Of a stretch of 64,000 nt of DNA, positions 1 through 64,000 are shown one piece after another (the first letter of the stretch is position 1; the number at the start of each line of letters is the position of its first letter). The notes beneath the pieces are model-generated. The model saw nothing but the letters and a program-made list of their open reading frames with translations. It made no database searches and was not told the DNA's origin. The stretch covers positions 1,612,001-1,676,000 of the forward strand of contig NZ_CP118950.1 in the NCBI RefSeq assembly GCF_029024465.1, in the 5' to 3' direction. Origin of the DNA: Lactococcus garvieae subsp. garvieae (GTDB taxonomy: Bacteria; Bacillota; Bacilli; Lactobacillales; Streptococcaceae). The translations under genes and the position numbers were made by a program.

Positions 1-789
1 GAGGAGCACATTTTCAGCACCTTCAATTGTTGTTTCAAGCAATGGTGAGTAAATCGCTTTACGTGTTGCTTCAATGACACGGTCTTCACCAGTGGCAACA
101 CCGATACCCATAAGGGCATCTCCTTTGTTGGCCATAACTGTTTTCACATCGGCGAAGTCAAGGTTAATCATACCTGGGTTTGTGATCAAGTCAGTGACAC
201 CTTGGACACCTTGGCGGAGAACATTATCCGCTTCACGCAATGCTTCAGTCAAAGGTGTTTTCTTATCAACGATTTCAAGCAAGTTATTGTTTGAGATGAT
301 AAGTAATGTGTCTACGTTTGCACGAAGATCTTCAATACCTTCTGTTGCAAAGTAGCTACGTTTTGAACCTTCAAAACCAAATGGACGTGTTACAACTGCA
401 ACTGTCAAAGCACCAATTTCTTTTGCAATTTGAGCGATTACAGGAGCAGCACCTGTTCCTGTTCCACCACCCATACCAGCAGTGATGAAGACCATATCTG
501 CGCCTTCAAAAGATTGGGCAATTGTTTCTGCAGATTCTTCTGCTGCACGGCGACCAACCTCAGGTTGTGCACCTGCACCAAGTCCACGTGTCAATTTAGG
601 GCCAAGTTGAATTACTGTATCCGCTTTTGAACTGCGTAAAGCTTGTACATCTGTATTAGCTACGATAAAGTCAACGCCAGAAACGCCTTCTTCAATCATG
701 CGGTTAACTGCGTTACCACCGCCGCCACCAACACCGATAACTTTAATTACAGCGCCTTGAGCGATTTCTGTATCAAATGAAAATTCCAT
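1..789 (-). CDS. ftsZ: Cell division protein FtsZ (3' end outside window)
   Basis: Tubulin-like GTPase that polymerises into the cytokinetic Z-ring under the membrane. The first 263 codons are visible. They include the glycine-rich N-terminal nucleotide site ([15 protein letters not shown]) and the tubulin signature [13 protein letters not shown], followed by the T5-T6 region ([11 protein letters not shown]). The start at 789 has GGAG about 10 nt upstream. The gene follows ftsA by 28 bp, the usual ftsA-ftsZ operon, so the two are probably co-transcribed. The C-terminal linker and the conserved tail that binds FtsA lie outside the window. Identification is certain from the motifs and the partner gene. 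Confidence 0.98.
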
Positions 790-817
790 GTTTTTATTTC
801 TCCGTTATTAAGTCGTT

Positions 818-2179
818 TTAGTCAAAAAGGTTTGAGAACATGTTGCGCATACGATCCACAACACCTTCTTTTTCTTCTTCAGGTTCAGCTGCTGGTTGAG
901 CAACTGGACGAGTTGGAGCTTCTGTTTGGTAGAAGTTATTTTCTTCATAATCCATTGTATCTGTTGCTGGAAGAACAGGTTCTTCATATTGTGCAACAGG
1001 GGCAACATATGTGCTATCAGAAGCAATGGCTTGTGATACAAGTCGATCAATATCTGTGCGCTCACCAACGTAGTTGACAACACTGATTACTTGAGCGAAG
1101 GCTGGATTACGTAAGCCCATTTCGCTTGGTACGAAAAGACGCGCGTTCATGCCAATAACTTTTGTTGCAAGATTCACTGTGCCAGGCATTGCCGCAGCTC
1201 CACCAAGCACCACAATACCACCAGGGTAGTCCAATGAACGTGTGTTTTCCAAATCAGATTTCACACGGCTAAAAATTTGTGTTAAACGTGCTTCAATAAT
1301 TTGGGAAAGGTAATATTCTGTGATTTCTTCTGGGTCTGTTTGTCCAACAACGTCAACCGGGAAGTATTCTTCTTGACTGGCGCGTTCTGTACTTGCTTCA
1401 CCATAATTCAGTTTCAAATCTTCTGCTTCACTCAATGAAGTATTGAGCACAGTAGAGATGTCACGTGTCACATAATCGCCACCTTCTGGGCTTGTATGTG
1501 CAAACTTCAATTGTTGATCACGAACAGCTGACACTGTTGTTTGGCCTGCACCAAGATCAATCATTACTGTACCAAACTCACGTTCTCCTTCTGAAAGAAC
1601 ATAGTGACTCATGGCCAGCGGAGCAATCACGAGATTGTCCACAATCAAGCCCGCACGTTCCACAACTTTACGAATGTTATGGACTAATGTTTTTGGACCA
1701 GTGTAAATGATACCACGCATACCTAAACGTACACCAAACATCCCACGTGGGTCAGAAATCCCAGTGAAATCATCAACTGTAAACTCAGTTGTCTCTACAG
1801 AAATAATTTCACGTTCAGGCACCACACCGCGCATCAATGCATTTTGTACAGTTTGCATGACATCATCTTCTGTAATTTCTTTTGAAGTCCCGATAATTGG
1901 AACCATGCCTTGGCAATTTTCCATTTCGAGTTGGTTGGCAGGAATGCTGACATTAATTTTGTCAATCGTAATCCCCGCACGTTCTTCAGCAGCATTAACA
2001 GCTTTGCGTAAAGCTGTTGCCACCTTTTCAATATCTACAATAATTCCGTTTTTTAGACCGTCAGATTTCGCATTTCCAACGCCAATTATATTCATTTCGT
2101 CTGAGACGTACTCCGCAACCAACACTTTAATAGTATTTGTACCGATGTCAACGCCCGTATAAAGTCCACTTTTTAGCAT
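818..2179 (-). CDS. ftsA: Cell division protein FtsA
   Basis: Actin-like ATPase that tethers FtsZ filaments to the membrane. It is 453 aa from the chosen ATG at 2179; a GTG seven codons upstream is also possible, but GAGGAAAGGGG fits the ATG better. Near the start is the actin-fold phosphate-1 motif (GVDIGTNTIKVLVAE), then a second phosphate loop (VMIDLGAGQTTVS, about residue 207) and a GGIVVLGGAAAMPG adenosine motif. The C-terminus is a Pro/Glu-rich linker ending in an amphipathic helix (VVDRMRNMFSNLFD), the expected membrane-targeting sequence. It sits directly upstream of ftsZ. Confidence 0.97.
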   Translation of the reverse strand: MLKSGLYTGVDIGTNTIKVLVAEYVSDEMNIIGVGNAKSDGLKNGIIVDIEKVATALRKAVNAAEERAGITIDKINVSIPANQLEMENCQGMVPIIGTSKEITEDDVMQTVQNALMRGVVPEREIISVETTEFTVDDFTGISDPRGMFGVRLGMRGIIYTGPKTLVHNIRKVVERAGLIVDNLVIAPLAMSHYVLSEGEREFGTVMIDLGAGQTTVSAVRDQQLKFAHTSPEGGDYVTRDISTVLNTSLSEAEDLKLNYGEASTERASQEEYFPVDVVGQTDPEEITEYYLSQIIEARLTQIFSRVKSDLENTRSLDYPGGIVVLGGAAAMPGTVNLATKVIGMNARLFVPSEMGLRNPAFAQVISVVNYVGERTDIDRLVSQAIASDSTYVAPVAQYEEPVLPATDTMDYEENNFYQTEAPTRPVAQPAAEPEEEKEGVVDRMRNMFSNLFD

Positions 2180-2257
2180 AAAAGCGACCCCTTTCCTCAC
2201 ATATCACAATTCATATTTTCAATTTATCGAGTTTACACTCACTCTATATTTTAACAC

Positions 2258-2295
2258 AAAATCACAGTAAAACAAGAGTTCAACTGTGATTTTTT
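2258..2295 (-). terminator. Terminator after degV
   Basis: An 11-bp inverted repeat (AAAATCACAGT / ACTGTGATTTT) is flanked by T-runs, just 3' of degV and upstream of ftsA. It ends the degV transcript on the minus strand. Confidence 0.7.
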
Positions 2296-2298
2296 ATA

Positions 2299-3171
2299 TT
2301 AATTTCTATTTTTTTTAGCAATTGAAAAAATTGCTAAAGTTCCAGAACCTGTATGAGTGACAATCGTTGGACTCAGAGGACGGATGTCAACCGTGTCAAC
2401 ATGGTGTGCCAAGAAGGTGTCTTTTACTTCTTGAGCAACTGTTTCACTCCCTGAATAAGCCACAATTACACGTGAATAATCTGGATCCATCTCTTCAAGC
2501 GTCATGTCAACTAAACTTTTTATTGCTTTTTTCTTCCCACGCACTTTGGTCAGTTGTGTCAACTTGCCTTCTGCATCTACAGTAAGGAGGGGTTTAATGT
2601 TGGCCATCGTCCCAACCATAGCAACAGCTTTTGGAATACGTCCTCCGCGTGCAAGGTGATTCAAGTCGTCAACCATAAAAAGGCTCTTGAGGCGTAAAAT
2701 AAGAGCTTCAAAAATAGGCAACGCTTCTGTCAAGCTCTTTCCTGATGCTCGTAGATTTACCATTTCTTGGACCAAGAAACCTTCTCCCGAAGCTGCACCC
2801 AACGTATCCACTACCGTAATTTTAGCTTTTGGATATTCTTCTAAGACCATTTCCCGGGCGATAAGGGCAGATTGATAAGTTCCTGATAATCCTGATGAAA
2901 AGGCCAAGTATACTATTTCTTCTTCTGGATTTTGGCTTATAAATTTTTTGAATAACTCGGAAAACTGCCCCGAGTTAATTTGTGAGGTCTGAACAGTTTT
3001 ACCTGCTTTAATTTCTCGGAGAAGGTGTTCATTGCTCAGGCTATTTTCACCAATAGTTGGATAGGTTTGCTCGCCAATAGTGACCGTCATTCCTAATACA
3101 GTTATATCATGCTTTTGCAAATAATCTTCACTCAAATCCGCTGTTGAATCGGTAACAATGCGAAAAGTCAT
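2299..3171 (-). CDS. DegV family fatty acid-binding protein
   Basis: 290 aa, full length for the DegV family of two-domain lipid-binding proteins. In some Firmicutes these proteins (FakB) present fatty acids to the FakA kinase; that role is family knowledge and not shown here. The N-terminus has the typical IVTDSTADLS motif, and the middle has the SSGLSGTYQSA loop that contacts the carboxylate. The C-terminal half carries RGGRIPKAVA. Its start lies 10 bp from the stop of rlmB, so the two may be one transcript. Which lipid it binds cannot be read from the sequence. Confidence 0.92.
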   Translation of the reverse strand: MTFRIVTDSTADLSEDYLQKHDITVLGMTVTIGEQTYPTIGENSLSNEHLLREIKAGKTVQTSQINSGQFSELFKKFISQNPEEEIVYLAFSSGLSGTYQSALIAREMVLEEYPKAKITVVDTLGAASGEGFLVQEMVNLRASGKSLTEALPIFEALILRLKSLFMVDDLNHLARGGRIPKAVAMVGTMANIKPLLTVDAEGKLTQLTKVRGKKKAIKSLVDMTLEEMDPDYSRVIVAYSGSETVAQEVKDTFLAHHVDTVDIRPLSPTIVTHTGSGTLAIFSIAKKNRN

Positions 3172-3181
3172 CTTTTTCCCC

Positions 3182-3910
3182 TTACATCTTATTTCTAAAA
3201 ATTTCGTACATCAAAATGCTGGCAGCAACGCTTGCATTCAAGCTTTGAACATGACCAACCATCGGAATAGTGATCATTTCGTCCACTTGTTTCTTAAGAT
3301 TTTGCCCAATACCTTTTCCTTCATTCCCAATCACCAAGGCAACTTTCCCCGAGGTATTCCATTTAGAATAAGTTGTACCATCCATGTCTGTTCCAAAAGT
3401 CCAAAAACCAGCTTCTTTTAATTTATCTAACGTTTGAGAAAGGTTAGTGACACGTACGACAGGCACGTGTTGCAAAGCACCTGTACTTGCTTTTACTGCG
3501 GTTGGAGTGATGCCTACCGCACGGTGTTTCGGAATAACAATTGCATCTACTCCTGTTGCATCTGCTGTTCGTGCAATTGAGCCTAAATTGTGAGGATCCG
3601 TCAGCTCATCCAAAATTAAAATTGTTGCAGTTTCTTTATCCGCAACTTGTGCTAAAATTGTTGCCAATTCTGCATAAGCAAATTCTGCAACACGTGCAAC
3701 AAAACCTTGGTGTACTCCGTTTTCTGATATTTTATTTAATTCAGTTTTTGGTGTCCAAGAGATGTTTACTTTTTTTTCACGCGCAAGTTCCTTGATTTTC
3801 TCAACGTTCTTACCACGTAATTTTTCCTCGACATAGAGTTTATTGACTACCCCTGCATTGAGTGACTCTGTTACAGCATGTAAGCCGTATATGATATCCG
3901 TATTTTCCAT
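3182..3910 (-). CDS. rlmB: 23S rRNA (guanosine-2'-O)-methyltransferase RlmB
   Basis: SPOUT-class methyltransferase expected to 2'-O-methylate a guanosine in the 23S rRNA peptidyl-transferase region. It is 242 aa from ATG 3910. An N-terminal RNA-binding substrate domain (IIYGLHAVTESL, about residues 5-75) is followed by the SpoU knot with the three SPOUT motifs: DELTDPHNLGSIARTADATG, VIGNEGKGIG and MVGHVQSLNASVAASILMYE. A longer in-frame extension exists but crosses the upstream terminator. There is no Shine-Dalgarno before ATG 3910, while an extended -10 lies exactly where transcription would begin at the ATG, so a leaderless mRNA is likely. Confidence 0.93.
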   Translation of the reverse strand: MENTDIIYGLHAVTESLNAGVVNKLYVEEKLRGKNVEKIKELAREKKVNISWTPKTELNKISENGVHQGFVARVAEFAYAELATILAQVADKETATILILDELTDPHNLGSIARTADATGVDAIVIPKHRAVGITPTAVKASTGALQHVPVVRVTNLSQTLDKLKEAGFWTFGTDMDGTTYSKWNTSGKVALVIGNEGKGIGQNLKKQVDEMITIPMVGHVQSLNASVAASILMYEIFRNKM

Positions 3911-3916
3911 AATATT

Positions 3917-3925
3917 ATTATAGCA
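3917..3925 (-). promoter_or_regulatory. Extended -10 promoter abutting rlmB start
   Basis: On the minus strand TGCTATAAT (an extended TGn -10) ends 7 nt before the A of the rlmB ATG. No purine-rich ribosome-binding site lies between. No good -35 is visible because the pepC terminator hairpin occupies that place. Confidence 0.5.
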
Positions 3926-3951
3926 AAAAAGATGCCCATATGGGACATCTT
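3926..3951 (-). terminator. Terminator after pepC
   Basis: Hairpin AGATGTCCCATATGGGCATCT (minus strand) is followed by a run of T residues, immediately downstream of pepC. Confidence 0.8.
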
Positions 3952-3959
3952 CTCTTCTT

Positions 3960-5270
3960 TTAAGCCAAAGCTCCCATGGGATCCCAAGGTAAGAGGATCT
4001 GAGGTTCAGCATTGTAGGCCGCAAGCTCTTCTGGAGTGAGCAAATCTTTACGGACTACGATTTGGTAGGTATATTCATCCATCCAAGCATCAGAGGCCAC
4101 AAAATAGCCTTCCTTACCAACATCTTTCCCCCAAGAATTTTCCACTTTCCATTTTGTAGGTGCTCCATTTTCATCCAAATCTACACCTGTCAAAACCATA
4201 GCATGTGTCATCAAAGATTCAGCATAATCTAAGCGTGAGGCTTTATCCTGTGTAAACTGAATATCAAGTGCTGTCTCAAAATTATAGGCATCAAGAGTCA
4301 GCAAGCCATCCTTACGATTTGAGACTTGCCCAACATCACACCCAAACCACACTGTTTCACCTGCTTGCATTTGTGCAATTGCGAGTTTTTTGAAACGATC
4401 CATGTCAAGGTTCAAGTGTTTAACATCACGAGCTCCAACCACATTTCCTAGAAATTCAACCGTGTAGGATTTGTTGTAAGGTTTATCTTCTGTTGGTGCA
4501 TTAATGACTGAAACATAGTCATCAAGTTTGATGTCCACATATTGAGCATAAAATTCTTGAGCTGTGCCTGAGAATTTTTCTAATGTGTTTTCTTTGTCAC
4601 GGAATGCATAATCAAAATGTTGCGGAGGAAGTCCAAGAGTTGCAGCTAAAAAGTTAAAAATTTCTTGTAACAAGTTTTCTTTAAGAGCTTGTACATCTTC
4701 GCCCTTTGCCAGTGCTTCTCTCAATAATTGCGCATCTTGGCGCAACAATTTATCCAAGTACTGGTTGAGTTCACGTGAATTAGAAGATGCTGCTGATTCA
4801 GGATAAATATCTTTAGGAACGACACCATATTTTTCAAAAAGTGCAACAACCATATCCCATTGTCCACCATCTTGTTGTGGAGTTTGGAGTAAAAATTTCA
4901 AGCGACGATCGTCCATGTCCACATGGTTAATGATTTGTTCCATAAACCAATTTGACTTTTCGTATTTGTCCCAAAAGAAAGTGTAAGCCTGTGACAGTTC
5001 AAAGTTTTCTAACTTAAATTGCCCAATCATTTTATGACGGAAAGTATTCAGGGCAGCAAACATCCAACAACGCCCTGATTGCTTTTGATTCGTTACTTTG
5101 TCCTTGGTAAGGTCAATTGAAAACTCTGGAATATTGTTGGCATGTGAGCTACGTACTTCCAAGGCATTAAGAAGACCATTTTTCGTCGCTGCGTTTTCAA
5201 CAGCACGAAATTTAGGGTTTTCCGCAAAGTTGTCATAAAGTTTTTGTGTGAAATCTTGAGTAATAGTCAT
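3960..5270 (-). CDS. pepC: Aminopeptidase C (bleomycin hydrolase family, C1B)
   Basis: Cytoplasmic cysteine aminopeptidase of the lactic acid bacterial proteolytic system, normally a hexamer. It is 436 aa from ATG 5270, where GGAG is well spaced; an ATG seven codons upstream has no site. The catalytic Cys is in NQKQSGRCWMFAALNTFRHK, the catalytic His in SLMTHAMVLTGVD and the Asn in WKVENSWGKDVGK. The C-terminus ends PWDPMGALA, typical of the self-compartmentalising tail. It has its own promoter (CTGACT, 17 nt, TATAAT) and its own terminator, so it is monocistronic. Confidence 0.97.
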   Translation of the reverse strand: MTITQDFTQKLYDNFAENPKFRAVENAATKNGLLNALEVRSSHANNIPEFSIDLTKDKVTNQKQSGRCWMFAALNTFRHKMIGQFKLENFELSQAYTFFWDKYEKSNWFMEQIINHVDMDDRRLKFLLQTPQQDGGQWDMVVALFEKYGVVPKDIYPESAASSNSRELNQYLDKLLRQDAQLLREALAKGEDVQALKENLLQEIFNFLAATLGLPPQHFDYAFRDKENTLEKFSGTAQEFYAQYVDIKLDDYVSVINAPTEDKPYNKSYTVEFLGNVVGARDVKHLNLDMDRFKKLAIAQMQAGETVWFGCDVGQVSNRKDGLLTLDAYNFETALDIQFTQDKASRLDYAESLMTHAMVLTGVDLDENGAPTKWKVENSWGKDVGKEGYFVASDAWMDEYTYQIVVRKDLLTPEELAAYNAEPQILLPWDPMGALA

Positions 5271-5305
5271 TTCATTCTTCTCCACTTCCATGTATTGATT
5301 TTATT

Positions 5306-5334
5306 ATTATAACTTTTTCTAGTGAAAAAGTCAG
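5306..5334 (-). promoter_or_regulatory. pepC promoter
   Basis: Minus-strand CTGACT (5329-5334), a 17-nt spacer and TATAAT (5306-5311), 35 bp upstream of the pepC start. A short inverted repeat (ACTTTTTC/GAAAAAGT, 5312-5331) occupies the spacer and could end the upstream mtnN transcript. Confidence 0.65.
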
Positions 5335-5345
5335 CTAATTATCGT

Positions 5346-6026
5346 TTATTCCATATTGTTCAGAAAATTCATTAATGTTTGGGCAGATTTGCGTCCTGCT
5401 TCAATAATAAATTCATCGAATTTCACATTTGCATCGTGGCTTGCTGTATCCGACATCGCACGAATAATGACAAAAGGTTTTTTCAAGGCTGTTGCTGCTT
5501 GGGCAATAGAAGCCCCTTCCATTTCAACGGCCAAAACCTCTGGAAAGTGTTTTTTAATTTCAGCAATGCGACCATCGCTAGAAATAAAACTGTCCGAGCT
5601 TGTAATCAAACCAACTACAGGGTTCTCAATCGCTTTTTTAAGCTCTGAGACGAAATATTTACTGCTCTCAAAATAAAGCGGTTGTTGCGCCATTTGCCCA
5701 AAAGCATAGCCAAAGGCTGTAACATCTACATCATGATAAGCCAATCTGTCCGCAACAACAACATCACCTATTTTTAATTCGTGATTGACCGCACCAGCTG
5801 AACCGGTATTGATAATCCCGTCAACGGAAAAAACTTCAACCAACAAAGTAACTGCCATTGCAGACATCACTTTACCTATTCCTGATTGGACAAGTACAAC
5901 TTCGTGACGGCCTATTGATCCTGTATGAAAGACATAACCGTGGCGTGTAATCTTACTTGCATGGTCAAGATTTTCTACAAGAGTACGTAGTTCTTCTTCC
6001 ATTGCACAAATAATTCCTAATTTCAT
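5346..6026 (-). CDS. mtnN: 5'-methylthioadenosine/S-adenosylhomocysteine nucleosidase
   Basis: Hydrolyses SAH, MTA and 5'-deoxyadenosine to adenine plus the ribosyl product. It recycles methyl-transfer waste and feeds the AI-2 route when LuxS is present. 226 aa, full length. The start MKLGIICAMEEE carries the catalytic Glu of the Pfs family. GIINTGSAGAV is the substrate loop, VAVEMEGASIAQ holds the ribose-binding Glu, and the AMSDTA segment contains the catalytic Asp. It lies downstream of macP after a terminator, in the streptococcal gene order glmU-nudix-macP-pfs. Confidence 0.97.
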   Translation of the reverse strand: MKLGIICAMEEELRTLVENLDHASKITRHGYVFHTGSIGRHEVVLVQSGIGKVMSAMAVTLLVEVFSVDGIINTGSAGAVNHELKIGDVVVADRLAYHDVDVTAFGYAFGQMAQQPLYFESSKYFVSELKKAIENPVVGLITSSDSFISSDGRIAEIKKHFPEVLAVEMEGASIAQAATALKKPFVIIRAMSDTASHDANVKFDEFIIEAGRKSAQTLMNFLNNME

Positions 6027-6086
6027 TTTTTTATTCTCCTTTTTCTTTCATTGTGGTAAGTACATTATATAGTATAAAAGATTAAA

Positions 6087-6111
6087 ATAAAACCCCACAT
6101 CTCTGTGAGGT
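6087..6111 (-). terminator. Terminator after macP
   Basis: Minus-strand hairpin ACCTCACA-GAGA-TGTGGGGT followed by TTTTATTTT, between macP and mtnN. Confidence 0.7.
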
Positions 6112-6122
6112 ATAAATATCAT

Positions 6123-6401
6123 TTAGAAGTAATACCAGAAAAACAAAATTCCTATCCCAATTACAACAAGAGAAGTAATCAGGAGCCATTTGTTGACACG
6201 ACTGCTTCGTTTTTTCTGCTTGGCATTTTCAATGCGACGACTTTTATAAACCGCATTTTTAGATAAATCACGTTCAAGCTTATCGTACTTCTCTGAAATT
6301 TCTCGATCTTGCTCTAATTCTTCTTTGAGACTTCTCTCCAAACGTCTTCTTTTTCGCTCTGCATCCTCAATGATATCATCTGTCAAAAGTGGTTTAGGCA
6401 T
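6123..6401 (-). CDS. macP: MacP-like cell wall synthase accessory protein
   Basis: 92 aa. The N-terminus KPLLTDDIIEDAERKRR is followed by a highly charged helix (residues 10-65), a basic patch, and one C-terminal transmembrane helix (about 71-90). The short size, opening motif, topology and position between a nudix gene and mtnN match MacP of Streptococcus pneumoniae. There MacP is an StkP-phosphorylated membrane protein that activates the class A penicillin-binding protein PBP2a. The assignment rests on motif and gene order rather than a computed alignment. The start overlaps nudF by 8 bp, so the two are translationally linked. A cognate PASTA kinase gene lies 3.4 kb away. Confidence 0.7.
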   Translation of the reverse strand: MPKPLLTDDIIEDAERKRRRLERSLKEELEQDREISEKYDKLERDLSKNAVYKSRRIENAKQKKRSSRVNKWLLITSLVVIGIGILFFWYYF

Positions 6402-6978
6402 CTAAATCTCCTTGTGCTTTCAGATTTTTCAGTTCCCAGTACCAAACAGCCACGATTGTCTTAGCATCACAAATTTGCCCTTCTTCAATCATTGTCTTAG
6501 CTTCCGGAAGTGTCACTTCAATCATTTCAAGAAATTCTCCTTCGTCTTTAGGACGAGGGTTTTCGACCTTCGTGAGTCCAATAGGGAAATAAAGATATGT
6601 TTTTTCAGAAGAAAAACCCGGTGTACCATAAAAGCTCGTAATTTCAACAAGTTGTTCAGCTGTGTAGCCCGTTTCTTCTTCTAATTCACGTAAAGCAGCA
6701 GCTTTAGGATCATCCAACTCATCAGCTTCAAGTTTCCCCGCAGGCACTTCATAAATAAATTTTTCAAAAGCTTTACGATATTGTCCTACCAATACAAGCT
6801 TGTCTCCACTTATTGGTGCCACAGCAACACCACCATTATGAAAAACTAACTCTCTCGTTGCCATTGTATCATCCGGTAAGCTTACTAAGTCTTTTACCAC
6901 TCGAAAAATTTGTCCGTGAAAAATTTGCTCACGAGACAAAGTGGGTTCTTCAAACTTTTTCTCGTCAAATTCTCGCAT
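6394..6978 (-). CDS. nudF: Nudix hydrolase, ADP-ribose pyrophosphatase type
   Basis: 194 aa enzyme expected to cleave ADP-ribose to AMP and ribose-5-phosphate. The Nudix box is intact at about residues 82-104: G-x5-E-x7-REL-x-EE-x-G within GKLEADELDDPKAAALRELE and the following EETGY. A downstream proline about 16 residues after the box (YGTPGFSSEKTYLY) favours the ADP-ribose subfamily. It sits between glmU and macP and overlaps macP, suggesting one operon. Confidence 0.92.
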   Translation of the reverse strand: MREFDEKKFEEPTLSREQIFHGQIFRVVKDLVSLPDDTMATRELVFHNGGVAVAPISGDKLVLVGQYRKAFEKFIYEVPAGKLEADELDDPKAAALRELEEETGYTAEQLVEITSFYGTPGFSSEKTYLYFPIGLTKVENPRPKDEGEFLEMIEVTLPEAKTMIEEGQICDAKTIVAVWYWELKNLKAQGDLDA

Positions 6979-7010
6979 GTTTATCTCCGTTATCTTTATT
7001 TTCTTATGTC

Positions 7011-8417
<1,407 letters not shown>

Positions 8418-8435
8418 CTAATAGAATATACATCG

Positions 8436-8444
8436 ATTATATCA
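8436..8444 (-). promoter_or_regulatory. Probable glmU promoter (extended -10)
   Basis: Minus-strand TGATATAAT lies about 49 bp upstream of the glmU ATG. The -35 region is weak. Confidence 0.5.
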
Positions 8445-8467
8445 CATTCTAAGAGTATTTCTAATTA

Positions 8468-8497
8468 TTGTCTTTGTTTCTATAAATATGCTAAAAT
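8468..8497 (+). promoter_or_regulatory. Probable proC promoter
   Basis: TTGTCT, an 18-nt spacer and TAAAAT, 47 bp before proC. The sequence ATATGCTAAAAT is repeated directly next to it, so the exact -10 is ambiguous. Confidence 0.45.
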
Positions 8498-8544
8498 ATA
8501 TGCTAAAATGAAGGAAGTTCTACTATAAAGAAAATGGAGATAAA

Positions 8545-9336
8545 ATGAAAACAATTGGTTTTATAGGTGTCGGTAAGATGGCATCTGCTATCATTACTGG
8601 ATTGGATAAGTCGAAAGCCCGCGTGCTTATTTCGGGACGTGATTTGAGAAAGACACAGGAACAAGCTGATAAATTAGGCGTGTTTGCGAGTCACTCACAT
8701 GGTGAGCTCGTTGAACAGTCTGATCTTATCGTTATGGCTGTTAAACCTCAAATTTTGCCTGACATTATGGAAGAGATTTCCCCTCTGTTTACGAAAGATA
8801 AAACCCTTATTTCTATCGCAGCCGGTTTCGATTTAGAAGCCTTATCAGACATGTCTAAAACATATGACTTCCCTATCATTCGCGTAATGCCAAACATTAA
8901 CGCACAAATTCAAAAATCAACTTCTGCAATTGTACGTAACGAATACGTAAGTTCTGATATCTACCAGTTGACTCAAGAAATTTTCTCTTCAATCGGTACT
9001 GTTCATGAAGTTGCCGAAAAAGATTTTTCTACTTTTACAGCGATTGCTGGTTCTAGTCCTGCATATATCTATATGTTTGTTGATGCTTTGAGCCGCGCTG
9101 GTGTTCTTCATGGCATTCCTAAAGATCAAGCGACAAAAATCGTTGCAGAAACCGTTGCGGCCTCTGCTCAAATGATTTTGGAATCAGGTGAAGGCCCTTG
9201 GACCTTGGTGGATAAAGTCTCAAGTCCTGGTGGGACCACTGTTGCTGGTGTTGTTTCTTTAGAACAAAATCATTTTGTAGCTACAGTGATCGATGCCATC
9301 ACTGCAACGATCGAAAAAGAAAACACATTAAACTAA
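8545..9336 (+). CDS. proC: Pyrroline-5-carboxylate reductase
   Basis: Last step of proline synthesis, NAD(P)H-dependent reduction of pyrroline-5-carboxylate. 263 aa. The N-terminal Rossmann motif is GFIGVGKMASAIITG. The C-terminal dimer domain carries the ProC signature around DKVSSPGGTTVAGV (about residues 223-236) and GSSPAYIYMFVDALSRAGV. GGAG lies 6 nt before the ATG. It is transcribed divergently from glmU. No other proline gene is adjacent. Confidence 0.97.
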   Translation: MKTIGFIGVGKMASAIITGLDKSKARVLISGRDLRKTQEQADKLGVFASHSHGELVEQSDLIVMAVKPQILPDIMEEISPLFTKDKTLISIAAGFDLEALSDMSKTYDFPIIRVMPNINAQIQKSTSAIVRNEYVSSDIYQLTQEIFSSIGTVHEVAEKDFSTFTAIAGSSPAYIYMFVDALSRAGVLHGIPKDQATKIVAETVAASAQMILESGEGPWTLVDKVSSPGGTTVAGVVSLEQNHFVATVIDAITATIEKENTLN

Positions 9337-9360
9337 AACCGCTTTTGTTACCCAATAAGC

Positions 9361-9389
9361 TTGTAAAAAGTCTAAAAATAGTGTAAGAT
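9361..9389 (+). promoter_or_regulatory. Probable rpsO promoter
   Basis: TTGTAA, a 17-nt spacer and TAAGAT, 90 bp upstream of rpsO. The leader that follows (about 9396-9479) can form two adjacent hairpins, GCGC/GCGC near 9425-9439 and GCTC-TAC/GTA-T-GAGC just after it. Bacterial S15 leaders often fold into autoregulatory structures, but this one does not obviously match a known class. Confidence 0.5.
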
Positions 9390-9479
9390 AAGTAGGTAGT
9401 TTTTTACAACTCATTCTTGGTTTTGCGCTTTGCCTGCGCTCTACTCGGTATGAGCACTAAATAAAAAGGAGAAAAACTC

Positions 9480-9749
9480 ATGGCAATCTCAAAAGAAAAA
9501 AAACAAGAACTCATCAAACAATACGCACGTACTGAAGGCGATACTGGTTCACCTGAAGTTCAAATCGCTGTTTTGACTTGGGAAATCAACCACCTTAACG
9601 ATCACATCAAATCACACAAAAAAGACCACGCTACTTACCGTGGATTGATGAAAAAAATCGGTCACCGTCGTAATCTTCTTGCTTACCTTCGTGAAAAAGA
9701 TGTTCAACGTTACCGTGAACTTATCGCTTCACTTGGTCTCCGTCGTTAA
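9480..9749 (+). CDS. rpsO: 30S ribosomal protein S15
   Basis: 89 aa, the standard length. S15 binds 16S rRNA early in assembly of the 30S platform. The typical stretches are visible: [21 protein letters not shown] and [23 protein letters not shown] precedes the ATG by 8 nt, and codon choice is that of a highly expressed gene. It is followed by its own terminator. Confidence 0.99.
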
Positions 9750-9756
9750 GACTCAG

Positions 9757-9784
9757 AAAAAACTGTCTGTAGACAGTTTTTTTA
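9757..9784 (+). terminator. rpsO terminator
   Basis: Hairpin ACTGTCTGTAGACAGT followed by seven T residues. Confidence 0.85.
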
Positions 9785-9795
9785 TTTTACTCTAT

Positions 9796-9828
9796 AAAAA
9801 AACTTCCAGAGTATCTGGAAGTTTTTTT
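9796..9828 (-). terminator. pknB terminator
   Basis: Minus-strand hairpin ACTTCCAGA-TAC-TCTGGAAGT with a T-run on both sides, so it works in either direction. Confidence 0.85.
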
Positions 9829-9831
9829 GTC

Positions 9832-11790
9832 TTAAGACGACTGCTCCGTTGTACTATTCGTATTTCCATTGTTGGAAGAAGAATCTTTTTCTTGGTTTGA
9901 AGAGTCCTTACCTTGTTCTGGTGAAGTCGCTGGTGTTGTTTCTGGAGTCGTCGCCGGTGTTGTTTCCGGAGTGGTTTCAGTTGTTGTTTCTGGCGTTTGA
10001 TTGCCACCGGTATTACCATTGCTAGCTTTAGCCACTGTCAAAGTAATTTTTGTATTTGAAGGATTAAATTCTTTTCCTGATTCAGGACTGGTTTGCGTTA
10101 CGTAGTAACCATCGAGGTTAGAACTTGAAACCTTGCTCGCCGTGCTGGCATCAACAAATGTTATATTTGATGTCGGTACGCCAAGACTTTCCAGCTGATT
10201 GAGGTAACTGATTGCTGATGTTGAGCTTAACCCACCTGAAGTAAGGGCAAGTGCAGGCATAATTACTGTCTCCCCTTCAGATACATCAAATGTGATTTGA
10301 TCGTTACCTGTCGGATCGAAAAACTCTCCTTTAGCTGGCGTTTGTTTCACAATAGTGCCAGAATCTTCAGAGCTTGTCACGTAGTTTACCTTAATTTGGC
10401 TCTTACTGATATTTTTATTCAAAACAAGCTCGTCAACAACGTCTTCATATTTTTGACCCACATAGTCGTCCATCTTGAAGCCAGTTGCACCTTGTGAAAC
10501 ATAGATATCTACTTTGCTATTTTTTCGAACATTTGAACCAGATTCAGGATTTGTACGTGTTACTTTATCTTTTTCAACTGTTGTACTTAATTCGGGAATA
10601 ATATTTCCTACAGCAAGATTTTTCTCTTTCAGTTTACTTTCTGCTTCTGCCTGTGTCATATTTGTCACATCAGGAACCGAAACATTTTGAGGCGTTGTAA
10701 TCATCCAAGCTGTAACACCTCCTGCGATAAGCACAAGAGCAAGAATAATCCAAGCAATCAAGCGTTTATGTGATTTTTTCTTTTTCTGCTCAGAATCTGC
10801 TTGTGCCTTATCTTCAGTAGCTTTATCTTTCGCTTCATCCTTTTGCTCAGATTGAGAATGATCAATGAGCGGTTTTGTATCATAAGGATTGATTAACTTA
10901 CTAGGCAAAGCTTTAGTAGCATCTAAATCCTTATCAAAGGTAAGCTTCGGCTCTCCTTTACGATCCAAACTGGTAGCTGTAGCAAGATCCGTCATCATCT
11001 CTTCAACATTTGCATAGCGATTGTTGATATCTTTAGCTGTTGCTTTGATGACGACATTTTCCAATGCTTGAGGGACATTTTTATTGATGTTGATAATGCT
11101 TGGAACATTTTCTTGGAAATGTTTCAAGGCAATGGCTACTGCAGAATCCCCATCAAACGGGATCTGTCCTGTCAACAACTCAAATAAGATAATACCAATG
11201 GCATAAATATCGGACTGGAGTGTTGCATTTGCACCACGCGCTTGTTCTGGCGATAAGTAGTGCACACTACCAAACATCGTGTTGGTTTGTGTTAAACTCG
11301 TTTCTGTCAAAGCCTTGGCAATGCCGAAGTCCGTCACTTTCACGTTACCACTTTGCGAGAGTAGCACGTTTTGCGGTTTCAAATCCCGGTGAATAATGCC
11401 GTGGTTATGTGCACACTCCATAGCCGAAAGTATTTCTGAAGTAATGTTCACTGCTTCGTCATTTGACAAAGGGGCGTGTTCATTGATGTATTGTTTTAAA
11501 GTCATGCCATCAACATATTCCATAACGATATATTGTTGATTTTCAGACTCTCCTACATCAGAAATACTCACGATATTAGGGTGAGAAAGTTCTGCCATTG
11601 CGAATGCTTCTCTTTGAAAACGAGCAATGGCAATATTGTCATTTTCAAAATTAGAACGCAAAACTTTAATAGCGACTTGACGATTATCAAGATAAGTATC
11701 CTCACCTTGATAAACATTGGCCATACCCCCACGACCAACTTCTTTAATGATTTTATAGCGATCTGCAAAGATTTTTCCGATTTGAATCAT
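9832..11790 (-). CDS. pknB: PASTA-domain serine/threonine protein kinase
   Basis: Membrane kinase that senses peptidoglycan fragments and lipid II and phosphorylates division and wall proteins. 652 aa. The N-terminal kinase domain (about 1-275) has [11 protein letters not shown], the VAIKVL lysine, [11 protein letters not shown] and DFGIAKA. A juxtamembrane segment leads to one transmembrane helix (about 346-366, [19 protein letters not shown]). Three PASTA repeats follow (about 370-575), then a Thr/Pro-rich tail ([18 protein letters not shown]), probably wall-spanning. Its ATG shares one base with the stop of stp (TGATG), so kinase and phosphatase are translationally coupled. Confidence 0.97.
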
Positions 11791-12563
11791 CAGTCAACCT
11801 CCACATCTTCGTTTACCACCGCAGACTCTTCGTCAATTTTCACCAAGATTACTGTGATATTGTCATGACCACCTGCTTCATTTGCAAGGCCTACAAGTAT
11901 TTCCGTTTTCTCTTCAATACTAGCATCAGAATAAACAACTTCTAAAATTTCCTCAGAAGAAATCATATTGGTCAAACCATCAGAATTCATCAGCAGATAA
12001 TCCCCTGGCTGAACGTCAACAGCTTGTAAGTCAGCTTGTACTTCGGCCGACTGACCAAGAGAACGTGTGATGATATTTTTGTTAGGGTGTATTTCAGCTT
12101 CTTCTTCAGTAATTTGACCTGCATCAACAAGTTCTTGAACTAAAGAGTGGTCTGTTGTAATTTTTTGCAACTGACCATCACGAATGAGATAGGTACGACT
12201 GTCCCCAACGTGGGCTGAAATGACTTGTCCTTCTTGCATCACTAAAGCTTCAAGCGTTGTTCCCATCCCTTGATATTCATCAAGTTTACCTAAATCTGCA
12301 ATATTTTCACTTTCATTACGGATTTGGTTGCGAAGCCATGTTTCCATTGTCGCAACAGGTGTGCCCTCATCAAAAAATGATTCAGACCACAATTTTCCCA
12401 AATCCTCTACGGTTAATTTACTCGCGACATTGCCTGCTTTATGACCGCCCATACCATCTGCTAAAAGAAAAAGACGATAACCTGCGCGGTTAACATAAGT
12501 GCCTGCAAAGTCTTGGTTGGCAGTACGTTTCATACCAATGTCTGATAAAATACTATATTCCAC
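11790..12563 (-). CDS. stp: PP2C-family serine/threonine phosphatase (Stp/PppL)
   Basis: 257 aa cytoplasmic, metal-dependent phosphatase that reverses PknB phosphorylation. PP2C motifs are present: [11 protein letters not shown] near the start, [16 protein letters not shown] holding the metal-binding Asp and Gly, [31 protein letters not shown] and the final [11 protein letters not shown]. It follows rsmB and precedes pknB, the conserved Firmicutes order, with a one-base overlap with pknB. Confidence 0.97.
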
Positions 12564-12583
12564 TTTTGCTCCTTATAAAAGAA

Positions 12584-13864
12584 TTAAAGTTTTCTGAATT
12601 TCGCAATAAAGAAACCATCTGTATGGTACATTTCCGGTGTAATGAAAATACAACCGTCTGTGACAACATCCTCTTTTTCGTGCGAAATTTCAACCTGTTC
12701 AAATTCTGGATGAGACTCAAGGAACTTATTCACCACCTCGAAGTTTTCTTCATCAAAAATTGTGCAGGTACTGTAGACCATTATACCATTTTTCTTTAGC
12801 TTTTTCGAAGCACTATCTAAAATTTTCAGTTGAATTTCCTGTAAATTAAGAAAATCAGAGCTTTCTTTACGATAGCGGATATCAGGTTTACGACGAATCA
12901 AACCAATCCCCGAGCAAGGTGCATCCACCAAGATGCGGTCAAAGTCCTCTTCATCCGCAAAACGTTCTGCTAATTGTGTTGCATCAGCTTTGACTGTCGT
13001 AATTTTTTCCCACACGCCTTGACGTTCCGCATTATCTTCAATGAGCTTTAGTTTGTGATCGTATAAATCACAGGCTGTAACATGTCCTGTATCAAGATAT
13101 TGAGCGATATGCGTTGTTTTTCCGCCTGGGGCAGCACAAGCATCAAGGACACGTTCACTCCCCGTTAAATCAAGCTGTGGTGCTACCAACTGACTCGTCT
13201 CATCCTGAATGGTAATTTTCCCTTCAATAAATGCTTGGCTATGTGCAAAATTACCATGGTCTGCTACACGGCCAACTGGCGAGAGTTCTGAAGGAACTGT
13301 GTCAGGAACTGTGACTTGTGGATCAATTATTCTGAGACTGGCTTTGCTTGGTGTTTCTAAGCTCTCTAAAATCATCCCTGTACGTTTTCCACCAAACTGA
13401 CGTACCATTTTATCCAAAAGAAGTTTCGGCATAGAGTATTTGATTTCCCAAGTTTTTGGCTCTTCATTTCGGCGTTCTGAGCGCATAAAATTACGCAAAA
13501 CAGCATTAATAAAGTTTCCTGCTTGCTGTCCATCCTTACGTTTAGCTATCTTCACAGCTTCATCAACGGCAGCTGAAGTTGGTACTTTATCCATAAAAAG
13601 GATTTGATATATGGTCATTATCAAAAGCATCTTAGCCCAAGGTTTCGGTTGTTTTTTAAAGAAGGGCTCTAGATACCACTCCAAAAGTTTTTCCTTGGAC
13701 ACGACACCATAAACCAAAGCCGTTACAAAATTACGGTCTAAGTCCGAAAGCTGCACCTCACGTAAGGTTCTGTCTAAGGCGATATTCGCATACGCATCAT
13801 TCCCAAAAATATCATTAAGCACATCGAGTGCGACTTGTCTTGCATTACTTGCCAAATTGATCAC
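12584..13864 (-). CDS. rsmB: 16S rRNA (cytosine-967-C5)-methyltransferase RsmB
   Basis: Also called SunL/Fmu. 426 aa. The N-terminal NusB-like RNA-binding domain (about 1-140) is followed by a Rossmann methyltransferase domain. SAM motif I is [16 protein letters not shown]. The two conserved cysteines of m5C methyltransferases are in [17 protein letters not shown] and [12 protein letters not shown]. The start overlaps the end of fmt by 20 bp, as expected of an operon. Confidence 0.96.
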
Positions 13865-14798
13865 CTATATTTACTTTCTGTCCTAAGCCATTGAGGAAAC
13901 TAACAATATCCATTTTAGGCTTTCCAGCGGGTTGTACTTCCAGAAGTTCTAAAGCCCCCGAGCCTGTCGCCACTACAAGCGATTTTTTTGTTTTATCAAT
14001 AATCTCGCCAGCTTGACCGTTTTTTTCTGTGTCAATTGGACGACTATCGTAGATTTTGAAACGTCCTTCATTCCAGGTGGTATGTGCCACGGGGAAAGGA
14101 TTCATTCCGCGAATCTGATTAAAGATTTGACGGTTACTTTTCGTCCAATCAATTTTTTCTTCTTCAGGGCTAATGTTTGGAGAAAAGGTTGCTTGGGTCT
14201 CGTCTTGTGCTTCTGGCTTGATTTCTCCTGCAACATAGAGAGGGAGAGTTTCAAGAAGAAGGTCACGACCGACAACAGCTAATTTTTCAAACATTGTACC
14301 TACATTATCTTCTTCTAAAATCGGAGTCGAAGCTTTTGCGACCATATCGCCTGCATCCATTTTTCTAACCATCTCCATAATGGTTACACCTGCTTCTTTC
14401 TCGCCATTCATAATTGCATAATGAATAGGTGCGCCACCACGATATTTAGGCAATAAAGACGCGTGGACATTTACCGCAAAAGCCATTGCATCAAGCAATT
14501 TCCCTGGCAAAAATTGTCCAAAAGCCGCTGTCACAATACCTGCACCTCGTGCGCCAAAAGCTAACAATTCTTCCATTTCAGGTGAACCAGATAATTTCTC
14601 TGGTTGTAAAATTTTCAAGTCAGCTTTCAATGCCAACTCTTTGACAGGTGTTTGCCGAAGTTCTTGCTTACGCCCTACCTTGCGATCCGGTTGCGTTACC
14701 ACAGCTAAAATATCATAACGTTGGCTATCAATTAATCCTTGCAAAACCGTTTGAGAAAACTGAGGTGTTCCCATAAATATGATTTTCGTTTTTGTCAT
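13845..14798 (-). CDS. fmt: Methionyl-tRNA formyltransferase
   Basis: Formylates initiator Met-tRNA. 317 aa. The N-terminal domain opens with [17 protein letters not shown]. The catalytic segment is [21 protein letters not shown] (His and Asn of the formyltransferase site) with the Asp in MDAGDMV. The C-terminal OB-like domain is complete. It is the first gene of the fmt-rsmB-stp-pknB run. In many relatives priA lies directly upstream, but here a deoxynucleoside operon lies between. Confidence 0.97.
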
Positions 14799-15108
14799 AG
14801 TATTCTTTTAACACGTCATCTAAACCTTTTTCTTAATACTTCAAGTTTATGATCATTCCCTTGAACAGGTTCCCCGTGTTCTTCATCCTCCTCTTTTATT
14901 TTTCATAAAAAATTTTTTCTTATCCTATAAAAAATGTGTGCCTCTTATTATAACATTTTCTTACCCCCTATTCCTTTTCATACCCTTGATGATAGCCCTT
15001 AAACTCAAGGAATCTTTTATTTGCGATAAAAAAGAAAAAAGAGAGAAAATTAACTTCTCTCTTTTTGTTATCTGTTCGCACCGAAATGAATTAAAAAATA
15101 AATAAGAA
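14799..15108. other. Intergenic region, no gene seen
   Basis: 310 bp, AT-rich, with only the terminator described below and probably the fmt promoter. A 65-codon reading frame at its left edge has no ribosome-binding site and no recognisable composition. Confidence 0.5.
15035..15066 (-). terminator. Terminator of the deoxynucleoside operon
   Basis: AAAAAGAGAGAA / TTCTCTCTTTTT hairpin with flanking T-runs, downstream of the deoxyribosyltransferase gene. Confidence 0.75.
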
Positions 15109-15588
15109 CTATATATATTTTCCGGTATAAGGTATCGCTTGAGCTTCCATAAAATCATATGTTTCTACTTGCTCAGCTGAGGTAAAGAAGGCAGTATTTC
15201 GCTCAGTGAGCATAATATTTCCTGGGCCATTTTCTTCAAAACGTACCAAGAAAGTCGGTTTGCCCTTCGCTATCGCATAGCCTAATTCCCATGCTGTACC
15301 TGAATCAGTATCCTGTCCATCATAGTCTAAGATGGCAACAATCACATCGGCAGCCTCGACTTCTTTAACATCGTTTTCCATCGTAGCTTTTGCCCACACA
15401 GGTGTAAATGGCTCAACCTCTTCTGCTAATCCTTCTGGACGTTGACACCGCATCGGACTAAAATAAGAGGCAACAGTCTCATTATTTGCAAGTGCTGTTT
15501 CTAATTTCTCCACTTTTTGAATCTGACTATCGCTAAAAAAGGGTGCTGCAAGGTATACTTTTACTGCCTGTTCAAATTGCTTGTTCAT
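15109..15588 (-). CDS. Nucleoside 2-deoxyribosyltransferase
   Basis: 159 aa. Exchanges the base on a 2'-deoxynucleoside through a covalent deoxyribosyl enzyme. Family features are visible: VYLAAPFFS near the N-terminus, DVIVAILDYDGQDTDSGTAWELGYA holding the conserved Asp pair and the Glu that is the usual nucleophile, and GNIMLTERNTAFF near the C-terminus. It overlaps the LOG-family gene by 17 bp. It is the last gene of a three-gene deoxynucleoside salvage operon. Confidence 0.92.
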   Translation of the reverse strand: MNKQFEQAVKVYLAAPFFSDSQIQKVEKLETALANNETVASYFSPMRCQRPEGLAEEVEPFTPVWAKATMENDVKEVEAADVIVAILDYDGQDTDSGTAWELGYAIAKGKPTFLVRFEENGPGNIMLTERNTAFFTSAEQVETYDFMEAQAIPYTGKYI

Positions 15589-16126
15589 AATTTAAATCTC
15601 CTAATAATTCCATTGCTTGTTCGGTTGTTTCAACAAGATGGACGGCTTCTAACACTTCTAAAGACAACATTTCTTCTTTGGTTTGTTGCTGAATCATATC
15701 AAATAAAGGAAGATAAAAGTCTTTATCAATGAAAATAACAGGGCGTATTTCTGTTTGCCCAATGCTCATCTCCGTCAAGAGTTGAAAAACTTCCTCCATG
15801 GTCCCAAAGCCCCCAGGCAAAATAATAAATGCGTCACCTAGATCAATCAACTTACGTTTACGTTCATCCATATTTTTGGCCAAATAAAGTTCTGTGGCGT
15901 TTTGGCGAGGTGGCTCTAAAGGTAAAGCCCCATCCGGGTAAACAGCAATAACTTGCCCTTTATGCTCTAGCACCGCATCTGATACAGCACCCATACACCC
16001 TTCTTGGGAACCTCCATAAACTAAGGTATGGCCACAGCGCGTTATTGCTTCTCCAAGTTTCTTACTGCGTAATAAATGGGTTGGATTTTTCCCATCACGA
16101 GCCGATAAGAAAACAGTCAAATTCAT
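15572..16126 (-). CDS. LOG-family protein (TIGR00730 type)
   Basis: 184 aa Rossmann protein of the family once called lysine decarboxylase-like. Members are phosphoribohydrolases that split nucleoside 5'-monophosphates into base and ribose-5-phosphate. The signature PGGFGTMEEVFQLLT is at about residues 92-106, with VYGGSQEGCMGAVSDAVL upstream holding the other conserved Gly. It sits between a deoxynucleoside kinase (4-bp overlap) and a deoxyribosyltransferase (17-bp overlap). A role in nucleotide or base turnover is therefore more likely than hormone synthesis. The substrate is not known from sequence. Confidence 0.88.
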   Translation of the reverse strand: MNLTVFLSARDGKNPTHLLRSKKLGEAITRCGHTLVYGGSQEGCMGAVSDAVLEHKGQVIAVYPDGALPLEPPRQNATELYLAKNMDERKRKLIDLGDAFIILPGGFGTMEEVFQLLTEMSIGQTEIRPVIFIDKDFYLPLFDMIQQQTKEEMLSLEVLEAVHLVETTEQAMELLGDLNYEQAI

Positions 16127-16779
16127 TTGCTGTTCTCCTCTTCAATTTCTGCGAGTTTATCTTTAATTTGTTCAAGGACAAACAGTTTTGCCTCTTCATC
16201 CTCAACAAAATCATACTTGTCGCCGTCAATTTGAATTTTAGGACAAATATCAAAATCTTCAAACCATTTTTCGTAACGCTTGTTTAACTCTTGATAATAG
16301 CCATACAACGAACTGTCGTATTCCAATTGTTCAAATTCGCGCCCTCTTTTTTGAATACGTTCCAGCATTTTTTCAAAAGACACACTTACATGAATCAATA
16401 AATCAGGACGCTTTTTAAAAGTTAGCGTATTGATTTCTTCTAACATGTTTTCCAGTAAGGCATCATAAACCTCTACTTCAATATCTGTTGCTCGTCCCAA
16501 ATCTGCATTCAGGTGAAAAAGCAAACTGTCCTCATAAATTGAACGGTCAAGTACGTTATTGTTATGCGTAAGTGCTCTTTTAATGGAATCAAATCTCTTA
16601 TTTAAAAAATAGATTTGCAACAAGAAGGCATATTTCTGTGGATCTTGATAGAAAAGAGGCAAAACCTCATTATCATCTACGCTTTCATAGAACGCCTCTG
16701 TTCCCAGCTCTTCTGCTAACATCTCTGTAAGTGAACTCTTGCCAGCTCCAATTGTTCCAGCTAATACTAACACTGCCAT
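16123..16779 (-). CDS. Deoxynucleoside kinase (dGK/dCK family)
   Basis: 218 aa. Phosphorylates deoxynucleosides (dA, dG or dC) for salvage. P-loop at residues 7-16 (GTIGAGKSS), the ESVDDNEVLP substrate motif, the DRS motif in NVLDRSIYEDSL, and a LID-type arginine segment (ERIQKRGREFEQLEYD). The gene is preceded by AAGGAAGG and by a 5' region with two NrdR-like boxes around a TATAAT. Whether it prefers purines or cytosine cannot be settled here. Confidence 0.92.
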   Translation of the reverse strand: MAVLVLAGTIGAGKSSLTEMLAEELGTEAFYESVDDNEVLPLFYQDPQKYAFLLQIYFLNKRFDSIKRALTHNNNVLDRSIYEDSLLFHLNADLGRATDIEVEVYDALLENMLEEINTLTFKKRPDLLIHVSVSFEKMLERIQKRGREFEQLEYDSSLYGYYQELNKRYEKWFEDFDICPKIQIDGDKYDFVEDEEAKLFVLEQIKDKLAEIEEENSK

Positions 16780-16886
16780 TTTTTCCTTCCTAACTTTTTG
16801 TATTCTTACTTCCAGAATACTATTTTGAAAAGGTCCATTGAGCTCATGAACACACTTTTTTTGTTTTAAATCGCCTCAGCCCACAA

Positions 16887-16902
16887 ACACAACATGTAGT
16901 GG
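16887..16902. promoter_or_regulatory. NrdR-like box 1
   Basis: ACACAACATGTAGTGG, a near-perfect palindrome (CACWACATGTWGTG), lies just downstream of a TATAAT (16918-16923 on the minus strand) of the deoxynucleoside operon. It resembles the NrdR boxes of ribonucleotide reductase promoters. Confidence 0.6.
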
Positions 16903-16928
16903 AAAAAGACATTTTTAATTATAACACA

Positions 16929-16944
16929 ACACAACATATAGTGC
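16929..16944. promoter_or_regulatory. NrdR-like box 2
   Basis: ACACAACATATAGTGC starts 42 bp (four helical turns) from the first box and lies between the -10 and the -35 zone. Paired boxes in helical phase are the usual NrdR arrangement. Confidence 0.6.
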
Positions 16945-16998
16945 TTGCTTTAAAAATGTAAGCAATGAAAACCTCAGGAAACTCAGACAATTTTCCAT

Positions 16999-17028
16999 AA
17001 AAAAAATGACAAATAGTTTGTCATTTTT
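16999..17028 (-). terminator. priA terminator
   Basis: Minus-strand AAAAATGACAAA-CTA-TTTGTCATTTTTTTT, overlapping the priA stop codon. Confidence 0.85.
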
Positions 17029-19354
17029 ATACAAAACTTTGTGGTTCACTATCAATGAGAACTCTAACCTCTTTATTTTCACGTTTTTGTGTTAAATCAA
17101 GGACCTGATTCAAGACTTCTTCCAGTTGTTCCTCAAAGCGATACTTCACCAGTATCTGATAATGATAAAGATTATGTGTTCGCGCAATAGGTTTAGGCGT
17201 TGGTCCTAATATTTTAGCCTTCTCTGATAAACTTGCCTTAATGATGCTTGCTATCTCATAAGCTTTTTTTGCAACTGTATCCTCATCCTTATGACTCACT
17301 AAGATCTGAACCGTAAAATAATAAGGCGGGTAAGACAGCTGTTGACGGTAATACATTTCTTGACGATAGAAGGCTTCGTAATCTTGGTCAGCCACAAGTT
17401 TAACCGCATAATGTCCAGGATTAAATGTCTGGATGATAACTTCACCTTTTTTATCCGCACGTCCTGCACGTCCTGCCACTTGCATGAGTAACTGGAAGCT
17501 GCGCTCACTTGCCCGAAAATCTGGGAGATTTAAGCCAGTGTCCGCATTAATCACACCGACCAGAGTCACATTAGGAAAATCCAGCCCCTTCGCAATCATT
17601 TGTGTGCCTAAAAGCACATCTGCCTCGTGACGCCCAAATTTCTTTAAAATTTTCTCATGTGCATTCTTTGTTTTTGTTGTATCCACATCCATACGTAAAA
17701 TACGGATTTCTGGCAGAAGTTTTTCTAATTCTTCTTGGACCTTCTGCGTACCTGAACCATAATAACGTATTTTTCGACTTTGACAGCTCGGACAAACGTG
17801 TGGAATGCCTTCTTGATGGCCACAATAATGACAATTTAAAGTTTTCGTATCCATATGAAGGGTTAAAGAAATATCACAGTTTGGACATTCAACGACAAAG
17901 CCGCACTCTCTACACATCACAAAAGAACTATAGCCACGACGGTTAAGCATTAAGATCACTTGTTCATTTCGCTCAATTTTTTCACGTATTTTTTGAAGTA
18001 AAATCTCTGAAAAATTGGCCGACTTGTCACTTAGGTTATTACGCATATCTACGATTTGAACTTCAGGCAGGAAAGCTTTATCGTTGGCCCGATGGGTAAG
18101 GGTCAACAAATGATAAACATTTCGCTGCGCACGTGCTCGACTTTCGAGACTGGGGGTCGCTGAACCGAGAACTAACCGTGCCTGATGATATTTTGCACGT
18201 AATAAGGCAATATCTCTGGCATGGTAACGCGGACTTGAATCTTGCTTGTAGCTTGTTTCATGCTCCTCGTCAATGATAATAACTCCAATATTTTCCAAAG
18301 GTGCGAAAATAGCTGAACGTGCCCCTACAACAACCTGTGCTCGCCCTTCCTTTATCTTACGCCATTCGTCATACTTTTCACCGTCTGAAAGTCCCGAATG
18401 CATGATTGCAACTTTTTCCCCAAAGCGCGCAATAAAACGATTAGACATTTGTGGGGTTAGGGAAATCTCAGGAACCAGCATAATTGCCGTTTGTCCCTTT
18501 TCCAAAAAATGTTCTATAACCTGTAAATAAATCTCTGTTTTTCCTGAACCTGTAATTCCCTCAAGTAAAAAGGGCTTGTCTGCAGAAGAAACAATGGCAT
18601 CAAAGGCAAGCTGCTGCTCATGATTTAAAACTTTCGCTTTATCAGGTACAACGGCTTCAAAAACAGCTGCTGTTCTTGAAAGCTCTTTTTCAGTCACTTC
18701 AACAAGTTCATTTTCTATAAAATACTTGATGATAGCCGAAGAAAATGGCAAGTCTTTTTGACGCACACTTGCTTCTTGGTTTAAAAGATAATCTTTCAAT
18801 TCAGCTCTTTTTTTGGCCGCTTTGCCAATCTCAAAGGTGGCCAATTTGGCATTAGCCTTTAAATACTTTTCTGTTTTCTTATTTTCTTTTGACTTTGCAG
18901 AGTAACTAACGGCTAACTTTCCTGACTTGACCTCTTTTAATGCTTGGACTTTTTGACTTTCACTCAACGTGCTCCATTTGGTTTGAATACCTTCTTGATT
19001 CGTCAGAATCTTATCATAGCTTGAATTCAATAAATTAGGCAACATCGCTTTCAGGCAAGAAATTTTGTAAGAAAATACAGTATGGCGCATGTCATCGGCC
19101 AAACGGAGTTGTTCCTTTGTCAAGACAGGTTCTAAGTCGAGCAGCTCAGCTATTTCTTTGAGTGCCTCTTCTTCCTGATCTACTCTTTCAATAACAATTC
19201 CCTGAACCAACCGATTGCCTTTACCAAAGGGAACATGGACGCGCATTCCTGGCTCAATCATCTCTTGCAATTCTGTAGGAATCGCATAAGAGAATGGTTT
19301 ATCTGTCTGCATCAGAGGAACATCTACAATAATTCGTGCTGTTTTTTTGAACAT
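17027..19354 (-). CDS. priA: Primosomal protein N' (replication restart helicase PriA)
   Basis: 775 aa superfamily 2 helicase that reloads the replisome at stalled forks. The N-terminal 3'-DNA-end-binding domain is followed by Walker A (LLEGITGSGKTEIYLQ, about 266-281) and the DEEH box (IIIDEEHETSYKQD). A zinc-binding region has the paired cysteines CRECGFVVECPNCD and CHYCGHQEGIPHVCPSC. The C-terminal helicase motif is LMQVAGRAGRADKKGEV. Its ATG has GAGGAG 5 nt upstream. It follows rpoZ after about 145 bp. Confidence 0.98.
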   Translation of the reverse strand: MFKKTARIIVDVPLMQTDKPFSYAIPTELQEMIEPGMRVHVPFGKGNRLVQGIVIERVDQEEEALKEIAELLDLEPVLTKEQLRLADDMRHTVFSYKISCLKAMLPNLLNSSYDKILTNQEGIQTKWSTLSESQKVQALKEVKSGKLAVSYSAKSKENKKTEKYLKANAKLATFEIGKAAKKRAELKDYLLNQEASVRQKDLPFSSAIIKYFIENELVEVTEKELSRTAAVFEAVVPDKAKVLNHEQQLAFDAIVSSADKPFLLEGITGSGKTEIYLQVIEHFLEKGQTAIMLVPEISLTPQMSNRFIARFGEKVAIMHSGLSDGEKYDEWRKIKEGRAQVVVGARSAIFAPLENIGVIIIDEEHETSYKQDSSPRYHARDIALLRAKYHQARLVLGSATPSLESRARAQRNVYHLLTLTHRANDKAFLPEVQIVDMRNNLSDKSANFSEILLQKIREKIERNEQVILMLNRRGYSSFVMCRECGFVVECPNCDISLTLHMDTKTLNCHYCGHQEGIPHVCPSCQSRKIRYYGSGTQKVQEELEKLLPEIRILRMDVDTTKTKNAHEKILKKFGRHEADVLLGTQMIAKGLDFPNVTLVGVINADTGLNLPDFRASERSFQLLMQVAGRAGRADKKGEVIIQTFNPGHYAVKLVADQDYEAFYRQEMYYRQQLSYPPYYFTVQILVSHKDEDTVAKKAYEIASIIKASLSEKAKILGPTPKPIARTHNLYHYQILVKYRFEEQLEEVLNQVLDLTQKRENKEVRVLIDSEPQSFV

Positions 19355-19498
19355 TTTTCTCCTCTGCTTACTTTTTCTGTCTCTAAATAGAATAGTTTAA
19401 TTATAGCAAAAAGAGATGACCGAATGTCAACTCTGAATTGAGGAAAAATAAAAACTTCCAAAGATTTCGTATATAAACCTTTGAAAGTTTGGACCATT

Positions 19499-19858
19499 TT
19501 ATTCAGCAGCAGCTGCCGCAGCTTTAGCTGCACGGTTTCCTTTTTGTTTTGCTTCTTCTTCGGCTTCTTCTTTCGCGATTTGTTCACGGATAAGTTTTTC
19601 AGCCATTTTTTGTTGGAGACGTTCTAATTCACGTTTTTCTTTCAATGTTTCACGTTTAGCATCTGGAGAAGGGTGAATCGTTACCGTTCCTGCCGCAATT
19701 TCTTCCAAGGCTTGTAATGTACGTTTAACAGATTTGAATTCCATTGTAGGACGTTCGCCATCACGTAGTTCATGGGCACGTTTTGCTTCCAAAACCACGA
19801 GTGAATATTTTGAATCCACGTGTTGTAGTAATTTGTCAATTGAAGGTTCTAACATCAT
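19499..19858 (-). CDS. rpoZ: DNA-directed RNA polymerase omega subunit
   Basis: 119 aa from the first of two adjacent ATGs (19858). AGAGGA sits 8 nt upstream; an 18-codon extension has no such site. The core omega sequence is [26 protein letters not shown] and [18 protein letters not shown]. The C-terminal half is a long charged helix ending in an alanine-rich tail ([11 protein letters not shown]), as in other lactococcal and streptococcal omega subunits. It lies between gmk and priA in the normal order. Confidence 0.95.
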
Positions 19859-19974
19859 ATCAGTTTCCTCTTTTCTTTTCTGTACGCTGTGGCATTGGAC
19901 TTTAGGCACCAATGGGTTCTTCTTATTTGAAGCAACCTAAGCGTCTTTCAGCTAAAAACTCAAGCCTCTTGTTT

Positions 19975-20625
<651 letters not shown>

Positions 20626-20734
20626 TTACAATATATTCTAGCAAAGTTGAGCTTGTATATCCACTTCGCGTAACATAAAGTAACTTTAATTAATTTAATT
20701 GTAACATAATTTGATCGTTTATTCTTCTTTAAAA

Positions 20735-20765
20735 TAAAAAAAAAGCACTCCTAGAGTACTTTTTA
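20735..20765 (-). terminator. rny terminator
   Basis: Minus-strand AAAAAGTACTC-TAG-GAGTGCTTTTT followed by more T residues; one G-U pair in the stem. Confidence 0.8.
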
Positions 20766-22379
20766 TTTTGCATAGTCAATAGCTCGTGTTTCACGAATAA
20801 CTGTAACTTTAATGTTCCCTGGATAATCCATCTCGTCTTCAATACGATTTTTCACATCTCGTGCAAGTATTACGATTTGATCATCTGTAAGCTTTTCTGG
20901 TTTAACCATGACACGAACTTCGCGTCCTGCCTGTAATGCAAAGGCACTTTCAACACCATCAAAACTTGTTGAGATATTTTCCAAATCACGCAGTCGTTTA
21001 ATATAATTTTCAATCGATTCACGACGTGCTCCGGGACGCGCTGCACTTAAAGCATCAGCTGCAGCAACCAAAGTAGCAATATTACTGTTTGGTTCTGTAT
21101 CTCCATGGTGACTTGCAATAGTATTAATAACGATTGGATTTTCCTTGTACTTACGTGCAAGTTCTGTACCAATCTCGACGTGACTACCTTCAACTTCATG
21201 ATCCAGTGCTTTACCAATATCATGTAAGAAGCCGGCACGTTTAGCGAGAGTCACATTTTCGCCCATTTCACCCGCAAGATTTCCGGCAACATTTGCCACC
21301 TCAACTGAATGGTCAAGCACATTTTGTCCATAAGAAGTTCGGAAATGCAGGCGACCCATGATTTTCATTAAGTCTGGATGAAGGTTGTGAGCCCCAACTT
21401 CAAAGGCAGCTTGTTCGCCATATTCGCGCATCTTGTGATCCAATGCTTTGCGATTTTTCTCAACAAGTTCCTCGATACGTGCAGGGTGAATACGACCATC
21501 TTGAACCAATTGTTCCAAGGTCATTCGTGCAATCTCACGTCTAATCGGATCAAAGCCAGATAATACAACAGCTTCTGGAGTATCATCAATAATAACATCA
21601 ATACCCGTCAAGGCTTCAAAGGTACGGATATTACGGCCCTCACGTCCGATGATCCGTCCCTTCATACCATCATCTGGTAAAGTCACTACTGATACTGTTT
21701 GTTCAGCAACCGAATCGCTAGAGACACGTTGGATTGCAAGTGAAACAATGTTTTTCGCACGTTTATCAGCTTCAGCATGTGCTTTTTCTTCGCTTGAACG
21801 AATAAGCTGTGCCATTTCTTTTGTTAAACCATCACGGGTTTCACTAAGAATGATTTCTTTCGCTTCCTCTTTTGTTAAAGCAGCGATACGTTCTAATTCT
21901 TCTTGTTTCTTTTCTTCAATTTCTAAAAGTTCTTGCTCACGTTTATTGAGTGTATCAGTTTTTTTAGAGAGCGCTTCCTCTTTAGAGTCTAAGCTACGTT
22001 CTTTGTTTGTAAGTTTATCATCCTTACGGTCTAGAACTTCTTCACGTTGTTTTAGGCGTTGTTCAGTTTCTTTTAACTCCTTACGATCTTGCTTAAATTC
22101 ATCTTCGATTTCACGGCGTTGCTTTTGTTCTTCTTCACGAAGATTAAAGCGCGCTTCTTTCTTGAATGCTTCTGCTTCGTCCCTCAGGATCTCCGCTTCT
22201 TTTCTTACAAGAGCAGCATCACGCTGTGCATTTGCCGTTATCTCATTTGCCTTGTTTTCTGCCTGCATAAAAAGACTCTCAGCATCTTGCTTGTTTTTCT
22301 TAATATTTTGGGCATAAAAAATAAAGGCAATAACCAATACAATCAATAAGACAAGCAGAACGAGTGATATGACGTTCAT
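20763..22379 (-). CDS. rny: Ribonuclease Y
   Basis: Membrane-bound endoribonuclease that starts bulk mRNA decay. 538 aa from ATG 22379, which has AAGGAG 4 nt upstream; a 13-codon extension is not supported. The N-terminal transmembrane helix (about 3-25) is followed by a long Glu/Lys coiled coil (about 30-190). The KH domain follows ([21 protein letters not shown]), then the HD domain with [21 protein letters not shown]. The C-terminus is complete. Confidence 0.98.
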
Positions 22380-22400
22380 TTGTCTCCTTTTATTCATACC

Positions 22401-22425
22401 TGCCCTATCGCGGTTCAATAGGGCA
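22401..22425 (-). other. Hairpin in the rny 5' leader
   Basis: Perfect 8-bp stem TGCCCTAT/ATAGGGCA with a 9-nt loop, ending 22 nt before the rny ATG. There is no T-run, so it is not a terminator. It could shield the 5' leader or be a processing site. Confidence 0.5.
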
Positions 22426-22473
22426 GATAGCTTGATTATAATTCATGTGTGTTTGCAGAGAAACACTCCCTAT

Positions 22474-22502
22474 ATTTTACCATTTTTTAGGATATGTTTC
22501 AA
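22474..22502 (-). promoter_or_regulatory. rny promoter
   Basis: Minus-strand TTGAAA (22497-22502), 17 nt, TAAAAT (22474-22479), about 95 bp upstream of the start. Confidence 0.65.
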
Positions 22503-22640
22503 TTAAGTATTTTACCGCTTTCAACTTTTTAACATTTTGATTTTAAAAGCATGATATTCTGCAGCGTGAGAGATCAATGATGATTATGAGTAAAATCAGT
22601 AAAGCTACAGCGTAAAGGCATCCTTTATAGAGTTTTGATG

Positions 22641-22674
22641 ACATAAAAAAACTGTGCATAATACACAGTTTTGT
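22641..22674 (-). terminator. metK terminator
   Basis: Minus-strand AAAACTGTGTATTATGCACAGTTTTTTT hairpin right after the metK stop. Confidence 0.85.
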
Positions 22675-22677
22675 TTC

Positions 22678-23871
22678 TTAAAGTAATTCTTTAAGTGTTT
22701 CAACCTTGTCTAAACGTTCCCATGGAAGATCCACATCTGTACGACCGAAATGACCATAAGCGGCTGTTTGTCCATAAATTGGGCGGAGCAAATCGAGCAT
22801 TTCGATGATACCAGCCGGACGCAAATCAAAGTTTTCACGGATAGCTGCCAATAAGATGTCATCAGAAACTTTTCCAGTACCAAAGGTTTCGATATTAACA
22901 GAGGTTGGTGTAGCTACACCAATCGCATAAGACAATTGGACCTGAGCTTTATCAGCCAAACCGGCAGCCACAATATTTTTGGCCACATAGCGTGCGGCGT
23001 ATGAAGCTGAACGGTCAACTTTTGTAGCATCTTTACCTGAGAAAGCACCACCGCCATGAGGGGCGTACCCGCCATAAGTGTCTACGATTATTTTACGACC
23101 AGTCAACCCAGAATCCCCTTGAGGGCCACCAATAACAAATCGGCCCGTTGGATTAATAAAGTATTTTGTTTCATCATCAAGAAGGTTTGCAGGAATAACT
23201 TCCTTAATTACTTTTTCAATAACATCTTGGCGAATTTCTTCGTTGGTAGCTTCAGCTGCGTGTTGTGTTGAAATAACCACTGTATCTACACGCTTGACTT
23301 GACCTGCTTCATCATATTCTACTGTAACTTGTGATTTTGCATCTGGACGAAGGTAGCTAATCGCACCTGACTTACGTAAATCGGCTAATTTCTTCACCAG
23401 CTTATGGCTAAGTGAAATCGCAAGTGGCATGTATTCTTCTGTTTCGTTGGTTGCATAACCAAACATCATCCCTTGGTCACCAGCACCGATAAGGTCAAGT
23501 GGGTCAATGATTTTTCCATCTTTACCACGAACTTCTTCTGCTTCGTTTACCCCTTGGGCAATATCTGGTGATTGCTCTACAAGTGAAACATGAACACCGA
23601 CTGATTTGTAGTCAAATCCATTTTCACTGTCTGTATAGCCAATATTTTTGATTGTCTCACGAACCACTCCAGCGATATCAACATAAGCTGATGTTGATAT
23701 TTCCCCAAATACGTTGACTGTACCTGTGTAAACTACTGTTTCACAGGCTACGTGTGCGTCTGGGTCTTGTGCCACGATGGCATCTAGGATTGCATCCGAG
23801 ATTTGGTCAGCAACCTTATCTGGATGTCCCTCTGAAACTGATTCTGATGTGAATAGACGTTTTTCTGACAT
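22678..23871 (-). CDS. metK: S-adenosylmethionine synthetase
   Basis: 397 aa. Makes SAM from methionine and ATP. Signatures: [20 protein letters not shown] at the N-terminus (ATP site), [12 protein letters not shown] and [23 protein letters not shown] (phosphate-binding glycine loop). The 5' leader carries an SMK-type SAM riboswitch that overlaps the Shine-Dalgarno, so translation should drop when SAM is plentiful. It is monocistronic and divergent from the biotin ligase gene. Confidence 0.98.
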
Positions 23872-23876
23872 TCTTT

Positions 23877-23972
23877 ATTTCCCCTACTTCTTAAGTATTT
23901 TTCGGTTACAGGCTTAATGGTAGTGATTTCTCACTTGGAGAGTGCTCTCCCGCCATCGGAAATTGTAACTCT
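23877..23972 (-). promoter_or_regulatory. SMK-box (SAM-III) riboswitch in metK leader
   Basis: On the minus strand GTTACA (23964-23969) and TGTAACCGAAAAAT (from 23909) can form the conserved SMK helix. A GGAGAG/CTCTCC hairpin and an AGTGA/TCACT hairpin lie between. The Shine-Dalgarno AGGGGA can pair with an upstream TCTCC. This RNA class controls metK translation in Lactobacillales by hiding the ribosome site when SAM binds. Confidence 0.8.
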
Positions 23973-24002
23973 TTTATTTTAGCACAAAAAGAGAATTTTT
24001 GA

Positions 24003-24008
24003 TATACT
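24003..24008 (+). promoter_or_regulatory. Extended -10 promoter of the biotin ligase gene
   Basis: TGATATACT (TG at 24000-24002, TATACT at 24003-24008) ends 8 nt before the ATG at 24017. The mRNA would be leaderless or nearly so. Confidence 0.45.
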
Positions 24009-24016
24009 TTGCCTAA

Positions 24017-24766
24017 ATGAAAAATCCTTTAGATAAAAAAATTATTTTAGATGCTAATCCTTGGTTAAACGACGTTAAAATTCTTGATGAATCCATCTCA
24101 ACACAGTTGGATGCCAAAACTGATGGTCAAGCCAATACTTTATATATGTCTGAAAAACAAACAGGTATTTATGGCCGTTTTGGGCGGGAATACTATGCAA
24201 GTCCTGAAGGAGGTATCTATATGACACTCCTCTTAAAGCCTGGCGGAGCCTTGGGGGCTCTGCCTAATTACACACTACTTGCAGCTGCAGCTGTCGTTTC
24301 AGCAATTGAAACACTCACCACAAAGAAAGTAGATATTAAATGGGTCAACGATATTTACCTCAATCATAAAAAAATTGTGGGGATTCTCGCAGAGGCCCAA
24401 GTCCAACCAGACACGAGTTTGCAGGTCGCCTTAGGCATCGGAATAAATTTTCATATTTCAAAATTTCCTGAAGCAATCGCTCACAAAGCCGGATCATTAT
24501 TTACAGAAACTCCCACAATAACACGCTCTGAGCTTGTTGCTAAAATCTGGTCAGAATTCCATCGTCTCTCTAAGCGGAACTTTTTTGAAATTTATAAATC
24601 TCATTCCTTCGTTCTCGGGAAGACCGTGGAATTTGAGGAAAATAAAGTCTTATATAAAGGTACCGCAGTAGATTTAACGCCCTCTGGTCAGCTTGTTGTT
24701 CACCTTGAAGATGGTCAGACAAAAATCCTCTCGAGTGGTGAAATCTCACTAAAAAAATGGACGTGA
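24017..24766 (+). CDS. birA: Biotin-[acetyl-CoA-carboxylase] ligase (BirA, catalytic domain only)
   Basis: 249 aa. Joins biotin to the carrier protein of acetyl-CoA carboxylase via biotinyl-AMP. The biotin/ATP loop reads QTGIYGRFGREYYASPEGGIY (a variant of GRGRxGR). KWVNDIYLNHKKIVGILAEA carries the catalytic lysine region, and a small C-terminal SH3-like domain is present. The N-terminal DNA-binding domain of class II BirA is absent, so this is a group I enzyme and not a repressor. No Shine-Dalgarno precedes the ATG. Confidence 0.9.
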   Translation: MKNPLDKKIILDANPWLNDVKILDESISTQLDAKTDGQANTLYMSEKQTGIYGRFGREYYASPEGGIYMTLLLKPGGALGALPNYTLLAAAAVVSAIETLTTKKVDIKWVNDIYLNHKKIVGILAEAQVQPDTSLQVALGIGINFHISKFPEAIAHKAGSLFTETPTITRSELVAKIWSEFHRLSKRNFFEIYKSHSFVLGKTVEFEENKVLYKGTAVDLTPSGQLVVHLEDGQTKILSSGEISLKKWT

Positions 24767-24789
24767 TGGACGTCCATTTTTATTTTTTT
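24757..24789 (+). terminator. Terminator of the biotin ligase gene
   Basis: ATGGACG / CGTCCAT hairpin overlapping the stop codon, followed by TTTTTATTTTTTT. Confidence 0.8.
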
Positions 24790-24833
24790 CATTTATATTA
24801 TTAGGAGTTTAGGAAATTCGGAATTATTATATT

Positions 24834-25193
24834 TTAAAAATCTGACCAATCATCTTTTTTTTCATCTTCAACTGGCTCAGCCTCTTTCATCTTACGGCCA
24901 GATGAGTGAGATGAAGATTTGCTTTGCCAACGGTCCGCATAGCTTGACCAGTTTTCTTCATTTGTTCTGCGGTAGTTTTGTCTCCCAGCATTACTTCCAG
25001 CACTTGGAATAATCCAACTGGCAATAAAGTATACAGGAATGAGGCTTCCCCAACTTCCGAAAGCTAAGAGGACATACAAGATACGTACAAAAGTAATGAT
25101 GTCAGGGCTCCAACCAAAGTATTCACAGATACCTGCAATCGTACCCGTCAACATTCGATTGTTTGATGATTTTGTTAATTGTTTTTGAGACAT
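24834..25193 (-). CDS. PspC domain protein (119 aa)
   Basis: N-terminal PspC domain (KSSNNRMLTGTIAGICEYFGW, then a hydrophobic helix about 33-65 with FVRILYVLLAF and VYFIASWIIPS), followed by a hydrophilic Ser/Asp/Lys-rich cytoplasmic tail of about 50 residues. It is a paralogue of the next gene upstream, with nearly identical N-termini. PspC proteins are small membrane proteins of envelope stress responses; in lactococci they belong to the CesSR regulon. Third gene of the stress operon. Confidence 0.88.
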   Translation of the reverse strand: MSQKQLTKSSNNRMLTGTIAGICEYFGWSPDIITFVRILYVLLAFGSWGSLIPVYFIASWIIPSAGSNAGRQNYRRTNEENWSSYADRWQSKSSSHSSGRKMKEAEPVEDEKKDDWSDF

Positions 25194-25227
25194 TTTCTTT
25201 CCTTTCTAGAAGCTGTCCTTCGAATGA

Positions 25228-25428
25228 TTAATGAGGGCTAGGTATTAGCCAGCTCGCTACGATATATACAAGTGCAAGTGTTCCAAAACTTCCTAAAGCG
25301 AAGAACACATACAAAATACGCATGAGTGTAATTATATCACGACTTAAGCCAAAATACTCGCCTACGCCTGCTATGGTCCCCGTAAACATACGGTTACTTG
25401 ATGATTTTGTAAGTTGTCTTTGAGACAT
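25228..25428 (-). CDS. PspC domain protein (66 aa)
   Basis: Minimal PspC protein: MSQRQLTKSSSNRMFTGTIA, GVGEYFGLSRDIITLMRILY, then a membrane helix ending ASWLIPSPH. It looks like the first half of the next gene without its tail and probably arose by tandem duplication. Ribosome-binding site AGAAAGGAAA lies before the ATG. Second gene of the three-gene operon. Confidence 0.87.
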   Translation of the reverse strand: MSQRQLTKSSSNRMFTGTIAGVGEYFGLSRDIITLMRILYVFFALGSFGTLALVYIVASWLIPSPH

Positions 25429-25465
25429 ATGTTTTCCTTTCTAAAAAGTTTGGAAGGATTTCTGC

Positions 25466-26554
25466 TTAGTCAATATCTTTAAGCCAGATTGTTCCTGATT
25501 TTGTTTCGAGTTCAAAGGTTAAAGTATCTGGGCCAGTACGAACGACTGCCGCACCGTTACGACTCGCTTCAAAAGGATTATCCAAATTCAAGCGTGTTTT
25601 ATAGCCACCAAATACTGTCCGTACATGTCCAACGAGGCCGAGATATTCTGGTACAGAAAGTTTCACATCGCCATTGACATTTTTCACCATTAATTTTCTT
25701 GGTGTATCTTGGTTTTGTGTCAAGAGAATATTCCCATTGACCAAATTGACATCTCCATCTTCAAAGGCTGATGTAACTCGGATGTTCCCGTTGACTGAAT
25801 TTAGCTTCAAAACATTTGTTGAACCATCTAAAACTTTAATTTCACCATTTTTAATAGTTACGTTAATATCTTTATTGGTTGTTTCCACAAGTTCAACTTC
25901 ACCATTGACTTGATCAATTTCCAAGTTATCCACTGCGATTTTTTCTACTTTGATATCCCCATGTGCAAACTTGAAATCAAAAGTTTCGTACACTTTTTCA
26001 GGCAAGTAAAGTTCCAAATTCACAGCTGTACGCAAGCTATCAGATGTCGTAATCTCTAAAACACCGTCGCTAACTTCGAGTTTTGTTTTTTCAGCCAGAT
26101 ATTCATCAATTTTTTCTTGGTCTACTGCACCGTAAATTCTGTATTCAGCTTTTACATGAGCATTTTCCCCAGGATAAACGGAAATTTTACCAGCCTTAAT
26201 GTCTAAATTAACGGAATGAAAGTCACCTTCAATATCTTTTTCCACAGTTTTTACTGTCGATTTTACTTTTGGAAAACCTTTAGAGAAGTCGATATTATCA
26301 TCGATTGCTTTCGAAGCATCTTTGAACACCACTTTTCCTTTTGTTACGATTTGGTCCATGATACCTTTGAAGGAGTCCATAAAGTCAACCTCGTGGTTAA
26401 CAAATCCTTCTGTATCTGTGTAGTTAAATTTTTCTTTATTTTCGCTGTGGCCTTCTTCAGCCATAGGATTTGATTTGTCAAGCAACTCTAATGCTTCGTC
26501 TTCAGTGATGATCCCCCGACGCATCAAGTCCATAATTCTATCTTTTTTATTCAT
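25466..26554 (-). CDS. DUF4097-family envelope stress protein (LiaX-like)
   Basis: 362 aa from ATG 26554, with AGGAGG 7 nt upstream. The N-terminal helical segment MNKKDRIMDLMRRGIITEDEALELLD (SHOCT-like) is followed by a linker and a C-terminal beta-helix with repeated VNG/INL turns (VNGEVELVETTNKDI, VNGNIRVTSAFEDGD, VNLVNGNILLTQNQD, VNGDVKLSVPEYLG). The same layout is found in LiaX of enterococci, which is encoded with PspC-type proteins and modulates the LiaFSR response to wall-active peptides. Whether it is exported is unclear since no signal peptide is visible. A CesR-type operator lies upstream. Confidence 0.82.
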   Translation of the reverse strand: MNKKDRIMDLMRRGIITEDEALELLDKSNPMAEEGHSENKEKFNYTDTEGFVNHEVDFMDSFKGIMDQIVTKGKVVFKDASKAIDDNIDFSKGFPKVKSTVKTVEKDIEGDFHSVNLDIKAGKISVYPGENAHVKAEYRIYGAVDQEKIDEYLAEKTKLEVSDGVLEITTSDSLRTAVNLELYLPEKVYETFDFKFAHGDIKVEKIAVDNLEIDQVNGEVELVETTNKDINVTIKNGEIKVLDGSTNVLKLNSVNGNIRVTSAFEDGDVNLVNGNILLTQNQDTPRKLMVKNVNGDVKLSVPEYLGLVGHVRTVFGGYKTRLNLDNPFEASRNGAAVVRTGPDTLTFELETKSGTIWLKDID

Positions 26555-26603
26555 TGTTGTTCCTCCTGTTATAGAACTGAGATCTGTCAATCTCTATATT
26601 TAC

Positions 26604-26609
26604 ATTATC
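26604..26609 (-). promoter_or_regulatory. -10 of the stress operon
   Basis: Minus-strand GATAAT, 22 bp downstream of the CesR-like palindrome and about 50 bp before the DUF4097 start. Confidence 0.5.
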
Positions 26610-26631
26610 CCATACTTTATTGTGGATAATC

Positions 26632-26647
26632 TCAGTCTTTGGACTGA
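26632..26647. promoter_or_regulatory. CesR/LiaR-type operator
   Basis: The minus strand reads TCAGTCCAAAGACTGA, a perfect 6-bp dyad (TCAGTC/GACTGA) with a 4-nt centre. It differs at one position from the lactococcal CesR box as I recall it (TCAGHCTnnAGDCTGA). It sits where a response regulator would contact RNA polymerase, at or just upstream of the -35. Confidence 0.7.
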
Positions 26648-26679
26648 TTTTTTTCTTTAACTTTTTTCAAAAGGACAAA

Positions 26680-26704
26680 AAAAGGCTCTTACGAACCTTT
26701 TTTT
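26680..26704 (-). terminator. Terminator of the wall hydrolase gene
   Basis: Minus-strand AAAGG...CCTTTTTTT imperfect hairpin immediately after the stop codon. Confidence 0.6.
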
Positions 26705-28205
26705 ATTTTTGAGGTTGAATATATGTGGATAAGCTTGCATCACTTGCTGATATCGTACGATAATTTACAACGTTAAGTCCTTTAACATTCATTTCGGAAA
26801 CAAGAATTGAACCATCCTTATTTACTTTTTCCACAAAAGCAACGTGACCATACTCAGCAGAAGCTCCAGCTACGCCCGGTGGGAAACTTACCGCATAGCC
26901 CACTTGTGGAATAGTTGTTGTATAGTAACCTTGTGCGGCGCCGCTTGAACCCCAAACGCCACCATTACCCATGAATTGGCCAATTTTTCCGCCCAGTTGG
27001 AAGATACGGTTATACACATATTGTGTACAATTTCCCCAGGCATAGCTTGAGGCTCCTGGGTATTGTTTCCCATCATATTCTGGGAATTTCAAATCACTCG
27101 GCATTGCTTCCAATAAGGGGCTTGCAGGAGCATCGAGATTTTTAAACTCCTCTGACAAGTTTTCAATATCGTCATACTGGGTCAAGTTGTATTCTTTAAT
27201 AATTTGAATAAGCTTAGCGGCATACTCTGGATCTGTAGCAAAGATACCTTGTAATGAACGTGCTGCGTCTTCCACACTGGCACTATTTACCTTCCAGCTT
27301 CCAGCATAAATCTTGCTGTTCCAAGTTGTTCCATGCAACATCAAATTAATGTAATCTACAAGGGATTGGTCAAAATTTTCATAGGCACGGTAAGTTCCAG
27401 ACGAAATTGTTACGGACTGTCCATTAAATGCACCGATAATATTAAATAAATTATGGTAGATTGCTGCGACATTACTATGTCCGTAGCCAGATTCCAGAAT
27501 AGCTTGCGCAATAATTAAAGAAGCATAGAGATTGTTTTGGCCTGCAAGTTGTGAAATACGAGGGGCAATACTTTTGATAAAATCTTCAGCAGTTGTAGTG
27601 TTAATTTTTGTCAATGGTGGTACTGCAATATTTGTTTTATTAAATTTCAAGTCGCCATCTGTACTTGCCTGTTTATAAGTCGTTACCGCATCCTGTGCTG
27701 TATAGTTGGCTCCAGAATAGACGGGAGCAACGTAATTATAGTTAGGTGCAGACGGAGCTGGAGCTGGAGTTGGTGCTGGTGTGCTCGGTTTTGGCGTTGA
27801 TGGCTTTGGCTGAGAAGGTTTTGGTTTCTCTGGCTTCGGTTTCTCTGGATTCACGGGTTTTTCAGGTTCCGTGGGATCTGTTGGATTTGTCGGATCTGTT
27901 GGGTCCGTTGGGTCTGTCGGATCTGTCGGATCTGTTGGATCTGTTGGATCTGTTGGGTTTGTTGGATCTGTTGAATCTGTTGAATTTTCTGTTTCACTAC
28001 TCTCCAACTGCCCATTATCCCCAGCTTCAACCATGTTTTCCTCTGAATTCAGAGCTAGAGTGTCCAAATTCGTCACCGCTTTGATATCTGATGCAGTACT
28101 TGTTGCACTATCTGCATGCGCATTTGCACCAAAAGCAGCGACACCTAATACTGCCGCTGCACTTAGAGCGACCTTTGGTAGAGCTTTGCGCTCCTTTACT
28201 TTCAT
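26703..28205 (-). CDS. Secreted peptidoglycan hydrolase: glucosaminidase plus CHAP domain
   Basis: 500 aa. Signal peptide 1-31 (cleavage after AHA). A low-complexity spacer follows with about 11 copies of the tripeptide DPT/NPT (about 79-112), then a Pro/Lys/Ser-rich stretch (to about 150). The glucosaminidase domain is at about 195-345, with the catalytic-Glu motif SLIIAQAILESGYGHSN. The C-terminal CHAP domain (about 375-498) has the catalytic Cys in WGNCTQYVYNR and the His in YGHVAFVEKV. It probably cuts both glycan and peptide bonds at the wall during growth or division. Translation may be coupled to a tiny upstream ORF. There are no LysM repeats, so the spacer probably spans the wall. Confidence 0.88.
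   Translation of the reverse strand: MKVKERKALPKVALSAAAVLGVAAFGANAHADSATSTASDIKAVTNLDTLALNSEENMVEAGDNGQLESSETENSTDSTDPTNPTDPTDPTDPTDPTDPTDPTDPTNPTDPTEPEKPVNPEKPKPEKPKPSQPKPSTPKPSTPAPTPAPAPSAPNYNYVAPVYSGANYTAQDAVTTYKQASTDGDLKFNKTNIAVPPLTKINTTTAEDFIKSIAPRISQLAGQNNLYASLIIAQAILESGYGHSNVAAIYHNLFNIIGAFNGQSVTISSGTYRAYENFDQSLVDYINLMLHGTTWNSKIYAGSWKVNSASVEDAARSLQGIFATDPEYAAKLIQIIKEYNLTQYDDIENLSEEFKNLDAPASPLLEAMPSDLKFPEYDGKQYPGASSYAWGNCTQYVYNRIFQLGGKIGQFMGNGGVWGSSGAAQGYYTTTIPQVGYAVSFPPGVAGASAEYGHVAFVEKVNKDGSILVSEMNVKGLNVVNYRTISASDASLSTYIQPQK
27870..27985. repeat. 9-bp tandem repeat encoding DPT
   Basis: About a dozen near-identical 9-bp units (GGATCTGTT or GGGTCTGTC on the plus strand) code for the Asp-Pro-Thr/Asn spacer of the wall hydrolase. 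Units differ by single silent or Asn/Asp changes. Such tracts usually vary in copy number between strains. Confidence 0.85.
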
Positions 28206-28240
28206 ATATTTATATTTTTTTCCGCCATTGTTAATTTCAT
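28202..28240 (-). CDS. Short upstream ORF coupled to the wall hydrolase
   Basis: A 12-codon ORF (MKLTMAEKNINI), or its last 8 codons from the second ATG at 28228. GAGGAG is well placed for the inner ATG. Its stop overlaps the hydrolase start as ATGA. The hydrolase ATG has no Shine-Dalgarno of its own (AAATATAAATAT precedes it). Translational coupling is the likely purpose; the peptide itself may have no function. Confidence 0.45.
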   Translation of the reverse strand: MKLTMAEKNINI

Positions 28241-28405
28241 CTCCTCAAATCAATCAAACTTTCTATTTTTTTTATAATCTTTTTTTAATAAATCGATAGG
28301 TCACTTTATTCTAACAAAAATTATTATCTAACTCAACCAATATGTGCGATTATTTTACAGTTGTTTCATTTATTTTACAAAGCCCCATTTCTACGGCTAA
28401 TCTGC

Positions 28406-28411
28406 TATACT
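28406..28411 (+). promoter_or_regulatory. -10 of the alpha/beta hydrolase gene
   Basis: Extended -10 TGCTATACT, 18 bp before the ATG. Confidence 0.45.
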
Positions 28412-28429
28412 AACATTAAGGACAAAATC

Positions 28430-29161
28430 ATGGAAAAATATATTATTACAAGTGATAAGGTGAAAATTTACTATAAAGTTGAAGGTGAAGGTCCTGCGCT
28501 TTTTCTGCTGCACGGCAACTCACAAAATAGTAATATCTTTAAACGACTTATCAAAAGACTAAAGGGTGAATATACTTGTATTTCAATCGATACGCGTGGT
28601 CATGGAAAAAGTCTTTTTCGCGGAAAAAAACTTAGTTTTAATCGTTTAATGCAAGATGTACTTGAAGTGATGCAAGCTGAAAATTTGCAAGCCATCAATC
28701 TCCTTGGTTTCAGTGATGGCGCAAATATTGCAATGCTTCTAGCCAGCAAGTATCCTGCACGTGTACATCGTTTAATCCTAAACGCTGGCAATTCCACTTA
28801 TGCTGGACTTTATGGCTTGGTACGCTTCACCGTAAAATCACTCAACTTTTGTGCACAGTTACTGCGTCGACCTTCACCTGCTTTGCAACTTCTTTTGGAA
28901 GATGTGCTTCAAAATATGAATGAATTAGAAAATATAACAGCTCCCACACTTGTCATCAATGGCCAGTTTGACGTGGTGAAAACCGCCCATGCTCATGATA
29001 TTGCAAGGCACATTCCTAATAGTCAGTTTTTTATCATTCCTGGGGGCAGCCATCTAAGTTTCTATTTTCGTCCCACAAATTTTAGTCGGATTGTCCGACA
29101 TTTTCTAGAGGATACCTGGAAACCTCCTCTTAATAAATCCCTCAATAAAAAAACCACTTGA
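28430..29161 (+). CDS. Alpha/beta hydrolase
   Basis: 243 aa from ATG 28430 (AAGGA 9 nt upstream; a 23-codon extension crosses the promoter). Alpha/beta hydrolase fold: oxyanion motif LFLLHGNSQNSN, the DTRGHGKS turn, the nucleophile elbow INLLGFSDGANIAMLLA with Asp in place of the usual Ser (G-F-S-D-G: the Ser precedes the Asp and keeps G-x-S-x-G), Asp in NGQFDVVKTAH and the catalytic His in IPGGSHLSFYF. The substrate is unknown. It stands alone between the wall hydrolase and the beta-glucoside operon, sharing a terminator with the latter. Confidence 0.85.
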   Translation: MEKYIITSDKVKIYYKVEGEGPALFLLHGNSQNSNIFKRLIKRLKGEYTCISIDTRGHGKSLFRGKKLSFNRLMQDVLEVMQAENLQAINLLGFSDGANIAMLLASKYPARVHRLILNAGNSTYAGLYGLVRFTVKSLNFCAQLLRRPSPALQLLLEDVLQNMNELENITAPTLVINGQFDVVKTAHAHDIARHIPNSQFFIIPGGSHLSFYFRPTNFSRIVRHFLEDTWKPPLNKSLNKKTT

Positions 29162-29175
29162 AGTGGTTTTTTTAT
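29147..29175. terminator. Bidirectional terminator, hydrolase / beta-glucosidase
   Basis: AAAACCACTTGAAGTGGTTTT hairpin with T-runs on both strands, between convergent genes. Confidence 0.85.
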
Positions 29176-29177
29176 TT

Positions 29178-34058
<4,881 letters not shown>

Positions 34059-34079
34059 ATTTGTTACCAAAGTTTAGTT

Positions 34080-34919
34080 TTATTGGATTTTCTCCAAAAT
34101 ACGTGCCAAATGCACGGTCATATAAATCTGTTCGCTTTCTGAGACTTCATAATCCCTTGTTTGCTTTAAAAATTCGCTCACTTTACGTGTGCCAAGATAA
34201 GCATTGGGATATTTGCGCATAATAAGAGCAAAAAGTTCCTTATCGGTTTCTTCTACTCTGGCACTCCCAGCTAAAATTCGCTCCGTAAAGAATTTGAGGT
34301 GCGTAATGAAACGTTGGAAGTAAATATCTTGTTCATCAAAGGTGATTTTTAAGGTATACTTTAATGTCGTTAAAATTTCTTCCATAAGCTTAGTCAACTG
34401 CATCGCGTACTCATGACCAGTACCAAGTGTACCGTTCACGATATGCATGGTCAGAAATCCTGCTTCGTCTTCTGGCAGTTCTACACCGAATTGTTCTTTT
34501 ACCTTTTCCAATGCTTTCAGACAGATTTTAAACTCTTCTGGAAAGAAACGTTTAATATCCCAAAGCAGGAAATTCTTTACTGAGATATTTTCTTCGGTCC
34601 GCAGAAGTGCTGCATGAAGATGATCCGCAAAAGCAACAAGCGTTGTGTCTGAAACTTCTTTATCAAATTTAACTTTAACCTCAGACAAAGTCACCATCGA
34701 CAGCTCAATAATAGTACTCGGTATCTCATTTAAAATCTCCGAAAAGCTCTGTATATCCGAGCTGGCTTTTAGGCCAAAAATCTTTTCGATTTTATCAACC
34801 TCAACTGCTTGACCTATTTTTTTCTTGAAACCAATACCCAGCCCCATAAGGATGATTTCTTCATTTCTGCTATTAATTGCTATGACCACGTTATTATTTA
34901 GGATTTTTCTGATTTCCAC
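34080..34919 (-). CDS. licT: Transcriptional antiterminator, BglG/LicT family
   Basis: 279 aa. N-terminal CAT RNA-binding domain (about 1-55; ILNNNVVIAINSRNEEIILMGLGIGFKKK) followed by two PRD domains (about 65-170 and 171-279) with the phosphorylatable histidines (FADHLHAALLR, LTMHIVNGTLG, FITHLKFFTERI, MTVHLARILEKI). It binds RAT hairpins to stop terminator formation when beta-glucosides are present and the PTS is busy. It controls its own operon: a RAT, a terminator, a promoter and a cre site all lie upstream. Confidence 0.95.
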   Translation of the reverse strand: MEIRKILNNNVVIAINSRNEEIILMGLGIGFKKKIGQAVEVDKIEKIFGLKASSDIQSFSEILNEIPSTIIELSMVTLSEVKVKFDKEVSDTTLVAFADHLHAALLRTEENISVKNFLLWDIKRFFPEEFKICLKALEKVKEQFGVELPEDEAGFLTMHIVNGTLGTGHEYAMQLTKLMEEILTTLKYTLKITFDEQDIYFQRFITHLKFFTERILAGSARVEETDKELFALIMRKYPNAYLGTRKVSEFLKQTRDYEVSESEQIYMTVHLARILEKIQ

Positions 34920-34938
34920 AATTTTCCCCTCATTTCAC

Positions 34939-34988
34939 AAAAATAGACCCTATCGCCCCTATGACAAAAATAGAGTACGATAAGGTCT
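34939..34988 (-). terminator. LicT-controlled leader terminator
   Basis: Minus-strand AGACCTTATCG pairs with CGATAGGGTCT and is followed by ATTTTTG. The 5' arm starts inside the RAT, so RAT folding and terminator folding exclude each other. Confidence 0.85.
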
Positions 34989-35012
34989 AGCTTAACTTAA
35001 TAATCACTATCC
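34984..35012 (-). promoter_or_regulatory. RAT antiterminator site 1
   Basis: 29-nt minus-strand element beginning GGATAGTGAT and ending AAGCTAGACC, a good match to the RAT consensus (GGATTGTTAC...GGCAAAACC). Its last five bases form the start of the overlapping terminator. Confidence 0.8.
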
Positions 35013-35019
35013 GTTTTTA

Positions 35020-35033
35020 TGAAACCGCTTTTA
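35020..35033. promoter_or_regulatory. cre site (CcpA)
   Basis: TGAAACCGCTTTTA matches the CcpA consensus TGWAANCGNTNWCA at all but one position. It lies directly after the -10 at the transcription start, a roadblock position. Confidence 0.7.
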
Positions 35034-35037
35034 TATT

Positions 35038-35066
35038 AGTATACTGTATTATCAAAATCTTGTCAA
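35038..35066 (-). promoter_or_regulatory. Promoter of the beta-glucoside operon
   Basis: Minus-strand TTGACA (35061-35066), 17 nt, TATACT (35038-35043): a near-consensus sigma-A promoter. Confidence 0.85.
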
Positions 35067-35086
35067 GGATAAATTTTAAAATAAAA

Positions 35087-35110
35087 AAAACGGCTAAGCC
35101 TAGCCGTTTT
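35087..35110. terminator. Terminator after the DUF697 gene
   Basis: AAAACGGCTA-AGCC-TAGCCGTTTT with T-runs on both sides. Confidence 0.85.
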
Positions 35111-35112
35111 TT

Positions 35113-35604
35113 TTATTTTTTTTGTTGAATCAAAGTTTTGAGTGTATCTGTCAGTATTCCTTCAAATTTTTCGGTATCTTTCGTAATGTCGATGCCTTTT
35201 TCTAAAGAAGCTGCTGCACTCCAGCCAATCGCTTCAGTAATTGCTGCAGCTATTGAAGCATTGACCACACTACCTACACCTGGAATCAAAGTAGCCAACG
35301 ATCTTCCGATGTACGGAATCAATGTCACTCTTATAAAGTTTACAACAAATTTATCACTGAACTTGACGTCATAAATTTTATAAATATTTTTCAGCATCTT
35401 TAACTGAATAGGTACTAAAATTAAGGCATCGGCAATAGGTATCGGTAGAGCGCCTACACCTGCAGCAGTAATTGAGGCCCCATGAATGGTTCTATGAACC
35501 TTAGAAGCTTTGTCACTGCTTATAGATTTTTTCACCGTTTGAGGTATTTGTCCGTTCATTTCTTTTGAAAGTTCGGTATTCTTACGTTTTTTTATCCCTA
35601 TCAT
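35113..35604 (-). CDS. DUF697-family protein
   Basis: 163 aa from ATG 35604, which follows GAGGGGGAGAG; a 35-codon extension is poorly supported. The C-terminal two-thirds is a DUF697 region (ASITAAGVGALPIPIADALILVPIQLKMLKNIYKIYDV, then LIPGVGSVVNASIAAAITEAIGWSAA) with two glycine-rich hydrophobic helices. In other bacteria this region is often attached to a GTPase, but no G domain is present here. It may insert in or lie on the membrane. The function is unknown. Confidence 0.75.
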   Translation of the reverse strand: MIGIKKRKNTELSKEMNGQIPQTVKKSISSDKASKVHRTIHGASITAAGVGALPIPIADALILVPIQLKMLKNIYKIYDVKFSDKFVVNFIRVTLIPYIGRSLATLIPGVGSVVNASIAAAITEAIGWSAAASLEKGIDITKDTEKFEGILTDTLKTLIQQKK

Positions 35605-35755
35605 CTCTCCCCCTCTTTTCTTCACTATTGATGGTTTGAGCGGTATCACTCTAAATAGCAGATTTATCCTGCGAAACAGAGGAGCTTTGCTCTTCTTTAA
35701 GTTTAACATTTTCTTTCAAATTTTTGACTCAAACTGCCTTCATTTATTTATATTA

Positions 35756-35920
35756 AGCAGTTCGCTACTGCTAAAGCTCAAGTGTTAAACTTGAAGTAGA
35801 TAGCTGTGGATTAGTTCCCAACTCCAATCGCTTGACGATTAGTGAATGGCTCTAGCCACAGCTTTTTGTTCAATTGGTAATTAGTTTGATAACGCTAGAC
35901 GTTTTATATCTAATATGGCT
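35756..35920 (+). ncRNA. Candidate IS110 bridge RNA (target and donor loops)
   Basis: The non-coding segment before the IS110 transposase can fold into two small hairpins (AGCAGT/ACTGCT 35756-35772; CAAGT/ACTTG 35779-35793). Two stem-internal loop-hairpin units follow. Unit 1: AGCTGTGG/CCACAGCT (35802-35809 with 35856-35863) around an inner AATCG/CGATT hairpin, leaving unpaired strands 35810-35825 and 35841-35855. Unit 2: ATTAG/CTAAT (35880-35884 with 35910-35914) around AACG/CGTT, leaving 35885-35890 and 35904-35909. IS110 bridge RNAs carry one target-binding and one donor-binding loop of this kind in this position. Ends are approximate and the fold was done by eye. Confidence 0.6.
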
Positions 35921-35979
35921 ACAAGACAAAAAGTGCGTGGAGTTATCACTGTGAGCTAAATTTTATCTAGGAGAACTAT

Positions 35980-37140
35980 ATGACACTTTATGTTGGAATC
36001 GATGTTTCTAAATTCAAACATGATCTCGCAATTCTTGAAGACCAAGGTGAAATCATCACAAAAAACTTACGCTTTGAAAACTCCTCTCAAGGTTTTCAAA
36101 TTTTAAAAGACCATTTGGAATCTCTCGAAAATCCAATTTCTGAAATCCATATCGCTCTTGAAGACACCGGACATTATGGTGATAACCTCATTGCATTTCT
36201 TCAAAAGTTAAGTTACTCTGTATTTACATATAATCCATTGCTTATCAAAGAATTTGTCAAATCACAGACACTCCGTAAATCCAAGACAGATAAAAAGGAT
36301 GCCCTTGTAATTGCTCGAAAATTACTCAATGACTCTTATTCTGAACGCTTTATCGTCGAACCTCAAATGCGTGAACTCAAAGAATTAACACGATATCAAA
36401 ACCGCCTCATACATGACCGTTCTAAGGCCAAAACTTTGTATGTTCGTGTATTAGATATTATCTTTCCTGAACTAGCGAAAATCGTGACAAGTCCTCACAA
36501 TCAATACGTTTATTAGCTTCTCACAAGATATCCCTCAGCTTCAAAGATTAGACATGCACATTTTAATTCGTTGCTCAAAATCAAACGTTTAAAAGCAGAT
36601 AAAGCTAATCAAATCCAACAAGCTGCTCAAGATACAATCGGAAATCCATCATTCGCTCTACAACTGGAATTGACTCAACTCATCGCAACCATTAGACATC
36701 TTACAAGCCAAATTGATGAAATTCAAAACCGAATCAACTCAATTTTATACGAACTCGACTCTCCTATTACTTCAATTGCAGGTATTGGAGAACGCTTAGG
36801 TGCTACCATCTTAGCTGAAATTAAGAACATCAATAACTTTAAGAATCCTGCTCAACTTCAAGCCTATGCAGGACTTGAACCTTCCATTTATCAATCTGGA
36901 ACCTTAGACACTACAGGGCGTATGGTCAAGAGAGGTTCTCCTTATCTTCGTTATGCACTGATGCTCGCAACAACATGTGTATGTCGCTTCTCACCGCATT
37001 TCCAAACCTACCTCGCCCTGAAACGAAGTCAAGGTAAGCATTATTACGTAGCCATTTCTCACGCTGCTAAGAAGCTCATTCGAGTAATTTTTCATCTCCT
37101 CAAAACTAATCAAACCTTTGATGAAAACAAACTAGCCTAA
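35980..37140 (+). pseudogene. IS110-family transposase, interrupted by an amber codon
   Basis: 386 codons in one frame, broken only by TAG at 36514-36516. The N-terminal RuvC-like DEDD domain has LYVGIDVSKFKHDLAIL (Asp), IALEDTGHYGDN (Glu) and SKTDKKDALVIA (the Asp pair). After the stop the frame continues LLTRYPSASK and HAHFNSLLKIKRLKAD. It leads to the Tnp_20 domain with SIAGIGERLGATILAEI and a catalytic-serine region EPSIYQSGTLDTTG. AGGAG lies 6 nt before ATG 35980. A single base change probably created the stop, so decay is recent. Suppression or restart at a downstream codon is possible but unlikely to give active enzyme. Confidence 0.85.
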
Positions 37141-37290
37141 ATAAATCCGCCCTCCCTCCACAAAAAATAATTTTTTAAACTTGCACTCTTGCAAGACTTT
37201 TTGTGTGCCTTCAACTATTTGTTAAACCTTTTAGTTTCAAGACACCTTATTCTTGATTTTTAATATAGTTTTTAATTTTTTGATAAGAAA

Positions 37291-37318
37291 AAAGAAGTTA
37301 TATCTCATAACTTCTTTT
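37291..37318 (-). terminator. Terminator of the LPXTG protein gene
   Basis: AAAGAAGTTAT/ATAACTTCTTT hairpin with T residues on the minus strand. Confidence 0.75.
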
Positions 37319-37323
37319 TGGTA

Positions 37324-38859
37324 TTATTTATTTGCTTTCTTAAAGCGGAAGATAGAAACGACTGTAGCCAAAGCTATAAGGATTAGTCCTAAGATGATGC
37401 TCATCATCGTCATTCTTTCATTCTCCCCTGTGGCAGGTAAAGCGTGTTGTGTTGTAGATATTGTTCCTTTATTATTGTTTTTATCCTTAGAATCTGATTT
37501 CTTCTCAGGTTTTGGTTCAGGGAGCACCGGATTCACTTTATTTTTAGTATACACGTAAGTTACGGTTTGAATTTGTTCTGTGAATTGACCAGTTATATTA
37601 CCTTGAACCTCTTTGAAAGTGTAACCTTTAATTTTTTTCTTTTCAGTACTATAGCCTTCTCCAACAGTTCCTGATTTCACAATATCTTCTGAGATTTTGT
37701 TTCCATCTATGTCTACATATTTAGCAAGAACTATCCCAGTAATATTAGGTATTTCATTCTTAGTATACACATAAGTTACCTTTTGAGCTTTATCAGATAA
37801 AGTACCTTTCGCATTAGTAGGAAGCTTGCTTTCGTCTAAAGTATAACCACCAATTGTTAACTTATATACGTCCGTAGTAGCATCATAGGAATCTCCTACA
37901 TTACCACTGATAGTTTGCGGAGAAACACTAGGAATTGCGTTTCCATCTTCATCTACATAATTTACCGCAACATCTGCGGCTTTGACTGGATTCTTAGTAT
38001 ACACATAAGTTACCGTTTGAGCTTGGTCAGATAAAGTACCTTTGGCATTAGCAGGAAACTTACTTTCATCTAATGTATAACCATCAATAGAAGGTTGATA
38101 TTGAGAGGTAGTAGTATCATAAGCTTCTCCAAGTTTGCCGGAAATTGTTTGTGGCGCATGTAATTCTTTACCATTCTCGTCCTGATAAATTACTGTAAGG
38201 TCTGCGGCTTTGTCAGTAAACGGACTAAAATACAAGGGGCTCCATTCGTATGTACTACTACCGTATCTATATGTATGCTTAACAGCAACAACACCCTTAT
38301 TATCTGGAATTGCTTCCATAATTGGTTTTACAGAAAAAGTTGTTACAATAGAGGTTTTTTTAGGAATTGTACCCTCCACTAATACATTAAATGCTTTTAC
38401 TAACTCTAAATTTGCTGGAGCACTGTCAGTAAAGGTTACTCCATCAATAGAGTACTGTATTTTATACAAGTTTGAAGATGAGAGGCTTACAGTAGGTACT
38501 GAAGCAAGTTTTCCGTAGTTTGTTAATATAAAGCCATCAATATAGTCATTGACTGTAAAAGAATCTTCAGTGAGTGTTGTTGTTTTAACATTAATATTTT
38601 CAGGATTATCTTTATTTACTCTAAGACTCCAGACAAGTTGTCTGTTACCGGAATCATCAATTGGTTCTTGCCGATATGTTGATTGCGCATAAGATGTATT
38701 CGCATTTACATAAGCAGAAGCCTGAGCTTGTGCAATAATACTTGGGAATAACAACACTGCACTAATGAAAAGTAATACCGCTATACGGATTTTCTTCATA
38801 CCTCTAAATAAGCTATAAAATGAAATACGCTTTTCTTGATTTTTAATGTAGTTTTTCAT
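37324..38859 (-). CDS. LPXTG-anchored surface protein with three MucBP-type repeats
   Basis: 511 aa. An N-terminal signal peptide (about 1-47, hydrophobic core IAVLLFISAVLLF, cleavage near AQA) is followed by a unique domain (about 50-215). Three repeats of about 70 aa (about 217-430) follow, each with a [AV]-x-Y-x-D-x-[DN]G start, a G-x-[VL]G-[DE] turn and the end QTVTYVYTKN. After a Pro/Lys wall-spanning stretch come LPATGENE, a hydrophobic helix and FRFKKANK, a complete sortase A signal. Such proteins often bind mucin or host glycans, but binding is not shown here. AAAGGA lies before ATG 38859. Confidence 0.9.
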   Translation of the reverse strand: MKNYIKNQEKRISFYSLFRGMKKIRIAVLLFISAVLLFPSIIAQAQASAYVNANTSYAQSTYRQEPIDDSGNRQLVWSLRVNKDNPENINVKTTTLTEDSFTVNDYIDGFILTNYGKLASVPTVSLSSSNLYKIQYSIDGVTFTDSAPANLELVKAFNVLVEGTIPKKTSIVTTFSVKPIMEAIPDNKGVVAVKHTYRYGSSTYEWSPLYFSPFTDKAADLTVIYQDENGKELHAPQTISGKLGEAYDTTTSQYQPSIDGYTLDESKFPANAKGTLSDQAQTVTYVYTKNPVKAADVAVNYVDEDGNAIPSVSPQTISGNVGDSYDATTDVYKLTIGGYTLDESKLPTNAKGTLSDKAQKVTYVYTKNEIPNITGIVLAKYVDIDGNKISEDIVKSGTVGEGYSTEKKKIKGYTFKEVQGNITGQFTEQIQTVTYVYTKNKVNPVLPEPKPEKKSDSKDKNNNKGTISTTQHALPATGENERMTMMSIILGLILIALATVVSIFRFKKANK

Positions 38860-39088
38860 TAATATTCCTTTGCTGATTATTTTAATTTAAAACTTCACTG
38901 TCTACTTACAGCTTTTAGAGTGTTGGTAAAATGTTAATTTTCTCGACACACAATGCCACTAAAGGTTGAAATTAAGGCATTTATATTATTATCTAACATC
39001 CTAAAATTGATTACTATTAAAAAGTAGTACCTCTACATTTTATCATGAAAGTGTGATATACTTGAGTTACGTTATAGTAACAAACATA

Positions 39089-39128
39089 AACAAGAGTCAG
39101 TAAAATTAACATTTTGTTGACTCTTGTT
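39089..39128. terminator. Hairpin terminator
   Basis: AACAAGAGTCA / TGACTCTTGTT, 11-bp perfect stem with an 18-nt loop and a short T-run. Confidence 0.65.
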
Positions 39129-39230
39129 TTCTCATTGACACATAAAACAAAGCATTGAAAAATTTCTTTTATGTTTTATATTTAACTTTTTAAATAGTTT
39201 GTTATTTACTTCCTTCTCCTAATTTCACAT

Positions 39231-39262
39231 AAAAAAAACGCCTGCCATTTCTGACAAGCGTT
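39231..39262 (-). terminator. Original chromosomal fba terminator, now detached from fba
   Basis: Minus-strand AACGCTTGTCA-GAAA-TGGCAGGCGTT followed by T8. It aligns without gaps to the hairpin next to fba at 54628-54653, and is separated from fba by the 15.4-kb element. Confidence 0.75.
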
Positions 39263-39284
39263 CTTTTATTCGTATTTATAAAGC

Positions 39285-39303
39285 TGATTAAGCTTTGTTT
39301 GCT
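39285..39303. repeat. Left attachment repeat of the mobile element
   Basis: TGATTAAGCTTTGTTTGCT, identical over 19 bp to 54676-54694, which is the last codons and stop of fba. The adjacent 48 bp to the left also align gaplessly with the sequence beside the right copy (35 of 48 identical by my count). Confidence 0.88.
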
Positions 39304-39470
39304 CACAATCAAAGATTGTTTCGCAGATCAAGACTTATGCTTTATTTGCTGAATTTAGCATAAAAATTTTTATAGTTCCGCATGTTTCTAAAATTTTTGC
39401 TGTTATCACTTTTATTCAAGGTTCTTAAAAATTTTCATATTCTATAAATCTAAATAAATCTATGAAAAGT

Positions 39471-39505
39471 GTGGCAGATTTATGGCAAGTTTAATTATGT
39501 GGCAA
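39471..39505. repeat. Integrase arm-type repeats, left end
   Basis: Three copies of T[AG]TGGCA in direct orientation at 39471, 39482 and 39499. The same heptamer recurs near the right end of the element. Confidence 0.55.
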
Positions 39506-39590
39506 TAAAATCATTTCACCAAAATCAAGAAAACTAATATCATACTCCACTATAAGCGTCAAGTTTCTTGTTATAAACACTAAATAATAT

Positions 39591-39696
39591 TTAATCTTTC
39601 CAATTTCTATGAAAGTGGTTACCAGCGTTATTCTCTACAAAAATTTGTTTAAATAACAACATCATTTGTTCTTTATCTTCAGTAAATGTTTCTGCT
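39591..39696 (-). pseudogene. Detached 3' end of the RloC-like gene
   Basis: Minus-strand codons ETFTEDKEQMM, LLFKQIFVENNAG, NHFHRNWKD and stop (39591-39593) lie immediately left of the IS3 element. Joining them to the main fragment after deleting the IS and one GCT copy restores one uninterrupted frame. Confidence 0.9.
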
Positions 39697-39774
39697 TGGA
39701 GCTATACTATAAAAGTAGACACAAATATGTGTGTTATAATCTGTCTAAGAAGACACAAAAATGAAAGGACTTTT

Positions 39775-40050
39775 ATGTCAGGCTTTAAACGTTACGACGA
39801 GGAATTCAAACAATCTCTCGTCAACCTCTATCAAACAGGTAAAACTCAATCCGAACTCTGTAGAGACTATGGCGTCTCCGTCTCTGCTCTTGCAAAATGG
39901 ATTAAGCAGTACTCTCAAGTTCGTCTTGAAGATAATACGGTGTTGACTGCCAAACAGATTCAAGAATTACAAAAAAGGAATGCACAACTTGAGGAAGAAA
40001 ATCTGATCTTAAAAAAAGCGAGTGCCATATTCATGCAAAACTCCAAGTGA
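39775..40050 (+). CDS. IS3-family transposase OrfA
   Basis: 91 aa from ATG 39775 (AAGGA upstream). HTH_Tnp_1-type helix-turn-helix (DEEFKQSLVNLYQTGKTQSE, LCRDYGVSVSALAKWI) followed by a leucine-zipper-like coil (ELQKRNAQLEEENLILKKA). Near the 3' end is A AAA AAA (40011-40017), a classic -1 slippery heptamer. A shift there enters the orfB frame and makes the OrfAB transposase. Confidence 0.93.
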   Translation: MSGFKRYDEEFKQSLVNLYQTGKTQSELCRDYGVSVSALAKWIKQYSQVRLEDNTVLTAKQIQELQKRNAQLEEENLILKKASAIFMQNSK

Positions 40051-40916
40051 GATTAAAAGCAGTCTATAGACTCCGATTTGAACACACGACAGTTATGCTC
40101 TGTCGTGTTTTACATGTCAATCGTTCCACCTACTATAACTTCATTAACAAGAAGCCTTCGAAGCGTGAAATAGAAAATCAACGCTTGAGAAAATTACTCC
40201 TTGAGATTTATATGAAAGCTAAGAAAAGAATTGGAACGAGAGCTTTTAAAATCATTCTTCTGCGTGATTATGGCGTTAATATTTCTGAAGGCCGTATCTT
40301 ACGACTTCTCAAGTCTATGACACTCCCTAAAATGTCGACCATTAAACCTCGGGTTAAATCAAAACACTCTCCTGCATTTTCTTCTGATAATCTCCTTAAA
40401 CAAGAATTTAATCCGAAGTCCCCGAATCAAGTTTGGACAACTGATTTCACTTATATTTCTATAGGACCTAAGCGTCACGTTTATCTCTGCGCCATTCTTG
40501 ACCTCTACTCTAGAAAATGCATCGCTTGGAAAGTAAGTGATAAGATTGATGCTAAACTTGCTTGTGACACCCTAGAGATGGCTATAAATAAGAGAAAACC
40601 TAAGGAACCAATTATTTTTCATTCAGATCAAGGGAGTCAATTTAAATCAGCTTCCTTTAGAAAAATATTAGATGAGCATCAGTTACTTGCTTCTTACTCT
40701 AAACCTGGGTATCCTTATGATAATGCCGTAACTGAGGTCTTTTTCAAGTACCTTAAACAAAGAGAAATTAATCGAAGAACTTATCACACCATTCAAGAGG
40801 TTCAACTCTCTTGCTTTGAATACATCGAACAATTCTACAACAACTATAATCCTCATTCTGCCAACAATGGTTTAACTCCAAATCAGAAGGAAGAAAAATA
40901 TTTTAAGAAAATATAG
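40047..40916 (+). CDS. IS3-family transposase OrfB (catalytic)
   Basis: 289 aa counted from the GTG overlapping the orfA stop; normally expressed by -1 frameshifting from orfA, since the frame is open back to 40011. HTH_21-like N-terminus, then the DDE integrase core: WTTDFTYISI (first Asp), FHSDQGSQFKS (second Asp) and a Glu in AVTEVFFKYLKQRE, closing with YNNYNPHSANNGLTPNQ. No disabling change is seen. Confidence 0.94.
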   Translation: MRLKAVYRLRFEHTTVMLCRVLHVNRSTYYNFINKKPSKREIENQRLRKLLLEIYMKAKKRIGTRAFKIILLRDYGVNISEGRILRLLKSMTLPKMSTIKPRVKSKHSPAFSSDNLLKQEFNPKSPNQVWTTDFTYISIGPKRHVYLCAILDLYSRKCIAWKVSDKIDAKLACDTLEMAINKRKPKEPIIFHSDQGSQFKSASFRKILDEHQLLASYSKPGYPYDNAVTEVFFKYLKQREINRRTYHTIQEVQLSCFEYIEQFYNNYNPHSANNGLTPNQKEEKYFKKI

Positions 40917-40922
40917 CTCATT

Positions 40923-43034
40923 TTATGTCCAATTATTTGACATTAGTCCAGCTGATAAATCATCAATAGAATGAGAATTAACATTAAAAAGTTTCAAATA
41001 TTGTTCATTATCCTTATAAAACTTTGATTGATTTATTGAATTAAATTTCATATAAGTTTCGATGATCCTTCTCATAGAATTAAGCATTGAATTTTTGTGA
41101 CCACATAGATACAAATCTTTTAGCTCAATCCAAAGTGATTCATAGCTCGTTTTAAAGTCTTCTTTCTCACTTAATATTTGAGTAAAGTTTCTATTCGTAA
41201 TACGATAAAAATTACATTTATCATATTTTGTTTTCCCCTTTTCATCCTTAAAATATCCTTGAGGTTGAACATTCAAATAAAAATGAATGTTATGTGTGAG
41301 AATAACAATAAAATCTTTTTGATGATTAAATTTTTTTACTTCTTTTCCAGAATATAGTTTCTGAAGCTCATTAATAATCAAGTATTGCATCATATCATCA
41401 TTGGAACTCATCGGATCATCAAAAACAATAATTTTTTTACTTCTAGTATTTTCATCAATTGCTTCTAATCTTTCAATAAAATAAAGAAATGCAATCACAT
41501 TTTTTTCACCCGTAGAAAGCTCCTTAACACCTCTATATTTTCCATCTTGTTTTATTCGATAATATCCTGAATCTCCGTCACAAAAATCCAATTCCCATTG
41601 AACTTTCAGACGTAACTTTTTGTTGATATCCTCTACTGCTTGTTTTTCAGCTATTGGTTTTAATGTAAAAATTTCCCGATTTAATTTTTGAATTTCTTCT
41701 TCTAAAACTTTTTTTTTAGCTTCTTCAACTTCATATTCCTTTTTAGATTCATCAAAATTTTTCTGTGCATTCTTTAATTCATTTTCTAATACAGGATATT
41801 GAGCCCTCTCTATCAAATTATATATTTCATGATAACGTAACTTATCTCTAGCTTCTTTTTGTTCATTAGCTAAATTGTTTGAATATTCATTATTCTTGGT
41901 GACTATCTTGTTGAAATTAGATAAGTCTATATTAGAGCAAATGGAGATTTCTAATTTGGCACTCTCAGAAAAAAGATTTTTCTCTTTTACTTCTAGTGCG
42001 TTTAGTAAAATTTCCAAGAATGATTGAACTTCTCGCTTTTGCTCCTCCACTTGTTCAATTTCATAATTCACTTTGCTAATGAACTCTGGATAAAAATCTT
42101 TAGAACTTAAATCTATTTCTTTTAATCTTTTTATTTCATTTGAGATTTGGACTTTTCCGTTAGATATCCTACCTCTCAATAATTTCACTTCATCTGCTGA
42201 AAAATAACTTTCTAATTCTTCTAGGGTACTGCTTGAAACTTCATTCCCACAGAAAGCACATGTATTCTTTCCATCATGCTGATGTATCTCTAAGCCTTTT
42301 TGAGCGAAATTGATTCTTTCTTGTGAACTTAATCTTGCAATTCTTGTTTTCTCTTCAACTTTGCTTTGAATTATCTCGTTAACAGAGATAAGATATCTTT
42401 CATAGTTAGAGCTATTAAAATCTATCTTATCAATTATTCTAGATTCAGATTTTAGTAAATCTTTAATTCTTGCTACCTCAATTTCTTGCAACTGATATTT
42501 CTTTGACATTTCGTCTTTAAAAGTCTTTTTATTGTATCCTCGTTGATTATCGGTTAGAGCAGGATTTTGATGAAGACTAATATATTTTCCAGATTCATAA
42601 AAAAATTTATCAATCTTTTTCTCCTTTTCATCCAGCTGATTTTTATAATTTTTCCTTTTAGTAAAATAATTATCTATATTTTTTCCATCAGGTTCTTCTA
42701 AAGAGAAAACTATTCTTTCTTTCTCATCCTCCTTAACAAGTTTAACTTCCTCCAATTCTCTTATTTTTTGCTGGTTCTCCCCTGCGCCTATAGCCAGAGC
42801 AAATGCATTCAACTTATCATTTTCTCCTAAAACAGATTCAAACCCTTTAAAGATATGGACATCAAATTCATTACTTTTTTGAATTTCAATTGCATCCGTC
42901 AGTGTAGATTTACCCGATCCATTTTTTGCAAATATAAAAGTTTTATTTTTTAGCTCAAGATCATTACCTAAAAATAAAGGCTCATCTGCATCATTAAATT
43001 TTATTTTAGTTAAATCAATTTTGGTATCAATCAT
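40923..43034 (-). CDS. RloC/PrrC-like ATPase-anticodon nuclease, C-terminus replaced by IS3
   Basis: 703 aa as it stands, 728 before the IS. AAA_13-type: Walker A FAKNGSGKSTLTDA (about 34-47), long coiled coils (about 85-480) with a zinc-hook CAFC (about 263), ABC signature LSTGEKN, Walker B IIVFDDPMSSND. The C-terminal domain has R-x3-E (MRRIIETYMKF) and, 29 residues after the Glu, NSHSIDD: the Arg-Glu-His triad of PrrC/RloC, which cleave the tRNA anticodon loop when phage disables restriction. The last eight residues (GLMSNNWT) come from the IS end. It follows the AlwI-type restriction genes. Activity of the truncated form is uncertain. Confidence 0.8.
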   Translation of the reverse strand: MIDTKIDLTKIKFNDADEPLFLGNDLELKNKTFIFAKNGSGKSTLTDAIEIQKSNEFDVHIFKGFESVLGENDKLNAFALAIGAGENQQKIRELEEVKLVKEDEKERIVFSLEEPDGKNIDNYFTKRKNYKNQLDEKEKKIDKFFYESGKYISLHQNPALTDNQRGYNKKTFKDEMSKKYQLQEIEVARIKDLLKSESRIIDKIDFNSSNYERYLISVNEIIQSKVEEKTRIARLSSQERINFAQKGLEIHQHDGKNTCAFCGNEVSSSTLEELESYFSADEVKLLRGRISNGKVQISNEIKRLKEIDLSSKDFYPEFISKVNYEIEQVEEQKREVQSFLEILLNALEVKEKNLFSESAKLEISICSNIDLSNFNKIVTKNNEYSNNLANEQKEARDKLRYHEIYNLIERAQYPVLENELKNAQKNFDESKKEYEVEEAKKKVLEEEIQKLNREIFTLKPIAEKQAVEDINKKLRLKVQWELDFCDGDSGYYRIKQDGKYRGVKELSTGEKNVIAFLYFIERLEAIDENTRSKKIIVFDDPMSSNDDMMQYLIINELQKLYSGKEVKKFNHQKDFIVILTHNIHFYLNVQPQGYFKDEKGKTKYDKCNFYRITNRNFTQILSEKEDFKTSYESLWIELKDLYLCGHKNSMLNSMRRIIETYMKFNSINQSKFYKDNEQYLKLFNVNSHSIDDLSAGLMSNNWT

Positions 43035-43284
43035 CTCAATCTCTCACTTTTATTTATTAGTTAATTATAACATTTTATTAAAGCGGATACATTTTTTTAT
43101 TGTTTCCCATAAACTGGATAAATCTATATTTTAAGAGTTTTTTTGTTCAAAACGTCATTTGTTAAGTCCTGATAGTATTTTTTATTTAGTGAAATCTATT
43201 TCAACTGATATCACTTTCATAAAAGTTTTTAACCATTTTGCATCTCTTAATTTTATTTGTAGTAACATTTTAATTTTAAACTGC

Positions 43285-43317
43285 AAAAAAACTACGACCC
43301 CAACTGAAATCATAGTT
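43285..43317 (-). terminator. Terminator after the AlwI-type endonuclease gene
   Basis: Minus-strand AACTATGA...TCGTAGTT followed by T7. The RloC-like gene therefore probably has its own promoter within 43035-43284, a 250-bp stretch in which I see no gene. Confidence 0.65.
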
Positions 43318-43324
43318 ATTTTGA

Positions 43325-45376
43325 TTATATTTCATTCATGATTTTTTCAACTATTGAATTTCTCCAACTATTTTTAACTAAAACTGGAGATGAATCAATA
43401 TTTGAGTTTATTTCTGCAAGTATAGCTGTATCTCTCTTGCTAAGTTTCAAAAGATTCATTACTTCCTTAGTAGTAAATGCAAAAATATTTAAACCTGACA
43501 AGCATCCATTATTTTGTTGGGTTCCATTTAATTCAATAAACTGCGTTCCTCTAAAAACGTTTAGAACGTTATTATCTAATTCATTGGCAATAAAAATAGA
43601 CTGGGTAGAAATAGAGCTATTTTCAAGTGCAAAATTGATTGAATGACGAATGACAGGCTCCATTTCACCACGTTTTTGAGTGTTCATGTCCATCAATGTT
43701 GCTTCAATTAAAAGTGCATACTCATCCGTTATAATTTCAATATCTCCAGCTCCACCACCTCTATGAGATAACGGCAATTTATTTGCATCTAGAGTAACTT
43801 GAAATGAGGTACTTAATTTGAAATTCTTAGTTTCTGAAAGATGATACCAAGCAATCGTCAATATATATTCATAGATTGTCGGAATTGTTGCACTATCCGT
43901 CACTAAGCCAAAAACTGATTCATCATCCCTAACTGAAATATTTTCTAAAATATTAATAATCTTTTCTCGTGGAAAATGAGACTCTACAAATTCACGATAT
44001 TCTTTTTCTCTTTCATCTTCAATGTGTTGAGAAATTACAATTAAATCCGTTGTATTAAATTTTTTACCAATAATATTGAGTAGTTCTATTTCATCCTCAG
44101 GAGAAATATTCAAGATTTCTGATAACGTTAAATCTTGAAACCATGAGCTATCCTCATTTTCCTCATATGATTTATATGAACTGCTTCCCGATAATTCAAA
44201 AGAATCTCCTAAAATATTCAATAGTGGTTCGAACAGCCACTTACTATTTAAATTGACTAAACCATTATCAAATTGAATGATACCTGTAACTTGAAATGCC
44301 CTTCTCCCCATATCAGAATACTCTCTAATTAAATCATCATGCTTTGAAAAAATAAACTCAAGATAAATGTCGTAGCTATCATTGCTTAATAGTGGATTAC
44401 CGATATTATTTTCAAGGAAAGTAGTTATGGAATCATTTCTTCTAATCGTAAATGGAATTTTCCCTTCACTAAAAGCTTTTTTTATTTTGTCATCTCGGCT
44501 AAGTCGCTTTATTGTTTCAAATGAAGACTCACTGTGATTATCAATCAAGTCAATTAACGAAAGAACAAACTTTTTATACAGTAACGATGTATCATTACTA
44601 TCACGATTATAGAAATACTTAATAAAATTTTCGTCCGTAAAATCTTTATTTTGAAACATTTCTTTGACAGCTTTTAGTTCCTCTTCTGTTCGCAATGTTG
44701 TTGAGAAAGTCTCAATATAGTATTCTTCAAAAGTTTTATAGCTTCGATAAACTTCTGAATAATCATCTATTATTTTTTGGATTTCAAAATCGGCTTGACT
44801 AGGTTTTACAGATTCAACAATTTTTAAAAAATCATTTTGCGGAATGTTTTCATATCTGGATAAAAATTTAATCGCAAATCTGAAGTTATTAAAATAGTCA
44901 TCAGTCTTTGAATCATAAATGCGTAACTTTAGATATTGTCTTAGGTAAATTAAATTATCTACATCCAATCCTAGAATTTTTTCAATATTATCAGCAGGTT
45001 TAATATTATCTTGCAAATATTTTTTACCAACATCAGTAATTCTTCGTTTAGAGTCTAACAATCCACTCTTTACAATCGCATTTGTTAAAGTTCTCCCTCG
45101 TAAACCAACTCTCCCTTTTGAAGGAGGTGTGTAATTTCTAGAACGAGCAAAATCTCGAAATAAGTTTACTCCTTCCTCGCTTTCAATTTTCACAATTTCT
45201 TCTAAAAAGTTACAATAAAATTCTTCTTGAGCTAGAGTGTTTCTCTCCCATCTTTCTTGAGATAACATGAACTTCTGAACTTGTTGAAGAATAATTTTAT
45301 TCACTTCAACAAATTGATTTACACGAATTGAGGTATCGCCCATATTAAAAATACTTGTATTACTATCGAGCCTCAT
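43325..45376 (-). CDS. AlwI-family type II restriction endonuclease
   Basis: 683 aa. The C-terminal third has the family core: HRGGGAGDIEIITDEYALLIEATLMD, a PD-(D/E)xK-like D-x10-E-A-T, then QKRGEMEPVIRHSINFAL. These match what I recall of RE_AlwI (EVTL-x-GxxQ, EPVxRH). N-terminal and middle parts look like winged-helix DNA-recognition domains (SKGRVGLRGRTLTNAIVKSGL and MGRRAFQVTGIIQF). AlwI itself cuts near the asymmetric site GGATC; this enzyme's site is not readable here. It has its own -10 just after the methyltransferase terminator. Confidence 0.85.
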   Translation of the reverse strand: MRLDSNTSIFNMGDTSIRVNQFVEVNKIILQQVQKFMLSQERWERNTLAQEEFYCNFLEEIVKIESEEGVNLFRDFARSRNYTPPSKGRVGLRGRTLTNAIVKSGLLDSKRRITDVGKKYLQDNIKPADNIEKILGLDVDNLIYLRQYLKLRIYDSKTDDYFNNFRFAIKFLSRYENIPQNDFLKIVESVKPSQADFEIQKIIDDYSEVYRSYKTFEEYYIETFSTTLRTEEELKAVKEMFQNKDFTDENFIKYFYNRDSNDTSLLYKKFVLSLIDLIDNHSESSFETIKRLSRDDKIKKAFSEGKIPFTIRRNDSITTFLENNIGNPLLSNDSYDIYLEFIFSKHDDLIREYSDMGRRAFQVTGIIQFDNGLVNLNSKWLFEPLLNILGDSFELSGSSSYKSYEENEDSSWFQDLTLSEILNISPEDEIELLNIIGKKFNTTDLIVISQHIEDEREKEYREFVESHFPREKIINILENISVRDDESVFGLVTDSATIPTIYEYILTIAWYHLSETKNFKLSTSFQVTLDANKLPLSHRGGGAGDIEIITDEYALLIEATLMDMNTQKRGEMEPVIRHSINFALENSSISTQSIFIANELDNNVLNVFRGTQFIELNGTQQNNGCLSGLNIFAFTTKEVMNLLKLSKRDTAILAEINSNIDSSPVLVKNSWRNSIVEKIMNEI

Positions 45377-45406
45377 ATATTTTCTCCTGACTGTTTATTT
45401 AGTATC

Positions 45407-45412
45407 ATTATA
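45407..45412 (-). promoter_or_regulatory. -10 of the endonuclease gene
   Basis: Minus-strand TATAAT abuts the T-run of the methyltransferase terminator. A -35 would fall within that hairpin and is weak. Confidence 0.45.
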
Positions 45413-45413
45413 A

Positions 45414-45445
45414 CAAAAAAATCAGGAACGCTACATTTCCTGATT
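45414..45445 (-). terminator. Terminator between methyltransferase and endonuclease
   Basis: Minus-strand AATCAGGAA-ATGTAGCG-TTCCTGATT followed by T7, overlapping the methyltransferase stop. Confidence 0.8.
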
Positions 45446-46388
45446 AATAGTTTTTTATTAAGACCTCAATAGTCTCTGAATGTTTAGCTTTTGATTGATA
45501 ATTGCTGTTGTTATAATCAAACTTCAAAGGAATTTTTGAAAATTTTCCATATTTTTTACTCCACTCAACCAACTCGCTATTTATTTTCCCTTTATGTGCT
45601 ACTACATTAGATAAAGCAAATTTTGCACCAATAGAATCAATCTTATCTAGATAATCAAATAAATCTAAATCATCTTGAGTGGTCCAACCACCTCTTTCAT
45701 TATAAGCAGCAGTTGTAATTCTATAAGGTGGATCAGCATAAATAAAGTCATCCTTACTGACATCAATAATATTCCGAAAATCTTGATTTCGAAAATCAAA
45801 ATTATTAGAAGACAAAACTTCTTGAAAAGAAATAAGTTTTGATTTCATCTGTGAATTAAAATCTCTTTTCCCAACTGGTAAATTAAATTGCCCTTTTGAA
45901 TTAAATCTTACTTGATTATTGAATCCAAACACAATTAATAAATAGAATAAGATATCAATGTCTTCCGAGACTGACATATTATAGTCATCTCGTAAAATTT
46001 TATATTTTTCTTTATTAAATGCACTAACATCTCTTTTATCCGTTAATAAATATGGCTCATATCCATATTTTTCCGTATCTGATAATCCATATTTCCTAAT
46101 GTAAAAATAAATTTTTTCAAGGATATTATCTATGTTTTCTTTACTCAAATAATTCAACAAACTTATGACATGAGGTTCTATATCATTAACTACAATATCT
46201 TTACCTATATCATAATTCTCCAATTGATATTCTCTTGCCATATTTACTGATACAACCCCTCCACCAGCAAACAAATCAATAAATCTTTCAAATTTATTTG
46301 CTTCTGGAAATAATGGGAAAAGTTGCGGTAATAATCGATATTTTCCACCAGTATAGTTCAAAGCACTTTTAAGAAATGGATTTTTCAA
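45444..46388 (-). CDS. DNA adenine methyltransferase (Dam/D12 class)
   Basis: 314 aa. Class alpha N6-adenine methyltransferase: SAM motif X LNYTGGKYRLLPQL, motif I FIDLFAGGGVVSVN, catalytic motif DFIYADPPYRITTAAY. Size and order match the Dam/M.DpnII group (D12). With the second methyltransferase just upstream (8 bp gap) it would protect the two strands of an asymmetric site against the AlwI-type enzyme. The sequence recognised is an inference from the endonuclease family. Confidence 0.92.
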   Translation of the reverse strand: MKNPFLKSALNYTGGKYRLLPQLFPLFPEANKFERFIDLFAGGGVVSVNMAREYQLENYDIGKDIVVNDIEPHVISLLNYLSKENIDNILEKIYFYIRKYGLSDTEKYGYEPYLLTDKRDVSAFNKEKYKILRDDYNMSVSEDIDILFYLLIVFGFNNQVRFNSKGQFNLPVGKRDFNSQMKSKLISFQEVLSSNNFDFRNQDFRNIIDVSKDDFIYADPPYRITTAAYNERGGWTTQDDLDLFDYLDKIDSIGAKFALSNVVAHKGKINSELVEWSKKYGKFSKIPLKFDYNNSNYQSKAKHSETIEVLIKNY

Positions 46389-46396
46389 AACATCAC

Positions 46397-47593
46397 CTAC
46401 TTTACTTTACATAGATATAGTAACTCTTTATGGTTTTTTATTTCAGATTTTCCAGTTGTGAATGGGTTAAAATCTGTTTCAAAAACCTCTACATTTCCTT
46501 TAATTTCCAAAGTATCAAAAATCTCTTTGCCTGAAATTTTAGCATTAGATCGAGAATTTCCTTTTTTCTCCATGTTGTTATAAGAAACCAAGATATATTT
46601 TGCACTTATATTCGAAATTAAATCACGGAATGCCTCTGGAGCTTTAGATTTTGTATATGCAGAGCCCTTTTCAGAACGATTAACAGCTTTACGAGCTACT
46701 CCTTCGACTTCTGGCTTCTTCCACTCAGCAATATTTTCAAGAACATGATAAGCATTCTCATACCCTCTAGAATTATATGGAGTATCTATATACACTAAAT
46801 CTGCTTCAATTTCTCTTACAAGTTCATTCGCATCCATGTTAAAAATAAAATTTTTTTGATGGCTTTGAGTAATATCTGGAACTCTCAAAACTAAGTTATT
46901 ATTCGTATCCATCTTTTTACGATAAGCATCAAAATGTCCTACTGTATTCGCTATTTTATCCATTGCATAAATCAATGAGGTAAGTAAAATATCCTTTTCT
47001 CTTTGCTTTAAATCCCTATTACCAGCAATAGATTCTCTAATTCCATCTATTTTTTGAGAATTCTTTATACTAAAATATCGATCCCCAAAATTTTCAGTTA
47101 CATAGCCACTAAAGCCTACTTCCCTATTTAATTCATCAATTATTTTTTCAATTTTATTCATATCAATATTTTCGTTTCCAAACCAAGTATTGTAACTAAC
47201 AAAATTGCTGTAAAGTAAGTCATTAACAATGATTTTTTTTCCTTGTTTAGAGAATAGGTCAGCAACAACCCCTGTTCCACCAAAAATATCGGCAACTGAT
47301 TGAACATTTTGGGTTTGCTTAGAAACCACTTCAGAAATAAAATTTAACATCTTTTGCTTACTACCTAAGTAACGTCTATTTTGAATTTCTAATTTTTTAT
47401 TTGATGATAAAACGTGACGTTGATTCCCTGATTTCAACTCAACTATCTTTTTTACTTGTTCAATATTCTGTTCTAGCCATAAGTAACCCTTATTATCTTT
47501 TTTAGGACGCTCAATCTCTCCATGTCGGATATAATTTTGAAGCGATTGGCGAGTTATATTTAGTTCCATTTCAAGTTCTGCTGTGCGCATCAT
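46397..47593 (-). CDS. DNA adenine methyltransferase with N-terminal helix-turn-helix
   Basis: 398 aa from ATG 47593; an ATG two codons upstream is too close to AAGGAG. Residues 1-50 form a MerR/excisionase-like HTH (ELEMELNITRQSLQNYIRHG, then a wing with KGYLWLEQNIEQVKK). The rest is a D12-class enzyme: RRYLGSKQKMLNFISEV, VADIFGGTGVVADLF and LVYIDTPYNSRGYENAY (DTPY in place of DPPY). The HTH may let the enzyme bind its own promoter and time restriction expression, as C proteins do elsewhere; no separate C gene is present. First gene of the restriction block. Confidence 0.88.
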   Translation of the reverse strand: MMRTAELEMELNITRQSLQNYIRHGEIERPKKDNKGYLWLEQNIEQVKKIVELKSGNQRHVLSSNKKLEIQNRRYLGSKQKMLNFISEVVSKQTQNVQSVADIFGGTGVVADLFSKQGKKIIVNDLLYSNFVSYNTWFGNENIDMNKIEKIIDELNREVGFSGYVTENFGDRYFSIKNSQKIDGIRESIAGNRDLKQREKDILLTSLIYAMDKIANTVGHFDAYRKKMDTNNNLVLRVPDITQSHQKNFIFNMDANELVREIEADLVYIDTPYNSRGYENAYHVLENIAEWKKPEVEGVARKAVNRSEKGSAYTKSKAPEAFRDLISNISAKYILVSYNNMEKKGNSRSNAKISGKEIFDTLEIKGNVEVFETDFNPFTTGKSEIKNHKELLYLCKVK

Positions 47594-47622
47594 AGGCATC
47601 GCTCCTTTTTTACAATGAACTA

Positions 47623-47631
47623 ATTATATCA
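47623..47631 (-). promoter_or_regulatory. Extended -10 of the restriction-modification operon
   Basis: Minus-strand TGATATAAT, about 30 bp before the first methyltransferase start. Confidence 0.5.
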
Positions 47632-47700
47632 CTTCTATGAAAAAAATTCTATTCGGAAATTCATAAATGTCAATCACAATAAATTAGATAATATCCACTA

Positions 47701-47736
47701 AAAAAGCTTGTCACAAATTTTGTAACAAGCTTTTTT
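47701..47736. terminator. Bidirectional-type terminator
   Basis: AAAAAGCTTGT...ACAAGCTTTTT, 11-bp stem, between the lipoprotein gene and the methyltransferase promoter. Confidence 0.8.
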
Positions 47737-47818
47737 CTTTAGTTTCATACCAAAACTGTATTTATCATAGCGAAAAAACTATACATGATTTTTTTATTTA
47801 CGTTCTTATCGTCGTTAA

Positions 47819-48856
47819 TCATTCTCTTTGATATATTTCAATTGGATGCTTACCCTTTCCATCCCAAGTAATAGTCATTCTATCTTTATTTATATCAATT
47901 TCATTTGGTAGTACTCCATAATTTTTGTTCATTTCAACACCTGCAGGGATAATTTCAATATTACATATATCATTTTCCAGCTGTAAAACATCGTTTACCT
48001 GATAGATCATATTTTCCAATTCCACATCTGATTTTATCTCCTTTGTATCAAACGCTACCTGATTTGTCCATATTTTAAATTTATCAATAGTCAGCTTATT
48101 TCTTAGCACCTTATTTTCAGTTTGATACGGTTTCTCTATTCCTGATTCACCTCGCTCGTTATACGCAACCTCTTTCCATCCATCCATTAAACTAGAAAAG
48201 TTACCACTCTTGATTGATTCAAAATTAACTTTTGATTTGGTACTAATATCTTTTTTGTTTTCTTTACGTTGAAATATTTGAATATAGTATTTTGAGCCTA
48301 TTACTATCCTATCCTTGTTATTATCTACGGTAAGTGGCGGAGTCATTCCAAAGTTGGACAATTCAACATTTTTAGGATAAAAAGATGTAGACCAGATATC
48401 ATTATTAGTGGTACAAGTGATTGATAGATATCCCTGTTTTAATTTATACTCAACTGGAGTATTAATATTTTCAATAGACACCCCTGTCTTCGTCAATGTT
48501 TTTGAATCTCCTCTAACAAGATTTTGAATCATATTTTCTGTAACCGTCAGTTTATCAGAGTTGGTCACCGACCATACACTACCTTTTCCATCTTGCTTAT
48601 TAACAAATATAGCAACTTCTTCCCAATTGTCTTGTATGCTTGAATAGTTCCCAGCTTTAATTTGATTTAGATTCATTTTTGATTGTTTTTCAAATTTTTT
48701 CTCATTTGATTTATCGATTTCTTTCTTTGTTGTACTATTTGAAGCTTTGTTTATCTTGCTAAAGGATTTACTTGTAGTAGTATTATCACATCCAGTTACG
48801 ATTCCCATCGCTAAAAAAACTATCATCCATAATAAAAATTTCTTAAATTTATTCAT
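47819..48856 (-). CDS. Lipoprotein with two DUF6287-type repeats
   Basis: 345 aa from ATG 48856 (AGGAG 10 nt upstream). Signal with lipobox MGIVTGC (Cys at about 23), then a Ser/Thr/Lys linker. Two copies of a module starting MNLNQIKAGNYSSIQDNWEEVA (about 62) and VNFESIKSGNFSSLMDGWKEVA (about 207) follow, each with about 140 aa of beta-rich sequence. The repeats resemble the DUF6287 lipoproteins of lactic acid bacteria, which have no known function. It is transcribed away from the regulator, so it looks like cargo of the mobile element. Confidence 0.82.
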   Translation of the reverse strand: MNKFKKFLLWMIVFLAMGIVTGCDNTTTSKSFSKINKASNSTTKKEIDKSNEKKFEKQSKMNLNQIKAGNYSSIQDNWEEVAIFVNKQDGKGSVWSVTNSDKLTVTENMIQNLVRGDSKTLTKTGVSIENINTPVEYKLKQGYLSITCTTNNDIWSTSFYPKNVELSNFGMTPPLTVDNNKDRIVIGSKYYIQIFQRKENKKDISTKSKVNFESIKSGNFSSLMDGWKEVAYNERGESGIEKPYQTENKVLRNKLTIDKFKIWTNQVAFDTKEIKSDVELENMIYQVNDVLQLENDICNIEIIPAGVEMNKNYGVLPNEIDINKDRMTITWDGKGKHPIEIYQRE

Positions 48857-48981
48857 ATTTATCAATCTCCTAATCCAACTATTTTAAGTATATATTTTAT
48901 TATTATAGAGCTTATTAGTATAAACAATTTATTCTCTATCCACACTCACACTTAAAGTAAATTTATGAACATAACCAACAC

Positions 48982-48991
48982 TAATTGTACT
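48982..48991. repeat. TAATTGTACT motif, copy 1
   Basis: First of four exact copies within 1 kb (others at 49407, 49927 and 49973). It lies between the divergent lipoprotein and XRE genes. Confidence 0.5.
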
Positions 48992-49091
48992 ATTTTTTTG
49001 ATATTTTTTCCACTAAAAGTAAAAACATAACACTTAAAGAAAAAGCAAAACAACTATACTGTAAATAATACTTTTAGAATAGAGGAACACT

Positions 49092-49403
49092 ATGGGAATG
49101 GAATATTTTGGTGATAAATTAAAAGCCATAAGAAAATCCAGCGGATTTACACAAACGGAACTAGCAAGAAGGCTCAATATGTCTGTATCTACAATCTCGG
49201 CTTATGAACAGAATGCGAAGTATCCTAGTCTCTCTGTTCTGATCCAACTTTGTGAAATATTAGATGTTTCTTCTGACTATTTACTTGGGATAGGAGATGA
49301 TGTTACTGTTAAAACGGGAGGCTTAACTTCTGAACAAGTTCGTCCTTTCTTAGAAATTATTTCTATTGTTGAAAAATATAATATGCTAATTAGTAAAGAA
49401 TAA
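49092..49403 (+). CDS. XRE-family transcriptional regulator
   Basis: 103 aa. HTH_3 domain at about 7-65 (GDKLKAIRKSSGFTQTELAR, RLNMSVSTISAYEQNAKYPS, ILDVSSDYLLGIGD) with a short C-terminal tail probably for dimerisation. AGAGGA precedes the ATG by 5 nt. It lies between cargo and replication genes and is probably the master regulator of the element. A 9-bp inverted pair CTAAAAGTA (49013) / TACTTTTAG (49069) upstream could be an operator. Confidence 0.92.
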   Translation: MGMEYFGDKLKAIRKSSGFTQTELARRLNMSVSTISAYEQNAKYPSLSVLIQLCEILDVSSDYLLGIGDDVTVKTGGLTSEQVRPFLEIISIVEKYNMLISKE

Positions 49404-49406
49404 CAA

Positions 49407-49416
49407 TAATTGTACT
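49407..49416. repeat. TAATTGTACT motif, copy 2
   Basis: Lies just after the XRE stop codon and about 80 bp upstream of the next gene. The surrounding 11-mer ATAATTGTACT is shared with copies 3 and 4. Confidence 0.5.
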
Positions 49417-49497
49417 CCTTTTCTAATGGCTTTTTCTTTTATTTTTTGCTAAACTATATTTAATATATATATCTGTGAAAAGTTGGTGTTATTAACT

Positions 49498-49893
49498 ATG
49501 AAGATTGGTATCAGATTATCTAGTGAAGCATTGAATGGAATTGCTGAACTAAAAGATTTCTATAATGAAAATAATTTTATGGATGGACTCAAAATCACAA
49601 ATGGTGCTACAATTGGTATAGCACTAATGGAAATTAAACATAAAGCTCCACTCAATAAGTATGATTGGGAGTCTATTATTTATGGTAATAAGTTTCTAGG
49701 TATAAATAATAAAGCTGAAAAATCAAGCATAAGGACAAGTTTAACACTTGATGAGGATGTAATTTCTGATATTAATGAATTAAAAACTATATTTCCTCAC
49801 TTCACTAAAACAAAATATGTCACCACTTCCTATGTTATTAGAATTATAGTAAGAGCGGCACTAAATCAAAATAATTTAATCAAAAAAGTGTGA
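49498..49893 (+). CDS. Small protein with two ribbon-helix-helix-like units
   Basis: 131 aa from ATG 49498 (a TTG five codons upstream is possible). It seems to contain two related halves, MKIGIRLSSEALNGIAELKD...KITNGATIGIALMEI and RTSLTLDEDVISDINELKT...YVTTSYVIRIIVRAAL. Each has a short strand, an I-x-ELK helix and a second helix after a T/S-rich turn, the order of a ribbon-helix-helix domain. A single-chain pseudo-dimer would be unusual. DNA binding is an inference; the nearby TAATTGTACT copies are possible sites. No family was recognised with certainty. Confidence 0.6.
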   Translation: MKIGIRLSSEALNGIAELKDFYNENNFMDGLKITNGATIGIALMEIKHKAPLNKYDWESIIYGNKFLGINNKAEKSSIRTSLTLDEDVISDINELKTIFPHFTKTKYVTTSYVIRIIVRAALNQNNLIKKV

Positions 49894-49926
49894 TATTTTT
49901 GTATATCATATTTTTTTATACGAAAA

Positions 49927-49936
49927 TAATTGTACT
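49927..49936. repeat. TAATTGTACT motif, copy 3
   Basis: Lies after the ribbon-helix-helix gene, 46 bp before copy 4, in front of the replication/mobilization operon. Confidence 0.5.
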
Positions 49937-49972
49937 TCTAACTTGACGTCTATAACGAATTGTGATTAAATA

Positions 49973-49982
49973 TAATTGTACT
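49973..49982. repeat. TAATTGTACT motif, copy 4
   Basis: Overlaps a TATAAT-like sequence (49971-49976) that may be the -10 of the replication/mobilization operon, a place where binding would repress. Confidence 0.5.
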
Positions 49983-50049
49983 TCGATTTATACACTCGTT
50001 TAATTCTGGTATATAATATTTTTTAAACATGAAAGGAGGTCATTTTTTT

Positions 50050-50394
50050 ATGACTCTCAAACCGGTAATTTTCCCCCCCCTAACCCTTGGAACAACTCTT
50101 GTTCTTCTTGATGTCATTGAACGAAGGGAAGTGATAAAAAAAGAAGATGGTTCTTTTGATAAAACTGACAATATCTTGGGATACAACTATGAAGTTGTCT
50201 GTTTAGATCGTAAATTCGAAAAAATCATTGTTAAAACTGAGGAAAAACGCCCATTGTTTTCCCCTGACGAAGAAATTCCTGAGAATACCCTCGTAGAATT
50301 TGAAAATTTAACTATTACTCCTTGGGTAAAAGACGGTTGGATTCAACTTTCTTTCAAAGCAAGCAAATGTATTATTGATGAGGAGCAAGAATAG
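50050..50394 (+). CDS. Conserved mobile-element protein (DUF961/YdcP-like position)
   Basis: 114 aa from ATG 50050. AAAGGAGG stands 10 nt upstream; the ATG at 50029 would place that site inside the gene. The protein is beta-rich and acidic with no catalytic motif (LGTTLVLLDVIERRE, YNYEVVCLDRKFEKIIVKTE). Position and size recall the YdcP/DUF961 proteins that open the transfer modules of Tn916-like elements, before an FtsK-type ATPase. Sequence similarity was not tested. The stop overlaps the next start as TAGTG. Confidence 0.6.
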   Translation: MTLKPVIFPPLTLGTTLVLLDVIERREVIKKEDGSFDKTDNILGYNYEVVCLDRKFEKIIVKTEEKRPLFSPDEEIPENTLVEFENLTITPWVKDGWIQLSFKASKCIIDEEQE

Positions 50395-50921
50395 TGAAAA
50401 AATTACGTGAACCTAACGAAACTTTAGTTAACTTTCTAAAAAAGATTATTCTAACTTTACTTGTGACTACAATAGTATCATGGGGACTGGTCATTTATAT
50501 CATTCCACACAATATTATCCCATTTCTACAAGTAACATTCTTAAAATACCAATCAAAAATATTATTCGTAGCTTTCTTATCAACATTTCTATTAGTTTTA
50601 TTCACTACACTAGATTTTCTATATTTTTCGAAAAACAGTACTCTTGCTAATGTTCAGATGAGATATAAGCTCCTATCTTTTTCTAATTCTTATATAGAGG
50701 ATGGTGCAGATGTATTTTTTAAGATATTTGATGACAGTGTTAGAATAGAAATATTTTTTAATGGTACAACTTCTGATGAAGAAGTGTTAGGGAAAAAGTT
50801 CTCTCAATGGCTTAAATTACCATTAATTGAATATCATGAACAACACGCAAACATTCCCGCTATTTATATTTTGGGAAAGACTCCTGAAAGAAAAGATGGG
50901 ATAGAGCTTTTAAATGATTGA
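50394..50921 (+). CDS. Membrane protein of the mobilization module
   Basis: 175 aa, GTG start overlapping the upstream stop. Two transmembrane helices near the N-terminus (about 15-37 and 55-75) and a soluble C-terminal domain of about 95 aa. It overlaps the FtsK-like gene by 8 bp. The N-terminal helix pair followed by a detached ATPase is reminiscent of an FtsK/TcpA coupling protein split in two, with this gene as the membrane anchor. That is an inference from order and topology only. Confidence 0.6.
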   Translation: MKKLREPNETLVNFLKKIILTLLVTTIVSWGLVIYIIPHNIIPFLQVTFLKYQSKILFVAFLSTFLLVLFTTLDFLYFSKNSTLANVQMRYKLLSFSNSYIEDGADVFFKIFDDSVRIEIFFNGTTSDEEVLGKKFSQWLKLPLIEYHEQHANIPAIYILGKTPERKDGIELLND

Positions 50922-51678
50922 ACCTGATTATAATGACATTCCTTTGTATAATAATGTGTTTTGGTCTTTAATATCCGAATCCTGCCATATACTTTTAATT
51001 TCCCCAAGTGGTGCAGGGAAAACTATGTTACTCTCATTTCTGGGTGCCATGGTTTTAAAACGCAAGCACAAGCTATACCTTATTGATGGAAAACAAACTT
51101 CATTTGGAGCAACATTTAGAAGTGTAGGAATCCAAACAGCAACAACTCCAAGCGAAATCATCAATATGCTCTCATATTTAGTAAAAGAGATGGAAAAAAG
51201 CTATTCTGAGATTTTCAACTCAGAAAATACAGGACTTAATACAAATTTCTCTGATTTTTCCTTACCTGCTCATGTTCTGATATTTGATGAAGTACTTTCT
51301 GCACTAGATTCAGGTTCAAAACAGGAAAATGCTGAAATGGTACGTTTACTTAAACAATTAGCATTAAAAGGAAGAATGGCAGGTTTTATTATCATCATTG
51401 CTGCTCAAAGAATTTTAGCAACAGATTTGCCAAAATCAATAACTGAACAGTGCCAAACTCGTTTGCTTATGGGAGCAAATATTTCTGAAGAATTGTACCA
51501 TGTTACGCTTGGTGGATATAAGAAAGATTTGACAACTGGTTATCATGGAGGAGTTGGTAAAGGTTATGTAGTCACTCCAAAAACAGGATTAACCTATTTT
51601 GAAGCACCATACATGGATTTTTCTAAAATAAATTTTAAGGAACTTCTTGAAAAATTAGTACACAAAAATAATGAATAA
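50914..51678 (+). CDS. FtsK/SpoIIIE-like DNA-translocase ATPase (coupling-protein type)
   Basis: 254 aa, no membrane helix. Walker A LLISPSGAGKTMLLSFLG (about 29-46), Walker B AHVLIFDEVLSAL, then GFIIIIAAQRILATDLPKSI and TRLLMGAN, typical of FtsK/TcpA proteins. It is short, close to a bare motor domain. In integrative elements such proteins feed the relaxase-DNA complex to the secretion channel or drive plasmid-like replication. It lies directly before an origin-like region and the HUH protein gene. Confidence 0.85.
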   Translation: MIEPDYNDIPLYNNVFWSLISESCHILLISPSGAGKTMLLSFLGAMVLKRKHKLYLIDGKQTSFGATFRSVGIQTATTPSEIINMLSYLVKEMEKSYSEIFNSENTGLNTNFSDFSLPAHVLIFDEVLSALDSGSKQENAEMVRLLKQLALKGRMAGFIIIIAAQRILATDLPKSITEQCQTRLLMGANISEELYHVTLGGYKKDLTTGYHGGVGKGYVVTPKTGLTYFEAPYMDFSKINFKELLEKLVHKNNE

Positions 51679-51698
51679 AATCTATCTAAACAATTAGC

Positions 51699-51796
51699 AC
51701 TCTCTAAGTAGTCAGGCACAAATGCCTAAAAGCATTTGAGCGGAGCGGTGGCTTACTTCTTGGAGAGTCCTCAAAATAATCGCAAACGATTATTTT
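51699..51796. other. Origin-like region (dso/oriT candidate)
   Basis: 176 bp without a gene between the FtsK-like and HUH genes, packed with dyads. A 17-bp imperfect inverted repeat (51699-51715 with 51752-51768, 14 of 17 matching) encloses a hairpin AAATGC/GCATTT (51720-51737) and the tract GAGCGGAGCGGTGG. A perfect 10-bp hairpin AAAATAATCG/CGATTATTTT (51773-51796) follows. HUH nickases cut in such places; the nick site is not identified. Confidence 0.6.
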
Positions 51797-51854
51797 GACT
51801 ATTGGCTTGTTTTTAATTAAACAATAAGAGAATTTGAAAAATCTAGGAGAATAA

Positions 51855-52769
51855 ATGAATGATGATTTTTCAATAAATAATAATTCTTATGTCACTTTAA
51901 CCATAATGAATGATATTTTTGAAATTCAATACATGGAAAAATCAAATTTCACGAATAACATTCAAAAATTAGACGCAGACAGATATGTCGTTTTAGATAC
52001 TGGTGAAATCAAAGAATTTGATAAATCAGAAAATCGGAGCGAAAATAAAAATTCATTAAATCAAACTATGAAAAGTTTGCGTTATCTGATCAATGCAAAT
52101 TTTTCAGGACAACCTAATGAATTATGGATTACACTTACTTTTGCTGATTCCTCATTAGCAAGAAACACCAGTACTGTTTACCTTTGCTTTAACAAATTTA
52201 TTAAACGATTGAGATATAAGTATGGAAAAGATTTAGAATATATAGCTATCCTTGAACCACATGAAATTAAAGATGGAGATATAAAAAATTGGCATGGCTA
52301 TCATTTTCATCTTCTTCTAAAATCTTATATAAGAAAAAATCTATATATCCCTCATGAAGATTTTGAAAACGTATGGGGGTTAGGGTGGTGTAGAATCGAA
52401 AGGCTCAATGATGTTGACAATATTGGAGCATATCTTAGTGCCTACTTGACCAATATTGAAGAAAGTTCTGAAAATTCCAACGATTTAAACAATAAAGCTC
52501 AGAAGAAATACATTAAAGGTGCTAGACTCTGGCTTTATCCAAAGGGAATACGCTTATATCGTAAAAGTAAAGGAATAAAAAAACCAACTCGAATTAAAAT
52601 GACCTATTCAGAAGCTAGAGCTATTATTGGAGTTGAACCACATTATCGAAAAAAAATACCGATTGAGATAGATGATTTTCAAAATACTATCATCTATGAA
52701 CAATTCAATCGACGACGAAAAAAGAACCTTTCTAAAAAGAAAGATTCTCCTATAATTGGTAAGCACTAA
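51855..52769 (+). CDS. HUH-type replication initiator / relaxase-like protein
   Basis: 304 aa. Three HUH motifs in order: motif 1 ELWITLTFADSS, motif 2 NWHGYHFHLLLKS (the HxH metal site, about residue 150), motif 3 NIGAYLSAYLTN (the two Tyr four residues apart, about 195, candidate nicking residues). The C-terminus is very basic (NRRRKKNLSKKKD). It resembles rolling-circle Rep proteins of small plasmids and phages. In integrative elements the same fold can start conjugative transfer. AGGAG lies before the ATG. It probably acts on the adjacent origin-like region. Confidence 0.82.
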   Translation: MNDDFSINNNSYVTLTIMNDIFEIQYMEKSNFTNNIQKLDADRYVVLDTGEIKEFDKSENRSENKNSLNQTMKSLRYLINANFSGQPNELWITLTFADSSLARNTSTVYLCFNKFIKRLRYKYGKDLEYIAILEPHEIKDGDIKNWHGYHFHLLLKSYIRKNLYIPHEDFENVWGLGWCRIERLNDVDNIGAYLSAYLTNIEESSENSNDLNNKAQKKYIKGARLWLYPKGIRLYRKSKGIKKPTRIKMTYSEARAIIGVEPHYRKKIPIEIDDFQNTIIYEQFNRRRKKNLSKKKDSPIIGKH

Positions 52770-52792
52770 AGTTTGGTCGCCGAAGTGCTTAC
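52759..52792. other. Hairpin across the rep stop codon
   Basis: Perfect 9-bp inverted repeat GTAAGCACT / AGTGCTTAC with a 16-nt loop spanning the end of the HUH gene. No T-run follows, so termination is unlikely. It may be a structural or single-strand origin element. Confidence 0.5.
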
Positions 52793-52823
52793 CTCCATTT
52801 TACCATAGAATGAGGTATTCAAG

Positions 52824-53072
52824 ATGATTAAAATAAACTATGTTCCAGTTGAAAACTGCGAAGCAGAATGGGGTAATAAACAAGCCATCTGTAAAAGATT
52901 TGAAGGCTTAAAAATTAAAACTCTCAATGCTCTACTTACAGAAATGAGAAACACTTTTGAGTTTCAAAAATTTATTATTAATCCCACTCAAAAAATTGTG
53001 ATGATAAATTTTGAAGGTTTTCTTCTCTTCTTGCGTTATCGTCAAGAACACCGTTATAAAAGGAGTGCTTGA
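52824..53072 (+). CDS. Excisionase-like small protein
   Basis: 82 aa. One compact domain: AEWGNKQAICKRFEGLKIKT, LNALLTEMRNTFEFQKFIIN, INFEGFLLFLRYRQEHRYKR, giving a winged-helix-like pattern and basic tail as in Xis proteins of Firmicutes elements. It lies one base before the integrase gene (TGATG overlap). The role, steering the integrase to excision, is inferred from place and size. Confidence 0.72.
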   Translation: MIKINYVPVENCEAEWGNKQAICKRFEGLKIKTLNALLTEMRNTFEFQKFIINPTQKIVMINFEGFLLFLRYRQEHRYKRSA

Positions 53073-54421
53073 TGGATAATATTAAAATTAGTAATATCAC
53101 AATAAAATCTATTAAAAATAATTTGAAAAAAGGAAGCAAAGAAGTCAAATTTCGTTCTTCTTTCAAAAATCCTTTAACCAATAAAAGAAGAGAATTTCTC
53201 TCAGAATGGTACACCGTAAATGAAAATTATGATGATAAAGGAAACCTGAAAATTTCCTCACAGCTTCAAAGTATTGTTAAGCGTGACATGCAAAACCTTG
53301 CCAATACGCTTTATCAAGACATTTCAAAAGTTCAACTCATATCAAAAGACAATTTAACTATTGAAAAAATTTGGTCTGATTGGCACAATGATAGAGTTAT
53401 CAAGAAAAAAGTAGCTCCCAAAACTCTTGCAGGAGAAGTCGGACGATTTAATAACCATATCACTCGTTTTATCCCAAGGAACAGTATTCTAAAAAATATC
53501 CGTTTCGAGTTGATTCAAAGCTTACTTGATGATTTGTATCCCTTAGGAAATCACAAGCGAGTTGCACAAGCTATCAAATCTGACTTAAATTCAATTTATA
53601 CCTTTGCGATAAAAAAGAATTATATTTTACCTGAGCAAAACCCAATGCCTTATATTTCTGTTGAAGAAAAAGGATTGAGTGAACAGATCAAACAACTTGA
53701 AAATAACAATATTAAAAACCATTATTTGGAAAAAGAGGAGCTACATGAGGTGCTAAGTATTGTCAGAGAGCATAATCAACAATATGCTAGAATTTTGGAA
53801 TTTCAAGTTTTAACTGGAATGCGAATCGGAGAGGCTCTTGGGTTAAAAAGGTCTGAAATTTCCTTTGGTAGCCAGTTAGCAACGATCAAACGAACACGTG
53901 CAACACATGGAGGGGCTTCTAAAGAAGATTACGAAGGCGACGTTAAAAATAAGCAAAGTTATCGTACAATTAAGCTATCAGCTAAAGCTCTGCTTCTTCT
54001 TCAAGAAGAACTAGAAATTAACCAACATCATATTATAGGCAATCCTGACTATAAAGATAAAGGTTGGATATTTACTTCTAAGAGTTCCAATAAAAGTGAT
54101 TATAATGGTACTCCTCTTCATTACTCAGTAATCAATAATTTTCTTAATTCGTCTGAAACAGGGAAAATTACTAAAACGGGGCATGTTAAAAAAGTTGGCA
54201 TAAACATTGATAATCGACTTAGCTTTAACAAGCATATAAGTACTCATATTTTCCGCCATACATTTGTCAGCCATATGGCAGAGCAAGGAGTTCCCTTGAT
54301 TGCTGTTCAACGTTATATAGGTCACAAATCAGGAAGTAAAATCACAGAAGAAATATATACACATATCACAAAGAAAATGAGCGATACAATAACAGAATCA
54401 ATAGATTCGCTAATTGATTAA
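53072..54421 (+). CDS. int: Tyrosine-family site-specific integrase
   Basis: 449 aa from ATG 53072 (AGGAG 6 nt upstream). An N-terminal arm-binding domain is followed by a SAM-like core-binding domain (about 95-205) and the catalytic domain (about 225-445). The catalytic domain has Arg in LTGMRIGEALGLKRSEI, His-x-x-Arg in HIFRHTFVSHM, a second His in YIGHKSGSKI and the nucleophile Tyr in TEEIYTHIT. It sits against the right attachment repeat, as integrases of 3'-end-targeting elements do. Complete. Confidence 0.96.
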   Translation: MDNIKISNITIKSIKNNLKKGSKEVKFRSSFKNPLTNKRREFLSEWYTVNENYDDKGNLKISSQLQSIVKRDMQNLANTLYQDISKVQLISKDNLTIEKIWSDWHNDRVIKKKVAPKTLAGEVGRFNNHITRFIPRNSILKNIRFELIQSLLDDLYPLGNHKRVAQAIKSDLNSIYTFAIKKNYILPEQNPMPYISVEEKGLSEQIKQLENNNIKNHYLEKEELHEVLSIVREHNQQYARILEFQVLTGMRIGEALGLKRSEISFGSQLATIKRTRATHGGASKEDYEGDVKNKQSYRTIKLSAKALLLLQEELEINQHHIIGNPDYKDKGWIFTSKSSNKSDYNGTPLHYSVINNFLNSSETGKITKTGHVKKVGINIDNRLSFNKHISTHIFRHTFVSHMAEQGVPLIAVQRYIGHKSGSKITEEIYTHITKKMSDTITESIDSLID

Positions 54422-54460
54422 CAATATATAGGACTTATCAAATACGATACGTCCTATTTT

Positions 54461-54604
54461 TATGGCAAAATGTGGCAAAGAATTTTGGAAAATATCACAG
54501 AAGCATAAAGAAGCTTCAAATGCTTGTATAGCAATATCTACAATCTTACTAGTCCAAAACTGCTAATTCTAAGCTTTTTTAGCACTTGTGGCAGAAGTGT
54601 GGCT
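54461..54604. repeat. Integrase arm-type repeats, right end
   Basis: TATGGCA at 54461, TGTGGCA at 54471 and 54587, TGTGGCT at 54598, plus an inverted TGCCACA at 54634 inside the terminator loop. They match the three heptamers at the left end of the element. Confidence 0.55.
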
Positions 54605-54621
54605 AAGCCTAAAATATTGTA

Positions 54622-54653
54622 CTAAAAAACGCCTGCCACAAGTGACAAACGTT
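54622..54653 (-). terminator. Element-borne terminator serving fba
   Basis: Minus-strand AACGTTTGTCA-CTTG-TGGCAGGCGTT followed by six T residues, 25 bp after the fba stop. It lies inside the integrated element yet copies the chromosomal hairpin at 39237-39262. Confidence 0.8.
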
Positions 54654-54675
54654 GATTTAATCATGTTTTAAAAGT

Positions 54676-54694
54676 TGATTAAGCTTTGTTTGCT
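54676..54694. repeat. Right attachment repeat, within the fba 3' end
   Basis: TGATTAAGCTTTGTTTGCT covers the last codons (A-N-K-A-stop on the minus strand) of fba and 3 bp beyond. Identical to 39285-39303. Confidence 0.88.
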
Positions 54695-55575
54695 GAACCG
54701 AAAACGTCGATACGTTCTTCAACTGATGCAGTGATTGCATCGAAACCAGGTTTCAAGAATTTACGTGGGTCGAAGAGTTTTTTCTTCATGTATTCAGCTT
54801 CGTTAGCGTTAAATTCAACGACGAATTCACGAGTTGCTTTTGCAAATGCAAGTTGGCATTCTGTGTTTACGTTGATTTTAGCTACACCGTTAGCGATTGC
54901 TTCGCGGATTTGATCGTCAGGGATACCTGAACCACCGTGCAATACGATAGGAACATTTTTGCCCATAGCAGCAACAAGTGCTTCGTTCAATTTAGTCAAG
55001 TGATCGATGTGGAGACCTTTCCAGTTTTCTGGGTAAGGACCGTGGATGTTACCGATACCAGCTGCAAGGAAGTCAACACCAAGTTTAGCCATTGCTACTG
55101 CATCTTCGATAGGAGCAAGTTCGCCTTCACCGACGATACCGTCTTCTTCACCACCGATAGAACCAACTTCACACTCAACTGAGATACCTTTAGCGTGAGC
55201 TTTTGTGATAACTTCTTCAGCAAGTTTAAGGTTTTCTTCGATTGGAAGGTGTGAACCGTCAAACATCAATGAAGAGTAACCAACTTCGATACATTCCAAA
55301 GCATCATCAAAGTGACCGTGGTCAAGGTGAATAGCTACTGGTACAGTGATTCCCATTGATTCTACAAGAGTTTCAATGAGGAGTTTACACATTTTGTAAC
55401 CACCCATGTATTTAGCAGCACCCATTGAAGTTTGGATAAGTACTGGAGTTTGTTTAGCTTCTGCTGCACGCAAGATAGCTTGAGTCCATTCAAGGTTGTT
55501 TGTGTTGAAACCACCGATAGCGTAACCATTGTCACGAGCGGCTTGTACGAATTTTTCTGCTGAAACGATTGCCAT
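54679..55575 (-). CDS. fba: Class II fructose-bisphosphate aldolase
   Basis: 298 aa. Zinc-dependent aldolase of glycolysis, cleaving fructose-1,6-bisphosphate. Zinc ligands in AIHLDHGHFDDALECIEVGY and in GNIHGPYPENWKG and VLHGGSGIPDDQIREAI; the phosphate-binding stretch is KINVNTECQLA. The coding sequence stays intact because the element integrates exactly in the last codons and rebuilds the terminator. GGAGGAATTTGAA lies before the ATG. Strong codon bias fits a highly expressed gene. Confidence 0.98.
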   Translation of the reverse strand: MAIVSAEKFVQAARDNGYAIGGFNTNNLEWTQAILRAAEAKQTPVLIQTSMGAAKYMGGYKMCKLLIETLVESMGITVPVAIHLDHGHFDDALECIEVGYSSLMFDGSHLPIEENLKLAEEVITKAHAKGISVECEVGSIGGEEDGIVGEGELAPIEDAVAMAKLGVDFLAAGIGNIHGPYPENWKGLHIDHLTKLNEALVAAMGKNVPIVLHGGSGIPDDQIREAIANGVAKINVNTECQLAFAKATREFVVEFNANEAEYMKKKLFDPRKFLKPGFDAITASVEERIDVFGSANKA

Positions 55576-55706
55576 TTCAAATTCCTCCGAATATTTTCTA
55601 TTACTGTCTTAGTATAGCATTTTGTGAACTATTTTTCTAGTTATAAGTCGTGAATGCGCTTGTATTCTGGATTTTTTAGAAAATACAACCTGCTCTAATA
55701 ATAAAT

Positions 55707-55731
55707 AAAAAGAGAGTTTCCTCTCTTTTTA
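55707..55731 (-). terminator. thrS terminator
   Basis: AAAAAGAGAG-GAAA-CTCTCTTTTT on the minus strand. Confidence 0.85.
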
Positions 55732-57672
55732 TTATTTAGTACGACTGTAGTTTGCTACATCTTCTTGAATATTTTCGATAAATTGATCCAAGCTGATAAC
55801 TTCAGTATCTGTAGAGCCATAACGACGGATATTTACAGTACCATCTGCCATTTCTTGGTCACCCACAACGATTTGATAAGGAACTTTACGTGTTTGAGCT
55901 TGACGAATCTTATAACCCATTTTTTCATTTGATTCATCAACGACGATACGCAATCCTTTTTCTTGGAGACGTTTTTTGATTTCCCATGCGTAATCGGCAT
56001 GAATTTCATTGTTTACAGGAATGATGATGGCTTGAGTAGGTGCCAACCAAGTTGGGAACGCACCTTTATAAAGTTCAATCAAGTAAGCTGTAAAGCGTTC
56101 CAAAGTTGAAATTACACCACGGTGAATCATGACTGGACGGTGTTTTTCACCATCTGCACCAACATATGTGATGTCAAAGTTTTCAGGGTTAAGGAAGTCC
56201 AATTGGATAGTTGAAAGTGTTTCTTCATTACCCAAAGCTGTCTTCACTTGAATGTCTAATTTTGGTCCGTAGAAGGCTGCTTCACCTTCAGCTTCAACGT
56301 AGTCAAGATTCATGTCATCCATTGTCGCTTTAAGCATACGTTGTGATTTTTCCCACATTGCATCGTCTGGGAAATATTTTTCTGTATCTTCTGGATCACG
56401 ATATGACAGACGGAAGCTATAATCGTCGATACCAAAATCACGATACATTTCCATAATTAATTCAAGAATTTTACCAAATTCTTCTTGGATTTGATCAGGT
56501 GTAACAAAAGTATGACCATCGTTCAGTTGCATCACACGTACACGTTGAAGTCCTGAAAGTGCGCCTGATTTTTCATAACGGTGCATTGTACCAAACTCAG
56601 CGATACGGATAGGCAATTCGCGGTAGCTGTGTACATGATGTTTATAGATTGCAATGTGCGATGGGCAGTTCATTGGACGAAGCTCCATTTGTTCACCATC
56701 ACCCATATCCATTGGTGGGAACATGTCTTCATGATAATGTTGCCAGTGACCTGATTGTTTATAAATATCCAAGTTCATCAAGTTTGGTGTGTTAACGTGC
56801 AAGTAACCTGCAGCGATTTCACGGTCTTCTACGAAACGTTGGATTGTACGGCGAATAGTTGCACCATCTGGAAGCCAATAAGCTGTACCTGCTCCCAAAG
56901 AAGCTTCATTGAAGAAGAGGTCTAATTCACGACCGAGTTTACGGTGATCACGTTCTTTCGCTTCTTCACGCATTCTCAAGTTTTCTTCTAGGTCTTCTTT
57001 ATTAAACCAAGCAGTACCGTAAACACGTTGCATCATCGCGTTATCACTATTTCCACGCCAGTAAGCTCCTGCCACGTTAAGCAATTTGAAGAATTTAATG
57101 AAACCAGTTGACGGTACGTGTGGGCCACGGCAAAGGTCAGTATATTCGCCTTGGCTATAGATTGTTAAACCACCTTCATCTTCATTGTGTTCTTCGATAA
57201 GCTCAAGCTTATAAGGATCACCAGCAAAGATTTCTTTCGCTTCTTCTTTTGTAACTTCTTTACGAATTGAAGGGAAATTTTCTTTGGAGATACGACGCAT
57301 TTCTGCTTCGATTTTTTCCAAATCGTCGTTTGAAATTTGTCCTTCTTCATTATCAGTATCGTAGTAGAAGCCATTTTCAATAGCTGGACCTACACCAAGG
57401 TGAATATTTGGAAAATGACGACGTGCTGCTTGAGCAAATAAGTGAGCTGCGGAATGACGAAGTAAGCCAAAAGCATCTTCATGTTCAGGTGTTACAATTT
57501 CAAAAGTTGCATCTTCTTTGATTGGGCGGGTCACGTCAATAAGCTTGCCGTTGACTTTACCAGCCAAGGCTTTTTTTGCCAAACCAGGTGAGATTGATTT
57601 TGCGATTTCAAGTGTTGAGATGCCTGCCTCAAATTCTTTGACAGCACCATCTGGGAAAGTGATTTTAATCAT
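55732..57672 (-). CDS. thrS: Threonyl-tRNA synthetase
   Basis: 646 aa from ATG 57672 (GGAGG 5 nt upstream; a 9-codon extension lies in the leader). N-terminal TGS domain (about 1-62), editing domain with the [15 protein letters not shown] motif (about 72-86), class II catalytic core with [23 protein letters not shown] and [11 protein letters not shown], and C-terminal anticodon domain. Controlled by a T-box leader that reads uncharged tRNA-Thr. Confidence 0.98.
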
Positions 57673-57724
57673 ATAAGCCTCCAATTTTTTTGTTAACATA
57701 TTTTAGGGTTGGGGATGAGCACTG

Positions 57725-57965
57725 AGGAAATAAAAAAACGCAGATCAGCTTCCTCTTAAAGGACGCGATCTGCGTGTTACCACCTTCTTAATTTTTTCGG
57801 CACAAAAAGCCTCAAAAATATCTCATCTTTGACGTAACGTGTCAGCCGCGCTTTCTGTTCTCAGAAAGAATTATCAGAGTGGTATCTTTAGCAATCACAA
57901 TACGAGTTCACACCACACACTCGCTCTCTTGGAAAGAATTGGTTAAAGACTTGTCTCTAATGACC
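57725..57965 (-). promoter_or_regulatory. T-box riboswitch of thrS
   Basis: On the minus strand: a stem I region with a candidate ACC (Thr) specifier at 57881-57883, a T-box core AAGAAGGTGGTAACACG (about 57772-57792), and a terminator (ACGCAGATC/GATCTGCGT then T7, 57732-57774) whose 5' arm overlaps the antiterminator. Uncharged tRNA-Thr would favour read-through into thrS. Confidence 0.88.
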
Positions 57966-57994
57966 ATTTTAGGATTTTCTTTATCTTTTGTCAA
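57966..57994 (-). promoter_or_regulatory. thrS promoter
   Basis: Minus-strand TTGACA (57989-57994), 17 nt, TAAAAT (57966-57971). Confidence 0.8.
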
Positions 57995-58035
57995 GCCCTT
58001 TGGAGTAAGTTTTTTGATTTTTTAGAAAATAATGT

Positions 58036-58983
58036 TTATTTTTTCTCTGCAATCTCTTTGACAAGCTCAGCAAAAGCCATATCTTCATTGAAAGGTGAGA
58101 CATAAACATACTTTTCACCACCATTTTCAAGGAAGTATTCTTTATTTTCTTCTTCAAGCTCTTCAATTGTTTCTAAACAATCTACCACAAAGCCAGGCGC
58201 AACGATAAGAATTTTTTTGATCCCTTGCTCGGGTAGTTTCTTCAAGGTATCGTCTGTTGCGGGAGTTAACCATTCAGCGGGCCCAAATTTCGACTGGTAA
58301 GTTTGATAATGTGGGAAATCGCCAAGTTCTTCCATAATTAAGCGTGTTGTTTCCGTGCATTCCTCTGGATAAGTGTCACCATCTGTGACGTAAGAAAGCG
58401 GAATACCGTGGTAAGAAAAGACAACAGCTTCAATGTCTTCTTCCTTTACCAGGGTTTCTTTTATCTTCTGCGCAAAATAGCTGATATAGAGAGGTTCTTT
58501 ATAAAATGAGCGTATAAACTTTAAATCGACAATATGATCTTTTTTCAAAAAGAAGTTCATGACACTGTCAAAAACCGACCCCACTGTCGTCCCAGAATAT
58601 TGTGGATACATAGGAAGAACAGTTAAGTCCTCCACACCTTTACTCAAGAGAGTTTCCAAGCTGCTTTCAATGCTAGGATCACTGTAGGACATCCCCATAG
58701 CTACTTCAACCTCAGGCCAAAGTTCCTGCAGATTTTTTTCCTGTGCTGCTGTGTAAGTCAGTAGCGGAAATTCACCATCTCTGACAATTTTTTCGTAGAG
58801 CTTGGCGGATTTTTTCGGGCGCGTATTAAGAATAACCCCGTTGAGAAGCGGTTGCCAGAGCAAAGGATGGGTTTTAATCACGCGTCGGTCAGATAAAAAT
58901 TTCTTCAGGTATTTTCTTAGAGCTTGGGGCGATGTATTCTCGGGTGTCCCAAGATTAACCAAGAGGATGCCTCTTTTTTTCAT
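58036..58983 (-). CDS. hemH: Ferrochelatase (HemH/CpfC)
   Basis: 315 aa. Inserts iron into a porphyrin; in Gram-positives the physiological substrate is usually coproporphyrin. Family motifs: LLVNLGTPENTSPQALRKYLKKFLSDRRVI, the catalytic His in VVFSYHGIPLSYVTDGDTY, and PGFVVDCLETIEELE with the acidic metal path. No other heme-synthesis gene is in the window. Lactococci generally lack the full pathway but keep this enzyme, so it may act on imported porphyrins. Confidence 0.95.
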   Translation of the reverse strand: MKKRGILLVNLGTPENTSPQALRKYLKKFLSDRRVIKTHPLLWQPLLNGVILNTRPKKSAKLYEKIVRDGEFPLLTYTAAQEKNLQELWPEVEVAMGMSYSDPSIESSLETLLSKGVEDLTVLPMYPQYSGTTVGSVFDSVMNFFLKKDHIVDLKFIRSFYKEPLYISYFAQKIKETLVKEEDIEAVVFSYHGIPLSYVTDGDTYPEECTETTRLIMEELGDFPHYQTYQSKFGPAEWLTPATDDTLKKLPEQGIKKILIVAPGFVVDCLETIEELEEENKEYFLENGGEKYVYVSPFNEDMAFAELVKEIAEKK

Positions 58984-59116
58984 GCGATATATGTCTCCTG
59001 TATTTTCTAAAATTCAACGGACAATCCAATAGTCCTATTTTCTATTTTACCTGAATTTCAAAAGTTATTCATTAATAGTTCGAGAAAATCTATGACTTAA
59101 GGCAAAATGTGCAAAA

Positions 59117-59148
59117 AAAACGAGAAAATTCATAAACATTCTCGTTTT
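59117..59148 (-). terminator. Terminator of the LPXTG pseudogene
   Basis: AAAACGAGAA...TTCTCGTTTT hairpin with T-run. Confidence 0.7.
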
Positions 59149-59173
59149 CAAGTCCTGTTTTTCGGAATAACTC

Positions 59174-59770
59174 TTACTCTTTTCTCTTCTTTTTTCGTAA
59201 AATGGCTGCGCTGGCAAGAGCGATTAAACCAGCAATACCAAGTCCTGAGCCAATCATTTCTCCTGTACGAGGTAATTGGGTTCCTTCTTCTTGTTCCTCC
59301 TCCCTTGTTACCGGATCTTCTGTAGGAGTTTCCTCCTTACACGTACTGCTTGTGTCCGCGTAACGGGCAATTCTTGAGCCTTCAGAATACGTCCTATCAT
59401 TTCAACCTCTTCATCAAAGACATACTCATAGTTACGGTTAATATTGCCTTGCTCATCACGCAACTCTACACGAACATCTCCTCTTCCCACTTCTTTGCCT
59501 TGTGCATCAACAAATACCAGCTCATCTTCAGCTACATGGGGTTGACCATTTGCCAAACGTGACATCTGATCCACAATGCGTAACGTTAGGTAGTAATCTC
59601 CAATGGCATTCATCGGTTGTCCTGTTTCTACATTTATCCATTTTTAGCGTTGCTACTGGTGCTCCCTTGGACATCACAAGTGGCAGCATTGCAGCGACAG
59701 TCCCTACTTTTTTGAGGCGCGCACGGCGTATGGCTTGCCTCTTCACTTTGATTACTTTTCTTTCTGTCAT
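59174..59770 (-). pseudogene. LPXTG surface protein, two frameshifts
   Basis: Read on the minus strand from ATG 59770 (GGAGAAG upstream): MTERKVIKVKRQAIRRARLK and a short hydrophobic stretch, a possible signal. Near 59635 the meaning moves to another frame (VETGQPMNAIGDYYLTLRIV, ELVFVDAQGKEVGRGDVRVEL). Near 59345 it returns to the first frame with EETPTEDPVTREEEQEEG, QLPRTGEMIGSGLGIAGLIA and a basic tail, a full sortase signal. The two shifts cancel. The body is short for a surface protein, so an older internal deletion is possible. A sequencing error at two homopolymer-like places cannot be excluded. Confidence 0.75.
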
Positions 59771-59911
59771 ATATTCTTCTCCTGACCTTTTGAAGATCTC
59801 ATAATACTTTTTAAATGTAACCGCTTTGTTTCTTATATTACAAATTATACCAAACATTACAATTACAAAGAAACTATATTACATTCCTTATTTTTAATTA
59901 AAGAACACAAA

Positions 59912-59942
59912 AAAAAGCAGATTCCAATAGAATCTGCTTTTT
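59912..59942 (-). terminator. Terminator of the ATP-cone gene
   Basis: AAAAAGCAGATT / AATCTGCTTTTT hairpin on both strands. Confidence 0.85.
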
Positions 59943-59969
59943 ACTTTCAATAGAGTATCGTCCAGCTAT

Positions 59970-60287
59970 TTAGTGCTTACGATTAATTTCTTGTTTAACT
60001 TTATATTCAAGGAAATCTTTTGCTACTTCTTTGTCAAAGTCATTGAGTTGGTTGACCACTTGGTTTTGAATGGTGTCAATCTCAATCTTATCAAAGGGAA
60101 TTTCAGCGATGACTTTCTCAACAACCTTAGCAACATTATTGGCAATCATATTGGCATGCAAAGGTTTGTCTTTGTATTTTCCATTGATTGCAGCTTTAAA
60201 AACTGCTGTTTGTATACGAAATGAATCCCAGTCGACAACGCGACCATTACGTTTTATCACTACTTTATTGAGCAATTTTGCTTCCAT
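59970..60287 (-). CDS. Stand-alone ATP-cone domain protein
   Basis: 105 aa from ATG 60287 (AAGGAG 6 nt upstream; a 24-codon extension is weak). Nearly the whole protein is an ATP-cone: VVIKRNGRVVDWDSFRIQTAVFKAAING, the helix NVAKVVEKVIAEIPFDKIEI and IQNQVVNQLNDFDKEVAKDFLEYK. This module senses ATP/dATP in ribonucleotide reductases and in the repressor NrdR. Here neither the NrdR zinc ribbon nor a reductase body follows, and the gene ends normally with a terminator. It may be a free regulatory subunit or a remnant of a reductase N-terminus. The function is not known. Confidence 0.8.
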   Translation of the reverse strand: MEAKLLNKVVIKRNGRVVDWDSFRIQTAVFKAAINGKYKDKPLHANMIANNVAKVVEKVIAEIPFDKIEIDTIQNQVVNQLNDFDKEVAKDFLEYKVKQEINRKH

Positions 60288-60463
60288 ATCTTCTCCTTTA
60301 TATGCTGTATCTGGCGTCCTTAATGCTAAGGAATTTTTCGAAATCATATTTTGGCTCATATCTTGATTATTTCAAAATATTTTATTGCCTCAAACAGTAG
60401 CAACGCTAGTCTTTTCGAGTAGTATTACTTTCTTTTATTATAGCAAATTATCATTTTTCCTAC

Positions 60464-60485
60464 AAAAAAAAGCCCTAAGGCTTTT
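60464..60485 (-). terminator. cinD terminator
   Basis: AAAAGCC-TTA-GGGCTTTT followed by T residues on the minus strand. Confidence 0.75.
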
Positions 60486-60491
60486 ATTAAC

Positions 60492-61100
60492 TTATTTTAC
60501 GATAATGAAACGGTCATCATCTGCCATGTAAGTTTTTTCTCCTGCTTCATCTTCGATAGAGCCGAATACAAGTTGGCCACGTAATTTCCAGTTTGCTGGA
60601 ATGTTCCATTCTTTAGCAACTGCTTCGTCAATAACTGGATTGTAGTGTTGCAAGTTTGCACCAATACCAAGTTCAGCAAGAGCAGTCCATGCGTTGACTG
60701 AAGTAATACCTGAAGCTTGTTCGCTCCATACTGGGAAGTTGTCTGCATAAAGGGCAAATTGTTCTTGCAAGCCTTTAACAACATCTTGATCTTCAAAGAA
60801 GAGAGCTGTACCATAAGCAGCTTTGAAGCCATCAAGTTTTGCTTTTGTACTTTCCCAAGCTGACTCAGGAACGCCTTGTGCTTTCATTGTTGCTTTCAAT
60901 TCATCAGCCACGATTTGGCCCCAAAGTTTTTCTTGAGCTTCACCTGTAACGATAAGCACACGTGTTGTTTGGCTGTTGAAAGCTGATGGGCTGTGTTTTA
61001 CTGCTTCTTTAATTGTTTCGATAGCTTGGTCTGCATCTTTAACATTTTTGCCAAGTGCGTAGATTGAACGACGGTTTTTGAGTGAGTTGATAAATGACAT
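60492..61100 (-). CDS. cinD: CinD-like copper-inducible nitroreductase
   Basis: 202 aa nitroreductase-fold flavoprotein. The N-terminal FMN motif is NRRSIYALGKNV, the dimer/FMN helix AVKHSPSAFNSQTTRVLIV, and the C-terminal stretch PANWKLRGQLVFGSIE. CinD of Lactococcus lactis is induced by copper through CopR and reduces nitro compounds and some quinones. The identification here rests on the opening sequence, on length, and on two CopR-type boxes at the promoter. No other copper gene is adjacent. Confidence 0.82.
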   Translation of the reverse strand: MSFINSLKNRRSIYALGKNVKDADQAIETIKEAVKHSPSAFNSQTTRVLIVTGEAQEKLWGQIVADELKATMKAQGVPESAWESTKAKLDGFKAAYGTALFFEDQDVVKGLQEQFALYADNFPVWSEQASGITSVNAWTALAELGIGANLQHYNPVIDEAVAKEWNIPANWKLRGQLVFGSIEDEAGEKTYMADDDRFIIVK

Positions 61101-61133
61101 AATAATGTCTCCTTTTATTTTCTTATTTATGTT

Positions 61134-61143
61134 TACAAATGTA
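61134..61143. promoter_or_regulatory. cop box 1 (CopR operator)
   Basis: TACAAATGTA, a perfect TACANNTGTA site, overlapping the region just downstream of the cinD -10. Confidence 0.75.
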
Positions 61144-61144
61144 A

Positions 61145-61173
61145 TCTTAACACATGAATTTACGTTTGTAAAC
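61145..61173 (-). promoter_or_regulatory. cinD promoter
   Basis: Minus-strand TTTACA, 17 nt, TAAGAT; the -35 lies inside cop box 2 and the -10 next to cop box 1. Limits are within a base or two. Confidence 0.6.
61161..61170. promoter_or_regulatory. cop box 2
   Basis: TACGTTTGTA (minus TACAAACGTA), one mismatch to TACANNTGTA, covering the -35. Confidence 0.65.
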
Positions 61174-61202
61174 TATTTAGCTCAGAATTTTTATTTTTTT
61201 AT

Positions 61203-61241
61203 AAAAAAAACGCTAGAAAGCTTTTCACTCTCCAACGTTTT
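61203..61241 (-). terminator. upp terminator
   Basis: Minus-strand AAACGTTGGAGAG / CTTTCTAGCGTTT with G-U pairs, then T8. Confidence 0.75.
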
Positions 61242-61250
61242 AAGTTATTA

Positions 61251-61880
61251 TTATTTTGTTCCGAACAAACGGTCGCCAGCATCACCAAGTCCTGGGACGA
61301 TGTAGCCATGTTCGTTAAGGTGATCATCAAGTGCAGCCACATAGATATCGATATCTGGATGTGCTTCTTGGACTGCTTTTACACCTTCTGGTGCTGCAAC
61401 AAGACACACGAACTTGATGTTGTTCGCATTACGTTTTTTAAGGCTATCAATTGCAAGAATTGCTGAACCACCTGTGGCTAACATTGGGTCAACCAAAAAG
61501 ATTTGGCGCTCAGCAATGTCAGTTGGAAGTTTAACCAAGTATTCAACTGGCTTGAACGTTTCTTCATCACGATACATACCGATGTGGCCCACACGCGCTG
61601 CTGGGATAAGTTTCAAAATCCCATCTACCATTCCGATCCCTGCACGAAGAATTGGCACAACGGCTAATTTCTTACCTGCAAGTTCTTGCGCTGTCATGTG
61701 CGCAACAGGAGTATCAATTTCGACATCTTGTACAGGCAAGTCACGAGATACTTCGTAAGCCATAAGCATACCAATCTCATCAACGAGTTCACGGAACTCT
61801 TTTGTTGAAACGTCTGCACGACGCAAGATTGAAAGTTTGTGTTGGATAAGTGGATGTTTTACTACTTGACAGTTTGACAT
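61251..61880 (-). CDS. upp: Uracil phosphoribosyltransferase
   Basis: 209 aa from ATG 61880 (AAGGGG 6 nt upstream). Makes UMP from uracil and PRPP. Signature motifs: [12 protein letters not shown], the PRPP loop [21 protein letters not shown], and the uracil-binding end [17 protein letters not shown]. It is transcribed after the antiporter gene with 74 bp between. Confidence 0.98.
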
Positions 61881-61954
61881 AAGAAACCCCTTCATTTTAT
61901 ATACTTTGACTATTTTATCATTTTTCTTGTCATAAGTCTGTTATTATTGTTATT

Positions 61955-63082
61955 TTAGTCTTTTTTCAAAGAGAGATTGATCAGGAACGGTGCAATCAAA
62001 GTGCTGAGGATAATCACGATGACGAGCTCGGAATAAATATCGCTATTAATCACTTGCGAAGCAAGACCAATTTGCGCGATGATTAAGGCCATTTCGCCAC
62101 GAGAGACCATTCCTGTGCCGACCAAAGCACTGTCTGAGCTTGTAAGTCCCGTCGATTTACCAATGAAATAAGCCGGAATAAACTTCGTCAATACGGCCAA
62201 TAAAGTAAAGAAGAGAATCAAGATTGGATGTTCAAAGATGCTCTCGAAAGTTACGGAAATCGCAATGGAAACAAAGAAAACGGGGATGAAGACGACATAA
62301 GCAATAGCAGAACTGTATTCCTCAATCTTATGAGAAACGTCGGTTTGACTCAAGGCTAATCCCGCAAAGAAAGAGCCAATCACAGCCGACATACCCGCTG
62401 CATCAGCGAGCAGGCTTAAAACCAAGCAGAGAATAAGTGCCGCTGTTGTGTTCTTCGCATATACCGGAAGTTTCTCCACAAAACGCCAAACTTTCGGAAT
62501 GGACTTGTGTACCAAGACAAGGAAAAGAAGGAAAAGGAATTCCATGAAAAACTGCTTGGGCAAGTTGCCGGAAGAACTCTGTGTAGATGTGAAGATAGAT
62601 AAAGCTAAAACAGCCAGAATATCGTCTACAACAGCCGCACCCAAGATAATGGAGCCTGCCTTTGTAGAAAGTTTACCGTACTCTTGCAAGACTTCAACTG
62701 TAATCGAGACAGAGGTTGCTGCAAAGACGATACCATAAAAGATAGCTGTTGAGAAGGCGTAGCCCATCATCGTCGTCACGCCCCAGAAAACCAGTAAAGG
62801 TACAAGGACACCCGCTAGGGCAACCAGTAATGCAGGTTTAAAGTTTTTCTTTAATACCCCAAGGTCACTCTCTAGCCCTGCCAGGAACATGAGCAGAATC
62901 ACCCCAATTTCGGAGAGGACCTCAATGGTGTGTCCTCCTTGCAACCATCCCAAAGCAGCTGGTGCCAAGACAATACCAATCAGTATTTGACCGACTACTG
63001 CGGGAATTCTTATTCTTCTTGCGATCAGCGTTGCGACCAAAGAAGCAACTAAAATCAGTGTAAGTTGGAAAATATCATTCAT
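61955..63082 (-). CDS. CPA2-family cation/proton antiporter
   Basis: 375 aa, about eleven membrane helices and no soluble C-terminal domain. Family marks: RRIRIPAVVGQILIGIVLAP, LMFLAGLESDLGVLKKNF, the ion-site region ILGAAVVDDILAVLALSIF with the conserved Asp pair, and GMVSRGEMALIIAQIGL. It exports Na+ or K+ (or imports, depending on the gradient) against protons; the ion is not readable from sequence. No TrkA-N regulatory domain, so it is of the NapA type and not the KefC type. Confidence 0.9.
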   Translation of the reverse strand: MNDIFQLTLILVASLVATLIARRIRIPAVVGQILIGIVLAPAALGWLQGGHTIEVLSEIGVILLMFLAGLESDLGVLKKNFKPALLVALAGVLVPLLVFWGVTTMMGYAFSTAIFYGIVFAATSVSITVEVLQEYGKLSTKAGSIILGAAVVDDILAVLALSIFTSTQSSSGNLPKQFFMEFLFLLFLVLVHKSIPKVWRFVEKLPVYAKNTTAALILCLVLSLLADAAGMSAVIGSFFAGLALSQTDVSHKIEEYSSAIAYVVFIPVFFVSIAISVTFESIFEHPILILFFTLLAVLTKFIPAYFIGKSTGLTSSDSALVGTGMVSRGEMALIIAQIGLASQVINSDIYSELVIVIILSTLIAPFLINLSLKKD

Positions 63083-63140
63083 ACTTTCTATTATAGCAAT
63101 TTACAGCTTCTTTTTCTCGCGGTCTTTCTTTAAAATTTAG

Positions 63141-63169
63141 AAAAAGATAGACTTACTGTCTATCTTTTT
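63141..63169 (-). terminator. Terminator of the mutarotase-like gene
   Basis: AAAAAGATAGAC-AGTAA-GTCTATCTTTTT on the minus strand. Confidence 0.85.
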
Positions 63170-63172
63170 GAC

Positions 63173-64000
63173 TTAGTTTATTTCAATGACATATTCACAG
63201 CTAAACATTTCATGTGGTGCAAGTTGATTCATGCCAAATTTTTCGGTAAGTTCACCTGTTGTATTCACTTCATCAGCAATACCAACCCAAGGTTCGATAC
63301 AAACAAAAGGCGCTTCAGCTGGGTAGGGACTCCAAAGGCCAAAGAAGGGCATATTTTCCCATGTGACTTTCACACTTCGGCTATCCAAACGGTTTGTTAA
63401 GGCCACTGACATTTCATCTGATGATGTATAAACGAGAGCATCTTTAGCAAAGCGTTCATGGTTGAGTGCTATATCACTTACCTCAACTTCGGATTGGTCT
63501 TCTCTTTTAAGCGTACCCGTTGGCAAATCCAAAGGAATAAAAGTACGTTTTTCTGCTGGAGCAATCGTCAAGGTGTAATCTTCAAAGCTGCCTTTTTCTA
63601 GAGGAACGTTAAAAGCGGGATGCGCACCAACACCAAAAATCATTGTCTTTTCATCTTTATTTTCTACTTGATAACGTACGCGCACTTGATTTCCGGTTAA
63701 TTTGTAACTTACCTTGAAGCTAAATTCAAAGGGATATTGGGCAAGTGTATCCGCATTTGCAGTAATTTCATAGACCAACTCATCTTCTGTTTCCTGTACA
63801 AGTGTGAATTCTGTATCACGTGCAAAGCCATGGCCTGACATCTCATAGTTTTTACCTGAGTAGCTGTAGTGTCCGTCTTTTAACTTCCCAACAATCGGGA
63901 AGAGAACAGGAGCATGCCGTCCCCAAAATGCAGGATCTGCTTGCCAAAGATATTCGATACCCTCTTTTTGAACAGAGTGTAGTTCTGCACCAAAAGTATC
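63173..64000 (-). CDS. Aldose 1-epimerase-like protein (LacX type), 5' end outside window
   Basis: 275 residues visible; the frame runs off the right edge. Galactose mutarotase fold: DTFGAELHSVQKEGIEYLWQ near the visible start, FGVGAHPAFNVPL with the conserved His, and MPFFGLWSPYPAEAPFVCIEPW with the catalytic Glu. The LacX branch of this superfamily often accompanies sugar operons. Whether the substrate is a free hexose or a sugar phosphate is unknown. Confidence 0.88.
   Translation of the reverse strand, partial: DTFGAELHSVQKEGIEYLWQADPAFWGRHAPVLFPIVGKLKDGHYSYSGKNYEMSGHGFARDTEFTLVQETEDELVYEITANADTLAQYPFEFSFKVSYKLTGNQVRVRYQVENKDEKTMIFGVGAHPAFNVPLEKGSFEDYTLTIAPAEKRTFIPLDLPTGTLKREDQSEVEVSDIALNHERFAKDALVYTSSDEMSVALTNRLDSRSVKVTWENMPFFGLWSPYPAEAPFVCIEPWVGIADEVNTTGELTEKFGMNQLAPHEMFSCEYVIEIN

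Follow-up and report, generated by a model that had tools for sequence, protein, structure and literature searches.

An IS3-family element splits an RloC-like ABC-ATPase gene beside an AlwI-like restriction-modification operon in Lactococcus garvieae

Two described groups of ABC-ATPase anticodon nucleases (ACNases) come closest to the gene studied here. RloC, as in Geobacillus kaustophilus and Acinetobacter baylyi, is defined by an R-x3-E-x36-52-H motif and a length of 658 to 897 aa (PMC2610378, Davidov and Kaufmann 2008), and its ATPase is split by a coiled coil with a CxxC motif. Its cleavage of tRNA removes the wobble nucleotide and is inhibited by zinc. Some members are linked to type I or III restriction-modification (R-M) systems, and RloC has been reported from Streptococcus mutans and S. 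thermophilus. PrrC, as in the EcoprrI-linked protein of Escherichia coli, is smaller (341 to 416 aa), lacks the coiled-coil insert and always lies in a type Ic R-M locus. Its R-M partner keeps it silent (PMC2610378). In A. baylyi, DNA breaks are enough to activate RloC, and mutants in R-M do not differ from the wild type in this respect (PMC3874168). RNases of the HEPN type carry the motif Rx4-6H (PMC3710099). Among integrative elements, ICESt1 and ICESt3 of S. thermophilus integrate at the 3' end of fda, an aldolase gene (PMC3234194), and elements at fda are common in S. salivarius (PMC7563491).

We analyzed a 64,000-nucleotide stretch of the Lactococcus garvieae subsp. garvieae genome (referred to here as the window), in which an RloC-like gene is split by an insertion sequence (IS) (Table 1). 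The split is real and well delimited, and mostly as a sequence-only reading of this DNA had described it. The inserted element has an IS3-type transposase, inverted ends (TGGA...TCCA, with 18 of 30 terminal bases matching in inverted orientation) and a 3-bp target duplication. OrfA and OrfB, TGG...CCA-type ends and a 3-bp duplication are all common to the IS3 family, and we saw no difference from it. The 2.09-Mb genome holds eight full-length copies of the 1,254-bp sequence at 100% identity, the window copy included, so that the ends of the IS are fixed independently of the duplications. At two other copies that we checked, matching 3-bp flanks were absent; a target duplication is thus not visible at every copy. 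The IS3 profile, the eight copies and the GCT flanks together bear out the earlier claim that an IS3 element splits a minus-strand gene.

Table 1. Positions within the window of the interrupted gene, the insertion sequence, the restriction-modification genes and the carrier element
Feature	Position	Strand	Support or remark
Left att-like repeat TTATGCTTTATTTGCTGAA	39335..39353		
Severed 3' gene part: ETFTEDKEQMMLLFKQIFVENNAGNHFHRNWKD plus stop, plus one GCT copy	39591..39696	-	
GCT target duplication, left copy	39694-39696		
IS3-family element	39697..40950	+	1,254 bp; 8 identical copies in genome
IS3-element OrfA, 107 aa	39727-40050	+	
IS3-element OrfB, 289 aa	40047-40916	+	NCBIfam IS3 289.9 bits (cut-off 160)
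Remaining 703-codon ORF; final 8 codons (GLMSNNWT) IS-derived	40923..43034	-	stop at 40923
GCT target duplication, right copy	40951-40953		
RloC-like gene, native part 5' of IS: residues 1-694 plus 2 nt of next codon	40951..43034	-	Pfam AAA_13 PF13166 1e-82; PADLOC PDC-S06 PDLC04897 3.2e-231
H688 of ACNase-type triad (NSH)	40971..40973	-	invariant in 24 sequences; aligns with PrrC SSHS
R655-x3-E659 of ACNase-type triad (R655-RII-E659)	41058..41072	-	R655 invariant in 24 sequences; aligns with PrrC R-x3-E
Walker B/D-loop IIVFDDP (535-541)	41412..41432	-	homologue alignment
ABC signature LSTGEK (506-511)	41502..41519	-	homologue alignment
Zinc-hook-type CxxC motif CAFC (259-262)	42249..42260	-	both Cys invariant in 24 sequences
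Walker A GSGKST (39-44)	42903..42920	-	homologue alignment
Terminator-like hairpin between restriction gene and RloC-like gene	43290..43317	-	consensus scan only
AlwI-like type II restriction endonuclease, 683 aa	43325..45376	-	PF09491 2.5e-30; PADLOC REase_II 1.4e-122
D12-class DNA adenine methyltransferase, 314 aa	45444..46388	-	PF02086 7.3e-33
D12-class DNA adenine methyltransferase, 400 aa	46397..47599	-	PF02086 9.3e-32
FtsK/TcpA-like ATPase of carrier	50914..51678	+	PF01580 8e-07
Replication-initiator/relaxase-like protein of carrier	51855..52769	+	PF23343 6.3e-14
Tyrosine integrase of carrier	53069..54421	+	PF00589 1.4e-22
Class II fructose-bisphosphate aldolase gene	54679-55575	-	
Right att-like repeat TTAAGCTTTGTTTGCTGAA, the 3' end of the aldolase gene	54679..54697		

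Beyond the IS, positions 39693..39591 continue the frame as ETFTEDKEQMMLLFKQIFVENNAGNHFHRNWKD*, 33 residues without an internal stop. Counting both parts and removing one duplication (2,084 + 106 - 3 nt) gives 729 codons including the stop (728 without it), in agreement with the full frame ending at 39591 that had been proposed. At the junction, homologues show ...DDLSAE(T/S)... with a single A, which supports one GCT as the duplication. What is left is the 703-codon ORF, which retains the triad and lacks the last 33 residues, as had also been claimed; this is seen directly in the frames flanking the IS.

The ATPase of the window protein has the motifs found in RloC (Walker A, ABC signature, Walker B and an LTHN H-loop), and the predicted zinc-hook-type CAFC lies within a coiled-coil insert that splits it. 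In AlphaFold models of both an intact homologue (L034, from Streptococcus orisasini) and the 703-aa form, long helices flank the CxxC on both sides. Intact homologues are 697 to 797 aa long and, with the 728-codon window frame, fall in the size class of RloC; PrrC, in contrast, is shorter and without the insert. A fold search placed the head with ABC/Rad50-type proteins and barely covered the nuclease domain (the PDB matches listed span residues 9 to 641). When solved structures were searched by sequence, with the single protein and with the family profile, weak ABC-transporter matches were obtained and no PrrC or RloC entry. The C-terminal part, for which the all-helical HEPN fold is a candidate, is all-helical in the L034 model.

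The proposed catalytic residues were compared with a PrrC profile built from three proteins that lie between hsd genes (L017 to L019). The profile aligns the R-x3-E and SHS of PrrC with the corresponding family residues (L008, 5e-10; L046, 5e-7), and its match to the window protein itself is weak (whole-sequence E of 0.23). When the nuclease domain alone was aligned to PrrC with hhalign, the score was 24.9 (P = 0.0018; probability, 15%), a value reached by none of 200 column-shuffled controls (best control, 21.3). The R, E and H thus coincide with the PrrC triad, as the sequence-only reading had supposed. E659 is a glutamate in most members and D or Q in a few. The spacing between E and H is x28 in the window protein and nearly the whole clade, x25-26 in two members and x39 in L051; L021, a relative of full length, has RloC-like spacing (R-x3-E-x37-H) and aligns with the family along its length (2e-30). 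At the position of the HEPN motif, the window clade has K681-x6-H688, and the PrrC loci have R-x6-H.

Of the RloC/PrrC hallmarks claimed earlier, the ABC motifs, the CxxC in a coiled coil and the C-terminal triad aligned with PrrC were therefore recovered, whereas a strict RloC assignment was not, given the x28 spacing and the Kx6H. Because E-x28-H is outside the published x36-52, we call the protein RloC-like rather than RloC. These comparisons support its classification as an RloC/PrrC-like ABC-ATPase with a putative ACNase-type triad, and it probably works like RloC. The substrate and the cut may differ from those of RloC, considering the shorter spacing and the substitution of K for R in the HEPN motif.

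The homologue searches covered genomes of the family, a named collection of genomes, plasmids and viral contigs, and gave many relatives, at up to 55% identity, in Streptococcus, Lactococcus, Lactobacillaceae, other Firmicutes and Pasteurella oralis. An intact allele from the same species was not among the matches. We aligned the window protein with 25 uninterrupted homologues and assessed residue conservation in 24-sequence alignments. All 25 homologues extend past the break and, where measured, end 39 to 53 residues after the catalytic-type His, and the severed 33 residues match the C terminus of every intact homologue found. None of the homologues ends at the break, as the earlier reading would have it. 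The lost tail contains an F and an HF...W motif whose residues (F, H, F and W) reach at least 90% conservation in these alignments, and the more distant L021 has AHF at the corresponding place. The possibility that homologues end naturally near residue 700 was rejected, as the shorter ones (L008, L046, L044 and L047) are shorter elsewhere and end about 41 to 43 residues after the His. Broken copies of the family were also seen (L009/L013, L010, L040, L047, L054, L055 and Lactiplantibacillus plantarum plasmids). We dropped recurrent decay of the family as evidence, since a rate drawn from drafts, metagenome-assembled genomes and a plasmid record that is cut at its origin (L080) would be unreliable.

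In the model of intact L034 (mean pLDDT, 84.0), the loop with the His is followed by two C-terminal helices (residues 710 to 723 and 727 to 735; block pLDDT, 78 to 89). In the model of the 703-aa form, residues 686 to 703, H688 included, are below a pLDDT of 50. This low confidence is supportive rather than proof, as an IS-derived tail without aligned relatives lowers confidence by itself. Loss of function is likely because the missing tail holds the nearly invariant HF...W and two predicted helices, and from the alignment and the models, the truncated allele is most likely inactive. The "disarmed toxin" of the sequence-only reading accordingly stands as a likely outcome, and some activity of the 703-aa form is conceivable given that the triad survives in the truncated ORF.

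The sequence-only reading did not extend to the neighborhood of the gene. Upstream and on the same strand lies an R-M operon whose frames are still open. Seven related loci (same family, streptococci) hold this set of three R-M genes with no RloC-like gene in the vicinity; among the seven, the endonuclease has diverged in one, a contig end truncates one and the methylases point in the opposite direction in one. The idea that the AlwI-like operon normally carries an RloC-like gene was therefore rejected (0 of 7 loci examined). Some homologues of the RloC-like gene are embedded in type I R-M loci (L030, L031, L034 and L044) and others have type III genes as neighbors (L035 and L038), as is known for some RloC members. 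The pairing with an AlwI-like type II system, seen only in the window among the loci compared, differs from the linkages of both RloC and PrrC, as does the interruption by an IS from RloC. A search against Rfam gave no match in 38800-55000.

In three congeners, the sequence runs directly from about 39353 to 54679, so that 39354-54678 represents an insertion of about 15.3 kb, located at the 3' end of the class II fructose-bisphosphate aldolase gene. It is bounded by repeats of the form TTA[AT]GCTTT[AG]TTTGCTGAA. Both the R-M operon and the RloC-like gene are cargo of this element, the latter at its far left end, about 240 bp from the att repeat. Going by their published descriptions, integration at the fda 3' end is shared with ICESt1/ICESt3-type elements, and a tyrosine integrase is present as in the S. 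salivarius elements. Of a conjugation or mobilization module that may be related to those of ICESt1/ICESt3, FtsK-like and Rep-like genes were the only parts recognized on the element described here, and no conjugation machinery was recognized beyond the FtsK-like gene.

Our preferred explanation, to which we assign a probability of about 0.72, is that an RloC-like suicide ribonuclease gene, carried as cargo beside an AlwI-like R-M system on the element, was broken by an IS3-family insertion and is most likely inactive. It builds on the architecture, the insertion, the lost conserved tail, the gene context and the empty site in relatives; we infer tRNA cleavage, its trigger, the loss of activity and cooperation with the R-M system. 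By analogy with the family, the Rad50-like ABC-ATPase with its zinc-hook-type coiled coil would sense a cue linked to phage or DNA damage, which in light of RloC and PrrC may be DNA damage itself or a restriction enzyme that has been blocked. A change that depends on ATP would then free the C-terminal PrrC-type RNase (R-x3-E...H) to cut the cell's own tRNA, so that translation would stop and the phage would not multiply. The gene and the AlwI-like operon were joint cargo of the integrative element at the aldolase 3' end when a copy of an amplified IS3-family element inserted with a 3-bp duplication. With the 33 residues thereby removed went the HF...W motif and the two predicted helices that close the nuclease domain.

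Other readings of the break were weighed against this one. Eight identical IS copies, two of which lack matching flanks, could in principle have led the assembly to join unrelated sequences, but the two flanks are parts of a single gene, in a common frame and in the correct order and strand, and the duplication sits where homologues have a single residue; an artefact is thus very improbable. It also seems quite unlikely that the 703-residue form is still made and working, with regulation altered by the removal of an inhibitory or dimer-tuning tail. The whole ATPase and all triad residues do lie upstream of the break, and the frame closes cleanly eight codons into the IS. Against this stand the conservation of the tail in every uninterrupted homologue, the disorder of the model from residue 686 on and the likely counterselection of a constitutively active suicide nuclease.

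The remaining alternatives concern function. The family may be an ABC-ATPase effector with another target (another RNA, or no nuclease activity at all) rather than an anticodon nuclease, a view in keeping with the x28 spacing, the K in the HEPN motif, the occasional D or Q in the triad and the presence among fold relatives of the head of Lamassu and retron ATPases, which have other effectors. We regard it as unlikely, since the R and H are invariant, both motifs align with PrrC and four homologues share with PrrC a place within type I R-M loci. The odds are even that the type II R-M operon and the RloC-like gene are cargo with no relation to each other, the insertion having no bearing on restriction, and this would be compatible with the preferred explanation. 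The repeated occurrence of homologues in type I or III R-M loci and the silencing of PrrC by its partner (PMC2610378) argue for a connection; the seven R-M cassettes without the gene, the terminator-like hairpin between operon and gene and the break-responsive, R-M-independent behavior of the A. baylyi RloC (PMC3874168) argue for independence.

It is nothing unusual for an IS to sit in a costly defense gene, and defense databases already list this known family. Of some interest are the clade with its short spacing, the neighboring type II R-M system (PrrC and RloC have been described as linked to types I and III) and the natural loss of the tail, which suggests that the C-terminal HF...W segment belongs to the nuclease domain of RloC-like proteins. 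Possibly, although we hold it doubtful, R-M systems of different kinds (type I, type III and AlwI-like type II) recruit the short-spaced (E-x28-H) clade on mobile elements as an interchangeable second line, with the suicide arm repeatedly lost and restriction kept. In that case, the window would show one such loss that occurred naturally. By profile, the window gene belongs to the same protein family as PADLOC PDC-S06, a candidate label with no stated mechanism. The model aligns to the window protein over positions 1 to 697 of 727, its final 30 positions being missing from the window gene, and defense-gene scanners thus score this broken locus as a nearly full match.

The RloC-like gene and the AlwI-like type II restriction-modification operon are the cargo of an integrative element of ~15.3 kb, which also carries tyrosine integrase, Rep-like and FtsK-like genes. 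The site of this element is empty in three congeners (loci L093, L094, and L095).

Features of the element and of the adjoining stretch (window coordinates)
Feature	Position	Remark
Integrative element, ~15.3 kb	39335-54697	Located at the fructose-bisphosphate aldolase gene's 3' end
Transposase-like gene	35980-37140	Split, in two frames; IS110-like by appearance
MucBP/LPXTG surface protein	37324-38859	Inside the 35750-39205 stretch missing in relatives

The GCTCACAATCAAAGATTGTTTCGCAGA repeat occurs as a single copy at the element's left end (window 39294-39353). The repeat is arrayed with a 46-bp period at the empty site of genome G010 (L093:2843-3084), and similar copies are present in genome G006. 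Another stretch, lying between the DUF697 gene and the element (35750-39205) and containing both the transposase-like gene and the surface-protein gene, is also missing in relatives.

Stops, frameshifts, or truncation were observed in relatives of the RloC-like gene at homologue loci L009/L013, L010, L040, L047, L054, and L055 and at plasmid loci L081-L083. These broken copies may reflect repeated loss of a costly gene, although errors in draft sequences may also be the cause. The L047 contig, from Gemella haemolysans, contains two RloC-like genes ~5 kb apart (8932-11085 and 15821-17914), one carrying a stop and the other intact, with type III methylase fragments nearby. A related gene, annotated as "translation-disabling ACNase" (anticodon nuclease), is found in Streptococcus constellatus prophage records MK448667, MK448839, MK448841, and MK448843.
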